A stretch of DNA of 64,000 bases from Romanomermis culicivorax (taxonomy: Eukaryota > Nematoda > Enoplea > Mermithida > Mermithidae), in the NCBI GenBank assembly GCA_963922205.1, contig CAWUHX010000043.1, positions 558,001 through 622,000 of the forward strand. The letters are read 5' to 3'. Made by a program: the position numbers and the translations under genes. Numbering within the stretch: position 1 is the first letter of the stretch; every line of letters begins with the position of its first letter. The notes under the pieces are model-generated. The model searched no databases. It was not told where the DNA came from and worked only from the letters and a program-made list of their open reading frames with translations. Shown here one piece after another: positions 1 to 64,000 of the stretch.

Positions 1-1688
1 CAACTTGATATCATAGAGTCTAAATGTTCCAAAACTGAATTATATTGATTAGACAAAATTTCATTTTGCCTAAAGCTAATCAGTTCAAGATGCTTTAGCA
101 TTTTTTGTACTAAAATATCAGGATCATTCTCCACAAAGCAAATTGGGGTGAACCCAGGAACATTTGTTGCAACAGCACATGAAACTGGTTGGTGTTCAGT
201 TATAAAAGTTAATTTTTCTGAATTCTGATGAGGTTTTTTTATAAGGAGTGCTTCAAAGTCATACACAGCATAGAATGGACAAAAATGTTGAGTTTCATTA
301 ACAAAAATCTCCAACTCTTTTAACTGGTCAAATATTGACTTTTTGACCATATATACGCCACCTGGGAATTTATGTACAGTTTCTCCCTCATGACAGTGAT
401 TTTTGGCATGGTCATTAAGTTTTTCCTTTTTTCTGAATAGTCTGTTACAAGAAAGACATGAATATCTCTTTGCATATTGATCTAAATTTACAATATAGCT
501 GTAATGAGCTTTTCCATTTTCAACAAAAGAAACATCCAAATTAAGAAGATTTTTATATTTTTGTACTACATTTTTCCAGCACACTGCTATTTCTTTTACT
601 ATGTCTAAATGGAAAACCTGTACATCTATATGAAATAATTCTTCAATCATTTCTAGATCAGTGTAGGGAACTCCAGGAAATGATTTTATAATTTCAGGAA
701 TTTTTTTCTCTTGACAATATTTGATAAAAAGTTTGAAAACAACATTTTTATTTTCAAAACTTCCAGTAAGGCATTGAGCTATGCAGCGAAACAAGCAAAG
801 ATTATCAGTAAATTTATTTCTTTGACTATCTTGGGTCATACATAAGAGGTTATTTTGTTGGTGAGAAACTATTTCTGGCAAGCAAAAATTTTTACACCCT
901 ACCACAAAATTTTTTTGAGGTATAACATAAAATTCAATATTGCTTATAAGATACAAAGCCCACTTTGTATCTGGGCGAGTAAATTTTTCCTCAAAATCAA
1001 TATTCCCCATAGTTTCAACTAATTGACTCAAATCCTGTCCATTTTTTATGAGAACTGGTTGATTTAGGATTGTGAAGTTATTGTGACATGCATACCAGTA
1101 TTTCAACTCACCTGATTCTTGGTTTTTTAATAGGCATCCAATCGCACCATTAATTTTAAAGCACTCTTTTTCACTTTTGTAAATATCGTCCAGCATGGCT
1201 TTGACATTGCCATGAACAGCTCCCCATTGATAATTGTATGTATGGTCCAACATATTTAATGTTGACCTGCTTGTTCTAATCAGGCGCCAATAATTTTTTA
1301 TTTCTTCTTGCACTTCCTCGGGATATTCAATTAAATCTGGTGGTGATTCCGGATCATCAGAAATGGTTTGTCCAGTTGTGCCAGGTATTTCACATCCATC
1401 GACATCCATTGGAAGGTTTTCTTCTGGTTTGATCATTAAACAACTGCCACTGTGCTTTGAGGCAAGTAAGTCTTTTGAGTTGGTAAAGTCAGTGGTACAA
1501 TATAGACAGTGGTTGTCCTCATGTTGCTTCTGATAGTGTTTCTTCAGGCCTTTTACCTGTGTGAAGACTGAAGCACACTGAGGACACCTGTACCGGCAAC
1601 CTTGATGAACTGCTCTTACATGTTCATTTAGATATCTCTCTTCACCAAACTGCCTTCCACATTCGACATAATTGATTTGTTTCTCCAT
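1..1688 (-). CDS. polB: Maverick type B DNA polymerase, N-terminal part
   Basis: One reading frame stays open from an ATG at 1688 to the left window edge, giving 562 codons with no stop. Residues 10-80 hold C2H2-like zinc fingers (for example C35, C38, H51, H56); the first finger lacks a clear first Cys. A central region with NLCLFRCIA and a later Cys/His segment (CLSCNRLF, then HAKNHCH) match the N-terminal architecture of one class of Maverick polymerases. The exonuclease I motif is YDFEALL, with D477 and E479. The polymerase palm motifs must lie beyond position 1. Protein-primed replication of the element is the family role. This domain layout differs from the PolB at 33933-38730, so the two elements belong to different lineages. 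No lesion is seen in the visible part. Confidence 0.9.
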   Translation of the reverse strand, partial: MEKQINYVECGRQFGEERYLNEHVRAVHQGCRYRCPQCASVFTQVKGLKKHYQKQHEDNHCLYCTTDFTNSKDLLASKHSGSCLMIKPEENLPMDVDGCEIPGTTGQTISDDPESPPDLIEYPEEVQEEIKNYWRLIRTSRSTLNMLDHTYNYQWGAVHGNVKAMLDDIYKSEKECFKINGAIGCLLKNQESGELKYWYACHNNFTILNQPVLIKNGQDLSQLVETMGNIDFEEKFTRPDTKWALYLISNIEFYVIPQKNFVVGCKNFCLPEIVSHQQNNLLCMTQDSQRNKFTDNLCLFRCIAQCLTGSFENKNVVFKLFIKYCQEKKIPEIIKSFPGVPYTDLEMIEELFHIDVQVFHLDIVKEIAVCWKNVVQKYKNLLNLDVSFVENGKAHYSYIVNLDQYAKRYSCLSCNRLFRKKEKLNDHAKNHCHEGETVHKFPGGVYMVKKSIFDQLKELEIFVNETQHFCPFYAVYDFEALLIKKPHQNSEKLTFITEHQPVSCAVATNVPGFTPICFVENDPDILVQKMLKHLELISFRQNEILSNQYNSVLEHLDSMISS

Positions 1689-1788
1689 AATAATCAATAA
1701 TAATATAAAATTTAAAATATAAAGTTTCAAAGTTCACCTTTCTTCAAGTTGTTAGAAATCACAAATGAGCTTTCCTCAAATTTTTTTG

Positions 1789-1796
1789 CTTTTATA
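1789..1796 (-). promoter_or_regulatory. TATAAAAG box upstream of element-1 PolB
   Basis: Read on the minus strand this is TATAAAAG, about 100 nt upstream of the PolB ATG at 1688. It shares the core of the plus-strand gene motif but not the GTTG extension, so it may belong to a different (early?) class. Inference only. Confidence 0.4.
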
Positions 1797-2324
1797 CTCT
1801 TATGGGAAGGATTACTGTAGGCTTAGTGGAACAGCAAAACCTACTGATCTATTCCATCAAATGTCACATCTTTCTCACTTTTTCTGATGATTCATACTGA
1901 AATAAACTGTTTTTTCTGGTTTTTTCTTATCTCACTTTTTGATCTGTCTTTCAAGTCAAATTTAATCAAAATGCACATATAAAAACTTTCTTGCTTACGT
2001 CACTTTTCTTTAGACAAGCAGTCACCTTATGAGTCATTTTCTCAACTATCTTTGTATAAAAGTATTTCTTGCCTTCTAGCTAGCCTTGATTCACAACAAT
2101 GAGCATGTGAATCACTTGAGCTTCTAATACTGTACCTCACTGCTCTTTAAATTTGATCTCTTTGCTACTTTCACTAGTGGAAAAATATGCCAGACTTAAC
2201 CATCTTTTCATCTACATAAAATGTTTCATGTAGTGGGAAGGTTTTCAATCAATAAAGTTTAGGTAAATAAACAACAACTGACTCTCTTTGAAAATTGAGT
2301 GGGTGTTTTTTATGTATTGCTGGC
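1797..2324. other. Divergent intergenic region of element 1
   Basis: AT-rich spacer between the divergent PolB and plus-strand gene blocks. It has a TATAAAAGTAT at 2055-2065 whose downstream ATG (2099) meets a stop after three codons, and an AATAAA-like stretch near 2250. This may be the remnant of a lost small gene. I see no supported ORF. Confidence 0.5.
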
Positions 2325-2335
2325 TATAAAAGTTG
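2325..2335 (+). promoter_or_regulatory. TATAAAAGTTG motif, membrane-protein gene
   Basis: Exact TATAAAAGTTG 25 nt before the ATG at 2350 (37 nt before a second in-frame ATG at 2362). Its position argues against the upstream GTG start at 2299. Confidence 0.75.
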
Positions 2336-2349
2336 GCTGGCTCTCTAAA

Positions 2350-2577
2350 ATGAACAAAAAAATGGATGCTAACCACACTATTGAACATTTTCTAGCTTGT
2401 CTGGAAAGGCATAATGGGAAAACAGTTTTTACTGAGATATGGTATTGTGTGGCTCTATTGGCTATACTAACAATACTGACTCTATTGAAATTGTTAAGGA
2501 GATATTTGGAGAACCTGTTCACCAAAAAACCTAAAACTAGTACAAAAAGTGTCAGATTCAATCTTGCAGATGTATAA
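2350..2577 (+). CDS. Small single-pass membrane protein
   Basis: A 75-residue protein. The N-terminal half is polar and a strongly hydrophobic stretch at about residues 30-50 (WYCVALLAILTILTLLKLL) should span a membrane. It is followed by a basic tail rich in Lys and Arg, which suggests the C-terminus faces the cytosol or virion interior. The frame stays open upstream to a GTG at 2299, but the TATAAAAGTTG box lies inside that extension, so ATG 2350 (or 2362) is the better start. I do not recognise a family. Small membrane proteins are common in Maverick late gene blocks, and the second element has a different two-pass one at 45854. The gene ends 31 nt before the integrase start. Confidence 0.65.
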   Translation: MNKKMDANHTIEHFLACLERHNGKTVFTEIWYCVALLAILTILTLLKLLRRYLENLFTKKPKTSTKSVRFNLADV

Positions 2578-2588
2578 ATAAAAGTTTG
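2578..2588 (+). promoter_or_regulatory. ATAAAAGTTTG variant motif, integrase gene
   Basis: The sequence TATAAATAAAAGTTTG overlaps the end of the preceding gene. Its 3' part is one base off the element-1 consensus and lies 31 nt before ATG 2609. Confidence 0.55.
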
Positions 2589-2608
2589 ACAGCAGCATGC
2601 TTGAAAAA

Positions 2609-3397
2609 ATGAACAAGCTCTTTGAAAGCATATACTTTAACCCAAGTACGGGGTATTGTAGTGTTCAGAACCTGTTACGACAGGCAAAAGCTAGTAATCC
2701 CAGGGTCACTCTGCATTCTGTTAAGGAATGGTTGCAGAAACAGCCAACATATACTGTACACAAGTATGCTAGGCGCCATTACCCCAGGAATAATGTTCTA
2801 GTTACTGATATTGATGAACAGTGGCAAATGGATCTTGCAGACCTCAGTTCACTCGCCAGGCATAATGATGGATACAAATTCCTTTTAAATTGTATAGATG
2901 TCCTGTCAAAATTTGCATGGTCTGTACCCTTGAAAAATAAAAATACATCATCTATTTTGCATGCCTTTCAAACAATTTTGAAATCTGGCAGAAAGCCGCA
3001 AAAAATACAGACTGATGCTGGTACAGAGTTCACAAACAAAGCCTTCCAGGCCTTATTAAAGAAACTTGGCATTAGTTTTTTCATAACTGCTAGTGAAACT
3101 AAGGCTAGCATTGTTGAGAAGGGTTACACTCCCAATTGGAGTGATGAAGTTTTTGTGATTCGTGAGCAAAAAGCTAGATATCCTCCTGTATATACGGTAG
3201 AAGATCAGCTGGGAGAAGTCATACAGGGTGTATTTTATGAGCCAGAATTACAGAAAGTTGATGAGATTACAGATGTCTGCATTATAGAAAAGATTATACG
3301 AAAGAGAAAAAGGGCTGGGAAAACTGAATACTTTGTTAAATGGAAGGGTCACCCAGATAAATTCAATAGTTGGGTGACAGATTTGATAAAACTATAG
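2609..3397 (+). pseudogene. int: Maverick integrase with internal deletion
   Basis: The ORF encodes 262 residues of retroviral-type (rve) integrase fused to a C-terminal chromodomain. D75 (WQMDLAD), D136 (QTDAGTE) and E170 (SIVE) form the DDE triad. A chromo-like end is visible (EYFVKWKGHP, then FNSW). Compared with the 369-residue integrase at 44097-45206, roughly 100 residues are missing directly after E170; the frame is kept and rejoins before GYTPNWSDEVF. The lost part is the end of the catalytic core and linker, so the enzyme is very probably dead. An ATG at 2597 exists, but alignment to the second element's MNTLLSKLY start and the promoter spacing favour 2609. The normal role is insertion of the linear element DNA into the host genome. 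Confidence 0.85.
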
Positions 3398-3463
3398 CTA
3401 CAGTATGAAAATTAAACAATGATTTACAGGTCTAAAAATTTTTACATGTGCCTGATATTTCAG

Positions 3464-3471
3464 TATATAAG
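3464..3471 (+). promoter_or_regulatory. TATATAAG box, zinc-protein gene
   Basis: TATATAAG lies 45 nt upstream of ATG 3509. It lacks the GTTG extension, so this gene may belong to another temporal class. Confidence 0.4.
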
Positions 3472-3508
3472 CAACTTCAAAATTATTTCAATCATTTGAT
3501 TAACTAGA

Positions 3509-3784
3509 ATGGAATCAAAAAAAGTTAAAGCTCCTATTGAACTCTGCGCTCGAAACTTGCCAAGAGCCATGTATCCCTTAATGATTGAACTGTGTTACTT
3601 TTGTCAAAAGAACAGCTCTGAACGGGAGTGTTTCCAGTTGTCTCAGGGCAAAACATTCTTTACTATTGAAATGTGCCCAAAATGTCTAGAATACAATAAG
3701 GCATTGCAGGAAGCTGGCACCGCTGTACTAAAAAAACAGTTAGCTGATAGACAGGCACTCATCTTGAAGCCCACAGTAAACTAG
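3509..3784 (+). CDS. Small zinc-ribbon-like protein
   Basis: A 91-residue protein with two CxxC knuckles, CYFC (C29, C32) and CPKC (C56, C59), spaced as in a treble-clef or ribbon zinc site. The C-terminal third is helical and charged. I do not recognise the family. It sits between the integrase and the FW-motif gene, with its own TATA-like box, and is complete with no lesion. A DNA- or RNA-binding or transcription-related role is possible, since the element also encodes a TBP homologue, but that is only context. Confidence 0.6.
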   Translation: MESKKVKAPIELCARNLPRAMYPLMIELCYFCQKNSSERECFQLSQGKTFFTIEMCPKCLEYNKALQEAGTAVLKKQLADRQALILKPTVN

Positions 3785-3823
3785 TGAAATGGGATTTGCA
3801 AGTATTCTGTAACATTTTTTATG

Positions 3824-3834
3824 TATATAAGTTG
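3824..3834 (+). promoter_or_regulatory. TATATAAGTTG variant motif, FW-motif gene
   Basis: One base different from the element-1 consensus and keeping the GTTG extension. It lies 73 nt before ATG 3897. Confidence 0.55.
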
Positions 3835-3896
3835 TAAATTCTCCTTAGTCTTCAGTCTTCAAACTTTTCCTTCTACAGTTTAGTCATTTTTTCAAA

Positions 3897-4229
3897 ATGG
3901 ATGGTATTTTTTTAAATGTTGCACTGAGTATGGGCACCTTTCTCAAAAGACCTTATACTCAAAAAGCTGTGGCCAGATATGCCTCATATTTTTGGGATCG
4001 AATAAATGATGGCTACAAGCATGAATGGAAGATTTTGGCTAAAGTGGCCAATGAGCTGGATCATCGTACGGGTAAGAGAAAACTGACTGGGTTTTGGCAT
4101 TTTGCTAAGGCACTAGAGGGTTTGATGAAAACTTGTAGTGCTGGACCCCTTCTTTTTGAGATCTGGATGAATCTTACTCCAGAGGCTGTACAAAAATACA
4201 ATGATGAAGGTATAGATATACCCTATTAA
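3897..4229 (+). CDS. FW-motif conserved Maverick protein
   Basis: A 110-residue protein of unknown function. It shares a pattern with the two-exon gene at 42332-42794 and the GC-rich minus-strand gene at 59818-60243: a YFW or LFW helix, then a K-rich segment, then FWxFAKxL, then a Trp-Leu-x-Pro helix near the end. The FW-x(7-8)-K-x2-W/Y-x3-A spacing faintly recalls an HMG-box helix, but basic DNA-wedging residues are not obvious, so I do not call it HMG. The gene is intronless here and intron-containing in the second element. ORF intact. Confidence 0.65.
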   Translation: MDGIFLNVALSMGTFLKRPYTQKAVARYASYFWDRINDGYKHEWKILAKVANELDHRTGKRKLTGFWHFAKALEGLMKTCSAGPLLFEIWMNLTPEAVQKYNDEGIDIPY

Positions 4230-4350
4230 TATTGTAATAATTGTAATTAAATATTGTGATGAAAAATAAAAGACAAGAAAAAAATTAAAGGAGAAAAAAA
4301 TTAAAAAAAAATCAAAGCACAATTGCTGGTATTTCCAGCATGTTGCATGT

Positions 4351-4361
4351 TATAAAAGTTG
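4351..4361 (+). promoter_or_regulatory. TATAAAAGTTG motif, ATPase gene
   Basis: Exact consensus, 31 nt upstream of ATG 4382. It lies downstream of the alternative ATG at 4340, which argues against that start. Confidence 0.75.
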
Positions 4362-4381
4362 AGAATCTATTGAAAAAAAAC

Positions 4382-5005
4382 ATGGCTATAAAATTTAATC
4401 ACCCCTTTGCATGTATTGTTCCTGGCTCTACAAAAGCGGGTAAAACAACCTTTGTAAAGAATTTAGTACTAAATGTGAAGTACTTGATTGAACCCATTCC
4501 TGAACATATTCACTGGTTCTTTAGTGAGAAGCAGCCAGTCTACAATGACTTGTCTGGCAGAGTCAACTTCTATCAGGGATTACCTGACATGAACTTGATT
4601 AGAGAGCTCAGTCCTGCACCCCAACTTGTTATACTAGATGATCTCATGCAGGAAATGGCTAAAAATAAGCACCTGGACATTCTTTTTACTCGTGGATGTC
4701 ATCACATGAATGTGTCTCTGATACACATTGTTCAAAATGTTTTCTTTGAGGGTCTAAGAACATCTAGAATAAATGCAGAGTACCTTGTTTTGATGAAAAA
4801 TCCTGCAGATAGGCTCCAAGTAAAAACTTTGGCAAGACAGTTGTTTCCTGATAAAGTAAAGTAGTTTCTCGAGTCCTTTGAAGATGCCATGTTTAAACCA
4901 TACAGTTATATAATTGTTGATCTTTCTCAAACAACACCTGATAAACTTAGACTCAGAGCTGATATTTTCTCAAAATTTTCCACGATATATGTGCCAAAAG
5001 TATAA
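4382..5005 (+). pseudogene. Packaging ATPase (FtsK/HerA type) with in-frame TAG
   Basis: Maverick genome-packaging ATPase. Walker A is GSTKAGKT (residues 15-22), Walker B is VILDD (D86, D87), and the downstream IHIVQN strand holds the conserved Gln-Asn. A TAG at 4862-4864 interrupts the frame at codon 161. The same frame then continues without another stop to TAA at 5003-5005 and that part still aligns with the C-terminus of the ATPase at 41086 (ESFEDA, KPY, RLR). The lesion removes about the last 47 residues. The natural TAA lies inside the next gene's TATAAAAGTTG box. The start at 4382 is chosen from promoter position and alignment; ATG 4340 would place the box inside the gene. Confidence 0.85.
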
Positions 5006-5011
5006 AAGTTG
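5001..5011 (+). promoter_or_regulatory. TATAAAAGTTG motif, 114-aa protein gene
   Basis: Exact consensus, 36 nt upstream of ATG 5037. It overlaps the terminal codons of the ATPase frame. Confidence 0.75.
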
Positions 5012-5036
5012 TCTATTCTTGAGTTTTATAGTCAAA

Positions 5037-5381
5037 ATGCCTTGTGATCATCTTAGACATAATATTGATTACATCAGGGTACTAGCTAAGGCTAAACCCA
5101 AGCAACGTAAAGCTATTATTAGCACCGCTGATCGTGAACTGAAACTTTGTTTGTGTGAATGTATACTCAACTTCCTCGAAGGCAATATAAAAGTTGACAA
5201 AAATACCTTGTATAAATTAAGTTCCCACAAGGGACCTTTACGAGTATTAGCAGATGAGAAAACAAGTCTCAGCAAAAGACGAGACATTCTAGAACAAAAA
5301 GGTGGATTTTTGCCTGTATTGTTGGCACCAATCTTAGGAATAGCTGGACAATTACTAGCTGATGCAATTATAAAAAGATGA
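5037..5381 (+). CDS. Conserved small Maverick protein with hydrophobic tail
   Basis: A 114-residue protein homologous to those at 42877 and 52604. It has a basic N-terminal helix pair (KPKQRKAII), a Cys-rich LCLCECILNFLEGNI segment, a basic middle, and a C-terminal GGFLPVLL hydrophobic stretch that could insert in a membrane. Proteins of this pattern are common in adintovirus/Maverick gene sets next to the structural genes; I do not know an experimentally assigned function. Start 5037 follows the promoter by 36 nt and aligns with the second element. Its stop overlaps the next start (ATGA at 5378). Confidence 0.75.
   Translation: MPCDHLRHNIDYIRVLAKAKPKQRKAIISTADRELKLCLCECILNFLEGNIKVDKNTLYKLSSHKGPLRVLADEKTSLSKRRDILEQKGGFLPVLLAPILGIAGQLLADAIIKR
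5186..5196 (+). promoter_or_regulatory. Internal TATAAAAGTTG motif
   Basis: Exact consensus inside the preceding gene, where it encodes Asn-Ile-Lys-Val-Asp. It lies 192 nt upstream of ATG 5378, the only candidate promoter for that overlapping gene. It could also be a coincidence of coding. Confidence 0.45.
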
Positions 5382-6106
5382 TGAATACAAATAAAATGAT
5401 TCTTGTACCGCACGACATTGGTCATAGGGAAGACATAGCAGCTAATGTAATGACTGCTTTGGATACAGAAATGAATGACATTTTAACTAATAAGTCATTG
5501 CCCTCTGACAAAAAGATAATCTTATACAATCAAGTGTTGCACAGATATAGGCAGGCTACGCAGGATCAAACCAGACCTTATGAGCTGACTGTTAGTGAAC
5601 CTGTTGCAGAACACCCCATTCCTGATTTGGAAGAAATAACACCAAAGCAAAAAAAGCCAGACACTGCTGAAAGCACTATTGATGTGACCCCGAGAAAAGA
5701 TGTTCTGTATGAAAAAACCATGAAAATTGTACCAAAAAAGTGGCATAGTCAAGCTAAAATGTTATATGATTATGCTAAAGATAATCCACACATGGAGTGG
5801 TCGGATAAAGGAGAAATGATTCTGAAAGGCACCAAAATAAGTGGAACCAACATTGTTGATTTGATTTCTGATGTGGCGAGAGTTGGTCCGAGGCGCCAGC
5901 AAGCAATAGGGTCAGAATTGTTTGTAAAGAACCTCTTAAAGGAGAATGTGCCTCGAGATCTTTTTGTAAATAAGTCCAGGCTAAATGTTGGAAGTGAAAG
6001 TGATGAAACATTTGCTTCCCCGAGTGGACCCGTAGATGGTAAAAAAATTAAGGCACCCAAAAGCATTACACCAAGGCCTAGATGGTTAGAATTTGGAAAA
6101 GCATAA
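5378..6106 (+). CDS. Conserved Maverick structural-block protein (ILVP type)
   Basis: A 242-residue protein homologous to those at 43232 and 52959. The N-terminus carries a KMILVP-like signature, followed by a coiled-coil-like acidic region (LDTEMNDILTNKSLPSDKK, then YNQVLHRY), a Pro/Glu-rich linker, and a globular C-terminal part containing GTKISGTNIVDLI. The same three-part layout is seen in the second element (GKLIEGSHIIDLL). It is a recurrent adintovirus/Maverick protein of unassigned function, always in the capsid block. It starts within the stop of the upstream gene and no lesion is seen. Confidence 0.75.
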   Translation: MMNTNKMILVPHDIGHREDIAANVMTALDTEMNDILTNKSLPSDKKIILYNQVLHRYRQATQDQTRPYELTVSEPVAEHPIPDLEEITPKQKKPDTAESTIDVTPRKDVLYEKTMKIVPKKWHSQAKMLYDYAKDNPHMEWSDKGEMILKGTKISGTNIVDLISDVARVGPRRQQAIGSELFVKNLLKENVPRDLFVNKSRLNVGSESDETFASPSGPVDGKKIKAPKSITPRPRWLEFGKA

Positions 6107-6112
6107 AAGTTG
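6102..6112 (+). promoter_or_regulatory. CATAAAAGTTG variant motif, PX gene
   Basis: Overlaps the upstream stop codon, 41 nt before ATG 6143. Differs from the consensus only at the first base. Confidence 0.65.
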
Positions 6113-6142
6113 TAATTTACAGTATTTTGTAAATTTATAAAG

Positions 6143-6565
6143 ATGAGACAATACTTTAATCCGGAAGATTATGCAACTTGGCTTCAGTACTATACTGAAC
6201 AAGCTGAACAAACTGGCTATGGTTTCAAAGGCTTCAAAGGCACACCCTATCAACGTGGAGGAGGTCTAGGAGGCTTCTTTAGATCATTATTCAGAATGGC
6301 CATTCCTGTTATTAAGTCAGCTGCTGGCCATATTCGTAAGCAAGCGCTATCTACAGGTGCACATATTGCTGGAGATTTAGCCGAAGGTCGATCTATTAAA
6401 GAGTCTCTAGAAGAACATGGCCGAGCAGCACTCTCCAAGTTGGCCCACAGTGCGGGAGAGGCCTTGCAGACTGGAAGAGGCTTGGGGACTAGACCAAAAG
6501 GTATAAAAGTTGAGAAAAATGATATATTCTCAAAGAAAAAGAGAAGGAAACATGGCTCTAATTGA
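6143..6565 (+). CDS. PX-like virion core/minor protein
   Basis: A 140-residue basic protein. After a Tyr-rich N-terminus it has the signature GGFFRSLFRMAIPVIKS, then KQALSTGAHIAGD and KESLEEHGRAAL, and ends in a strongly basic tail (KKKRRKHGSN). This pattern matches the adenovirus pX/pVI-like core proteins of adintoviruses and aligns with the 178-residue protein at 56921. The likely role is DNA condensation and/or capsid-membrane interaction in the virion. The C-terminal coding region contains the MCP promoter motif (codons for GIKVEK), and the gene overlaps the MCP start by 14 nt. Confidence 0.8.
   Translation: MRQYFNPEDYATWLQYYTEQAEQTGYGFKGFKGTPYQRGGGLGGFFRSLFRMAIPVIKSAAGHIRKQALSTGAHIAGDLAEGRSIKESLEEHGRAALSKLAHSAGEALQTGRGLGTRPKGIKVEKNDIFSKKKRRKHGSN
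6502..6512 (+). promoter_or_regulatory. TATAAAAGTTG motif, MCP gene
   Basis: Exact consensus inside the PX coding region, 50 nt before the MCP ATG at 6552. Confidence 0.7.
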
Positions 6566-7853
6566 TACAATTTCTAGCATTAGTACAAAGTCTGAATTGG
6601 ACTTTTTCACTGTACCTCCCACACAAGTAATAATTAAACGAGGCTACTGGGATGAAGTTAACCCCATAAATCCTATCACAAATGATGGTCCATACGAATT
6701 TCGTATACCTCCAGATCCTCACATGATTCAGCTTAGCAAAAATTATCTGTACATGACCTTGAAAATTACTTACACTGTTCCTGCTGGTGGAGCTGCACCA
6801 GTAATTGCACCTATCAATCTGATTGGTAAAGCATTTTTCTGACAAGTGAAGCTCTTCCTGAATGGTCGTCTTATTCATGATAGTGGGGATAAGTATGCTT
6901 ACAGAGCATTCTTTGAAACTGATTTAAATTTTGGTTTTGATGCTAAAAATAGTCACTTACAGTCTTCTTTGTATACTATGGAAGCTGGTCCTAAAATAGA
7001 TACTGCTGATTGCCAGGGTTTTAAAGACAGAGTAAAGTACTTTGAAAATAGTCAAACAGTTGAAATAACAGCTCCTCTTCATATTGATCTTCTAATGCAA
7101 GATCGATATTTACTCAGCAATACTGAGCTCAAACTGGAATTGATTCGCAATAGTAATCCATTTGTATTACAGTGTCCAGCTGGTGATGCAGAAAATGCAA
7201 AATTGGAAGTTTCCCAGATGAAACTCTTCATCAGGAAAGTTAAAGTGCTCGACAGTGTTGGATTGGCTCTGGAGAAAGCAATGTTAAAGACATCAGTCAA
7301 GTACCCAATTAGACGAATCCAAATGGTGAATCTTCATATTGCTAGTACAACGCAATCTACACCTCTGAATACTCTACTCACTGGTCAGTTGCCACGTAGG
7401 ATGATTATAGCATGTGTCGATGCGGATGCATATCGTGGAGAAATAAAAAAATCTCCATTTAATTTTAAATGTTACAGTATAAGCGAAGTCAAAGTTGTCT
7501 CTGGTGGTCAAGCTTTCCCAGCAACTCCACTAAGACTTGATTTTGCCAACAACAAATATATTCGAGCGTATGATCAGCTCTTTGAAACTCTAGACATGGC
7601 TAAGGATAACAAAGGGAATGGCATTAGCAGACTTAATTTTAAAAATCGACAGTGCTACTTTGCCTTCGATTTTATACCTGATGAAGATGATAGTGGACAT
7701 TGGGACTTGATTAAAGATGGTTCCACAAGTATCGAATTGACATTTGCTGATAGGATACCTGATGCAGGTATAGAAGTTATTGTTTATGCAGAATTTGACA
7801 ATTTGATTATGATCGATAAAAATAGACACATCTTTAATGACTATACTGCATGA
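6552..7853 (+). pseudogene. Major capsid protein (double jelly-roll) with in-frame TGA
   Basis: Maverick hexon-like MCP, 433 codons. The N-terminal signature SELDFFTVPPTQV, then PYEFRIP and LSKNYLYMTLKI, is typical. The homologue at 57454-58851 aligns throughout, including DSGDKYAYR and PLNTLLTGQLPRR. A TGA at 6840-6842 interrupts codon 97, directly after GKAFF; the same frame continues to the natural stop at 7851-7853. Unless TGA is read through, only a 96-residue N-terminal fragment can be made. The gene overlaps PX by 14 nt and the protease by 4 nt (ATGA). Confidence 0.85.
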
Positions 7854-8343
7854 ATACCTCTGAAATCTACATCTTGATCAATAGAGATCAAGCTCTCAGG
7901 CAAATCTTCAATGGGGTATTTCGTATAGACTGTTTACCACCTCTTGACACTGTACCCGCAGCATTGGTTGTAAATCTGGACAAGCAGGATGAACCTGGTT
8001 CACACTGGGTAGCTCTGTTTGTCAATAAAAAACATGCATGTTGTTATTTTGACAGTTACGGCCTGGAACCACCTCAACAGCTTAGGAATTACATCAAGAC
8101 TATATCTACTTCTTACAAGTGCAATACCAAATGTGTTCAACAGTACTTGACTGCTACATTGGTCAGTTATGTGTATACTTTCTCGTGTGGATAGTCAGAG
8201 GTATAAGAATGAGGGATATTGCTGCTAGTTTGGAAAAAAGTTATGCTGATGAATTTGTCACTGGCTTCATCAACAGTCTCTTTAGAACAAATACTCCCAT
8301 ATATGGTGATGCATTTTTATTTGAACAGCTCAACAGAATATAA
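7850..8343 (+). pseudogene. Adenain-like cysteine protease, frameshifted
   Basis: Maturation protease of the adenain (C5-like) family. The first frame encodes 114 residues with His52 (SHWVA), Asp68 (FDSYG) and a Gln near 97-98, then leaves homology and stops at 8192-8194. Homology resumes in another frame (open over 8119-8343), with a VYFL strand and a C-terminal helix ending at 8343. The frame change falls at about 8155-8175, exactly where the catalytic Cys-Gly should be, so the nucleophile is lost. The intact version is at 45193-45684 (C105). No consensus promoter is seen; it may be translated from the MCP transcript. Confidence 0.8.
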
Positions 8344-8349
8344 AAGTTA
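8339..8349 (+). promoter_or_regulatory. TATAAAAGTTA motif, penton gene
   Basis: One base off the consensus, overlapping the protease stop, 23 nt before ATG 8362 (38 nt before a second in-frame ATG at 8377). Confidence 0.65.
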
Positions 8350-8361
8350 GTTTCTACCATA

Positions 8362-9159
8362 ATGACATATCAAAAAATGGATTTTTCACAGTTTTATGTA
8401 ACATTACCGAGCAATGCTCAGAGTGATCCGAGTAACTCGGCTTCAAATTTTAGTATCAGGTTGCCTCATAGATTGATTTTGCAAGGTGAATGGGAATGTG
8501 CACTTTGTGAATTCATCTACCCAAATACGTGGTTCAATATAACACCTAGTGATAGTGTAATAAAATTTTATGATCTTCAGACCAATACTAGGCAATTACT
8601 AAAAGTACCTTCTACAAGGTATGAATCTATAATAGATTTAATTGAAGCTATTCAACAATCCATCAGGTTGTTGAGTGAACAGGAAAAAGTTCCATATAAT
8701 GAGTTTATCGAATTTTCATACAGGAGATTAGCCAGAGCAGTTGTCCTGAAAGTGAACTTGACTAGAATCAAGAGCATAAAATTAAGTGATCCTTTACTCT
8801 ACCTGTTGGGCTTTGAGAAATCACAACTAGAAACAACTTCATCTGAAAAATTGAAAATTGCTGCTGCACACCCTGCTGATATGAAGGCTGGTCTCGAAAC
8901 TATGTACGTTTATTGTAACATTATTGAACAACAGATTGCTGGTGATATTTTAGCCCCCCTCCTCCGTATTGTTAATATTGAGGGAGCTTTTGGTGACATT
9001 ATAGATAAGATATATATAGCTCCTCACTACTTGCCTGTACTGGTAAAAGATATCGATTCTATCGAAATTTCAATTAGAACAGATCAAGACAAACCTATAA
9101 AATTTGTCACTGGTAAAACATTTGTGAAGTTACACTTTAGAAAGCGAAGTTTATTCTAG
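8362..9159 (+). CDS. Penton-like minor capsid protein
   Basis: A 265-residue single jelly-roll minor capsid (penton) protein. The family signature FYVTLPSNA, then FSIRLPHRLILQGEWE and YPNTWFN is present, followed by VYCNIIEQQIAGD and LLRIVN near residues 190-210, and HFRKR at the end. It aligns along its length with the 305-residue protein at 55869. It would occupy the five-fold vertices of the capsid. The ORF is intact although MCP, ATPase and protease beside it are broken. The start could also be the second Met (8377). Confidence 0.85.
   Translation: MTYQKMDFSQFYVTLPSNAQSDPSNSASNFSIRLPHRLILQGEWECALCEFIYPNTWFNITPSDSVIKFYDLQTNTRQLLKVPSTRYESIIDLIEAIQQSIRLLSEQEKVPYNEFIEFSYRRLARAVVLKVNLTRIKSIKLSDPLLYLLGFEKSQLETTSSEKLKIAAAHPADMKAGLETMYVYCNIIEQQIAGDILAPLLRIVNIEGAFGDIIDKIYIAPHYLPVLVKDIDSIEISIRTDQDKPIKFVTGKTFVKLHFRKRSLF
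9096..9106 (+). promoter_or_regulatory. TATAAAATTTG variant motif, TBP gene
   Basis: One mismatch to the element-1 consensus, inside the penton coding region and 66 nt before the TBP-like ATG at 9162. Confidence 0.5.
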
Positions 9160-9161
9160 AA

Positions 9162-9674
9162 ATGCAAGTACAAAACATTACTATAACAGCTGAACTTGGC
9201 TGTCGACTCAATTTGGACTCACTTGTTAAAAAATTGGATGGCTCTAAACTGACTATAGGAAAATTCAGGTCACTGATTTGGCACCTCCATGATCCAAAAT
9301 GTTGTCTACTATTGTACGAAAATGGCAAGGTCGTATGTGTGGGCATTAAGGCAACTCAGCAGGCTGTGAAAAGTATAGATTATGTAGCAGAAATACTGCT
9401 CAAACTCGGTTATCAGCCAAGACCCAGGAAATTTAAAATGTGCAATGTTGTTGGGTCATACGCCCTAGATCACTGTATCAATGTTGAGGAATTCTATAAC
9501 ACTCATAGGGGTCAATGTGATTATTCTCCTGAATTATTTCCTGCACTGAAATATACAATTAACAAGCAAGGCTTATGTGCATTGATTTTTCACAATGGTA
9601 AAATTATTATTACAGGAGCAAAGACCTACGGTGAACTGGAGAAGAACTTCAAAGAGTTACTTGTCAATTTTTGA
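9162..9674 (+). CDS. TATA-binding-protein homologue
   Basis: A 170-residue protein that reads as a complete two-repeat TBP core with nothing added. Repeat 1: VQNITITAELGC and NGKVVCVGIKATQQA. Repeat 2: FKMCNVVGS, YSPELFPALKY and IFHNGKIIITGAK. The central DNA-contacting Asn of each repeat is kept (N5, N95). Three of the four DNA-kinking Phe positions are Phe (F35, F126, F143); the fourth is Tyr (Y52). TBP binds the minor groove of TATA boxes to start transcription. The gene lies 2 nt after penton, inside the Maverick block, with no intron. A host TBP gene would be expected to have introns and a much higher identity to animal TBP. The ORF is undamaged. A role on the element's own TATAAAAGTTG boxes is my inference. 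Confidence 0.88.
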   Translation: MQVQNITITAELGCRLNLDSLVKKLDGSKLTIGKFRSLIWHLHDPKCCLLLYENGKVVCVGIKATQQAVKSIDYVAEILLKLGYQPRPRKFKMCNVVGSYALDHCINVEEFYNTHRGQCDYSPELFPALKYTINKQGLCALIFHNGKIIITGAKTYGELEKNFKELLVNF

Positions 9675-9723
9675 ACTCGATGAGCAAGTGTTAGTATATT
9701 CCAATTACAGTACTACCCACTGG

Positions 9724-9733
9724 TATAAATATA
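9724..9733 (+). promoter_or_regulatory. TATAAATATA box, last gene of element 1
   Basis: TATA-like sequence 43 nt before ATG 9767, without the GTTG extension. Confidence 0.4.
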
Positions 9734-9766
9734 TCATATAGAAAGCTGAAACATTCATTCTCTGCA

Positions 9767-9946
9767 ATGGAGCCTTGCAACTTATGTGGAAAAATTCCTA
9801 TGCATTCTGTGCATTATGCTGTGTGTAGATATGTTCAAGCTGGAAGATATAGAGAATTGGGTGCTGATCCTTCACCAATTAAAAGAACGAAAAGGCTGAT
9901 GAAGAAAGAATCCACTTGGGATCACAACTATACTAGGAAAAAGTAA
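9767..9946 (+). CDS. Tiny Cys/His protein
   Basis: A 59-residue ORF with a TATA-like box upstream. CxxC (C4, C7), H16 and C20 could bind one zinc. The rest is basic (KRTKRLMKK, YTRKK). I do not recognise it. Its size, promoter spacing and place at the end of the collinear gene block support it as real. A poly-A-rich stretch follows the stop immediately. Confidence 0.55.
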   Translation: MEPCNLCGKIPMHSVHYAVCRYVQAGRYRELGADPSPIKRTKRLMKKESTWDHNYTRKK

Positions 9947-9976
9947 AAAAAAACAAAAAGAAACAGGTATTATGGG

Positions 9977-10054
9977 TACTTTCTATGAAAGTATCAGCGC
10001 CACATGTGTACTAGCCTCCCCGCGGCTGGCGCTGGGACTGATCTTGTGATCAGT
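9977..10054. repeat. Three consecutive hairpins after the last element-1 gene
   Basis: Three perfect inverted repeats in 78 bp: 9977-9993 (arms TACTTTC/GAAAGTA, 3-nt loop), 9995-10034 (arms CAGCGCCA/TGGCGCTG, 24-nt loop) and 10037-10054 (arms ACTGATC/GATCAGT, 4-nt loop). They could mark the subterminal end of the element, an RNA 3' processing signal, or protein-binding palindromes. Confidence 0.6.
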
Positions 10055-10624
10055 GCAAATGAGTACACAATTTCTGTTGATATATAGCATGACTTTCCTA
10101 TTTAGGCTAGCTATGTAAAGCTTGAAGCAGCAGCTTCAGCTTTATTAGCTAGGCGAACTTCCCTCCCCCACCCCCAATGGGCGACGGCAGCGGCGATGCA
10201 TATTAACAAATAACATAAATGGTAGAGCCTACACCAATTGAAATTTTCAGAACCCCTCGCACAAAATTTGGGCTTTTGTCCTAAATGGGTCGTGTTGGGT
10301 ACCAATCGATAGATCTCATTGAGCTGATTCCGAAAAGTACCATGTATGTCACACTATCTCAAGTTTTGATGGAGATGTGGGTGGGCCAAGTTATGGCAAC
10401 TTTTTTCTTTCTACACCAGGTGTGACGTCATGCTTTTTTCCAGCCGGAAAAATGACGTCATAGTAGTCGGCGGAAGGTCGGCTATGTTTTGTGTGTCGGG
10501 GAGGTTGTGATTTTTTTTCCAAGTCCAACGCCTATGTTTAACATGGGCCGGGGAGCTTTTTACCCTCAGGCCCCTCCTCTATACTACTCAGTAACCTTTT
10601 AAATGATGCATTCGGAGTACGATA
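10055..10624. other. Intergenic region, no gene seen
   Basis: Mixed-composition DNA with short C-runs (CCCCCACCCCC near 10160) and no supported ORF. The right border of element 1 lies somewhere in or before this stretch but I see no TIR partner within the window. Confidence 0.5.
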
Positions 10625-11745
10625 ACGGCCGCTTGAAAAAATTTGTTATCACTTGAAAAAATTTGTTACCACTTGAAAAAATCGTTACCATCGAACATGA
10701 TGCACGAAATTTTTTTCAAAATGCGTCGCAAAAATGTCATCAAGTTTTTCGATTTTCAACATTCTTTTCAAGTGCATCGCGTTTTTTCGAGATAATCTTG
10801 TAACAATATCATCTTGAAAAAAAATCAAGATCCCATCTGGAAAAAATTAAGATCCCATCTTGAAATAAATCGAGATGGGCGACACATCAAAGGATGAAAA
10901 TCTCTGGAACTAGCCAATCAAGGGCGTCGCTCCACCTCCTATGTTTATATAGGGGTGGCTTCAAAGTGGATTTCTGAAGTCAGGCTTGCTTGCGGAAGAC
11001 GCCTTTCGTTTCATGGTGGGGAATAGTGGGGGGTTATTTTGCACGGGGAATCGGGTGGACGTATTGATTTTTCATAAAAAATTTTATTTCTAAAGATTTT
11101 TCAGAAAAACGTTAAAAATGCTTGTTTCTCGCCCAAAATTCAGTAATTTCGGAAAAGGATCTAAATTTTCGTTTCTTTTTGATGTTCCTCAAAACAGCCG
11201 ACGAGGTCAAAATTTTAGATTAACAAGCATTCTTGTTGTTTTTTTTAAATCTCGAGAAATACAAATTGTTATGAAAAACCAGTATGTCCGTCAGATTCCT
11301 GTGAAAAATAACCTTCCCCCTCTACCATGCTCAGTAAAAACCAAGGGCGCCCTCCACCAGCAAGCCGTGACCTCCCGCACAAATAAAAATAGGAGGCGGA
11401 GCAACGCCTTTGATTGACTAATTTCAGAAATTCTCATCCTTTAATGAGCCACCCATCTCGACTTTTTTCAAGATGGGATCTTGATTTTTTTTGAAGATGC
11501 CATTTTGATTTTTTTCCAGATGCCGTCTTAATTTTTTTTCAAAGTTATATTGAAAAAATTGCGATGCACTTGACAACAAGGTCGAACATCGAAAAACTCT
11601 TATATGTTGATTTTTTGCGATGCATCTTGAAATTTTTGCAATGCATCTTGAAAAAGTGTTGTGCATCACGTTTGAAGGTGACGATTTTTTCACGTGGCAA
11701 CAAATTTTTTCAAGTGGTGTTGGCTTTTTCCAAGTGGCTCTTCTT
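10625..11745. mobile_element. Non-autonomous DNA transposon with long TIRs
   Basis: The arms 10625-10935 and 11395-11745 are imperfect inverted complements. They are full of repeated CTTGAAAAAAT and GATGCATCTTGAAA units (the core reads cttgaaaaaatttgttacca on one side and its complement on the other), and both pass into a shared GGCGTCGCTCC/GGAGCAACGCC block. The core, 10936-11394, has no convincing ORF. A 9-bp direct repeat AAATGATGC lies at 10601 and 11804, but not exactly at the arm ends, so I do not claim it as a target duplication. A truncated copy lies at 31876-32121. Confidence 0.75.
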
Positions 11746-14008
11746 TTATTCCGTAGATACGGCGTAGAGTTTGAGCTCTCGTGTAAACCAGCCTATTTTT
11801 CCCAAATGATGCGTTTGGTTTTTGACCAGTGTCGAAATGGGACTTGAGTTGGATAAAGAAATATAATAAATAGAATTGAAAAGAGACCTAATTAGTCACT
11901 CGCTAATTCACCTAATCTGGCCGAAACCTTAGGTAGAAATAGTTTGCAACAGTTCGGTCAATCCCAATTTCAACAAAGGATCAGCTGCTTTCGTTCCAAG
12001 GAACTGCAGATGATCAAATAACACTCAGGTAACTTCCAATCAACGGGCAAAACCGAGAAGTCAGGCCGAGAATTGAGTTGTAAATGTAGACTTGCACCCA
12101 GGGTGGCTCTCCAAAAATCCGGGTGTAACGACCAGATTTGTGTGAGGTACTTTACTTCTAACCAATCGGTCGATACGGCGGGGACAAATAACGGGACGGG
12201 GGCGATAATATACGGCTTTACAATACTCGACGGCTGCTTTAGACGTCGATACGACAATGATACGATAACGCGGCGAGTATACACGGCTTAATTGCTTCCG
12301 AATAAAAATGAGACTCGCTCTCAAACCAATGCTTGCAAATACGGGCGCGGGGTCGAAAAATTGAACGATACAAGAATGAATAAAATCACGCTTTGCTTCT
12401 TCTTTTATACGGTGATTCTGACCAATCCCTGGGCGTCGCGGGAGGTCGAGCTTCTGTCCATCTTCTTCCGCCAATCGTCGTTTCCTGCTACGCTTTTTAT
12501 GCTGTCTTAATTACGCCTCTCTAATGCTTTTCTGGTACTGTATGCTTTCTGTGCTTCGCTTGCTTTCTACGGTGGGCTTGGCCACACCTTTGTGCTTCTG
12601 TGCATGCTTCCTGTATCGGTTTCTCTGTATACACATGTTTTGTGGGGCCGCCGCTACCGTTACACTTGAGACTACTGTACGGCGGGGCTTCTACGCATTT
12701 TACTGTGTGCAGGTGTTGTTTACGATTTTTACTGGGGATTACGGTAGCTGTGGAATGTGTAGTTTAGTGTGGGTTCTAGGGGAACAGCTGCCGTTTGTGC
12801 AAATTAATTAGGGCGTCTTAATTGGGCTACCGGGGTGTGAACGGATCAAAATAAAGTACTTCACGTAATTTTGTAGGAATGTTTGGGTGTGAATCCCAGA
12901 CACCCTTGAGACGATAAAATGTGAAAATTAATAATATTTAATAAATGTCTATCACATACAGTATGCTACATATTTACAGTACTGCTTTAGCAGGTACGTC
13001 ACACGGGGTCTAACCTGCGTTCCCTCCACTGCAGGATAATCTAATATTGTCCAGGCGTCGGACGTTGTATTTGGGCGAAGAAATCCACAAATACAAACAT
13101 ATCAATAAAATAATATAATGGTCAGTCAGGCTCGCCGATTTCTTTATAAAAATATAAACAAAGAATCTTCGCAACCATGAGATGGACTATTTCCATCCCC
13201 GACACCGGCACTCATAACAGGGAAATTCTATTTTTTTAATTGATCAACTTCTACCCATTATTTTGTAGATTTCAAGATGCAATTTCAGCAAAAAAATAGT
13301 TTTTTATTGATAATTTATTAAAGGCGTCGACATGCCGTGCACTCCGACGTTTTCCGCAATGCTACTCAAGAAGTTATTTTTTCGACGTTCGTTTTCTGTT
13401 TTTCTTTCACGAAGTGACCACACGAGAAAAGTAAGTTTTTTGGATATTATTTCAAGTTCAGACAACAAAAATCATCGCTGAGATGAACATTGACAACGGC
13501 TGGAATGAATTATGATACGTGTTCATTTCTTTCGAGGAGCAAGTTTTTTCCTAGTCCATTCATCTTTTTATCTTCTAATGATTGAAATATTGCTTTGAAT
13601 TGGGGTTTTGTGGATCAAGTGCTATTTCTGCTCTGTATCATTCAAATCATTTTTTGCCAACCGAACAACAGTGAAACATAACTTATTTCAAAAGGCTAAT
13701 TAATTAATTAATAATCCTTCTTAATTTCAAATTTAGCTTTTATACATATATCACTTTAGTGTTAGAACATACCAGGAAATGCTTTAGGGTGAAAATTCCT
13801 TTACAAAACATGCTGTATGGTCCATTTGACAGCCAGAGCTGTTATGTTACACCAGTTTTTATTCCCAAGTGAACCTTATCTACACTGAAATCCGCATGGA
13901 TGATAGTGATGGTAAATATTCGTCATCTGCTATGGGATCTAATTGTAGTAAATATATAGTCTGTTAAAGTCTTCTAAATTGGAAAACGGCAAAAACTGTG
14001 GGACTGGA
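11746..14008. other. Intergenic region, no supported gene
   Basis: Contains a moderately GC-rich stretch (about 12050-12840) with a TGTAACGACC at about 12124, a TATA-like box near 12414 and AATAAA near 12850. This could be a degraded solo LTR, but I could not find matching ends. ORFs here look non-protein-like. Confidence 0.35.
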
Positions 14009-14241
14009 GCCGGTTTGATCAAAGATACTTAAGCTCCAGCTGAGCTGTAGCTTAACTCCATATGTTATAGAATTGCCGTTAAGTTGCAGCTCAGCTGTAG
14101 CTTAACTCAGACACACAAAACATATCGAAAAGTTAAGCTATAGCTGAGCTGCACCTTAATGACAATGTTATAAGGTACACAGTTAGGCTACAGCTTAAGC
14201 TGCAGCTCAGCTGGAGCTTGAGTCTCTTTAATAAAACCGGC
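14009..14241. mobile_element. Foldback MITE (233 bp)
   Basis: Begins GCCGGTTTGATCAAAGATACT and ends with its near-complement (AAACCGGC). The interior repeats AGCTGAGCTGTAGCTTAA in both orientations, so the whole unit can fold back on itself. No coding capacity. Confidence 0.75.
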
Positions 14242-15047
14242 CCATGGACTCCATTTACCGCTGGGCTGATTTTTGCGTGGAATATTTTACACATGATTGT
14301 AATATTATGGTTATGGCATTGGCTACGAACGTTTGAATACCGTATTATCAATAAATTTAGACTTTAAATTTACGATGACGTTTGTAAACATCAATTCAGT
14401 GGAAATTTTCTGCAGTAATCTTCCTACACAGATTTCATTTTGCCCGACTGTAAGTGTTGGTGATGAAGGTTCTCCATGACGTGACCAAAATTTTTTTCAA
14501 ATCCCTTCCGGGAACACGTCGTCATTCTTTCAATGCCATACCATTCATCCACGCTTGAATTTTCTAGCCATATTGTCACCTTGAACAAGGAAAGGACAAA
14601 AAAAGGTGTCAGAATAAGAAACCCCACGCACAGAAAAAAAGTAACTGTTGTGGAGAGCAGAGAGCGGGGAAAGAGCCAACTTTTACCCAAAAGACGAGAT
14701 GGCACAACGTTGGTGTTTGGCCTAATTTATTTCTTGGCACGGCGAAAAATATAGGGTCTGTTTTTTTGGCCCGCGTATATACCAGATATTCATATGGCTC
14801 CAGCCGAAAATTTTGCCCTAAACGTCCTATTTATGACACCTAGAAAAAAACTTTATATATTACAGTGTCTTTTTTCCTTATTTGGTTGTTTGCGACACTT
14901 TTTGTCCCATTCCTGGCAGCCACCGAAGATGGCATTAGTTCAATTATTGTTTGGGGATAAACGGTTTCGCAATACTGCATAAATTTCTCAGTACAGTCCC
15001 TTTTTGTATATTTAGAGTACAATTCCCGTTAGTACTGCGTAGAGAAT
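14242..15047. other. Upstream region of carboxypeptidase gene 1
   Basis: AT-rich. A tatatttag at about 15006-15014 could be a 5' splice-leader acceptor 33 nt before the ATG, as is common in nematodes. No other gene is supported. Confidence 0.35.
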
Positions 15048-18000
15048 ATGTTCGATGACAATATTTGCATTATGGTATTGTTGCTATTTATTTTTTGGTT
15101 CGATTGTGCCGCTAGCTCATCTTGGAACAATTCTGATTCTAAAAAAGAACCCTACAAAGTGTACAGGTTATATCCCAAAGATTCGCAACAGTTGGAGTTC
15201 ATAGTCAGCGTGTGGACTGTTGCAGCAAAATATCAAGTAAGCGTTGGGAATTTTTGGACAAGACAAAGAGGAAAAGTCTTCTGGAGTAAATCATGCGTCC
15301 ATGAGCTCATAGCCAGGTGAGTAATGTTACTGACTTCATTTTCTACTCGGACATGATTCACATGGAAGTTCGCTTAAAAGTGCATAACAATGGACAATTT
15401 CGCCTATGCCGGATCCCGAGATCAACAACACGGCTTCCTATCAAGTGACCAATCCTTCACTGTTGATATGTAAAACTTAACGATATAAGTTTTGTTTATT
15501 ATTCCGAAAATTTTCGGTATGATGTCTAAGATTCGGAATCATCAAGCGATAACATGTATCCAACTTCTTCCGTTGTCGAGATCAGGGATAAGATATTACG
15601 CCAAGATCCTCCATGTTCTTGGAGAATCGGAGCGTATTCACACCAGGTAGACTGCCTGTTGATTTCTCGCAGGATTATGGCTGACCACCAGTAGATCTTT
15701 GAGCTCATCAGACCTTAGAAAGTTTCCAATTTTATTGAAATTTGTGGATTTTCAATTATTAGTTAAAGACTTTATGACTATACATCATACTAACGTCATG
15801 GAAACTCATCACAAACTATCTACATGAAAAAGTAGGCTGCGGAAGGTCGGTGTCATGTATGACTTTCAATCGTTATAACTGAGACTCTAAATGACGTTGA
15901 GAGGAGAACCAGTGAAACTACAATAATGGTCAGTTAAAATAATTCCAGTATTCTCACAATTTTACTACTATTAATCCTCTTATTACAAAGCATCATATGA
16001 CAGTTCTTTTCACATTTTCACAACAGCCAATCTGAGAAAAACTTGGACCGAACGCAAATGATTTATGATTTACATGTGCATTTAAAAAAAATAAAAAAAA
16101 ATAGATTATATATTAAAATCTTTAGAAACCTATTTGACCTATAAATGCCTCAAGTAATCATGTCATGTCCAAACATGTCAGTTTAGTTCATTTTTTTCCG
16201 AATGAGACCGAACGTAAAGAACTGCTTTTTGCATATAGCAAACCTTCAATATATTCGAGTGTTTTTCTTTTGCCATGTTGCTGTTCATGCTACAATCAAC
16301 TTGAACAAATTCCGCGCCGGTGCTTGGGTTTTTTTCTACCCACGAATTTCTTTTACATTCGAAGTTTCAATTTCCTGAATCCGGAATTAAAGAGCGTAGA
16401 GAGTAAACAATCAAGTTATTGGTTCAAGGTATTGAAAGTTTCCTGGGGGTATACGGTTAATTATAGATGCAGGAAACGGAAATTTGAGGATAAATGTTCG
16501 ACATTTGGGGGCGTGGCTAAAGTATCGAGTGGATAGTCGGAGCCTACTGATGGTTGAGACTTCTAAATCCATCATACGCATGTATGATGACGCCTTTAGT
16601 GATAAAAAATATGAGATAAAAAATTATGAATTTGGTAGGAGTTCAACGTTCACATCGCGTTCATATTCAAATGAATTATTTTCACTAGATAATTTTTTAC
16701 AGCTCAATTTTTGGAAAGACCCTTCAAAAGTTGGTATACCGACCGACATCATGGTACCGGCTTTTATGCAGTCGAAATTTGAAAAATTGATCTCGGACAA
16801 AGGTTTAGATTATACCATCACAATTCAAGACGTGAAAAAGTACGCCAAAATTTTTTAGTTACGTTTGATCAACATGCTTTTTTATAGACTCATCGTCGAA
16901 AAAGAAAGATTATGGAGCAAAAAAGCCCAAATGCCTGGCAGAATGTTCGACGACGTTGGTATCAATCCCAAAGTGACGTTCGATTTCACAAAGTATCATG
17001 ATTATGATCGGGTATGATAAATTCGGTATCCCGGCCCACGCAATGATAATTCAATTTTTTCAGATGCGAGCCTATATGAGGCACGTTGAACGAGAGTATC
17101 CTCACATAGCTAAGGTGTACAATTTGGGCTACAGTCACGAAAACAGGCCCATCGAAATGATCAAGGTAGGCAAATATGCCATTCCGGTGAATCAAATGGA
17201 CCTTGACTCCATAACTGTGTAGCATTGCGCCTCGGACAATGACTATTGCACGCGTGGTGAAAATTTTGAAACTCAAGATCCATGTTCCATGAGATGATCA
17301 AGATATCTCCAGCATTTGCTTGAGTCAAATTCTTGGCTAGCCAAAGGGAACCTGTGAAAATTACATTGTAAAACTTTGCTGTGCAACTGACGGTCATTGA
17401 GGTGCAGACGTAGGTAGATACTAAACCAGCAGCATATGCCAATATTTCTTTCAAGTTGTAGTCCAGCTTGCTACAGTCAATTTGACGAGGGAGGGTCTTC
17501 AAATGTAAATTCCGAATAATATTCTCAGCAACGGACAAAGATTATTGAAAGATGCTGAGACATGCATTAGACAGATTATTGTGACCACTAAAATAATGTC
17601 CGTTTGAAGAGGCGTTTATCTCTAATATCCTATGAAATACCCAGTTCTGAACTTTGAGAATGTTGCAAGATTAGATTATCTTCCAGTGAGAAACTTTTTC
17701 TTACTCAGCGAGTTTGATGGAATGTGATTTTCCATATTTATTATAGTTCCTGAGATCATGTTTAGGTTAACTTCTGATTGTGTAGCACATTGTGCAAATT
17801 TCAGTGTGTAAAGAAGACTTATTGGATAAATGGTCAGGTGTAGCATTACTGTGGTCGCTGTGGGATATCGAATGCCCTATCTATTACGCATATGATTGCA
17901 GAATATACACCTCGATACGCTCCTCTGTTCAGATAAGCCATCCCTTATCCGCCATTGATAAAAAGGCCATATGGGTCGACGCGGGAATTCACGCTCGGGA

Positions 18001-21000
18001 GTGGGCGTCAAGCAGTACCGCCATTTATTTTATACATCAAGTAATGCACTTTCACAGCAGGCATAGTAATTATTCCGTAAAATTTTGCAGATTTTTCTAT
18101 AATCGATTTTCACAATCTTAGAGAAATTTGATTAGCGGGTTGTCAATTTTTCTAATTTCGAAATTTGCGTCTGAAGATGAACTTTTTCTAGTCAGTTAGT
18201 TACGCGGTACGACCATGATCCGGCAATTACTCAATACGTGCAAAATATTACGTGGTATATTGCACCGTTAGTTAACCCCGATGGATACATGTATACCAGG
18301 TCTAGCTCCGAGCCCGAGGTAAGGAAGCAAAAAGCTTTAGTTCCCTATAATAACTAGACTTACAGTAGAAATCTCAATGAAGTCTTCTTGTATTTACACT
18401 ATTGGCACCGTTTTACATCAATTCTTATATTGTCAAGTCAAGTTCATCAAAACGTTGATATGATTATGTAACGTAATACTGCAAAAATTATGAATTTTGT
18501 GTTTCTTAGCTGTACTCACGTCTTTTATCGACAATGCAAAAGGTTTCTGTTGATTGTAAAGTTTACAGTTTTACCTATTTTTTCAAAGCTCTGGCCAGAA
18601 CCATTTTCCACTAGATAGTCATGTATTTTAATTCGAAAAAACAATCAAGCGATTTTATTTTCTACCGCATTATTTTCCAAGCTTACATAAAAATGAGTTG
18701 AATAGTTTGTGGAACATCCAATCTAGATGAAACTGATACAAGAATACAATACTCATATAAAGACTGGATTCGCAATATCTATTAGGACTTCGACAAGTAT
18801 AGCATCAGATAGATGCAACTAAACATGAAGTTTGTTGATCATACAAATATTCGGTTTTTCAGGTCAGAATGTGGCGAAAAAATCGCGCGCCAAATACCGA
18901 TCGATGTCTAGGAAGTTCAGACTTTTGCTGTAAAGGGGTACAACTATATAAATCATTCATTAATTGCAAAACTTTGATGACCCACATAAATTTTCAGGTC
19001 GATTTGAATAGGAATTTCGACTTCCATTGGAGTGGTACGTGTATATTATACGTTTTTTTCATGAAGGCACTAATTCAAAAATTCTAGATTCATGTTCTTC
19101 ATTTCGTCTAAATCGTCAATCATTTTAAAAATGTCGTACATTTTCCAGAATCTGGAGCGAGTTCCAATCCGTGCGACGAGATTTACGAAGGATCGGCTGC
19201 CTTCAGCGAACCCGAAGCCAAGGCTATCAGGGATTTCGTCTGGCCTCACAGGAATGAAATCGAGGCCGTAATTACCATGCACACTTATTCGCAATTATGG
19301 ATTCATCCGTTCGGGCACCAACGGAGTTCTTACCCCGAAGATTTAGCTGAATTAGTAAGTATGCCTATTAATCATGCCCCTGCGATCAATTTTTTTATTT
19401 TACTCAGGATCCTCGGAGTCAGCTGCTATTTGATTCGTCTGACTTCACATTGTTCAAGCATGCACAAATTGTAGTACCTTATGTAATTTTTATATGATCA
19501 TTTAATTTTTGATCAATGTGGCCGGGGCTCGACACTGCAACTTCGATCATTACGAAATACAAAGCTTTTTGGTGCCATTCATTAGGACAGCGTATCTCAA
19601 ACTTTTGATTGACTGAAAATGCCCCAGTTTCATCAAGAACATTAAAATTTACTCTCTCCTCTTTCCTCTATTATGTTTCAAAAATAACAATTGAAACTTA
19701 TACAGATGGAACCATTTCTAGATTGAAATCTTGTGCAAACTATGTTTCAAAGAGTAAAAAACAAATATGTCCATTTTCCAGGCTTCCAAAACTGCAATTT
19801 TTAAATTTTTTTCAAGATCTATAGATGTCCTGAAGATTATTTGAAATAAATGACCAGTTTTGACTTACTTCAGCCTTGATGATTGAGATGTAAATAATGC
19901 CACATTCAGTGAACATTGTAAATCTTTATTATTCCAAAAGAGCTTAGTTTCATCGATTTCTAGACCCAACAAATAGTTTTCAATAAAATTTCATTATCCT
20001 GTAAAATTCCAAGCGGTCAACGTTTCCCAAAAATAGTATTTTTAGAATAAAACTAAAATGGTTGAGTTTTAGTCATTATTTCATACGATTTGTACGTTGC
20101 TCCATTTCGACAAACAATGCAAATGACGGTTGGGTCTAGACTATACGACTTCTTGGGGGATCTACGGGATTCTGGTACCGGGTAGAGCACCAGCTGACCT
20201 ATAAATGTTTGTAAGGATCCCAGGATAATGATTTTTTGCACTGCTGTGATTTAACATTTTGCTCAAAACTACCGCGATTTGCATTTTCGTGAAATTCGTG
20301 TCACAGTTCAACTTCCGAAAGGAACTCCCGTGCTCAAAATACACCCATAGTACAAGTGCGGGCAAAACATCTATGTGTGACCGTTTCTTGGCTTTCATTC
20401 CAGAAAGCAACAGCCATGTCAGCCGTAAAAGCCTTGGAAAGACTGTATGGTACCAAATACAGGGTTGGAAGCGGTGCCGACACCTTATGTAAGAAGCACA
20501 AGAAATCTTCATTATGTTAACCGAAAATGTTTCTCAATTCACAGACCCCGCAGCTGGTGGTTCGGACGACTGGTCGAAATCGAAAGCGGGCATCAAATAC
20601 GTCTACTTATTGGAGTTGAGACCCGAAGAATTTGTCTACGATGGGTTTGTTTTGGATCCCGACCAACTGATACCATGCGGCCGTGAAACTTGGGCGGGTG
20701 TACGGGTTGTGGCCGATCGAATTCTACAATCGAGCGGAATGACCACTGTAGAAAGTTCGAGTGAGTAGCAAACTAAAAAGATTGGATAAAAATGATGAAT
20801 CCTGCCTTAGCTCCGGTAATTTTGTTTAGTTCCAATATATTACTAATTCAAAGAATTGCCCTCAACGCTTTATACACATCCAAATCACAGTATCCATAGC
20901 GTTATGTAGATGGTTTAGGGTTTCTGTTATTGTTGTACGTTTGTGACTTCTCCTGGCGTCTTGGATATAGAGTGCAACAATTCTGTCCTACCTGACGGCC

Positions 21001-23113
21001 TATCTCCTCTTCTCACCACCAATGAAAGAGACCCTCACAAAACGAACGCGGACAAACTTCCGAACTCTTATTTATGAGACAGTTCTCACGATCCTGTCTC
21101 TGAATTTCCGGGGTGATAAATGACCACTACGCGTTTATTTGAACCCTATTTGGAAGGTTTTATTCAGATCCATTCATATATTTTGGGCATGTGGGAACTT
21201 CATTCGTCTGATTTTCAATGAATTTCAATGTGTATAAAAAATACCTTTCAACCGCACAAACACGATTTCGTTCGATCAGGATACTGTGACTGATGGAGAT
21301 CCTTAAGGGGTAATTTATACCTGCGTTTTTCGGCGGAACGGAACGGAACGGAACGGAAAGAAATCGATGCAACGTTACTGAACGAAAGGGAAATTTTCGT
21401 TCCTATCTATTCGGTTGGAGGCTACCGTCGGTCATTTTCTATAAAATTGCATTCATTCTTTCCGATCGAAAGTGGATTTTCAGGCTGAACGTTTCAAACT
21501 GTTGGCGATCGGTTCCGTTCCGTTCCGTCGAAAAAAGCAAGTATAAATGACCCTTTACTGTAACATGGACATAAATTCTGTCAAATGTTGTTACTCAGTC
21601 TAATGTGCAGGTGAAGTTGAAAACATTGCTTCACGGTAAGTAGGGTAAGTAATTGCTTTTTTTATGCTTCACGTTGCTTCACAGTAAATTTGATCCACGG
21701 TAACTCAACGTCTACTGTAGCCATTATATGAAACTTTGATGAGCTGCAATAGGTAAGAAAAATCTCGCTTACCATGAAATGGCGGCCGCAACAAACAACC
21801 GAAAAGGAAGGATCAATTCGACACATAATACACATGAAATGGAAAACTTTATACTGTAGCAAAAACGCTACATTTCTTCACGACAACAGGACGAATAAAC
21901 TCATAGGAAAAACATCCTGCTAGAAATGTGTCGACGCCTAATTGCTTTGCTCGAGAACTTTTGGTGATTTGTTTCGTAAGGTCCGGGGGGTAAGAGTCAT
22001 CGATTGCCGAAAATTTTAGAGTCTGGTAATTGAAGAAAAAGGCTTGGTTTTTTTTACCTAAAAAGTCCGCAAAACGATAAAAAATAGTAATTTTTGTCTT
22101 AAAAAACACGAAAATATGTAGTCGTGGATGAAAATATTTTTCTTATTGGCTACAGTAATATATTTACTAATTATTTCGCGTGAGGTTTACCTTCGTCCAT
22201 TCGCTGCAGCTGCCATTTCGAAATGCTGAAACAAATTTTCATTTTCTTTTCCTCGAACCGCAAATAAAATTCCTTTTTTGCTGATCGTGTACTTTTTCTG
22301 CAAAGTAAATAAGTTCAGGCAGGTAAAATATAAAACGCCCGTAATTCGAATAGTTATTAAAATAAGCACTGTCTCCATGGTCATTACACGAAGTTCTCAG
22401 TTTAGACTTTTCCTACTCAGAAAATTTTGATTGATATTTTTATACGAAGTGTGGTTTAGCAAAAAATTACAAGAATATGAGATAGGTCTTGCTCAGTAAG
22501 ATTATTAAACATGTCGCCAAAATTATATTCTAATCCGTTTATTTCTACCGGTACAGTAATTACATGGTTGGCCATACCATAGTTTTTCAAAATTTTCAAA
22601 ATTTTGCTTGTCTATCTCCTTGGAAAATGTGAGACTTAACCGAGGAATATCTTTTTAGACACTCCAACTCCTTTAGTCGACCAAGAACCCTTGGGTTTGT
22701 TCGTCAAGCAACGCACAGAGACATCCGCAACCATGGCCTGGACGCCAGCGCGGACCTTACCGCCCAAAATCGATTTGATTCCGGAAAAACAACCGGCGCC
22801 ATCAGCCCTTTCAATCCGCGTTCATTCAGAATTCCGAGTCGAAGATTCATCATCGTCGCCGCCGACAACCGAAACCATCGCAATTTCTACTGCACCGTCG
22901 AGCCAAAGCAAAACGATTCAGTTCGGAGGCGGCCTGAAATCGCAGAGCGTCGACGCTAGCGGCAACGCCGGCGGTGGCGTTTGTGTCGACAAAATACCCG
23001 AAAAACGATGTTCAAGGTGGATGTTCCATAGAACGGGAATTTGTCAACGAATCAGTGAATATATGAGCAAAAATTGCGCAAAATCTTGCGGATTTTGTAA
23101 CGTTCGCTCCTGA
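15048..23113 (+). CDS. Secreted zinc carboxypeptidase (M14A) with ShKT domain
   Basis: Hand-spliced 12-exon gene, 618 residues. Exons: 15048-15236, 16703-16839, 16888-17011, 17064-17165, 17933-18040, 18196-18318, 18863-18937, 18998-19034, 19149-19354, 20404-20488, 20545-20760, 22659-23113; phases agree at every junction. Order: signal peptide, propeptide (YKVYRLYP), M14 catalytic domain, Pro/Ser-rich linker, ShKT domain with six Cys. Zinc ligands lie in HARE (exon 5) and MHTYSQ (exon 9). NPDGY and DLNRNFD shape the substrate site and the catalytic Glu is in ELRPE (exon 11). The residue before the DW anchor is Asp, as in CPB-type enzymes that cut C-terminal Lys/Arg. All key residues are present. 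It is probably a secreted, possibly digestive, enzyme. The second Met (15072) is an alternative start. Confidence 0.9.
21305..21557. mobile_element. MITE in last intron of carboxypeptidase gene 1
   Basis: Inverted ends of about 50 bp: AAGGGGTAATTTATACCTGC with a GGAACGGAACGG tract on the left, and its near-complement ending GTATAAATGACCCTTT on the right. No ORF. Confidence 0.7.
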
Positions 23114-23153
23114 AAGTTTAGTACGTATGAATCAGATTTTTACGTTGCTGTAA

Positions 23154-23159
23154 AATAAA
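23154..23159 (+). terminator. Poly(A) signal of carboxypeptidase gene 1
   Basis: AATAAA 41 nt after the stop codon. Confidence 0.6.
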
Positions 23160-24969
23160 CGAAAATTCTATCTTCTTCAGTTTTGTCATTTGAGAAAAGT
23201 GTTCGATATTTCAGTAGCCAACTAATAAATCGAATCAAGACCAGAACGCTGCAGGCTGCATGGCAACCATTCCATTTTGAGCAGAGTACCTTATTGTTGA
23301 CGATGTTTTATAATTTACTCATTTTCAAATACCTGGAAAAGCAAAATAGTCTGTAAAAATTTGTGAGCAGGCAATAAACCTTCATCGTAGGCCGAAATCT
23401 TTTTTTTTCTCAATTTATTCGGCTAACTGCTACAGCCAACTCGATGAAAAAAGTGTCCCTCGATTGATTTTGAATAATGAACAAGGTCAAGCTTTTGACG
23501 AGGACTGGTTTATTCGAAAGTCTAATTTGAAAAGGATTTTACTGTAACGGTTTAACATTTTGTGCTGAATCTATATTGTTTGATTACAAAGTAAATGACA
23601 GTCAGATCATTTTCCTTTTTCAAATTGTAGTCCTGTCACAGTCAATCTGAGAAAAAACAAGGTCGCATTCGCAAATTGTTTATCAATTCGCATGAGTATC
23701 TTTTCTCTTCCCGAGACTCATTTGGAAAAACGGACTATAGTTGTCGTGCACTGTCAGCAGTCTGTTGCATAAAAAACCTGAAGACCTAAAGCTAACAAAT
23801 TTGTATTACAAAATCCACAAACTGAAAGGTAAAATAGATATACGTTAATACAAATTGTATAGTCTGTTTTTATAATATGCTAGTAAATTAAAAAAAATAA
23901 AAGCAAACACCGCTCTCGAAGTCGTCCACACAAAGCTTTTATTGTTTGATTTTTTAAAATTGATAATGATTGGTTGGATAGACTGATAAACTATCAGTAC
24001 TATGTGACATATGATTTGGCAGGGAGTCGTCAAAATAAGGAAATATTTGCAAAGAATAATAATGAGCACGTCAAGAAAAATGAACCATAGATGTTAGAAG
24101 TGAACAAGTAAGAAGACTTCTCAAACGCATTGGTAAGTAAGTTCAATTCCATTGTTGAAGGAGTCGTCATCCTGGGGTGTTTTTTCGACGTTTCTTCAAT
24201 GGCGCATTATCGTTCTTTTTGATTATGCTTCACAGATACTGATTTATGTAAGTTTACTGTAGCGATCAGTGATTTTGTGCATAATTTTACAGGCATATTA
24301 AGCATTTATTTTTTTGTTTTTAGAAATAGCGGTGCAGTATCCTTGAAATAGAAAATGTCGGCAGAAAATCTGTCAAAAGTTATCTTCTGACACTTCTCAT
24401 TCATTCACGTTAGAAACAGAAAAAAACAATAAATGAATATGATTTATTTTCCTAGAGCTGTGGAATACTCTCAAACGAGTACAAAAAAATTATTTCTAAA
24501 AAATCGCCCAAGTTGAACTTGATAGTACTTATTTTGACGATGACTTTCCCGATTCACCGAACCATCATTTTTTTATTCTTCGCTCGTTAGGATGATGATC
24601 GAAATTTTCTAATTAATTGTCAAAAAAACCGGAAATTAAGGTATCATTTTTCGCACGATCATACTCTGATTAACAAAAGTAGAAATCAATTAATTATAAG
24701 ATTTTTTAACGCCGGTTCAACTTTTTTGGCGTAGAAAATAAAAATTTTAAACTTTCTCAAATTTTTCCTTTTTTTGTCCAAGATTCGCTTCGTGAGTGAA
24801 ACATTCTTAAAAAGCGCAAATATAATTTTAAAAATGGAACGTTACTTTTTCTTTGATGAACCAGATTTCTCTTTCTCTGCCATACCAGTGCATCTTCTCC
24901 ACCATTCTTCTTTTCAGGACAGGGAGAAAGGAGAGATTTTCCGCGTCCAAAACCGAAACCGAGATTTCG
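23160..24969. other. Spacer between the carboxypeptidase genes
   Basis: AT-rich with scattered TACTGTA/TACAGTA words and degenerate fragments of the TAGTCTGTTTTT MITE family (for example near 23860). A TTCTTTTCAG at about 24908-24917 could be a 5' UTR or trans-splice acceptor for gene 2. No gene seen. Confidence 0.4.
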
Positions 24970-27900
24970 ATGGAATATTCTTCATTGCAGTTCTACCTTT
25001 TGTTATTATTCGTTACAATTATTCATGTTAGTCCAAATGAAAATCAAGACTCCCAGTAAGTTCGTGGATGAAGAAATTTAGATCGTGCCAAAAGTTTTGG
25101 ATTCTTAAGTTAGCTACAGTAGTTGAAAGACCAACACAAAAATTTTAGTTGTGAAATGTCATTAACACAAAATCAAGTTTATTTTCATCATACATGCACA
25201 TACGGGGTAGGGGGTAAACCTTTATATCTCAGACACTAGGCACCCTCTGGCCCAAAAAATCGTGAACTTCTCCGAAGACAGTTTTTTGATTATTTTTACG
25301 CATATTTTGTATGAAAAACATGCTTTTTTTTGTTCACGCATCCCCCACCCCCTCTCGATGAAAAGTCTGAGGACCATCCCCCATAGAAAATTCTAGTCGT
25401 GCATGTCCGATTTTCATAGTTATGAATAGTTGCAGATGTCCACTTAAACGAGATTTTTCGAAACGATATCATTTTTTTGGTGATACAAAAAAGGTTCTGT
25501 ACAACAACCCAAAAACACAGCACCTTCCTACTTTCTGCATTCGTCCTGTGAAAGTAACTGTAATTTTCTACATTATCACATTTTTCATAATTTATAGCAA
25601 AATTTCACTCTACTCTCGTTGAATTAGTCTATTTATTCTGAAATGATAGATGTTGCAATACCACGAATGTAAATTCGACATTGAAAAATTAGTAAGCTTA
25701 TTAGTGTAATCAATGGGCAAACATTTTCTCGGCACCGAGCGGCAGAAACGACAAATGAGAATTCTTTCTATAAACATTGTTAAACGGTCAAAATTTCTCG
25801 AGCAGTGTTGTCAACACAGTTCTGTTCAAATCAAAAGTGGATAAGCATGATGTCTTTTCCTGTTATTTTGGTCTTCCCGTGAGAAATTCAACGCTTTTTT
25901 ACAGTATGAAGTTTTTACTACGTGAAAATTTCGTTTCAAATTGAACCTATGGTTTGCTTGTCGCTGCGTTTGCCGTTTCATAAAAAAATAACCTGCAATT
26001 GTTCGATTTTTAGATTTCATATTTTCGGACGATCTGAAACATGTTCATGGTTGAAGTGATGGCAGCAAATAAGGAAAAATTTTCACCTGCTGGAACAGTG
26101 AAATATTTCCTTTTAGTCGGCTTTTCAAATTCTCATGCAGAAAGTAGACCAGATCAGAGGTGCTGAACGTAAATATGAGTGAATTCAACTTTATTGAAGC
26201 TACTGTAAATTGCTCAACATGTAATATTTCAACTCAGAAAAGCATTATTTGCATTACTCTTTCCAAAGCTCTTGCACCGTCTTGTACAGTAATCATCTTA
26301 CTTTGGATCATTTGTTGTAATAAGCACTTTATTATTGCAACCCAGCATATTGATCCGTGCCAGGCCATCAAACGATGAACAACTTCGATTTTTGAAAAGT
26401 ATGTTGAAAATGCCGTCGAAATTTGGGGTAAAATTAATCAAAAAATTTGTTTTTGAAAATATAGAAATGTTCAACATTTTCAGGTTAATTTTTGGAGCGA
26501 AAGTTTGAAACTATCATTTCCAGTGGACATTATGGTAGAAAGTGGCAGATTCGAGGAATTTAAAGCAAATTTCGACAAAATGGGACTAAAATATAACGTG
26601 ACTATGGAAAACGTGCGGAAGTAAGCCAAAGTTTAGTATGTGAATTTTAATGATGAAGTACATTTTTGAGAAATTTTTGACGTGCACATATGACAATCAA
26701 AGGAACAGAGACTAATTTAGGTCTCCATGTATCCCAATTTCAGAATCATAGAAGCGCAATCCAAGAAATACAAAGTTAAAAATCTCATCGGAAAATTTGC
26801 TCAACGAGATGACGCATCCTCAGGTTTTCGGATAGATCGATACAACAGTTATATGCAGGTTATATTTTTAAATGAAAATATATTATTTTATCCATTTTTT
26901 CAATATATTTTTTAGATCGTCGAATATTTGAGGCGACTGCAAGATACTTTTCCTGATATCGTATCAACTTTCGCCATAGGAAATTCTTATGAAAATAGAC
27001 CTTTACAGGTTATAAAGGTAAAAAATCTACTGAATGGGTTTGAAGTTTTGTAAATAGTATTTTAGTATTTTGATTATGGTCAGTCAGCAATAAAGCAATC
27101 TGTTTGAAACGTTCCAATTTTTATGCCAGATGCTTTATCTATCGAATCGAGATAGCAAACCGCATTAAAATAGCGTCATCCATTTGAAAGATATGAAAAT
27201 CAGTACTGGTCGCTTTTTTCGGGCTCCTCCTGTATGTTTCATGCCTCTCGTGCTGGTTCTTGAAAAGACAATCATATTCTGATCAATCAAAGCCGTTTCC
27301 CCCCAATTTATAAATTCTCTAACATTGAGGATTTTTCACTTAATTTTGGCTTCAAATTGCTTCTCCCAATTTTATATGAGACATCTGATTCGTTTCGTGA
27401 ATTTGCGCTAAATTTTTATTGATTTTACCCTTGGCCGATTGATTCTAGGAAACCTATTCCAATTGAAAAATATACATTCCTGCATAGAAATTTACCGACT
27501 TCTCAGTTCGATTCCACTTTCCTTTCCACCACCTGTTCCACGATCTAATTTGTACGGTTCCGATTATTGGTTTACCATATATTCGAAACGCATATAGAAT
27601 TTTAATTAATTGCTCAGATTCAGTTAATATCGACTCCGAACCGATTCCTGATTAAAGTATTCTCATTTCCGCAACTCAGTTTTTCAGATCGGACGTAATA
27701 CCGGCATCGCGAAAAAATCAGTATGGATCGACGCCGGTATACATGCCCGAGAGTGGATATCTCCAGCTACGGCGCTATATATAATAAACGAAGTAAGTAT
27801 ACGTGGTACCCCGAACCTCGAAGATCACACCGGTTCCCAAAAATTTGAAATACACTATCTTCTAGTCAGCTTGTGACGAAATATTCTTCGGATAACGAAA

Positions 27901-30596
27901 TTAGAAAGTACGTTGACACCCTTGACTGGCACATAATGCCCGTATTGAACGCGGACGGTTACGAATATAGTAGGACGAGTACAGTAACCAGGGTAAGCGA
28001 TTACACTTGGTTTAATCGTAGATTTTGACTGTCATGTTTTAGGTCAGGCTGTGGAGGAAGAATAGGAAACCAGATCCTTTTTGCCAGCGTCAGTCTAACT
28101 GTTGTGACGGAGTTGACCTCGTAAGTTTCGTCATTTTCAATATGATAAATAAGCACAATTTTTGAATATATTTATCTTACCGTATCTGGAAAGTTTGAGC
28201 ACGGAATTTTGCGCAAGCTTTCCTCTATACGTAAAAAAAGTAGAAAAATTCTTGTTCAGAATAGAAATTTCGACTTCAGTTGGGGTCAAGCCGGATCGAG
28301 CAACTATCAGTGCGAAGACCAATATTCCGGTTTGCACGCCTTCTCGGAACCGGAAACGGCAGCCGTTCGGGACTATTTGACGCCCAGGGCTGCGAGTTTC
28401 GGGGCGTTCATAACGTTGCATTCTTATAGTCAGATTTTCATATACCCGTTCGGGCACGCGATCAAAAGCTATCCTGTTGACGTTGCAGATCTGGTAAAAA
28501 AATTTGAAGTAATGTATCTATGATTCGAATTCTAGGTTTTGCGTAGTACGGTTGGTGACGTTGCTAAAAATTTACTTTTTACTGTAGATTGTTGATAGAA
28601 CGATTATTGATCGACTCTTCCGGTGCTAACCATACACGTCATAGGGTTGAGTAGGAAGGTTTAAACCCGTCCATTTGGGGCTAAAAATACCCAGGACCAA
28701 AAATAATTGGTCAAATACCCCTTAATTTCTAGAAAATGAGAAAAAATGATCAAAATTTACGTTTTACTGCAAAAATCGGTCTTTTTCGAGGGAATTTTCG
28801 CGTATACCCCTTACCAAAAAGTTCCTCCGGATCATAACTCAACAAACACATTTACTGGACGGAATACGTCCTATAAAATCCAGCAAAGTATAAGTTTTCT
28901 GTACAGTAATTTTGTAGACATGGTTATAGTTGCTGCCGGGTTTAGACTATTTACTGCGAAAAATATTGTGGTTACATTTTAGAGAAGCAGTGCATGAAAG
29001 GTTAAATGGATTCCATCAATCTGACTATACGAATTACGAATCTAGGGCTAACATTTGAATATCCAATACGATGAGATAAATCATGAAAATTCCGTGACTT
29101 TCACAGTAAATGACCTTTGATCTCCTCATTATATTGGATTTTTTCTCAAATGAGCCTCGGAAAGAGTTCACGTAAATACAAAACAATCTGCTTACGCGAC
29201 TGTCTTTTTTCTCAGATTGACTTTCGCAGTTATGGTCTGTTTTTCTTGAAATGCTTCTAAACAATGAAAGTGGAAAGCAGGTAGTATTTCAGATTTTCAC
29301 GATTTTCTGGCAAACAGTATATCATATAGGACTAGAAATTTGTGAACTTACTGACCTAACCTTCAAAAATTTTTCGAGTGAAAAATTTTACAGTAAGAGC
29401 TCTATGTAAGCGATTTTGACGACAGTAATGATTTGTGTCACTTTTCTATTTGGAAGCATTTTATAAAAAACAGATTATAGGAATATAATATGAAAAAAGA
29501 AAATGATTATTTGCGATGCATGGTCGCCTCCTGTTTACGGATTCTTTTGGATTTTCTGGTATTCCGAGGTTCATTTGAGACTGAATAGATTTAAGTGCCA
29601 CTTAGTCCTTCGATAAAAAAAATTTATTTTTGAAACGTTTTATGGTTTTTATAATCTGTTTTTAAGTGCCTCCAGAGTGAAAAATAAGAAAAATCAGGAG
29701 TTATCAAAATCGTTTTCATCAAGCGTTTACAGTAAAATACACTTAAAAATTGCTAGATGTTAGTTAAGTATGGTCACAAATTTGCAGTTCAGTGACATGC
29801 GGTTCAAGGGAGAATCGTAATAATATAAAATCGTAAAAAATTTGTTCAATCCGCAAATTGATCAGCAAGTGGATGAATATCCAAAGAGTTCCCTGATTCC
29901 GTTCGAATCTAAGCAGTGACTTTTTGGTTAACGATTAAGATTTCCATTCTTTGTTGAAGTACTTCGATCCCATTTTTTACAGAGCAGTATGTTTTCTGTT
30001 GGACTTGTGAAGTTTGCACTAGAATTCAAGAACTACAAGAGATTTTGCGTTGTATGCAGTGACCTCGTACCTATCTGGGCTTTGAACATCGTATTTCTTT
30101 CAAATTTTGTTGGTCGTTGAAAGAGGGCATATACAGCGTGTTAGTAAATTTATGGAATCATATTTCTTTCAACCAGCATAAAGTTGCCGTCAAAGCCAAG
30201 AACGCCATCTTGGCCTCTTCCAGCAACAAGACTCGCTATATCGTGGGTACCGGCGCCGACACGTTGTACCCGGCCAGTGGCGGTTCGGTGGATTGGGCCA
30301 AACACGCTTTGGGCATCAAATATTCCTACTTGTTGGAACTGCGCCCGTCAGAAAGCGGTATAAACGGTTTTTTGTTGGACGAAGCGGAGATTTCACCCAC
30401 AGGCCGTGAAACGTTCGACGGCTTGAAAGTTGTGGCCGACGCCGTTTTGGCCATGGACCCGCCATCGGCGTCGCCGGTTGCCAGGAATCCGTTGCAACCG
30501 GACATGAGTAAGGGAGAAATTCCGGAAATGAATCACAGGGTTCATGGTGTCGTAACTTGGGGCGACGGTTATCGTCATTTCCCACAAATCCAGTGA
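24970..30596 (+). CDS. Secreted zinc carboxypeptidase (M14A), tandem paralogue
   Basis: Hand-spliced 10-exon gene, 493 residues. Exons: 24970-25055, 26346-26427, 26484-26620, 26744-26858, 26916-27017, 27688-27792, 27870-27992, 28043-28120, 28260-28493, 30177-30596. Several exon lengths (137, 102, 123 nt) and junctions match gene 1. Signal peptide (FYLLLLFVTIIHV), propeptide, HARE, NADGYEY, NRNFDF, LHSYSQ and ELRPS are in order, so zinc ligands and the catalytic Glu are kept. The residue before the DW anchor is Val, which suggests CPA-type hydrophobic specificity rather than the CPB type of gene 1. There is no ShKT domain; the protein ends in a short polar tail. Exon 2 is the least certain because the propeptide diverges. 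Confidence 0.85.
29232..29478. mobile_element. MITE (TAGTCTGTTTTT family), copy A in intron 9
   Basis: About 247 bp with inverted ends (GGTCTGTTTTTCTTGAAATGC and GCATTTTATAAAAAACAGA), flanked by TA. It lies in the 1.7-kb intron of carboxypeptidase gene 2 and is nearly the same as copy B. Confidence 0.7.
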
Positions 30597-30627
30597 TTAA
30601 CCAAATTTGACCACATCAGGATCATAC

Positions 30628-30633
30628 AATAAA
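30628..30633 (+). terminator. Poly(A) signal of carboxypeptidase gene 2
   Basis: AATAAA 32 nt after the stop. Confidence 0.6.
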
Positions 30634-30756
30634 TATACTGCGACTTCACTCGAAAGACTAAGTGAGCCAGAAGTAGAGATTTGCTTTAGTCTACTGTCGT
30701 TCACTTTGATGATCGGGATTAAAGTCAGGGTTTCAGCGAAGTCTGCAGTTTTCCTA

Positions 30757-31000
30757 TAGTCTGTTTTTCTTGAAATGCTTCCAAATAATGAAAGTGGAAA
30801 GCAAGTAGTATTTCGGATTTTTGCGATTTTCTGATAAACAATATATCATGTAGGACTGGAAATTTGTGAGCATACTGTCCTAATCTTCACCAATTTTTTG
30901 AGTGAAAAATTTACAGTAAGAACTTTATGTAAACGATTTTGACGACAGTACTGATTTGTGTCACTTTTCTATTTGGAAGCATTTTATAAAAAACAGACTA
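30757..31000. mobile_element. MITE (TAGTCTGTTTTT family), copy B
   Basis: 244 bp, starts TAGTCTGTTTTT and ends AAAAACAGACTA. Same interior as copy A. Confidence 0.75.
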
Positions 31001-31424
31001 AAAATTCTCTAACTCAGTCACTGAATAGCCTCAATTCTTCGAAATTCCAGCCAATAGCAGAACTACTAAGTCAATTTTTCTTATGCTTCATTATAAAAAA
31101 ACTGAAGGAAATTCTACCCTTTTATATTTGCACGACTTTCTGTCAATATTATGCAAATTTTTACTCAAAAATTGGAAAGCTGATTGAGTATGCTCAAAAA
31201 TTTGCTGTCCTTATGTGATGTCTAGGTTTTTAGCACAAAATCCTAAAATATAAAATGGTATTTCCTTTCTCGTTGAGTTATTTAGTCTGTTTTTCTGCTT
31301 CTAAACTGAAAAATGACTAATTGGACCCGTGTTGGTTGTCCAACGGTATCGTTTTCCGCACCGTATCCATTGTCCAACCGAATTTTACATAAATGTACCG
31401 ACCCTTGGATTTTAATGGGACATA
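31001..31424. other. Intergenic region
   Basis: No gene seen. A solo MITE end (TAGTCTGTTTTTCTGCTTC) lies at about 31284-31305. Confidence 0.4.
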
Positions 31425-31657
31425 TAGTCTGTTTTTCATAAAATGCTTCCAAATAGAAAAGTGACACAAATCAGTGCTGTCGTCAAAATCGTTTACATAA
31501 AGCTTTTACCGTAAAATTTCTCGCTCAAAAAATTATTATAGGTGAGCTCAGTATACTCAGAAATTTCTAGACCTATATGATATATTGTTCATTAGAAAAT
31601 CTGAAATACTACTTGCTTTACTTTTATTATTTAAAGCATTTCAAGAAAAACAGACTA
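31425..31657. mobile_element. MITE (TAGTCTGTTTTT family), copy C, inverted
   Basis: Same ends as copies A and B but the interior is in the opposite orientation. About 233 bp, flanked by TA. Confidence 0.7.
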
Positions 31658-31875
31658 TAGTCTCGGTTAAACCAACTAATCAACTAGTTGTGAACAACAA
31701 ATTGCTGAACTGTAAAATTGTATTTCTCGATATAACGGAAAATTTGTGCGTGGGCATATTTATGTGTGGTGCAGTTGGAACAATCGATAAATCTCATTTT
31801 CATTTGGTGGATAACTGATTCACTTATTTGAAATTCGGTTAAAAAACTTTAAGAATACGATGGAACAAAAGCACA

Positions 31876-32121
31876 GAATACGAGAATGGCCATTTGAAAA
31901 AAATCGTTACATTCGAAAAAATTTGTTATCACTTGAAAAAATCGTTACCTTCAGACACGATGCACAACATTTTTTGAAGATGCGTCGAAAAATTTCAAGA
32001 TGCATGATAGAAAAATTATGATGTGAGTATTTTTCTCCGTTCGACTTTCTTTTCAAGTACATCGCAATTTTTTCAAGATACCCTTGAAATAATCAAGACG
32101 ACGTCTTGAAAAAATCATGAT
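31876..32121. mobile_element. Truncated copy of the long-TIR transposon
   Basis: Matches the left arm at 10625 onward (CATTTGAAAAAAATCGTTAC, then GATGCACAACATTTTTTGAAG) and stops abruptly where the second Maverick begins at 32122. The Maverick is therefore inserted into this repeat. Confidence 0.7.
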
Positions 32122-32139
32122 AGTAGTAAGGCCGGCCCG

Positions 32140-32342
32140 TATAGGTCGTACGCTTAAGGATACTCCTATCTTTTGTGTACGACCTATAATTTGTCACTTT
32201 TTTTCGATTTATAGGTCGTACAGTAAACATACACGTTTTGCTTTTGTCGGATTTACAGGTCGTACAGTAAACATATACGATTAATTTCTTCGTCGATTTA
32301 TAGGTCGTACAGTAAGCATATAAGTCGATTTATAGGTCGCAC
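32140..32342. repeat. Subterminal TATAGGTCGTAC motif array (left)
   Basis: Six copies: 32140, 32177 (inverted), 32210, 32254 (TACAGGTCGTAC), 32299 and 32331 (TATAGGTCGCAC). Most are followed by AGTAAACATA. The mirror array is at about 62445-62655. Candidate integrase or terminal-protein binding sites, by position. Confidence 0.75.
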
Positions 32343-32365
32343 GGTTAAAAATGTATGTTCTAGAG

Positions 32366-32391
32366 TTACCGTAATTGTAGAATTACGGTAA
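32366..32391. repeat. Perfect palindrome in the TIR
   Basis: Arms TTACCGTAATT/AATTACGGTAA with a 4-nt loop. Close copies occur at about 32938, 61833 and 62399, so it is part of the TIR repeat unit. Confidence 0.65.
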
Positions 32392-33932
32392 TTTTTTCGA
32401 TTATGGTAATAAATGTGTTACTGTGCGTGGAAAAGGAAAATCAATGATGAACGTAAAAAGGAAAACTAAAATGAACAAAAAAATGGAAAAGAAATAAAAA
32501 GTGATTGAGTGTAAAAACGGCTTCCCCTCTGGGAAGAGGAAGCCCACAAAAATTTGCACCCCGGACCCCCTTTGTCAAAAGGGTGCCACCTGCAGGTGTA
32601 AAAATATTTCGGAGGTCCCATTTTCTGAACGATCGTTCAAGTCAACAAATGTCAGAACGGTCAATCTGGTCAGTAATGGTCTGTTTAATGAGTAAAATCT
32701 CGGGAGAGTCATTACGCGATGAAACATTATCCTTACGGGTGCATGCGTAAAAATTTTGATGTTCTGCCAAAAATGACCAAGAAGGTCTTTTATAAAAATG
32801 ACCAGAGCGAGCTGGCCGTAAAAAGCATGTAGACAAATAAGGTCTTTTATAGAAAGATGACCAAACGAGCTGGTCGTAAAAAGCGTGTAGAAAATTTGGA
32901 GAGTTGACGTACGGTAAAGGATACAGATTTGGGAATTACCGTAATAGTAGAATTACGGTAAATTTTTCTATTATGGTAATAAATGTGTTACTGTGCGTGG
33001 AAAAGGAAAATCAATGATGAACGTAAAAAGGAAAACTAAAATGAACAAAAAATGGAAAAGAAATAAAAAGTGATTGAGTGTAAAAACGGCTTCCCCCCTC
33101 GGAAGAGGAAGCCCACAAAAATTTGCACCCCGGACCCCCTTTGTCAAAAGGGTGCCACCTGCAGGTGTAAAAATATTTCGGAGGTCCCATTTTCTGAACG
33201 ATCATTCAAGTCAACAAATGTCAGAACGGTCAATCTGGTCAGTAATGGTCTGTTTAATGGGTAAAATCTCGAGAGAGTCATTACGAGATGAAACATTATC
33301 CTTACGGGTGCATGCGTAAAAATTTTGATGTTCTGCCAAAAATGGCCAAGAAGGTCTTTTATAAAAATGACCAGAGCGAGCTGGCCGTAAAAAGCATGTA
33401 GACAAATAAGGTCTTTTATAGAAAGATGACCAAACGAGCTGGTCCTAAAAAGCATGTAGAAAATTTGGAGAGTTGACGTACGGTAAAGGATACAGATTCG
33501 GGATAAAATGAACAAAACATGGAAAAGAAATAAAAAGCGATTGTGTGTAAAAATGGCTTCTCCCGTGGGCAGGATAAGCCTTTCAAAAATTTGCGCCCCT
33601 GGACCCCCTTTGACAAAAGGGCGCCACCTGCAGGCGTAAATATGCTCGGAGGCCCCATTCCTGAACGATCGTTCAAGTCAATCTCAAACGGTCAAATTGG
33701 TCAGTAATGGTCTGTTTAATGGGTAAATTCTCGGGAGAGTCATTACGAGATGAAACATTATCCTTACGGGTGCATGCGTATAAATTTTGATGTTCTGCCA
33801 AAAACGACCAAGAAGGTCTTTTATAAAAATGATCAAAAATAGTCGTAAAAGACATGTAGAAAAAAGAAAAAATCTTTGCATATCAAAAAGAAAAATTTTT
33901 AATTCGATGCAACATTCTACTTTATTGTAAAA

Positions 33933-36900
33933 TTATTTAGTCCAACCATAAGGAAATGTACAAAAATTACGTTTCAAAATACGTTTATCATATACTATAC
34001 GAAATTTTTTCAAAGTTTTACGAGTAACAACTTTACGATCTTGCTGACGTTCTATACGGAGACTATGTACATCTACTTCTTCTTTTCCATTGTTTTTTAC
34101 AAAAGCAAAAACCATTCGACGAAGCGAATAAAAATTAACTTTTTTCATAGTATCTGATGACAAAGTGATACCGCGGACTTTGATTACGTGACGGTATTGG
34201 TCTGTAGAGGGACTGTACAACCTGTAGGCGTAATTTTTAGGACCTCCACTAACAAATTCGGTAATGTAAGATCCAGAACCATATTCACGTAACTCGTCAG
34301 TCATTTCACCAAGACACCAACCAGTGGGTACTTGATATTGTTGTTTGTCAACTGTTGACAGGTAAATAATACTATCCGTGTCAAAATACAATACTCGACT
34401 TTTTAATCGTTCAATGTAAGAATATAACTTTAATCGAGCTTGAGCCGTCGTATAAGCTGCAATAACAGCGTTAGTATTTCCCATGACTTCGGCAAAATCA
34501 TCATGTTGACAATATGTTGTTGACACCAATTGTTCATTGATTAGTCTAACATTCTTAATAATATTGGCGACATTCATTACAAGTTCAAAATATTCTTTGG
34601 GTGCATTGTGGATAACAGTCTTATCCATATTGTTTCGTTGACCAAACTAAAAAACATAAAAATAATTAAATGAAATACAAAAAACTATGCATAGTTACTT
34701 TTCCCCAGAAAGAATTTAGCATTAATTTAGCCAAAGCCCTCTTTCCAGGATTTTTTAAAATTTTTGAAGAATCCAGTGAAATATTCTCACGATTGTAGAC
34801 CTCCATCTCGTATTCACGTTTTTGCTCATCTGTTTGAGCTTTAGCAGGATAGCCTTCACTCTCCTATAAAAATTACAATCAAATTCTGTCACATTTACAT
34901 AATATAAAATTTACTAGTTTCATTTTCATAAAGGTATTGACGTATTGAGTAAATAAACCACCAGTGGGGTTTTTGGTTGGATGATATTGCTCAATGTTAT
35001 CATAATGCCAAACCTCGAAAATCTTGAGGATCTGAAACAAAAATAATATACATAGAAAAAGAACCATTACCGTAACAATATACCTTATATCCCTTCTCTA
35101 AGGCTTTATATAATTCTATCGTAACCCATGTACCGTCTAATGCTCTGTCTTGGTCATTATGCACGCATGCGGTCTTTTGTGAATCATGCGTGCAAGTTTT
35201 GCATAAAGGAAACAATAATTTACCGCCATGTCGATACGGTAAAACAGGATGTAAGAGTTTGGGAGGTGGTAAAACCTTACACTTGATTAACCCCTCATAA
35301 GGTTGTGACGTTGAACTGACCTCTTCAAAATCTTCAGTAAAGATTTTTGGATGACCTGTAGGGTATTTCCCATATTTGTTGACAAACGGGTATAAACTGC
35401 ATACATCTACATAATTGATCTTTTCTGCAGGTGTACCATCTTGATTGTACTTAATTTTATGATACAGTTTTACAGCATTAGTGCGACCACCAAAGAAAGC
35501 TAAAACAAGAAAACTTTTGACAAAATAAAAAGAACAATTCAAGATTTTACCTTCTCGAGGATTTATAGGTTCTGGTATTTTGACTGTATCAAAAAATGTT
35601 TTCATTTCGGGATCTGAGTGAAGTTGTTGTAAAAGTTCGCACTCCCACATTTCCACTACGCTATAACCGAGTGATTGAAGTTCCATAACACGGTTAAAAG
35701 TGCGCTCATATGCATCGACTGCTTTTGTATTATTATCGGCTGTTAATTGATATCTATTTTTCATACATTTAGGGCAACCATGCCAATAACAACCGTGAAA
35801 TTCATAAATTGTGGTGTCTTAATGAGCAAACATATAGATATTAAAATTTCAAAAATTTGAACAAAGTTACCTGATAAACCATCAACTTTGTATCTTCCAA
35901 TTTGAACTTCGCCACCATTAAGTTTATGTTGAATATACAGGTTTTCATTTTTATGGACTAACCACTTCAACCATTTTAAGGCTATAACAGATTGTCTTTC
36001 TTCTTTACCATAACCTTTGTATGGTATTACACCAATAGTATCTGGCTTCAAAAATAAACGTCGGAAAACTAAGTTGCAAGCACTAGCAATGGTTATTGAA
36101 TTTTCAAAAGGATCGACATTTGTTTCTTCCATAAAAATATCGCGAAATTTCATACAACATTGTCGTAAAACTTGCACATCGCTACGACAGTAGTCAATTA
36201 ACTCATTATCAAAATTAAATTGACAACCCTAAACAATGATGCATTTAAATGCAAAACTTTATACTTTTGCAAACTTACTGCTTCAAGCTTTTGATTATAC
36301 CACTCCAGAAATGTGGCACGAGCCGCAGGTTTCATAGCATTGTAACCATACATATTGGGTGATGGATATGAGCCAATATATCCGTAATTTTCTTTTCTGT
36401 TAAAGAAATGAGGGAAATATCCTTTACATATTTCACTTATTCCAAATGTTTTCGGTAAAGCCGCCAAAGGCATCGGGAGAAAGTTCAGAGAATCAATAAT
36501 TTTTATCGACCCTACTTTGATACACATCAACTCTAAACCTAAAAATAAATAAATAGATGAAAATGAAAAACTATAAACAATTTACTAATTCACCCTTATT
36601 AATGATATGTAGTTTGTGATGTCCATTACGATACAAAAACTGCATTATAAATTGTCCATCGAATCCTCGAGAATTATGCGCTATCGCGGTAATGTTTTTC
36701 ATACCTTTTGCAAAAAGGTATTCGCAGAAATCATTTAGACATGTAGATCCTTTGAAAATACGTTCGCGTTGACCGCATGTATTGCAGCAAAAATTTCCCT
36801 CTTTTTGACGACACTGATCGCATACAGTATGGACAACACATAAATTTGGTTCGTGTTCGAACACATCCCCTAATTCGCTTTGTCGTAGAATTTTTTCCTG

Positions 36901-38730
36901 TGTAGTCTCAAAATCATAAAAAACAAATTTTTGATTAACAGGACATTTATCGGTAATTCCTGTTTCATTATCATCTAGACACTCATCCTCATCAACATTT
37001 GTTTCAAATATATCTTCTTCCTCTTCAATTTGCTCGCTACCAACAGGTTGCATAAAACATAAATGATCTAAAATAAAAATTTTCATATAAAATAAAATAA
37101 AATAATTACACCATATCTATTACCTTTTTTAGGTACACTTTTCTTGCATGTTTTACATTCAAAATAACCGCAATTATGAGGATTAGAATGTGCTCGTCGA
37201 ACCAGTGTATCACATTGTTCGCACACTTTGAAACGATCGCAAATAGATAAACCTGTTTTTTGACGTTTGGATTGACCTCTTTGAGTAAAAACAAGCTTGT
37301 GTCGAGCAAAACACTTATCGTTTTTAAAATAACGCAGACAATCTTTGCATTTTCGAGCATTAAATTGATTACATGGGGGTGTATTGTAACACAGAGGACA
37401 AACGTTTCTGCATCTGTGTTCCATTTTGTTGTTGTAGGCCAGATCGCAATGAGGACAAAAGTAGCTGCGGTCAAAAAATCCAGGCATCTTTGTAATGACG
37501 GAGTAATGGTTATCATGGTGGTAAATATTTAAAACATGCGTTGCTTCAGGTCCTTAAAACTCTAAATACGTACACAATAACTGAAAAATAAAAAACTCTA
37601 ACCTCTAAATATTAAATCTTTAAAGCGTTCTCTGCTAAAAACTTTGATTTGATAATCGGGTAATAAAACAGTTTGCAATTGTTCCCACTGATGAAAACCG
37701 CAAGCTCCTTGATGATTAGCTAAGCCTGCTAAGGTCATCAGTTCTTTAGCAACCTTTGTTTGCAGCAGATGTGACTTGTCAGACTTTCGAATACTTTCCC
37801 ATTTGTGCTCAGCATTCTTATCTTTTTTATGAATGTAAGCTCTAGCAACAACTAGAGCTCTAGCAAAACATAAATCATCCGTGTTGCTGATTTGAATAAT
37901 ACAGCGTTTATCTTTTAGAAAATCATTATGTTTTAAATATTGATGAGCATTGTGAATACCTTAAATAAATAAATAAATAAAAATCTTACATAAGTAATTT
38001 TAATCAGCTTACCGCTACCCGCAGGTGGTGTTACAACAATGGTACGAATTGTAGACTGACGACTATCAATTTGTATTTGCTCATTTGATTGAAGAACAGC
38101 ATTAAGAGTGTTTACAATCAAATCTCCAGTTAAAGCATGTTTCGGTCTAAAAGGTATCAAAACACGACCTTTTGTCAAATCTGGATGGTCAAAGGAAAAC
38201 CCTATAAACGCATTATCAGCGACATTCTCAGAAATTCGCTCTACTATACGTTGAAATGTTGGTACTATTTGAGCATTTAAATCATCCATATGTTCAGTAT
38301 TACGAAAGTTCACAGAGTACTCGCGACCCTCGGTATTAAAACGCCTAATATTTACAGTACTGGGTTGACCTAGTTCGAAAAAATCATCCGCAACAAAAGA
38401 TGCATTCGTTACACCTCCACTACCCCCGCCACCACCACCAATTTGAACTGTTTCGTAAATTTCTTCCTCATCAGAACTGTAAGGCGTATAACTTTTGTAT
38501 TGATCATCTTCATCATCATCATAATCTAAAACAGTTCCTTCTTCTTCTTCTTCCAAAATAACATTATTATCGAGTGTTTCTTCTTCTTCTTCTTCTTTCT
38601 CAGAGGTAATATTCTCTGAAGACTCATTCACTATTGTTTCATCGTCGTCTTCATCAGAAGTAATATCTTCTAAAATTTCCATAGGCATGTCGTCTTCGTC
38701 CGAAGTAATATCCTCATAAATAGGTTTCAT
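33933..38730 (-). CDS. polB: Maverick type B DNA polymerase, 11 exons
   Basis: Hand-spliced, 1424 residues, intact. Exons in gene order: 38730-38013, 37959-37603, 37552-37124, 37067-36594, 36538-36279, 36228-35871, 35817-35551, 35499-35084, 35031-34915, 34863-34699, 34646-33933; all phases agree. The N-terminus is very acidic (repeated EDITSDEDD), then comes a GRVLIPFRPKHALTGD region, a RALVVARA region and Cys/His clusters. Exo I YDFET (D553), Exo II HNSRGFDGQF (D638), Exo III DYCRSD (D763), motif A DVCSLYP (D986), motif B KLMLNSFWGK (1178-1187), motif C DTDS (D1276, D1278). It replicates the element by protein priming. Introns are about 40-70 nt. Exon 2 has no start codon of its own, so ORF scans miss it. 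Confidence 0.92.
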
Positions 38731-39537
38731 TATAAAAATTATCTAAACTAGAAAATATAAAAACTATAAACTAGAAAAATAGAAAACAACCTATTCATTA
38801 AAAACTTATACGGTAATAATAATAATAGAAAATTTTTATAAATCAGCAAAAACTATTAATTTTATGGTAGAGATTTAATTATTGTTTACGAGGTTAATGT
38901 AGTACTTTTCTTTTTTATGATGGGAAAGCTTTAAAGACCTCTATAACTCATAAACACGTGCCCATATCATTTCTTTAGCTTATTTTATTAGCATATTACC
39001 AGTTAAAACCAGTTGAAAACCTGTTTTACTGTACAACCCTAGTATTTTTGTTTTGATTCTTGAAGCTATAAAATAACTGTAATAGCTGCTTATAACCCTG
39101 TTGCACCATCTTTTCTTTTTATGTGGAAAAGCTTTAAAGACCATTATAACTCATGCGCACGTGGCTATATTGCTTCTATAGCTTTGACCTTGATAATTAC
39201 TATAACACATAAAACACATATATTTTTCTAGCTTTGATCTCAAAGGTTACCGTACCACATAAATACATTTTATTTTATTTTTGTAGAACATAGCTCCTCC
39301 TCTCATATACTCCTCAGAATAGTAGAATACTGTAGGATATATGTCTTGAATATTTATTATGCTTATAACTCCTCCTCTTACAGCTATAAGCTATATATCT
39401 TGGTTATTTTATTATAACTATAACCTCCTTTTACTCAAAATTTTGAACACTTTATACATTTATCTGTTTTGTTGCTACAAAAACTACTCGCTTCTTCTCT
39501 CTCTCTCTCTTTAATATTTCTTCAAGAATTTTCAAAA
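38731..39537. other. Divergent intergenic region of element 2 (copy A)
   Basis: AT-rich, with the phrase AAAGCTTTAAAGACC twice (38930s, 39130s), CTATAAAATAACTGTA, and several CTCCTCCTCTTA/CTCCTCCTCTCA boxes at 39295-39430. Probably the two-way promoter for PolB and the 384-aa gene. No TATAAAAGTTG motif. Duplicated at 48455-49262. Confidence 0.5.
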
Positions 39538-40760
39538 ATGGAACACCAGTTTATGTTAGACGAAAACATGGCATTATTTGTAGTGGTTGAAGGTAGATAC
39601 GTGTCAATCTATTTTCGTAACGTCGACCCTAAAACAAAAGAGGCGTACGGTCGCGGATTCAAGCTCATTTTACCACAATACAGTATACTAGGTCGCAATG
39701 TCAATATTATTGAAAAGACATTTTCACATGGAGGTCGATGCGGCATCAACCTTGGTTATAAAATGCTGGTCGAGAGCGACGGGGTTACAGTACGATTTAA
39801 CAATTTGTTTAATGGAACGACATGGTGCTTATCTAAAGAAGTGAGTTGATATATGAATTCTTTCTTTCTTTCTTTCTTTCTTTTAAAATATAATGTTTTA
39901 TTCTTTAGCAATTTTGGCGCTGGACCAATATGATACATGAGATAGCTCCAGCTATTTCAAACGAGTACAACGCTTTAGCAGCAAATCTCCAGCTAGCGAT
40001 AAAACGCAAAACAAACGAAAACGACGACGTAGCTGGAAAAAATGGTTCTACCCCGAAAATTGTTAAAGAAGAAGAAGTCGGTGCAGATAAGAAAATTATA
40101 AAAGAAGAAGAAGAAGGGATTCATGCTACAAAATTCGCCGGAGAACAAAGCAATGCTCGTGAAGATCAAAAGGAAGCTAGCGTTCAAACGTCGTTTATTA
40201 ATGATCTCTTCATCAATTGTTTCAATGATCCAGACTACGATTCAGCGTCGGATACCAATTCGTTGGACGCCGAAACCAGACGTATTTGTGAGTTACGTGT
40301 TCCGGGTTTAGATATTCCATGGTTTTTTGATGAGCAAGTAGTAAAAGGTGAAAAATTATTTATAATTATATGTGCTGAGTTAGTTATACAAGACATCTTT
40401 AATGGGTGTATTTTTGATTGTTATTGCGCGAAAGAGGTAGGAATTGTTGAGGATCATCAGTGTCCAGCTCGTAATTCCATATATAATATCACAATTACAC
40501 CAACAGTTAATCGTTTATATGAAAAGATGGGACTTATCATTGACTGTTTTGAATATGTTATAGGTGAAGTTCAAGGTTATTACAGTCTTCGCGCTTTTAA
40601 ACAGATGATTGACATATTTAGATGTATACCACTTACAAGTACTGGCCGTAAAATTCTTAAGGATACTGTAGCTTGTTTTATTGATGAAGGTTATCATTAT
40701 GATTTTGATGATGCTGTTGTTATCAAAACACTACGCGATTTTATTAGCAGTAAATTGTAA
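39538..40760 (+). CDS. Unknown protein with PC4-like repeats, 2 exons
   Basis: Exons 39538-39840 and 39909-40760, 384 residues. The intron carries a (TTTC)n run and ends in TTCTTTAG. The N-terminal 110 residues show two similar half-units, VSIYFRN...GRGFKLILPQ and VTVRFNN...TTWCLSKEQFW. Each recalls the PC4/p15 single-strand-DNA-binding pattern (IRxY, then GISLxxxQW). The middle is Glu/Lys-rich and disordered. The C-terminal 190 residues (IPWFFDEQV to LRDFISSKL) have Cys-rich DCYCAKE and look helical; I do not recognise them. First gene of the plus-strand block, so it may be a regulator. Similarity to PC4 is weak and by eye only. Confidence 0.6.
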
Positions 40761-41085
40761 AAGTTTTGCTTACATTCATTCATTCATTCATTCATTCATT
40801 ACAGCTTGTATGTTTTAATTAGCTATATTTTGATTGCTTATGTAATTGCTGACGTATTTGCTTGTTATATATATACAATTTCATACATACATACATTGCG
40901 CGTATATTTTGCATACAGTAATGCTATTCTATTTTATATAATCATCTATCTTTATGTTTTTACATGCGCACTGCTTTATATTGTAATTTTGATAATTATG
41001 TAACATTTTGTTTTAAATAATAAAAATCATTTTAAAAATTGTTCAAGTAAAAAGGTGGTTGGTTTTTGTTGTTGTCAAAAAAGAG
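40761..41085. other. Spacer with ATTC repeat
   Basis: Six ATTC units at about 40773-40799 (five in the other copy), then AT-rich DNA with an AATAAA at about 41019. No gene seen. Confidence 0.5.
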
Positions 41086-41742
41086 ATGTCAAATGATGAT
41101 GATGAAAAGTTTTATATATGGAAACATCCATTTAACTGTATAGTTTCTGCTCCAACAAAATCAGGAAAAACACAATTTGTTAAAAAACTTGTAATTTTTG
41201 CTAAAGAAATGCTTCACCCTGCTCCAGTGAAAATTTATTGGTGTTATTCGGAATGGCAAGAAGCTTACGATGAATTAGTTCAGAAATGTTCTTATGTAGA
41301 ATTTATTCAAGGTTCGCCTGATTTGAATGAACTTCAGAAAAGTAAAGATACACCTAAATTATTAATTATGGATGATATGATGCAAGAGATGAAGAATGAT
41401 CAAAGTTTAACTCAACTTTTTACTAAAGGATCGCATCATTGGAATATATCAATTATACATATAGTTCAGAATGCCTTTTTTGATGGAATGCGTACGAGTA
41501 GGATAAACGCTCAATATTTAATTCTTTTAAAAAACCCAAGCGATAGATTACAAGTCCGCACACTGGCTCGACAGATTTTTCCAACTACCTCAAATTATTT
41601 CATAGAATCGTATGAGGATGCTACTAGTAAACCATACGGTTATTTATTAATAGATCTTACACAGACATGTCCTGAAAAATATCGACTTAGATCTAATATA
41701 TTCCCCGACAATGATCATATGATTTTGTATACACCTAAATGA
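41086..41742 (+). CDS. Packaging ATPase (FtsK/HerA type), copy A
   Basis: A 218-residue intact ATPase. Walker A APTKSGKT (residues 22-29), Walker B LLIMDDMMQE, then IIHIVQNAFF and an Arg finger candidate in MRTSRI. The family pumps the linear genome into the capsid. The in-frame extension upstream (from 41059) is not shared in sequence with element 1, and ATG 41086 aligns best. The C-terminus (ESYEDATSKPYGYLLIDL) shows what the nonsense-mutated element-1 copy is missing. Confidence 0.88.
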   Translation: MSNDDDEKFYIWKHPFNCIVSAPTKSGKTQFVKKLVIFAKEMLHPAPVKIYWCYSEWQEAYDELVQKCSYVEFIQGSPDLNELQKSKDTPKLLIMDDMMQEMKNDQSLTQLFTKGSHHWNISIIHIVQNAFFDGMRTSRINAQYLILLKNPSDRLQVRTLARQIFPTTSNYFIESYEDATSKPYGYLLIDLTQTCPEKYRLRSNIFPDNDHMILYTPK

Positions 41743-41800
41743 TTCATCATTTTTACAAAAAACTTTATACAGGTTAGTCGGATCCTATTATTTTAGCGAT

Positions 41801-42163
41801 ATGATATACAGTAAACACATTTTTTTAAACACTCTCGCTGTGATCCTTTTCATAGCTGTTTTTATTGTATGGGTACAATACCCTTTTCAATTTTATGAAA
41901 ATGAAGAAGAACCTGTAAATGTTACAGATTTTACAATGCCAAACACAAAAAATGTTACAGATTTTACGATACCAAACACAAAAAATGTTACAGATCAGAA
42001 AATATTATTATTACGGGAAAATTATAAATTACATATAATACCCTTACTACATTTTGTAGAAAAAATTTTACATTGTCCTCAGAATGATGGTCAATTTATG
42101 CAATTACGAATGTGTTTCAAAATATATATCTTCATTCCTGTCGTATTTTCCTGTTGTAGTTGA
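41801..42163 (+). CDS. Type II membrane glycoprotein-like protein, copy A
   Basis: A 120-residue ORF with an N-terminal transmembrane segment (about residues 6-27, LNTLAVILFIAVFIVWV), followed by a repeated NVTDFTIPNTK unit that gives three N-glycosylation sites (NVT). The C-terminal half has four Cys. The stop here is a TGA where the second copy has CGA and reads on to 140 residues, so the C-terminus is polymorphic. Family not recognised. An envelope or attachment role is conceivable from topology only. Confidence 0.55.
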   Translation: MIYSKHIFLNTLAVILFIAVFIVWVQYPFQFYENEEEPVNVTDFTMPNTKNVTDFTIPNTKNVTDQKILLLRENYKLHIIPLLHFVEKILHCPQNDGQFMQLRMCFKIYIFIPVVFSCCS

Positions 42164-42331
42164 AGCAGTAAATTTCAAAACTTGTACATCAATGGAACTA
42201 GATTACGATATATTGATACGATAGCTTTATTACATAATCAGAAAAAAATATTATACCCTTCATCAGTCTAGTCGAGAATTTTGAAGAGGTTGGTCGTTTT
42301 TCTATAATTCGTTTGTTTTGTGACAATTACA

Positions 42332-42794
42332 ATGTCCGCCGCATTTGAAGTTTTTGTCAGAATGGTGCAAAATAAAGTAAAAGGTAAAAATTTATATCTC
42401 TTCTTTATCTATTTATTAAACTATTGTATTTTTTATTTAAGGTAAAATACTAAACAACAAACAGAAATGCGAAATAGCTGATTTGTTTTGGACTCGTTTT
42501 TCACCCGAAGCCAAGATTTTTTACAAAGACATAGCTAAGGCGTGCAACCATTTACGGCGTGAAGTTGGTTTACCTATGGGACGTAAAAAAGTTACACAAT
42601 TTTGGTGTTTTGCTAGACTATTACTGACGGAGTTGGATATGGTCGAAACTCGCGCTATTTTTGTAGAAGATCTTTTTTTAAAACTAGATACAGCTCATAA
42701 ACTATTTTTTATGAATATGAATAACTTGTGTGCTTTTTCTAGACGCGAAGAGTTGAATATCGTCATACAAAATGAAGCTTCATTACTATCTTAA
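42332..42794 (+). CDS. FW-motif conserved Maverick protein, 2 exons (copy A)
   Basis: Exons 42332-42383 and 42442-42794, 134 residues; the junction restores a Gly codon. Motifs: ADLFWTRFSPEAKIFYKDIA, then GRKKVTQFWCFARLL. Homologous to the intronless 3897-4229 gene and to 59818-60243. The FW...K..Y..IA helix pattern faintly resembles an HMG box. Function unknown. Confidence 0.7.
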
Positions 42795-42876
42795 TGTAAT
42801 ACAATAAATATTTCAATGTTTACTCATCATTTGGTCATTATTGTAAAATTTTTTTGTACTGTACGGTCTGTTTTGT

Positions 42877-43230
42877 ATGGCTTCTAGATTAAAGAAATAT
42901 ATTCACGAGCTCAATGTGTTAAAAAATTCAAATCGTGTTCAAAGACGTGCTCTTCTTCAACATTCTTCCCCCGATTTGATCTCTTGTATATGTGAAATTT
43001 GTTTGAACATTTTGAACGGTAATATTCCTATTAATTCAAACTTAAAAAAGAAATTGGCCAAACATAAATTATTGCTTAGAGGTTTAGCTACTAGACACGA
43101 AAAAAACAAGAAAAAAGATTTACATAATAAACGTGTAAGAATTGTTCAAAGTGGTGGAGCATTTTTACCTCTAGTACTACCCGTTTTATTATCTACATTA
43201 GCAAGTTTTGTTACAGAGAAATTATTATAG
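42877..43230 (+). CDS. Conserved small Maverick protein with hydrophobic tail, copy A
   Basis: 117 residues, homologous to 5037-5381. QRRALLQHSSPDLI, then CICEICLNILNGNI, a basic middle (KKKLAKHK, RHEKNKKKD) and a C-terminal GGAFLPLVLPVLL hydrophobic segment. The conserved arrangement of basic middle plus membrane-seeking tail would suit a virion protein that interacts with DNA and membrane. One nucleotide separates it from the next gene. Confidence 0.75.
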   Translation: MASRLKKYIHELNVLKNSNRVQRRALLQHSSPDLISCICEICLNILNGNIPINSNLKKKLAKHKLLLRGLATRHEKNKKKDLHNKRVRIVQSGGAFLPLVLPVLLSTLASFVTEKLL

Positions 43231-43231
43231 A

Positions 43232-44092
43232 ATGAAATTTGCTAATAAATTTGCTCTTATACCTCAGGAGGTTCTGAATAAACTGAATAACTCTCAGGTT
43301 TCTTCTTCTTCTTCGACGACGACGAGTTCAAATGAAAAGACAGGTATAGCTAAGCAAGTTGACATGTATCGTAACGAGCTAGAGCGCATTTTGAAAGATA
43401 ATACGTTAACACCTGAAGAACAATACAAAATGTACTCGCAACTATTTTCACAATATTTAACTTTTGAACATGAAAAGGCTCAACCTACTACAGTGATTTT
43501 AAAACAAAAAGTTATTGATAACGAAGAAGATGAGAAGGATAGTGACGATTTGAAACAAAAAGAAAAAAATTGGTTGAACGATGAAAAGTTACTTAGCGGT
43601 ATTCCTAAACAGTTTAAACGCTCGGCATCTTTATTATTGGAACATGTGCGACGCAACCCTAGTATAAATGTTAATAAGCAAGGTGAAGTATTAATTGATG
43701 GAAAATTAATTGAAGGATCACATATTATTGATTTATTACATGATTTGTCTCGTAAACGTTCAAAAATTACGCAAACGCTTGGAGTAGATGAATTTGTTAA
43801 TGCTTTGAAAAAATATAATGTACCATTAGAGGCTATAGGAAACCCATTACGTAAAATGTTATTCACTTTACCTCGGAAACTCTCCTACCATACACCTCCG
43901 GAAGAATCAGATGATCATGCAGTTAGTAGTGTCAAGCGGTTGAATAAGCCACTTGTGAAAGGTGTTGATTTATTTTCAAGTGGTGCTGAGGAAGATATCA
44001 AAGACGATTCATTCTTTAATAAAGGAAACTCGACAGAAAAGAAGATACGGCGCAAAGCTAGAGCACTTAGACGGTATACTCCTTTGTACTAG
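43232..44092 (+). CDS. Conserved Maverick structural-block protein (ALIP type), copy A
   Basis: 286 residues, homologous to 5378-6106. Starts MKFANKFALIPQEVL; Ser/Thr-rich stretch; coiled-coil-like region with NELERILKDNTLTPEEQ; acidic linker; then GKLIEGSHIIDLL and a basic C-terminus (KKIRRKARALRR). Intact here. The other copy has a frameshift in an A-run at about 53287. Confidence 0.75.
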   Translation: MKFANKFALIPQEVLNKLNNSQVSSSSSTTTSSNEKTGIAKQVDMYRNELERILKDNTLTPEEQYKMYSQLFSQYLTFEHEKAQPTTVILKQKVIDNEEDEKDSDDLKQKEKNWLNDEKLLSGIPKQFKRSASLLLEHVRRNPSINVNKQGEVLIDGKLIEGSHIIDLLHDLSRKRSKITQTLGVDEFVNALKKYNVPLEAIGNPLRKMLFTLPRKLSYHTPPEESDDHAVSSVKRLNKPLVKGVDLFSSGAEEDIKDDSFFNKGNSTEKKIRRKARALRRYTPLY

Positions 44093-44096
44093 AGCG

Positions 44097-45206
44097 ATGA
44101 ACACCTTACTTTCGAAATTATACAAAAATTTACACGGAAATCCCTCAGCTTTTTCTAGTATTGAAAAATTATATGCTGAAGCTAGAAAGCACCGTAAAAC
44201 AATTACACGTAAAAATGTTAAAGATTGGCTTTCAAAACAAGATAGTTATACTCTACATAAACAAGTCAACAAAAAATTTTCACGTAATTGTATTTATGTT
44301 ACAGCTATGGATCAACAATGGGAAATTGATTTGGCAGATATGTCTTCTTTAGCAGATTTTAACGATGGATACAAATTTATGCTTACATGTATAGATGTAT
44401 TAAGTAAATACGCATGGGTTGAACCTTTAAAATCAAAACACTCAAAGAATGTTTGCGATGCTTTTCAAAATATTTTAAAAAGAGGTCGAATCCCTTGGAG
44501 AGTGCGCAGCGATAAAGGAAAAGAATTTGTCAACAAAGATTTCCAAAAATTATTGAAAACTAACGATATACATTTTTTTACTTCTCAAAACGAAGACATT
44601 AAATGTTCAATAGTGGAACGGTTTAATAGAACTTTAAAAACTAAATTATTTAAATATTTTACAGAGTTTACCACTTATAAATGGATTGATATTTTACCCG
44701 CAGTTGTTTCCAACTACAATCACTCTGTTCATAGATCTATTAAGGAAAAACCTATTAATGTAGATTATTCTAACGAAAAAATTATATGGCAAAGACTCTA
44801 CCCTGAAAGATTATACACTAGAAAGCCTAAGATTGATATAGGAGATTACGTGCGAATTAGTAAACATAGAGGTGTATTTGACAAAGGTTATTTACCTCAA
44901 TGGAGTGAAGAAGTTTTCAAAGTAAAACATGTTGTGAAGACCCGAAATCATATACTTTATACAATTCAAGATCTGGAAGGCGAAGATATAGAAGGACGTT
45001 TTTATGAAAAAGAACTACAGAAAATCGATTTTAATCCTAATATCAAAGAATACAAAATTGAAAAGGTTTTGAAGACTAAACAATTACCAGATGGTCAGAA
45101 TAGAGTACTTGTGAAGTGGTGGGGTTATCCTGAAAAATTCAACAGTTGGATTTTAGAAAAGGATATACAAAACGACGACAACGACGATTACGATGAACAA
45201 CTTTGA
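44097..45206 (+). CDS. int: Maverick integrase with chromodomain, copy A
   Basis: 369 residues, intact. DDE triad: D78 (WEIDLAD), D139 (RSDKGKEF) and E174 (SIVERFNRT). The rve core is followed by a SH3-like region ([18 protein letters not shown]) and a C-terminal chromodomain ([21 protein letters not shown]). The start is the ATG four nucleotides after the upstream stop; an upstream in-frame extension is just the other gene in a shifted frame. The chromodomain may direct insertion to particular chromatin. Overlaps the protease by 14 nt. Confidence 0.92.
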
Positions 45207-45684
45207 ATTGACATATTATGCTCAACAAGATGAGCTATTATCACAAAATTTTTTAGGAGTTTTTGCTTGCGATACTCTACCGAAGATAGTTAAAAGACCC
45301 GCGGCTTTAATTGCAAACACCGATACATCTTTTCAAAAAGGAAGTCATTGGATAGCTATGTATTTTGATAATGCTAACTCTGTATATTATTTTGATTCTT
45401 ATGGCTTACCACCAGTTATTCCTGCTTTTATAAATTATATTAACAAAAATGCTTTAATAATATATACAAATAAGAAACATTTACAAAATTTTAATAGTAG
45501 GGTTTGTGGTATATATACTTTATATTTTTTGTATTATAAAGTGCGACATGTTCCTATGTATAAAATGTTTAAAAGTTTCAGTAACACAAATTTTGTTTAT
45601 AATGATAGATTGATTTGTAAGTTTTTTCATTGTAAATTTTCTGTAAAAGGTCACTTGCGAAATAAATTATGTACACGTTTGTAA
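45193..45684 (+). CDS. Adenain-like cysteine protease, copy A
   Basis: 163 residues, intact. Catalytic His52 (SHWIA), Asp68 (FDSYG), Gln98 (HLQN) and Cys105 (VCGIY) match the adenain order and spacing. It should process capsid precursors during maturation. The C-terminal 45 residues are basic and possibly DNA-binding. In the other copy a CGA-to-TGA change ends the protein at residue 117, just after the active site. Confidence 0.88.
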
Positions 45685-45853
45685 AAAGTTAACTCCTTCT
45701 ATATGTATTTATATATATAAAATTTTACTTCACTTTGATAGCTCCGCCTCCTTCATATTTTTGTATAATTTTATTGGTTATTTTAGTAGCTCCGCCTTTT
45801 TATAAATTTATAACTGAGTGTTTAGTTGTTAAATAAAACTTTTTTATTTTGAA

Positions 45854-46162
45854 ATGGATAGTAGTAATAGTACGCATTCAGAAACGTCTCGCATTAGCGT
45901 TTGGGAGTTTTTTGGAAAACGTCTACCTCGAAACGAAGTGGTTTTCTTCAGTCAGGTCATACTAATATACATTGTAGTCATTACAGCTATAATAAATTTA
46001 TCTCTCTACAATAATAATACACAATTGTGGGTTGGTCTTTTGTGCGCTTGTATAGGATATTTATTACCTAGCCCCGTACCGACCGTATTACAGTCATCTA
46101 ATTCATTGAAGACCGTACCTATAGCAACAGCAAACAACATTATAAATAATGACAACCTTTGA
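45854..46162 (+). CDS. Two-pass small membrane protein, copy A
   Basis: 102 residues. Polar N-terminus, then RNEVVFFSQVILIYIVVI (TM1, about residues 30-51) and LWVGLLCACIGYLLPSP (TM2, about 58-73), then a Ser/Asn-rich tail. I recall this FFSQV...GYLLPSP pattern as recurrent in Mavericks and adintoviruses. It overlaps the penton gene by 14 nt. Probably a virion or assembly membrane protein; function unassigned. Confidence 0.7.
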   Translation: MDSSNSTHSETSRISVWEFFGKRLPRNEVVFFSQVILIYIVVITAIINLSLYNNNTQLWVGLLCACIGYLLPSPVPTVLQSSNSLKTVPIATANNIINNDNL

Positions 46163-47068
46163 AGATCAATTTTATATCACATTACCTAGTAATAGCAAAA
46201 ATGGAAACAAACCCTCTGATTTTTCAGCCCATCTACCTTACCGTTTAAAACTAGATGGAAGCTGGGAGGTAGGACTAAGTGAAATAATATACCCCTATAG
46301 TTGGGCTACATTTACCAATCATGGTGGAGATAATGTAATAACGTTAACTACGGATGGTGTTGGAAATAAGGTCAAAAAAATTAAAGTAATAGTTTTTGAA
46401 AAACATTGACTTTACCATATCTGAATTAATTGAAGAGTTGAATGCAAAAGTTGGAGCAGCTATTGCCGGAACTAACATGGAAATCATGTTTTCATACGAT
46501 GAACATAGTAGAGGATTAGTTAATTTGAAAATAAAAAGTGGTACAATCTTACGTAAAATCGAAATAAGCAAACGATTAATGGAGCTTCTCGGATTTGGCG
46601 CTACCAATACTGAGGCCTATGCAACTGCTGATGATTTTTTAAATAGAGCTGTGAATATTAACTTATATACTGTTGGAGAGAAACCTCCAAAAAATTCTAA
46701 CACACATATTCCACCATCCAAAGCTGTTTTTCTTGCCGAGCCTGGAACTAATCATTTATACATGTTAGGTATTCAACCACCAAATTTGAATGATTTGCAG
46801 AATTTTTATGTTTACTGTAATATTATTGAAAATCAGATTGTTGGAAATACTTTAGCGCCGCTTTTACGTATAGTAAATGTTCAGGGAAAATACAAAGATA
46901 ATGTGAGTCGTTTATATGAAATACCTCACTATATACCAATTCAATTGAAAGAAATTACAGTACTCGAGATTAATATAAAAAACAGTATGAATGAGCTTAT
47001 ACCCTTTCAGTTTGGGAAATGTTATAGTTAAATTACATTTCGGCGGACGTACTCCTTTATTCCTATAA
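46149..47068 (+). pseudogene. Penton-like minor capsid protein, copy A (indels)
   Basis: Same protein as 55869-56786 but with frame-breaking single-base differences: an extra G at about 46408, an extra A near 47017 and compensating changes near 47040. These lie close to the contig end before the N gap and look like consensus errors rather than biological decay. Signatures FYITLPSNS, FSAHLPYRL and VYCNIIENQIVG are clear. Confidence 0.75.
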
Positions 47069-47203
47069 GCATAGTATCAAATTTTTATTTACTCATTCAT
47101 TCATTTGCATTTGGACACGTTGTCGTCAGGTTGAATTTTTCGCAAACGCTCTTAATTAATTAATTCATTTAGTTGTTGTTCCTTTTAATTTTCAAAGCAA
47201 AAT

Positions 47204-47525
47204 ATGCATACCGTATTTATTCCTGAAACCGTTGATTACTGGATCAAAATTTATCAACATAGTATTCAAGATAATCAATTTCAATTAGGTGGTAGTTTAG
47301 AAGGTTTTCGAGCAGCAATACCCGTATTATTATAGACATCAAGGAGCTGGAGTGGTAATTTTTTTAAGAGTTTGTGGCGTCTAGCTATGCCTTTGTTAAA
47401 ATCTGCAGGAAAGCATGCACTTGCTGCAGGTTCCAAAATTGCAGTGATGTTGTAGAAGGTCCGTTCTTTTAAAGAAAGTGTTGCCGAGCATGGACGAAAC
47501 GCAGCTGGTAGCTTATTACACGAAA
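47204..47525 (+). pseudogene. PX-like protein, copy A, cut by the gap
   Basis: Starts like 56921 (MHTIFIPE type) but has at least four single-base indels (near 47316, 47353, 47444 and 47462) and then meets the N run. Treat as an assembly-damaged partial copy. Confidence 0.7.
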
Positions 47526-47625
47526 NNNNNNNNNNNNNNNNNNNNNNNNNNNNNNNNNNNNNNNNNNNNNNNNNNNNNNNNNNNNNNNNNNNNNNNNNNN
47601 NNNNNNNNNNNNNNNNNNNNNNNNN
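47526..47625. other. Assembly gap (100 N)
   Basis: Exactly 100 N, the conventional placeholder for a scaffold gap of unknown size. Confidence 0.98.
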
Positions 47626-48454
47626 GAAAATCATTATGTTTTAAATATTGATGAGCATTGTGAATACCTTAAATAATAAATAAATAAATAATAAATAAAA
47701 ATCTTACATAAGTAATTTTAATCAGCTTACCGCTACCCTCAGGTGGTGTTACAACAATGGTACGAATTGTAGACTGACGACTATCAATTTGTATTTGCTC
47801 ATTTGATTGAAGAACAGCGTTAAGAGTGTTTACAATCAAGTCTCCAGTTAAAGCATGTTTCGGTCTAAAAGGTATCAAAACACGACCTTTTGTCAAATCT
47901 GGATGGTCAAAGGAAAACCCTATAAACGCATTATCAGCGACATTCTCAGAAATTCGCTCTACTATACGTTGAAACGTTGGCACTATTTGAGCATTTAAAT
48001 CATCCATATGTTCGGTATTACGAAAGTTCACAGAGTACTCGCGACCTTCGGTGTTAAAGCGCCTAATATTTATGGTACTGGGTTGACCTAGTTCGAAAAA
48101 ATCATCCGCAACAAAAGATGCACTCGTTACACCTCCACTACCCTCAATACCACCACCACCACCACCAATTTGAGCTGTTTCGTAAATTTCTTCCTCATCA
48201 GAACTGTGAGGCGTATAACTTTTGTATTGATCATCTTCATCATCATAATCTAAAACAGTTCCTTCTTCTTCTTCTTCTTCTTCTTCTTCCAAAATATTAT
48301 TATCGAGTGTTTCTTCTTCTTCTTTCTCGGAGGTAATATTCTCTGAAGACTCATTCACTATTGTTTCATCGTCTTCATCAGAAATAATATCTTCTAAAAT
48401 TTCCATAGGCATGTCGTCTTCGTCCGAAGTAATATCCTCATAAATAGGTTTCAT
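47626..48454 (-). pseudogene. polB: PolB N-terminal exons, copy B (partial)
   Basis: Exon 1 at 48454-47731 and the first 42 nt of exon 2 at 47667-47626, cut by the gap. It differs from copy A in the lengths of Glu runs and a Gly-rich insert (EGSGG). Same acidic N-terminus and LIPFRPKHAL region. Confidence 0.85.
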
Positions 48455-49262
48455 TATAAAAATTATCTAATCTAGAAAATATAAAACTATAAACTAGAAA
48501 AATAGAAAACAACCTATTCATCAAAAACTTATACAGTAATAATAGAAAATTTTTATAAATTAGCAAAAAAACTATTAATTTTATGGTAGAGATTTAATTA
48601 TTGTTTATGGGGTTAATGTGGTACTTTTCTTTTTTATGATGGGAAAGCTTTAAAGACCTCTATAACTCATGAACACGTGCCCATATCATTTCTTTAGCTT
48701 ATTTTATTAGCATATAACCAGTTAAAACCAGTTGAAAACCTGTTTTACTGTACAACCCTAGTATTTTTGTTTTGATTTTTGAAGCTATAAAATAACTGTA
48801 ATAGCTGCTTATAACCCTGTTGCACCATCTTTTCTTTTTATGTGGAAAAGCTTTAAAGACCCTTATAACTCATGCGCACGTGGCTATATTGCTTCTATAG
48901 CTCTGACCTTGATAATTACTATAACGCATAAAACACATATATTTTTCTAGCTTTGATCTCAAAGGTTACCATACAACATAAACACATTTTATTTTATTTT
49001 TGTAGATCATAGCTCCTCCTCTCATATACTCCTCAGAATAGTAGAATACTGTAGGATATATGTCTTGAATATTTATTATGCTTATAACTCCTCCTCTTAC
49101 AGCTATAAGCTATATATCTTGGTTATTTTATTATAACTATAACCTCCTTTTACTCAAAAATTTTGAACACTTTATACATTTATCTGTTTTGTTGCTACAA
49201 AAACTACTTGCTTCTTCTTCTCTCTCTCTCTCTCTTTAATATTTCTTCAAGAATTTTCAAAA
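48455..49262. other. Divergent intergenic region of element 2 (copy B)
   Basis: Near-identical to 38731-39537, with the same CTCCTCC boxes and AAAGCTTTAAAGACC phrases. No ORF. Confidence 0.5.
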
Positions 49263-50482
49263 ATGGAACACCAGTTTATGTTAGACGAAAACATGGCATT
49301 ATTTGTAGTGGTTGAAGGTAGATACGTGTCAATCTATTTTCGTAACGTCGACCCTAAAACAAAAGAGGCGTACGGTCGCGGATTCAAGCTCATTTTACCA
49401 CAATACGGTATACTAGGTCGCAATGTCAATATTATTGAAAAGACATTTTCACATGGAGGTCGATGCCGCATCAACCTTGGTTATAAAATGCTGGTCGAGA
49501 GCGACGGGGTTACAGTACGATTTAACAATTTGTTTAATGGAACGACATGGTGTTTATCTAAAGAAGTGAGTTGATATATGAATTCTTTCTTTCTTTTAAA
49601 ATATAATGTTTTATTCTTTAGCAATTTTGGCGCTGGACCAATATGATACATGAGATAGCGCCAGCTATTTCAAACGAGTACAACGCTTTAGCAGCAAATT
49701 TCCAGCTAGCGATAAAACGCAAAACAAACGAAAACGACGACGTTGCTGGAAAAGATGGTTCTACCCCGAAAATCGTTAAAGAAGAAGAAGAAGTCGCTGC
49801 AGATAAGAAAATTATTAAAGAAGAAGAAGAAGAAGAAGGGATTCATGCTACAAAATTTGCCGGAGAGCAAAGCAATGCTCGTGAAGATCAAAAGGAAGCT
49901 AGCGTTCAAACGTCGTTTATTAATGATCTCTTCATCAATTGTTTCAATGATCCAGACTACGATTCAGCGTCGGATACCAATTCGTTGGACGCCGAAACCA
50001 GACGTATTTGTGAGTTACGTGTTCCGGGTTTAGATATTCCATGGTTTTTTGATGAGCAAGTAGTAAAAGGTGAAAAATTATTTATAATTATATGTGCTGA
50101 GTTAGCTATACAAGACATCTTTAATGGGTGTATTTTTGATTGTTATTGCGCGAAAGAGGTAGGAATTGTTGAGGATCATCAGTGTCCAGCTCGTAATTCC
50201 ATATATAATATCACAATTACACCAACAGTTAATCGTTTATATGAAAAGATGGGACTTATCATTGACTGTTTTGAATATGTTATAGGTGAAGTTCAAGGTT
50301 ATTACAGTCTTCGCGCTTTTAAACAGATGATTGACATATTTAGATGTATACCACTTACAAGTACTGGCCGTAAAATTCTTAAGGATAGTGTAGCTTGTTT
50401 TATTGATGAAGGTTATCATTATGATTTTGATGATGCTGTTGTTATCAAAACACTACGCGATTTTATTAGCAGTAAATTGTAA
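49263..50482 (+). CDS. Unknown protein with PC4-like repeats, copy B
   Basis: Exons 49263-49565 and 49622-50482, 387 residues. Same as 39538-40760 apart from a longer Glu run and a shorter intron (fewer TTTC units). See copy A for the domain description. Intact. Confidence 0.6.
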
Positions 50483-50813
50483 AAGTTTTGCTTACATTCA
50501 TTCATTCATTCATTCATTACAGCTTGTATGTTTTAATTAGCTATATTTTGATTGCTTATGTAATTGCTTACGTATTTGCTTGTTATATATATATATAATT
50601 TCATACATACATACATTGCGCGTATATTTTGCATACAGTAATGCTATTCTATTTTATATAATCATCTATCTTTATGTTTTTACATGTGCACTGTTTTATA
50701 TTGTAATTTTGATAATTATGTAACATTTTGTTTTAAATAATAATAAAAATCATTTTAAAAATTGTTCAAGTAAAAAGGTGGTTGGTTTTTGTTGTTGTCA
50801 AAAAAAAAAAGAG
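50483..50813. other. Spacer (copy B of 40761-41085)
   Basis: ATTC repeats and AT-rich DNA; no gene seen. Confidence 0.5.
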
Positions 50814-51470
50814 ATGTCAAATGATGACGATGAAAAGTTTTATATATGGAAACATCCATTTAACTGTATAGTTTCTGCTCCAACAAAATCAGGAAAAACA
50901 CAATTTGTTAAAAAACTTGTAATTTTTGCTAAAGAAATGCTTCACCCTGCTCCTGTGAAAATTTATTGGTGTTATTCGGAATGGCAAGAAGCTTATGATG
51001 AATTAGTTCAGAAATGTTCTTATGTAGAATTTATTCAAGGTTCGCCTGATTTGAATGAACTTCAGAAAAGTAAAGATACACCTAAATTATTAATTATGGA
51101 TGATATGATGCAAGAGATGAAGAATGATCAAAGTTTAACTCAACTTTTTACTAAAGGATCGCATCATTGGAATATATCAATTATACATATAGTTCAGAAT
51201 GCCTTTTTTGATGGAATGCGTACGAGTAGGATAAACGCTCAATATTTAATTCTTTTAAAAAACCCAAGCGATAGATTACAAGTCCGCACACTGGCTCGAC
51301 AGATTTTTCCAACTACCTCAAATTATTTCATAGAATCGTATGAGGATGCTACTAGTAAACCATACGGTTATTTATTAATAGATCTTACACAGACATGTCC
51401 TGAAAAATATCGACTTAGATCTAATATATTCCCCGACAATGATCATATGATTTTGTATACACCTAAATGA
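50814..51470 (+). CDS. Packaging ATPase, copy B
   Basis: 218 residues; the protein is the same as copy A as far as I can see. Upstream homopolymer A-run is longer (10 versus 6). Walker A APTKSGKT and Walker B LLIMDD intact. Confidence 0.88.
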   Translation: MSNDDDEKFYIWKHPFNCIVSAPTKSGKTQFVKKLVIFAKEMLHPAPVKIYWCYSEWQEAYDELVQKCSYVEFIQGSPDLNELQKSKDTPKLLIMDDMMQEMKNDQSLTQLFTKGSHHWNISIIHIVQNAFFDGMRTSRINAQYLILLKNPSDRLQVRTLARQIFPTTSNYFIESYEDATSKPYGYLLIDLTQTCPEKYRLRSNIFPDNDHMILYTPK

Positions 51471-51528
51471 TTCATCATTTTTACAAAAAACTTTATACAG
51501 GTTAGTCGGATCCTATTATTTTAGCGAT

Positions 51529-51951
51529 ATGATATACAGTAAACACATTTTTTTAAACACTCTCGCTGTGATCCTTTTCATAGCTGTTTTTATTGTATGG
51601 GTACAATACCCTTTTAAATTTTATGATAATGAAGAAGAACCTGTAAATGTTACAGATTTTACGATACCAAACACAAAAAATGTTACAGATTTTACGATAC
51701 CAAACACAAAAAATGTTACAGATCAGAAAATATTATTATTACGGGAAAATTATAAATTACATATAATACCCTTACCACATTTTGTAGAAAAAATTTTACA
51801 TTGTCCTCAGAATGATGGTCAATTTATGCAATTACGAATGTGTTTCAAAATATATATTTTCAATCCTGTCGTATTTTCTTGTTGTAGTCGAAGCAGTAAA
51901 TTTCAAAACTTGTACATCAATGGAACTAGATTCGATATATTGATACGATAG
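51529..51951 (+). CDS. Type II membrane glycoprotein-like protein, copy B
   Basis: 140 residues. Same N-terminal TM segment and three NVT sites as copy A. The codon that is TGA in copy A is CGA here, which extends the ORF by 20 residues. Downstream, the two copies also differ by a 1-nt indel (GATTACGAT versus GATTCGAT), so the true C-terminus is uncertain. Confidence 0.55.
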   Translation: MIYSKHIFLNTLAVILFIAVFIVWVQYPFKFYDNEEEPVNVTDFTIPNTKNVTDFTIPNTKNVTDQKILLLRENYKLHIIPLPHFVEKILHCPQNDGQFMQLRMCFKIYIFNPVVFSCCSRSSKFQNLYINGTRFDILIR

Positions 51952-52058
51952 CTTTATTACATAATCAGAAAAAAATATTATACCCTTCATCAGTCTAGTC
52001 GAGAATTTTGAAGAGGTTGGTCGTTTTTCTATAATTCGTTTGTTTTGTGACATATACA

Positions 52059-52521
52059 ATGTCCGCCGCATTTGAAGTTTTTGTCAGAATGGTGCAAAAT
52101 AAAGTAAAAGGTAAAAATTTATATCTTTTCTTTAACTATTTATTAAACTATAGTATTTTTTATTTAAGGTAAAATACTAAACAACAAACAGAAATGCGAA
52201 ATAGCTGATTTGTTTTGGACTCGTTTCTCACCCGAAGCCAAGATTTTTTACAAAGACATAGCTAAGGCGTGCAACCATTTACGGCGTGAAGTTGGTTTAC
52301 CTATGGGGCGTAAAAAAGTTACACAATTTTGGTGTTTTGCTAGACTATTACTGACGGAGTTGGATATGGTCGAAACTCGAGCTATTTTTGTAGAAGATCT
52401 TTTTTTAAAACTAGATACAGCTCATAAACTATTTTTTATGAATATGAATAACTTGTGTACTTTTTCTAGACGCGAAGAGTTGAATATCGTCATACAAAAT
52501 GAAGCTTCATTACTATCTTAA
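52059..52521 (+). CDS. FW-motif conserved Maverick protein, copy B
   Basis: Exons 52059-52110 and 52169-52521, 134 residues; one substitution (Ala to Thr) near the end relative to copy A. Same intron position. Confidence 0.7.
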
Positions 52522-52603
52522 TGTAATACAATAAATATTTCAATGTTTACTCATCATTTGGTCATTATTGTAAAATTTTTTTGTACTGTACGGTCTGTTT
52601 TGT

Positions 52604-52957
52604 ATGGCTTCTAGATTAAAGAAATATATTCACGAGCTCAATGTGTTAAAAAATTCAAATCGTGTTCAAAGACGTGCTCTTCTTCAACATTCTTCCCCCG
52701 ATTTGATCTGTTGTATATGTGAAATTTGTTTGAACATTTTGAACGGTAATATTCCTATTAATTCAAACTTAAAAAAGAAATTGGCCAAACATAAATTATT
52801 GCTCAGAGGTTTAGCTACTAGACACGAAAAAAACAAGAAAAAAGATTTACATAATAAACGTGTAAGAATTGTTCAAAGTGGTGGAGCATTTTTACCTCTA
52901 GTACTACCCGTTTTATTATCTACATTAGCAAGTTTTGTTACAGAGAAATTATTATAG
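52604..52957 (+). CDS. Conserved small Maverick protein with hydrophobic tail, copy B
   Basis: 117 residues, one Ser-to-Cys change from copy A (LICCICE). Intact. Confidence 0.75.
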   Translation: MASRLKKYIHELNVLKNSNRVQRRALLQHSSPDLICCICEICLNILNGNIPINSNLKKKLAKHKLLLRGLATRHEKNKKKDLHNKRVRIVQSGGAFLPLVLPVLLSTLASFVTEKLL

Positions 52958-52958
52958 A

Positions 52959-53815
52959 ATGAAATTTGCTAATAAATTTGCTCTTATACCTCAGGAGGTT
53001 CTGAATAAACTGAATAACTCTCAGGTTTCTTCTTCTTCGACGACGACGAGTTCAAATGAAAAGACAGGTATAGCTAAGCAAGTTGACATGTATCGTAACG
53101 AACTAGAGCGCATTTTGAAAGATAATACGTTAACACCTGAAGAACAATACAAAATGTACTTGCAACTATTTTCACAATATTTAACTTTTGAACATGAAAA
53201 GGCTCAACCTACTACAGTGATTTTAAAACAAAAAGTTATTGATAACGAAGAAGATGAGAAGGATAGTGACGATTTGAAACAAAAAGAAAAAATTGGTTGA
53301 ACGATGAAAAGTTACTTAGCGGTATTCCTAAACAGTTTAAACGCTCGGCATCCTTATTATTGGAGCATGTGCGACGTAACCCTAGTATAAATGTTAATAA
53401 GCAAGGTGAAGTATTAATTGATGGAAAATTAATTGAAGGATCACATATTATTGATTTATTACATGATTTGTCTCGTAAACGTTCAAAAATTACGCAAACG
53501 CTTGGAGTAGATGAGTTTGTTAATGCTTTGAAAAAATATAATGTACCATTAGAGGCTATAGGAAACCCATTACGTAAAATGTTATTCACTTTACCTCGGA
53601 AACTCTCCTACCATACACCTCCGGAAGAATCAGATGATCATGCAGTTAGTAGTGTCAAGCGGTTGAATAAACCACTTGTGAAAGGTGTTGATTTATTTTC
53701 AAGTGGTGCCGAGGAAGATATCAAAGACGATTCATTCTTTAATAAAGGAAACTCGACAGAAAAGAAGATACGGCGCAAAGCTAGAGCACTTAGACGGTAT
53801 ACTCCTTTGTACTAG
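52959..53815 (+). pseudogene. Conserved structural-block protein, copy B (frameshift)
   Basis: Same as 43232-44092 but an A-run at about 53285-53291 is six rather than seven bases. This breaks the frame after 53300; the rest continues at 53297-53815. A homopolymer indel is as likely a sequencing error as a mutation. Confidence 0.75.
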
Positions 53816-53819
53816 AGCG

Positions 53820-54929
53820 ATGAACACCTTACTTTCGAAATTATACAAAAATTTACACGGAAATCCCTCAGCTTTTTCTAGTATTGAAAAATTATATGCT
53901 GAAGCTAGAAAGCACCGTAAAACAATTACACGTAAAAATGTTAAAGATTGGCTTTCAAAACAAGATAGTTATACTCTACATAAACAAGTTAACAAAAAAT
54001 TTTCACGTAATCGTATTTATGTTACAGCTATGGATCAACAATGGGAAATTGATTTGGCAGATATGTCTTCTTTAGCAGATTTTAACAATGGATACAAATT
54101 TATGCTTACATGTATAGATGTATTAAGTAAATACGCATGGGTTGAACCCTTAAAATCAAAACACTCAAAGAATGTTTGCGATGCTTTTCAAAATATTTTA
54201 AAAAGAGGTCGAATCCCTTGGAGAGTGCGCAGCGATAAAGGAAAAGAATTTGTCAACAAAGATTTCCAAAAATTATTGAAAACTAATGATATACATTTTT
54301 TTACTTCTCAAAACGAAGACATTAAATGTTCAATAGTGGAACGGTTTAATAGAACTTTAAAAACTAAATTATTTAAATATTTTACAGAGTTTACTACTTA
54401 TAAATGGATTGATATTTTACCCGCAGTTGTTTCCAACTACAATCACTCTGTTCATAGATCTATTAAGGAAAAACCTATTAATGTAGATTATTCTAACGAA
54501 AAAATTATATGGCAAAGACTCTACCCTGAAAGATTATACACTAGAAAGCCTAAGATTGATATAGGAGATTACGTGCGAATTAGTAAACATAGAGGTGTAT
54601 TTGACAAAGGTTATTTACCTCAATGGAGTGAAGAAGTTTTCAAAGTAAAACATGTTGTGAAGACCCGAAATCATATACTTTATACAATTCAAGATCTGGA
54701 AGGCGAAGATATAGAAGGACGTTTTTATGAAAAAGAACTACAGAAAATCGATTTTAATCCTAATATCAAAGAATACAAAATTGAAAAGGTTTTGAAGACT
54801 AAACAATTACCAGATGGTCAGAATAGAGTACTTGTGAAGTGGTGGGGTTATCCTGAAAAATTCAACAGTTGGATTTTAGAAAAGGATATACAAAACGACG
54901 ACGACGAGGATTACGATGAACAACTTTGA
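53820..54929 (+). CDS. int: Maverick integrase with chromodomain, copy B
   Basis: 369 residues, intact, with a few substitutions from copy A (Cys to Arg at about residue 65, Asp to Asn at about 90). DDE triad and chromodomain unchanged. Confidence 0.92.
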
Positions 54930-55407
54930 ATTGACATATTATGCTCAACAAGATGAGCTATTATCACAAAATTTTTTAGGAGTTTTTGCTTGCGATACTC
55001 TACCGAAGATAGTTAAAAGACCCGCGGCTTTAATTGCAAACACCGATACATCTTTTCAAAAAGGAAGTCATTGGATAGCTATGTATTTTGATAATGCTAA
55101 CTCTGTATATTATTTTGATTCTTATGGCTTACCACCAGTTATTCCTGCTTTTATAAATTATATTAACAAAAATGCTTTAATAATATATACAAATAAGAAA
55201 CATTTACAAAATTTTAATAGTAGGGTTTGTGGTATATATACTTTATATTTTTTGTATTATAAAGTGTGACATGTTCCTATGTATAAAATGTTTAAAAGTT
55301 TCAGTAACACAAATTTTGTTTATAATGATAGATTGATTTGTAAGTTTTTTCATTGTAAATTTTCTGTAAAAGGTCACTTGCGAAATAAATTATGTACACG
55401 TTTGTAA
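54916..55407 (+). pseudogene. Adenain-like protease, copy B (TGA at 55267)
   Basis: Identical catalytic part (His52, Asp68, Gln98, Cys105) but TGA at 55267-55269 replaces the CGA of copy A, ending the ORF at 117 residues. The downstream frame is otherwise still open to 55407. Confidence 0.8.
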
Positions 55408-55573
55408 AAAGTTAACTCCTTCTATATGTATTTATATATAAATTTTACTTCACTTTGATAGCTCCGCCTCCTTCATATTTTTGTATAATTTTATTGGTTA
55501 TTTTAGTAGCTCCGCCTTTTTATAAATTTATAACTGAGTGTTTAGTTGTTAAATAAAAATTTTTTATTTTGAA

Positions 55574-55882
55574 ATGGATAGTAGTAATAGTATGCATTCA
55601 GAAACGTCGCGCATTAGCGTTTGGGAGTTTTTTGGAAAACGTCTACCTCGAAACGAAGTGGTTTTCTTCAGTCAGGTCATACTAATATACATTGTAGTCA
55701 TTACAGCTATAATAAATTTATCTCTCTACAATAATAATACACAATTGTGGGTTGGTCTTTTGTGCGCTTGTATAGGATATTTATTACCTAGCCCCGTACC
55801 GACCGTGTTACAGTCATCTAATTCATTGAAGACCGTACCAATAGCAACAGCAAACAACATTATAAATAATGACAACCTTTGA
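55574..55882 (+). CDS. Two-pass small membrane protein, copy B
   Basis: 102 residues, one substitution (Thr to Met at residue 7) from copy A. Overlaps penton by 14 nt. Confidence 0.7.
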   Translation: MDSSNSMHSETSRISVWEFFGKRLPRNEVVFFSQVILIYIVVITAIINLSLYNNNTQLWVGLLCACIGYLLPSPVPTVLQSSNSLKTVPIATANNIINNDNL

Positions 55883-56786
55883 AGATCAATTTTATATCAC
55901 ATTACCTAGTAATAGCAAAAATGGAAACAAACCCTCTGATTTTTCAGCCCATCTACCTTACCGTTTAAAACTAGATGGAAGCTGGGAGGTAGGACTAAGT
56001 GAAATAATATATCCCTATAGCTGGGCTACATTTACCAATCATGGTGGAGATAATGTAATAACGTTAATTACGGATGGTGTCGGAAATAAGGTCAAAAAAA
56101 TTAAAGTAATAGTTTTTGAAAAACATTACTTTACCATATCTGAATTAATTGAAGAGTTGAATGCAAAAGTTGGAGCAGCTATTGCCGGAACTAACATGGA
56201 AATCATGTTTTCATACGATGAACATAGTAGAGGATTAGTTAATTTGAAAATAAAAAGTGGTACAATATTACGTAAAATCGATATAAGCAAACGGTTAATG
56301 GAGCTTCTCGGATTTAGCTCTACCAATACTGAGGCCTATGCAACTGCTGATGATTTTTTAAATAGAGCTGTGAATATTAACTTATATACTGTTGGAGAGA
56401 AACCTCCAAAAAATTCTAACACACATATTCCACCATCCAAATCTGTTTTTCTTGCCGAGCCTGGAACTAATCATTTATACATGTTAGGTATTCAACCACC
56501 AAATTTAAATGATTTACAGAATTTTTATGTTTACTGTAATATTATTGAAAATCAGATTGTTGGAAATACTTTAGCGCCGCTTTTACGTATAGTAAATGTT
56601 CAGGGAAAATACAAAGATAATGTGAGTCGTTTATATGAAACACCTCACTATATACCAATTCAATTGAAAGAAATTACAGTACTCGAGATTAATATAAAAA
56701 ACAGTATGAATGAGCTTATACCCTTTCAGTTTGGGAATGTTATAGTTAAATTACATTTTCGGCGACGTACTCCTTTATTCCTATAA
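55869..56786 (+). CDS. Penton-like minor capsid protein, copy B (intact)
   Basis: 305 residues. FYITLPSNS, FSAHLPYRLKLDGSWEVGL, YPYSWA at the N-terminus; VYCNIIENQIVGN, LLRIVNV and HYIPIQLKE toward the end; basic C-terminus (HFRRRTPLFL). Single jelly-roll vertex protein by family. It is about 40 residues longer than the element-1 homologue because of an insert around residues 165-195. Confidence 0.88.
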   Translation: MTTFEDQFYITLPSNSKNGNKPSDFSAHLPYRLKLDGSWEVGLSEIIYPYSWATFTNHGGDNVITLITDGVGNKVKKIKVIVFEKHYFTISELIEELNAKVGAAIAGTNMEIMFSYDEHSRGLVNLKIKSGTILRKIDISKRLMELLGFSSTNTEAYATADDFLNRAVNINLYTVGEKPPKNSNTHIPPSKSVFLAEPGTNHLYMLGIQPPNLNDLQNFYVYCNIIENQIVGNTLAPLLRIVNVQGKYKDNVSRLYETPHYIPIQLKEITVLEINIKNSMNELIPFQFGNVIVKLHFRRRTPLFL

Positions 56787-56920
56787 GCATAGTATCAAAT
56801 TTTTATTTACTCATTCATTCATTTGCATTTGGACACGTTGTCGTCAGGTTGAATTTTCGCAAACGCTCTTAATTAATTAATTCATTTAGTTGTTGTTCCT
56901 TTTAATTTTCAAAGCAAAAT

Positions 56921-57457
56921 ATGCATACCATATTTATTCCTGAAACTGTTGATTACTGGATCAAAATTTATCAACATAGTATTCAAGATAATCAATTTCA
57001 ATTAGGTGGTAGTTTAGAAGGTTTTCGAGCAGCATACCCGTATTATTATAGACATCAAGGAGCTGGAGTTGGTAATTTTTTTAAGAGTTTGTGGCGTCTA
57101 GCTATGCCTTTGTTAAAATCTGCAGGAAAGCATGCACTTGCTGCAGGTTCCAAAATTGCAGGTGATGTTGTAGAAGGTCGTTCTTTTAAAGAAAGTGTTG
57201 CTGAGCATGGACGAAACGCAGCTGGTAGCTTATTACACGAAACGGGGGAGCGCATTCATAAAGGAAAAGGTTTAGGGAAGCGTAAACATATAAATTCTAC
57301 GATACATATAAAAAGCCATAAAAAATTAAATGATGGTCAGCGTCAACAACATCAACATCAAAAACAACATAAACGTAAACACCTGAAACGACCTTCCTCA
57401 TTCTTAAAAAAGACTCCACGTAGAGTAGTCGGTTTCAAGGATATCTATTCAAAATGA
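56921..57457 (+). CDS. PX-like virion core protein, copy B (intact)
   Basis: 178 residues. Signature VGNFFKSLWRLAMPLLKS, then GSKIAGDVVEGRSFKES and a very basic His/Gln/Lys-rich C-terminus (KQHKRKHLKR). Homologous to 6143-6565. Likely packages DNA in the virion. Its stop overlaps the MCP start (ATGA at 57454). Confidence 0.82.
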   Translation: MHTIFIPETVDYWIKIYQHSIQDNQFQLGGSLEGFRAAYPYYYRHQGAGVGNFFKSLWRLAMPLLKSAGKHALAAGSKIAGDVVEGRSFKESVAEHGRNAAGSLLHETGERIHKGKGLGKRKHINSTIHIKSHKKLNDGQRQQHQHQKQHKRKHLKRPSSFLKKTPRRVVGFKDIYSK

Positions 57458-58851
57458 GTAAATTTATTGATGCTGCGTCGTCTCCTAGTAGTAAAACGGA
57501 GTTAGATTTATTTACCGTACCTCCAACGCAAGTTGCTATTCGTAGAAGTTTTTGGTCTGAAATTCAGTTACAAAATCCTTGTACTAATGAAGGACCTTAC
57601 GAGTTTGTTATTTAACCTGATTCATATATGTTGGACTTATCAAAAAATTTTATATATTTTACTATTCGAATTACGAAAGCTAATGGTGCTGCTTGCACTT
57701 TAACAGCAGACGCCAACAACAATATCAGTGGTAACGTTGTGGCGCCAATTAATTTGATCGGCAAAACATTTTTTAAACAAATCAAGATGTACTTAAATGG
57801 AAAATTAATATCTGACAGGTAAGTTTTATAATTAAACGTATGTTTACGTTTTTTAATTTTAACATTTTAACATTTCAGTGGGGATAGATACGCTTACAGA
57901 TCTTATTTGGAAACGGAATTGAACTATGGTCGTGATGCTAAATGGACACATGTTGCAGCTGCTGGTTATGCTTTTGAAAATGGTGATGTTCTCCATATAA
58001 AGAAAAACAAGGGTGCTTTGGAAAGAGTTCAGATGTTCAAAAACAGTGCAGTTGTTGAATTAATGGCTCCTATACACGCCAATCTATTTATGCAAGAACG
58101 TTTTCTATTGAATCAATGTACTTTGAAAATTGATTTATACAGACATAGAGATGATTTTTGTTTGCAAAAATTTATATCTACTGACAACGAAGCTTATAAA
58201 ATCGAGGTTAAAAGCATGTCTCTATTTATTAAAAAAGTTGAAGTTGCGGATAATATCAATCTAGCTATTGAATCCATGTTACAAAATACAGCTGCAAAAT
58301 ACCCTATTCGTCGATGTCATGTTACAAGTCTATACATAACAACTAGTCGTCGCTCAGCTCCACTGAACTCATTGTTCACAGGTCCTTTACCTCGTCGTCT
58401 CGTTGTGGCGCTCGTTGATGGTTCGGCTGCTAGGGGTGATTATAATCAAAGCCCCTTCAATTTTAAGCATTTCGGATTAAACGAGATTAAAATAACAAGT
58501 GGTACTACAACCTTACCTACAACACCATATATGCTAAATTTTAAAGAAAACAAATATTTGCGCACTTTTGTACAATTATTTGAGGGTGTAGGAATTGGTA
58601 CAGATAACAAGGGTAATGAAATTACTCGAAATTCTTTTACAACGCATAACACAGTTTTTGTTTTTGATTTGACTCCTTGCGGTATGGATGGTAATTTTTG
58701 GGAACTCGTACGTGAAGGAACCACTAGTTTACAGATGAATTTTGGAGAGGATACACCAGATGGCGGTATTGAAGCACTTATATACGCAGAATTTGACTCT
58801 CTCGTAATGACTGATAAAAATCGTGAAACCTTTACAGATTATAGTATTTAA
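57454..58851 (+). pseudogene. Major capsid protein, 2 exons, in-frame TAA
   Basis: Exons 57454-57818 and 57879-58851, 445 codons. SKTELDLFTVPPTQV, GPYEF and LSKNFIYFTIRI at the N-terminus, then PINLIGKTFF, DSGDRYAYR across the splice, and PLNSLFTGPLPRR. A TAA at 57613-57615 interrupts codon 54; the frame is otherwise open and aligned with 6552-7853 on both sides. Only one copy exists because the gap removed it from copy A. The stop is either an inactivating mutation or an assembly error. Without it this would be a normal double jelly-roll MCP. Confidence 0.85.
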
Positions 58852-59817
58852 ATACGTTATATTTATATGTACATTTCATCTCATTTTTTTATAATAAAAA
58901 ATCACTTATAGTTGTTGTTTATACACTCCTTCTCTTTAGGTATTGTTTAAAAATATTCTTTTAATTTATTCCTAATTATAAATGAACTTCCTTTTATTAC
59001 TCCTCCTTTCCTTTATTTTCTCCTTTAATTCTACAGTAATACGTAATTATCTTGTACGTTCTTTTTACCCTAAGACCTGTTTGTGCATATTCTCTACATA
59101 TCGTTTACTCGTACATCTCTAAATATCTGACTACAGTAAACCCTTTTTTATATTCCCGAAGTTGACACATACACACACACACTCATAGTAGAACTCTAAA
59201 GAAATTATCTTTACTATTAAACGCAATAAATAAAAATTTTTATTAATTTTAATTCAATTTAATTTATTTGAAACAAAATATATATATATATATACAAAAT
59301 TTAAAACAAAATAGAATAAATTATACATATATACAAAATTTAAAAACAAAATAAAATATACATATATGCACTCGCCTTCGCCGCCGCCGCCGCCGCCGCC
59401 GTCGCACCCCCTCGCTAAAAGTTTCACGCGTATCCACTAAAATTTTTACAAATTTTAATAACTATTTTAATTAAACAAAAATTTTTACTCTAATATATCA
59501 ATTAACTGCTAAGTAATAGGTACAAGATCTATCAATAGCCTTTATTTTATTGTAAAATTTTATCGTATAAATCGTGTAAATAATTGAAAGCTTCTAGAAT
59601 ATTCTAGAAATGTTCTTTGTCAAGTTTTAGACAACTCAGCTATATACCATACATTAATATACATGAATTAGAAATCTGTAACATGTTGCAGTTAGCACAT
59701 TTTAACCTACGCATATTTATCTTGAAATATTGTAGTAAAAGCTTATAATAATTTTACTCTCATTAAATATAAAATTTATATATCTACTACGTGTTTTAAC
59801 TATAACATCTGAACTTA
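58852..59817. other. Simple-repeat-rich spacer
   Basis: Holds (CA)n at about 59168-59180, (TA)n at about 59278-59294, and a (CGC)n tract at about 59377-59402. Otherwise AT-rich with no ORF. Opposite-strand 3' ends (MCP and the GC-rich gene) converge here. Confidence 0.5.
58893..58898 (+). terminator. Poly(A) signal after MCP
   Basis: AATAAA 42 nt after the MCP stop. Confidence 0.5.
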
Positions 59818-60243
59818 CTAGAAACGCGGCAGCGCTAGTTTTACCCTCTCCTCGACGTAACGACCGTCGGCGTTTTCCCATTCAGCCCTCGCACCTGGGG
59901 GGAGGATATTCCACAGGTGCGAGGCTAGGTGGCCGTCGACCAGCGAAGGGTTTTCAAACATCCGGCGTAGACGTTTCATGAAACCCCAAAAGGGCTTCTG
60001 TCTAGCCGGATATTCAACCCCTCGCTGGCTTTTCCACCAGCTCTTGAAGTCCGTCGAGGCCTCCTCCCAGAAGACGGATGCCCACGCGTCAATGTCGGCC
60101 GTCGTTAAAAACGGCTCTAAATTAATAATAATAAAATAGTATACATATTAATTTTTAATTCAAAATATTTGTAAAATCAATGTACCGTGAGCCTCGTAGG
60201 CGGCTCTCAACGTCGAAATAAACGTAACGAAAACGGCTTCCAT
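59818..60243 (-). CDS. GC-rich FW-motif protein, 2 exons
   Basis: Hand-spliced: exon 1 60243-60186 (ATG in good context), intron with GTACAT donor and TTTAG acceptor, exon 2 60116-59818; 118 residues. WASVFW, FKSWW, then KPFWGFMKRLRRMF and LWNILPPGA follow the same pattern as the FW-motif genes at 3897 and 42332, so it is a third, divergent paralogue. The exons are much more GC-rich (roughly 55-60%) than the AT-rich DNA around them, which suggests a different source or codon pressure. The minus orientation at the right end is unique among the non-PolB genes. Function unknown. Confidence 0.72.
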
Positions 60244-61239
60244 TGGTAGTCTCGGGTGTTGCGCGCAAGTACAAAAATAAGAATGGTTCTTCTTCTTCTA
60301 TTTTTTCTATTTATACCTCTTTACCCTCATTAAACCTTTTCCGGTTTTTTCTGCTTTTTTGTTGAATCTTTTCGGTTTTTCTTTGAAGGTTCTATCAAAA
60401 TAACAATAATCACCACCTTAATTGTTTTGGTATTGCGTCTCTTTAAAGGTTTTAGGCTCTAGGTTATTCTAGAAAACTATCAAAATAACAATAATCACCA
60501 CCTTAATTATTTTGGTAAAGCGTCTCTTGCTACCGTGTTTTATAGAACCTTTGACCTTTTCTAGCATTTCTAATTGGTTTTATGATCTAAATGGCTTCAC
60601 CTGTCTAACCTTTCTATGTTTGCTCTGGGAAACACTCTGTATACAAAACCGCATCTACCTACATAAATCATCCAATATAATGTATTAATTTCCGATACGT
60701 AGAATAACGTTCATGTATTGATGATTTAGTTCTTTTCTTTTTTCTTTTTCTTTTTCTTTTCTTTTCTTTTCTTCAAATATTTTTGAGGTATCAATTATTT
60801 TTTACATTTAGAATATTTTTCATCTCAACTGTTCACTTTTCTACATGCGCTTTATACACACTCTTTTGGGTCATTTTTCTATAAAAGAATTTGATCATTT
60901 ACGACTTTATAAGTATAAACCCGTAGGAATAATGTTTCAAGTTTTATAGACTCTTAGAGTTTTTATATGTGGAATTAAGCATTCTGATCTAAAAGACCGT
61001 TCTAATTTGGACGATCGTTCAGTATGCAGGGCTTCCACTTCACTTTTCTGTGAACCTGCAGACGGCGCACCTCTTATTTTGGAGCCCGAGGGCGCGTTTT
61101 TTGAAGGACTTCCTCCGTGGGCGGAGGGGGTCAATTTTATAAATGAATTTTTTCTTTTATGTTTTCCATTTTTTGTTCACGTTATTATTTTTGTTTTTAG
61201 ACTACAATATTTTAGTGATAAACAAAAATAAAATAGTGT
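60244..61239. other. Spacer to the right TIR
   Basis: Contains the direct repeat ATCAAAATAACAATAATCACC (about 60393 and 60479, 86 bp apart) and a (TTTTC)n tract near 60735. A diverged piece of TIR unit lies at about 60890-61170 (GATCGTTCAGTATGC, AACCTGCAG). No gene seen. Confidence 0.5.
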
Positions 61240-62669
61240 TTCAAAAGTTTTATAATAAAATAGAATGTTGCATTGAATTAAAAATTTTTGATACGTAAAG
61301 ATTTTTTAAGTCGTCAAATTTTCCGTACGTTTTTTAGGACCATCTCGTTTGGTCCTCTTTCTATAAAAGACCTTTTTTGTCTACATGCTTTTTACGGCCA
61401 ACTCGCTCTGGTCATTTTTATAAAAGACCTTCTTGGTCATTTTTGGCAGAACATCAAAATTTTTAGGCATGCACCCGTAAGGATAATGTTTCATCGCGTA
61501 ATGACTCTCCCAAGATTTTACTCATTAAACAGACCATTACTGACCAGATTGACCGTTCTGACATTTGTTGACTTGAACAATCGTTCAGAAAATGGGACCT
61601 CCGAAATATATTTACACCTGCAGGTGGCACCCTTTTGACAAAGGGGGTCCGGGGTGCAAATTTTTGTGGGCTTCCTCTTCCCAGAGGGGAAGCCATTTTT
61701 ACACACAATCGCTTTTTATTTCTTTTCCATTTTTTGTTCATTTTAGTTTTCCTTTTTGCGTTCATCATTGATTTTCCTTTTTCAGTAACACATCTATTAC
61801 CCTAATTCCTCCATTACCATAATAGAAAAATTTACCGTAATTCTACTATTACGGTAATTCCCGAATCTGTATCCTTTACCGTACGTCAACTCTCCAAATT
61901 TTCTACACGCTTTTTAGGACCAGCTCGTTTGGTCATCTTTCTATAAAAGACCTTATTTGTCTACATGCTTTTTACGGCCAGCTCGCTCTGGTCATTTTTA
62001 TAAAAGACCTTCTTGGTCATTTTTGGCAGAACATCAAAATTTTTACGCATGCACCCGTAAGGATAATGTTTCATCGCGTAATGACTCTCCCGAGATTTTA
62101 CTATTTAAACAGACCATTACTGACCAGATTGACCGTTCTGACATTTGTTGACTTGAACGATCGTTCAGAAAATGGGACCTCCGAAATATATTTACACCTG
62201 CAGGTGGCACCCTTTTGACAAAGGGGGTCCGGGGTGCAAATTTTTGTGGGCTTCCTCTTCCCAGAGGGGAAGCCGTTTTTACACACAATCTCTTTTTATT
62301 TCTTTACCATTTTTTGTTCATTTTAGTTTTCCTTTTTGCGTTCATCATTGATTTTCCTTTTCCACCCACAGTAACACATTTATTACCATAATCGAAAAAT
62401 TACCGTAATTCTACTATTACGGTAACTCTAGAACATACATTTTTAACCGTACGACCTATAAATCGACCTATATGTTTACTGTACGACCTATAAATCGACG
62501 AAGAAATTAACCGTATATGTTTACTGTACGACCTGTAAATCCGACAAAAGCAAAACGTGTATGTTTACTGTACGACCTATAAATCGGAAAAAAGTGACAA
62601 ATTATAGGTCGTACACAAAAGATAGGAGTATCCTTAAGCGTACGACCTATACGGTCCGGCCTTACTACT
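61240..62669. repeat. Right terminal inverted repeat of element 2
   Basis: Inverted counterpart of 32122-33935. About two copies of the internal unit (61340-61870 and 61910-62400) instead of three, plus the outer TATAGGTCGTAC array (about 62445-62655) in reverse. Ends CCTTACTACT at 62669. Confidence 0.85.
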
Positions 62670-62815
62670 GTCGTGGAAAATTCCGTGACGTGATTTTTTG
62701 TTCTACTTTCTTTTATTGTTCGTACGTTGAACGACGGATTGGAGGAGTAAAGAAGCGTTTCGTGTTTGATTCAAGGTTTTATACCTTAAGCCCGGTTCAT
62801 ATTTCTGCTCGTTGC

Positions 62816-63016
62816 TCAGCGAACATACTCGGTGAGCGTGCTCGGAGCTGTGCTCGGAGATGTTCGGCAAGCACAGCGTCGAGCAAGCTGCTCGCCGAGC
62901 ACGCTCGGCGCGCGAATATTTGCTCGTCGAGCAGAACCCCGCGCACAAAAAATTTGCTCGCCGAGCATGCTCGGGATAGTTGAAAATTTTTCTACTCCTC
63001 CGAGCATGCTCGGGGA
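62816..63016. repeat. GCTCG palindromic cluster
   Basis: Many copies of GCTCGCCGAGCATGCTCGG-like words in both orientations within 200 bp. ORFs across it are by-products of the repeat. Confidence 0.65.
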
Positions 63017-63688
63017 GAAACACATGTGTTGTATGGCAACATACAACATTCCACCCGTAGGATTGATGTTGTAGCCAATCCACGGGTGCCGAACCCGGCC
63101 ATTTTTGATGAGCCCTGGTCGGGATGGTTACACCTACCCCGACATTGGCCTATGGTGGGACAGCTACGGCGCCACCCCGGAAGCCCTTCAACACATGTTA
63201 TAAGTAAAGACGCGTCTCAGACTGGGATGATTTATTAAAAATTAAACAATGCGCGCACGATCAATGCCAAATTATGGGCGCTCTGATCGGTCGGTAATAG
63301 GCATGTATCGGGCCAGAGAATATCGGATCGGGTCAGACAGTTAAAATAGCAAATCGGGTCACGGGTCGGGTCAGAGAAATCTAGCAAACCAGGTCAAGGG
63401 TCAAAAAATATGTTCAGTTCATAAAGTGTAACACAAGCACATACTCGCCATGTTACATATTTGTTTACTATTTAGTGTAAATAAACATTGAAAATGAGAA
63501 ATGACTATTGTGTTACGTAAGGGTCACTTGTTACGTAAAGGGTAATTTTCCTGGTTATGTAAACGCCTCTAAAATATTCGTTTATTGAAATAGAATATTA
63601 ACAGGCTAAATTACAATAATGTGGATAAGGCAGGGGACACGGGCAGGAGAATAAGAGCAACTGAGAGAAAAGGAATCTGAGAGCTACT
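63017..63688. other. Flanking DNA, no gene seen
   Basis: A moderately GC-rich block (63080-63200) is followed by a run of CGGGTCA-like words (GGGTCAGACAG, GGGTCACGGGTCGGGTCAG, GGTCAAGGGTC) at about 63330-63400. No supported ORF. Confidence 0.4.
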
Positions 63689-63764
63689 AAATATGAGTCG
63701 GGGAGGTGAGATTCCTATGGAGGGATAAATATGAGTCGGGGAGGTGAGATTCCTATGGAGGGAT
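63689..63764. repeat. 38-bp tandem duplication
   Basis: Two identical 38-bp units containing ATATGAGTCGGGGAGGTGAG. Confidence 0.85.
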
Positions 63765-63820
63765 AGGCGTTGTCTCGAAAATAAATTATTGGCGGATAAA
63801 CGTCGCCGATAAACACACAC

Positions 63821-64000
63821 AATTGGACGGATGAACGTCGTCCTCAAACAAATACAAACTAATTGGACGGGTGAACGTCGTCCTCGAACAAATACAAACT
63901 AATTGGACGGATGAACGTCGTCCTCAAACAAATACAAACTACTTGGACGGATGAACGTCGTCCTCAAACAAAAACAACCTGCTGGACGGAATGAACGTCG
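63821..64000. repeat. 40-bp minisatellite, runs off the window
   Basis: Units starting at 63821, 63861, 63901, 63941 and 63981, each with TTGGACGGATGAACGTCGTC. Internal ACGTCGTCCTC...GGACG gives each unit some dyad symmetry. Confidence 0.9.

What the first reader, a model, noticed from the sequence alone, without database searches (positions are those of the whole stretch)
9162..9674. A TATA-binding protein homologue encoded by a Maverick
The 170-residue ORF is a two-repeat TBP core with both central Asn (N5, N95), three of four intercalating Phe (F35, F126, F143; Tyr at the fourth), and both GK(V/I)(V/I) strands. It sits 2 nt after penton in a Maverick block, intronless and intact. TBP homologues are known in some large DNA viruses; I know of none described in Mavericks/Polintons or adintoviruses.
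Basis: partly seen in the sequence, partly recalled or inferred. Interest (0 to 1): 0.92.

Follow-up and report, generated by a model that had tools for sequence, protein, structure and literature searches.

The report
Maverick elements carrying their own TBP
A family of virus-like transposons in this animal-like genome carries its own diverged copy of the cell's core promoter-recognising protein (TBP), beside its capsid genes and with repeated TATA boxes in front of its genes, which suggests that the element runs its own promoter-recognition system.

Summary
Confirmed. ORF 9162-9674 is a two-repeat TBP (PF00352, 5e-38); its AlphaFold2 model (pLDDT 94) matches TBP crystal structures at TM 0.91. 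It is no processed host copy: the genome's own TBP exons are 78-80% identical to human TBP, this one 34%. It is a regular gene of a Maverick lineage: 151 genomic matches; penton ends just upstream in 42 of 42 distinct class A/A2/C loci; dN/dS 0.16-0.23.

New: the extended TATA box TATAAAAGTT (one mismatch allowed) precedes 10 of 13 genes here, and 0 of 13 gene starts in two neighbouring TBP-less Maverick copies. Of the first 100 listed genomic TATAAAAGTTG sites, 51 lie within 8 kb upstream of a TBP copy on its strand, none on the other. A diverged class uses AAAGTATAAAAG.

Best reading: a virus-encoded TBP that marks the element's promoters for host Pol II. Against: class D has TBP without the box; binding and expression are untested. 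The window copy is partly decayed. Viral TBPs are known elsewhere; my searches found none reported in Mavericks.

The parts
9162..9674 (+). TBP homologue, 170 aa, open
   Evidence: PF00352 5.2e-38; AF2 pLDDT 94.3, PDB 1qna_A TM 0.91
8362..9159 (+). penton-like capsid protein, 265 aa, stop 2 nt before the TBP start
   Evidence: no Pfam hit; 35% to the corresponding ORF of the TBP-less Maverick; upstream of TBP in 42 of 42 distinct class A/A2/C loci
8339..8349 (+). TATAAAAGTTA, 23 nt before the penton start
   Evidence: unchanged in 16 of the 18 rows printed, out of 34 loci tried (L015 differs by one base; the L061 row shows another stretch), several rows being identical copies
6502..6512 (+). 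TATAAAAGTTG, 50 nt before the major capsid start
   Evidence: TATAAAAG at 47 nt (L033, L034) and 64-65 nt (L031, L032)
6102..6112 (+). CATAAAAGTTG, 41 nt before ORF 6143
   Evidence: exact TATAAAAG at 48-62 nt in L031, L032, L034, L035
5001..5011 (+). TATAAAAGTTG, 36 nt before ORF 5037
5186..5196 (+). TATAAAAGTTG inside ORF 5037, 192 nt before ORF 5378; promoter role uncertain
   Evidence: same offset in L034
4351..4361 (+). TATAAAAGTTG, 31 nt before the likely ATPase start at 4382
3824..3834 (+). TATATAAGTTG, 73 nt before ORF 3897
2577..2586 (+). AATAAAAGTT, 20 nt before the integrase start
2325..2335 (+). TATAAAAGTTG, 25 nt before ORF 2350
201..211 (+). TATAAAAGTTA inside the minus-strand gene, before no plus-strand gene; probably not a promoter
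6552..7853 (+). DJR-like major capsid protein, interrupted by an in-frame TGA at 6840-6842
   Evidence: PF21738 at 21.7 bits, below its cut-off of 27; 43% and 53% for the two pieces to the TBP-less Maverick
7850..8343 (+). adenain/Ulp1-like protease, frameshifted near 8190
   Evidence: PF02902 and PF00770 below cut-off; overlapping ORFs; 38% to the TBP-less Maverick's
4340..4864 (+). A32-type packaging ATPase, ended early by TAG at 4862-4864
   Evidence: PF04665 1.2e-6; comparison with the 230-aa homologue
2597..3397 (+). retroviral-type integrase with chromodomain, internally shortened
   Evidence: PF00665, PF00385; 266 aa against 414 aa
1..1688 (-). long open frame running off the window start, taken as the PolB side of the element (inference)
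   Evidence: (C2H2 fingers only); relative in L033, 31%
2350..2577 (+). small membrane-protein-like ORF, 75 aa
   Evidence: conserved in L034
3509..3784 (+). ORF, 91 aa, two CxxC pairs, no Pfam hit
   Evidence: conserved in L032, L034, L035
3897..4229 (+). conserved ORF, 110 aa, no Pfam hit
5037..5381 (+). conserved ORF, 114 aa, no Pfam hit above cut-off
5378..6106 (+). conserved ORF, 242 aa, no Pfam hit
6143..6565 (+). conserved glycine-rich ORF, 140 aa, no Pfam hit
9767..9946 (+). conserved small ORF, 59 aa, after TBP

Best explanation
The ORF is a functional gene of a Maverick (Polinton) lineage that encodes its own TBP. SHOWN by sequence: TBP identity and predicted saddle fold, retention of most DNA-side residues, fixed place beside penton in classes A, A2 and C, purifying selection, great distance from the host TBP, and recurrent extended TATA boxes 15-85 nt before most genes of the window element. 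INFERRED: the viral TBP binds these boxes (TATAAAAGTT in A/A2, AAAGTATAAAAG in C), bends the DNA as TBP does, keeps part of the TFIIB-contacting stirrup and so recruits host TFIIB and Pol II, since the part of the element seen here has no RNA polymerase gene. Its helical outer face has diverged most, which may free it from host regulators that use that face (TFIIA, NC2, Mot1, TAF1; recalled). In class A it follows penton directly and has no TATAAA in the 170 nt before it in 4 of 5 elements, so it is probably made with the capsid proteins, either amplifying late transcription or being packaged for the next round.
For: TBP identity. Not a host copy. Penton-TBP adjacency: 6 of 6 elements read over about 10 kb, 42 of 42 distinct loci out of 64. 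Selection: mean dN/dS 0.16 over 25 distinct open copies, ML omega 0.226, and 0.182 with four A2 copies; 49 of the first 69 rows are stop-free (counted). Strand segments keep 37 of 83 host TBP positions, helix segments 15 of 62 (segment limits from recall). Motif: 7 exact TATAAAAGTT in 64 kb, all on the plus strand of this element; with one mismatch before 10 of 13 gene starts against 1.8 for random ATGs, 8 of 13 in L034; exact TATAAAAG before 6 of 10 in L032; TATAAAAGTT before 0 of 8 and 0 of 5 starts in the TBP-less copies. Genome: 51 of the first 100 listed TATAAAAGTTG sites upstream of a TBP on its strand, 0 on the other strand, 0 downstream, about 0.25 expected. Co-expression in class A.
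Against: Class D has TBP, but the one class D stretch read over 10.7 kb has no TATAAAAG at all. TATAAAAG is an ordinary strong TATA box that host TBP should bind too, so the boxes need no viral TBP. Motif and TBP could simply be inherited together: A and C form one group in the tree, so there are few independent events. Genome-wide, TATAAAAGTTG (1067) and AAAGTATAAAAG (516) are rarer than their reversed controls (1634 and 1127). 9 of 23 TBP places on C1-C13 have no exact site upstream. Of the 7 exact window sites one lies inside the minus-strand gene and one inside an ORF. L033 and L036, covered only in part, show 2 and 1 exact TATAAAAG on the gene strand, and L031 3. In A one Phe is Tyr, and in A and C one minor-groove Thr is Val, which could weaken DNA binding. 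No expression or binding data.
Confidence: 0.62

Rival explanations
1. The TBP is a decoy or dominant negative: it occupies host TATA promoters or sequesters TFIIB and so damps host transcription, while the element's TATA boxes are read by host TBP.
For: TATAAAAG is a canonical TATA box (recalled); the first Glu of the recalled TFIIB-contacting stirrup is changed in A, A2 and C (S, T, V) while the second Glu and the Leu remain.
Against: Does not explain why the extended boxes are dense in A/A2/C elements and missing from the TBP-less copies of the same window.
Confidence: 0.15
2. Motif and TBP are both old features of the A/C lineage without a functional link; the TBP serves another role, such as DNA bending during replication or packaging.
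For: Class D has TBP without the motif; few independent lineages; TBP sits in the capsid gene cluster.
Against: The Asn and Phe positions that read and kink TATA are kept or changed to a like residue in the A and C proteins; TBP folds are not known as general architectural proteins (recalled).
Confidence: 0.17
3. A processed or recent copy of the host TBP gene caught in a dead Maverick.
For: The window copy carries several broken genes; the ORF is intronless.
Against: 34% identity to human TBP where the host gene's exons have 78-80%; 151 matches in the genome, with penton beside TBP in 42 of 42 distinct loci; dN/dS about 0.2.
Confidence: 0.01
4. On origin: the lineage took its TBP from a large DNA virus rather than from an animal host.
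For: TBPs occur in giant viruses and others; Maverick TBPs do not nest in animal TBPs in the best trees.
Against: Long branches; a group of A and C with the host TBP is not rejected (p-AU 0.12); most viral TBPs in the fold search are only 8-22% identical.
Confidence: 0.3

Closest known systems
Cellular TBP (TFIID subunit), PF00352
   Same: two-repeat saddle, both central Asn, three to four intercalating Phe, length of the core
   Different: about 34% identity to host and human TBP, no N-terminal extension, diverged helices, changed residues at recalled base-reading positions, encoded by a mobile element
TBP mimic of beta- and gamma-herpesviruses (ORF24/UL87/BcRF1) with TATT late promoters
   Same: a virus-encoded TBP-like protein tied to a virus-specific extended core promoter of late (structural) genes; passages of PMC7498053 seen; a weak fold match to herpesvirus U58/UL87 proteins
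   Different: the herpesvirus protein works with at least five other viral proteins on a TATT box followed by RVNYS; here a bare, clearly homologous TBP and a TATAAAAG core
TBPs of giant viruses, mirusviruses, nimaviruses (WSSV) and TBP-like proteins of asfar-, irido- and ascoviruses
   Same: TBP or TBP-like protein encoded by a eukaryotic DNA virus
   Different: large genomes, many with an RNA polymerase of their own (recalled); Mavericks are about 15-20 kb (recalled) and the part seen has no polymerase gene
Mavericks/Polintons and adintoviruses
   Same: rve integrase with chromodomain, A32-type ATPase, DJR-like capsid, penton-like protein, adenain-like protease
   Different: no TBP named in the papers that I could search; the other Maverick of the window has none

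Membership tests
TBP (PF00352) | two tandem TBP repeats above the curated cut-off | tested here: met
   129.2 bits, two stretches, cut-off 22.9; one class C and two class D proteins 141-150 bits
TBP (PF00352) | saddle fold | tested here: met
   AF2 pLDDT 94.3; TM 0.91 to TBP-DNA crystal structures. The alignment given to AF2 was made of other TBPs; without it pLDDT was 36.7
TBP (PF00352) | two central Asn and four intercalating Phe | tested here: met
   both Asn, three Phe and one Tyr in the window; four Phe in class C; one Phe is Ile in class D L071
TBP (PF00352) | binds and bends TATA DNA | not testable with these tools
   needs protein
Maverick/Polinton | retroviral integrase, A32-type ATPase, DJR capsid, penton, adenain-like protease | tested here: met
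   capsid and protease matches lie below the Pfam cut-offs in the window copy and rest on likeness to the second Maverick
Maverick/Polinton | protein-primed PolB | tested here: inconclusive
   the window shows only an N-terminal open frame with C2H2 fingers; the second Maverick has DNA_pol_B_2 at 5.2e-15, and the class D stretch matches that at 49%
Maverick/Polinton | terminal inverted repeats and target-site duplication | not tested
   the left end lies outside the window and was not fetched
Herpesvirus-type viral preinitiation complex | TATT box | tested here: not met
   the repeated box is TATAAAAG; the comparison is of how it works only
Herpesvirus-type viral preinitiation complex | five partner proteins | not tested
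   no search for them beyond Pfam of the element's ORFs

The most novel reading that the evidence does not exclude
Mavericks evolved a compact, self-contained core-promoter system: a TBP of their own whose specificity diverged together with element-specific extended TATA boxes (3' extension TATAAAAGTT in one class, 5' extension AAAGTATAAAAG in another), which calls host Pol II to the element's genes and escapes host TBP regulators. In class A the TBP is made with the capsid proteins and may be packaged.
Probability: 0.42. Interest if true: 0.88.

Novelty: new variant of a known kind. Interest (0 to 1): 0.8.

Why it matters
A general transcription factor encoded by a transposon-sized element would show how Mavericks can be expressed in animal cells without a polymerase of their own. 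The genome offers a natural experiment: TBP-bearing and TBP-less Mavericks side by side, plus TBP classes with different boxes, so co-evolution of a TBP with its promoter can be tested directly. It also supplies TBPs far from cellular ones that are under purifying selection.

Tried and rejected
Processed host TBP copy: rejected. Close relatives by sequence in the protein collection and in IMG/VR: none with the single window protein; the element's capsid piece also found none in IMG/VR. TBP profile in IMG/VR: 8 contigs at 25-30%, and in the stretches fetched (8.6-16.5 kb) no Maverick gene but TBP was found by tblastn. Profile of Maverick TBPs only: 435 proteins at E <= 1e-5, 120 listed; P0099 leads clearly (215 bits) and P0123 slightly (193; next 186), from metagenome contigs of 1.4 and 1.0 kb; both join class D in the tree (95/95). 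Single-sequence fold: useless, pLDDT 37. Monophyly of Maverick TBPs: best tree yes after two rows were dropped, support only 70/39. Altered-specificity TBP mutant (recalled changes at yeast positions 194, 203, 205): Maverick TBPs differ from host at 194 and 203 in 6 of 6, but no held paper confirmed the mutant, so it stays a lead. tRNA, Rfam (gathering threshold) and PHROGs: nothing. The iqtree report gave no omega; it was read from the log. A penton search of the whole genome did not complete.

Full report
WHAT IS THERE. ORF 9162-9674 (+) encodes 170 aa. Pfam-A gives TBP in two stretches at 5.2e-38. Sequence search of the PDB gives human TBP at 3.3e-28 over residues 2-165 and 34 further TBP sequences, plus one unrelated chain at E 0.95. 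With 52 aligned TBPs AlphaFold2 gives pLDDT 94.3; the best PDB matches are TBP-DNA complexes at TM 0.91, 33% identity. Without an alignment the model was poor, pLDDT 36.7.

THE ELEMENT. To the left lie, on the plus strand, an integrase with chromodomain, an A32-type ATPase, a DJR-like capsid protein in two pieces, a C48/C5-like protease and a penton-like protein; on the minus strand a long open frame with C2H2 fingers runs off the window, which I take as the PolB side by its place. Most of these genes match a second Maverick present in two copies at about 39-48 and 49-59 kb; the capsid match is in the second copy only (where coordinates count from 10001). That Maverick has a DNA_pol_B_2 domain at 35000-35764 and no TBP: no tblastn hit with the TBP in 10001-64000 at E 0.01. 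The window copy of the TBP element is damaged: shortened integrase, early stops in the ATPase and capsid genes, a frameshift in the protease. TBP, penton and the minus-strand frame are open.

NOT A HOST COPY, AND NOT ALONE. The genome behind the window (359 Mb, 595 contigs) gave 151 matches to the TBP at E <= 0.001, with 150 of 275 first-look candidates scored, so this is a lower bound and includes fragments. A human TBP query found the genome's own TBP gene at C95:239373-239989, exons 80% and 78% identical to human; the other matches, 24-38%. I sort the copies by identity to the window protein into A (about 80-100%), A2 (about 50-69%), C (36-39%) and D (about 30-34%); the borders are mine. 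In six elements read over 10 kb (L031-L036), TBP lies after penton in 6 of 6, with other Maverick genes where the stretch covers them. Of 64 loci, 42 remained after removing those identical over 800 nt, all of classes A, A2 and C, and in 42 of 42 penton ends within 300 nt upstream on the same strand; in 34 the computed gap is 5 nt, the stop codon included. Of seven further loci read over 2.1-2.7 kb, L070 (class C) has penton upstream, and the six class D loci (L067, L068, L069, L071, L072, L073) showed no class A or B penton there. In L067 and L071 a frame like the N-terminal part of Maverick PolB genes lies on the opposite strand (by eye and recall). In the one class D stretch read over 10.7 kb, TBP is followed by a small ORF and then a penton-like ORF (25% identity, 1.5e-8), with a PolB-like gene on the other strand (49% to the second Maverick's PolB piece).

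SELECTION. Among 25 distinct open class A copies mean dS is 0.204 and mean dN 0.033, ratio 0.16. A codon model gives omega 0.226 for these and 0.182 with four A2 copies. Of the first 69 rows, 49 have no stop (labels copied by hand); under random change at 5-10% per site 28% to 9% would stay open, a rough guide only. Contrary cases: close pairs in classes C and D have ratios of 0.27 to 0.73, and one of 1.66 on seven changes, as decaying copies would show.

PROMOTER BOXES. TATAAAAGTT occurs 7 times exactly in the window, all on the plus strand of this element; one of them (201) lies inside the minus-strand gene and one (5186) inside an ORF. With one mismatch, 10 of 13 gene starts have it 15-85 nt upstream; random ATGs give 1.8 on average and none of 1000 draws reached 10. 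L034 (A2) shows 8 of 13. L032 (C) shows 2 of 10 for this form but 6 of 10 for exact TATAAAAG, with 8 copies of GTATAAAAG on the gene strand and 0 on the other. The two TBP-less copies show TATAAAAGTT before 0 of 8 and 0 of 5 starts, and TATAAAAG with one mismatch before 1 of 8 and 1 of 5, as by chance (the starts were ATG ORFs picked by me). L031, L033, L035 and L036 show 3, 2, 4 and 1 exact TATAAAAG on the gene strand and 1 each on the other. Boxes stand at like distances before the same genes in different elements: penton 23-50 nt in seven elements, capsid 47-65 in five, ORF 6143 48-62 in four. Over the genome TATAAAAGTTG has 1067 exact matches, fewer than its reversed control (1634), so it is not enriched overall. 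But of the first 100 listed (contigs C1-C13), 51 lie within 8 kb upstream of one of 23 TBP places on the same strand, 0 on the opposite strand and 0 downstream, against about 0.25 expected; 14 of the 23 places have at least one. AAAGTATAAAAG has 516 matches against 1127 controls; five of the 100 listed lie upstream of the TBP at C1:739452 on its strand, and others lie at class A promoters or far from any TBP listed (by eye). The class D stretch has no TATAAAAG on either strand.

HOW IT MAY WORK. From an alignment with host and human TBP, using yeast residue numbers and roles from recall, the Maverick proteins keep both Asn (the first is not covered in the A2 row, which I had cut at an inner Met), three or four intercalating Phe, and the second Glu and the Leu (Ile in L071) of the TFIIB-contacting stirrup; A, A2 and C have Val for one minor-groove Thr; all six differ from the host at positions 194 and 203. 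Host identity is 37 of 83 in strand segments and 15 of 62 in helix segments for the window protein. So the DNA side is kept better than the outer face. I infer that the protein nucleates Pol II initiation at the element's own boxes. In class A/A2 there is no TATAAA in the 170 nt before TBP in 4 of 5 elements (the window has TATAAAAT at 66 nt, within penton codons); both class C elements have TATAAATA 72 nt before the ATG, and L067 has one at 46 nt. This suggests co-expression with penton in class A.

ORIGIN. In the tree of 42 rows the A and C TBPs form one group (98/98) and class D with two metagenome proteins another (95/95). With two rows dropped, a single Maverick group is found with weak support (70/39), and a group of A and C with the host TBP is not rejected (p-AU 0.12), nor one with host and nematode TBPs (0.15). 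Origin from a host or from another virus is open.

KNOWN OR NEW. Virus-encoded TBPs are known: WSSV (PMC4506587, passages), mirusviruses (PMC10132985, passages), giant viruses and others in the fold search. A TBP mimic with a dedicated extended box is known from beta/gamma-herpesviruses (PMC7498053, passages). Searches pairing TATA-binding protein with Polinton or Maverick, Polinton with TATA and virophage with TATA-box binding protein listed no Maverick TBP; term look-ups in six papers found none either, one of them reporting TBPs in putative mirusvirus-like elements of an alga. Listings on adintoviruses and nematode Mavericks were seen without a TBP search inside each paper. Two papers that I looked for by DOI were not held. 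I therefore call it a new variant of a known kind.

Noticed in passing
window about 39000-59000; genome-wide: The TBP-less Maverick looks like a massive recent expansion: 126 capsid matches scored out of 1280 first-look candidates, all 96-100% identical, 123 of 126 without a stop.
   Followed up: partly
L067, L068, L069, L071, L072, L073, L083: A further Maverick class (D) carries TBP at another place in the gene order; the one stretch read long enough lacks TATAAAAG.
   Followed up: partly
proteins P0099 and P0123: Two metagenome TBPs of 171-172 aa from contigs of 1.0-1.4 kb score best against the Maverick TBP profile and group with class D, so such elements probably occur elsewhere.
   Followed up: partly
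window 10613-11753: Large interrupted inverted repeat (arms of 108 and 103 nt, 85% and 77% complementary) just right of the element, perhaps another mobile element.
   Followed up: no
window 1796 (-): TATAAAAG without the GTT extension 108 nt before the start of the minus-strand gene; the two gene sets may use different box extensions.
   Followed up: no
window 30117-30596: ORF that looks like part of a host zinc carboxypeptidase (from recall, not searched).
   Followed up: no
window 47526-47625: A run of 100 unknown bases in the first TBP-less Maverick copy, beyond which its capsid gene is not found.
   Followed up: no
window 2597-3397: The integrase reading frame stays open across an internal loss of roughly 85 residues.
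   Followed up: no
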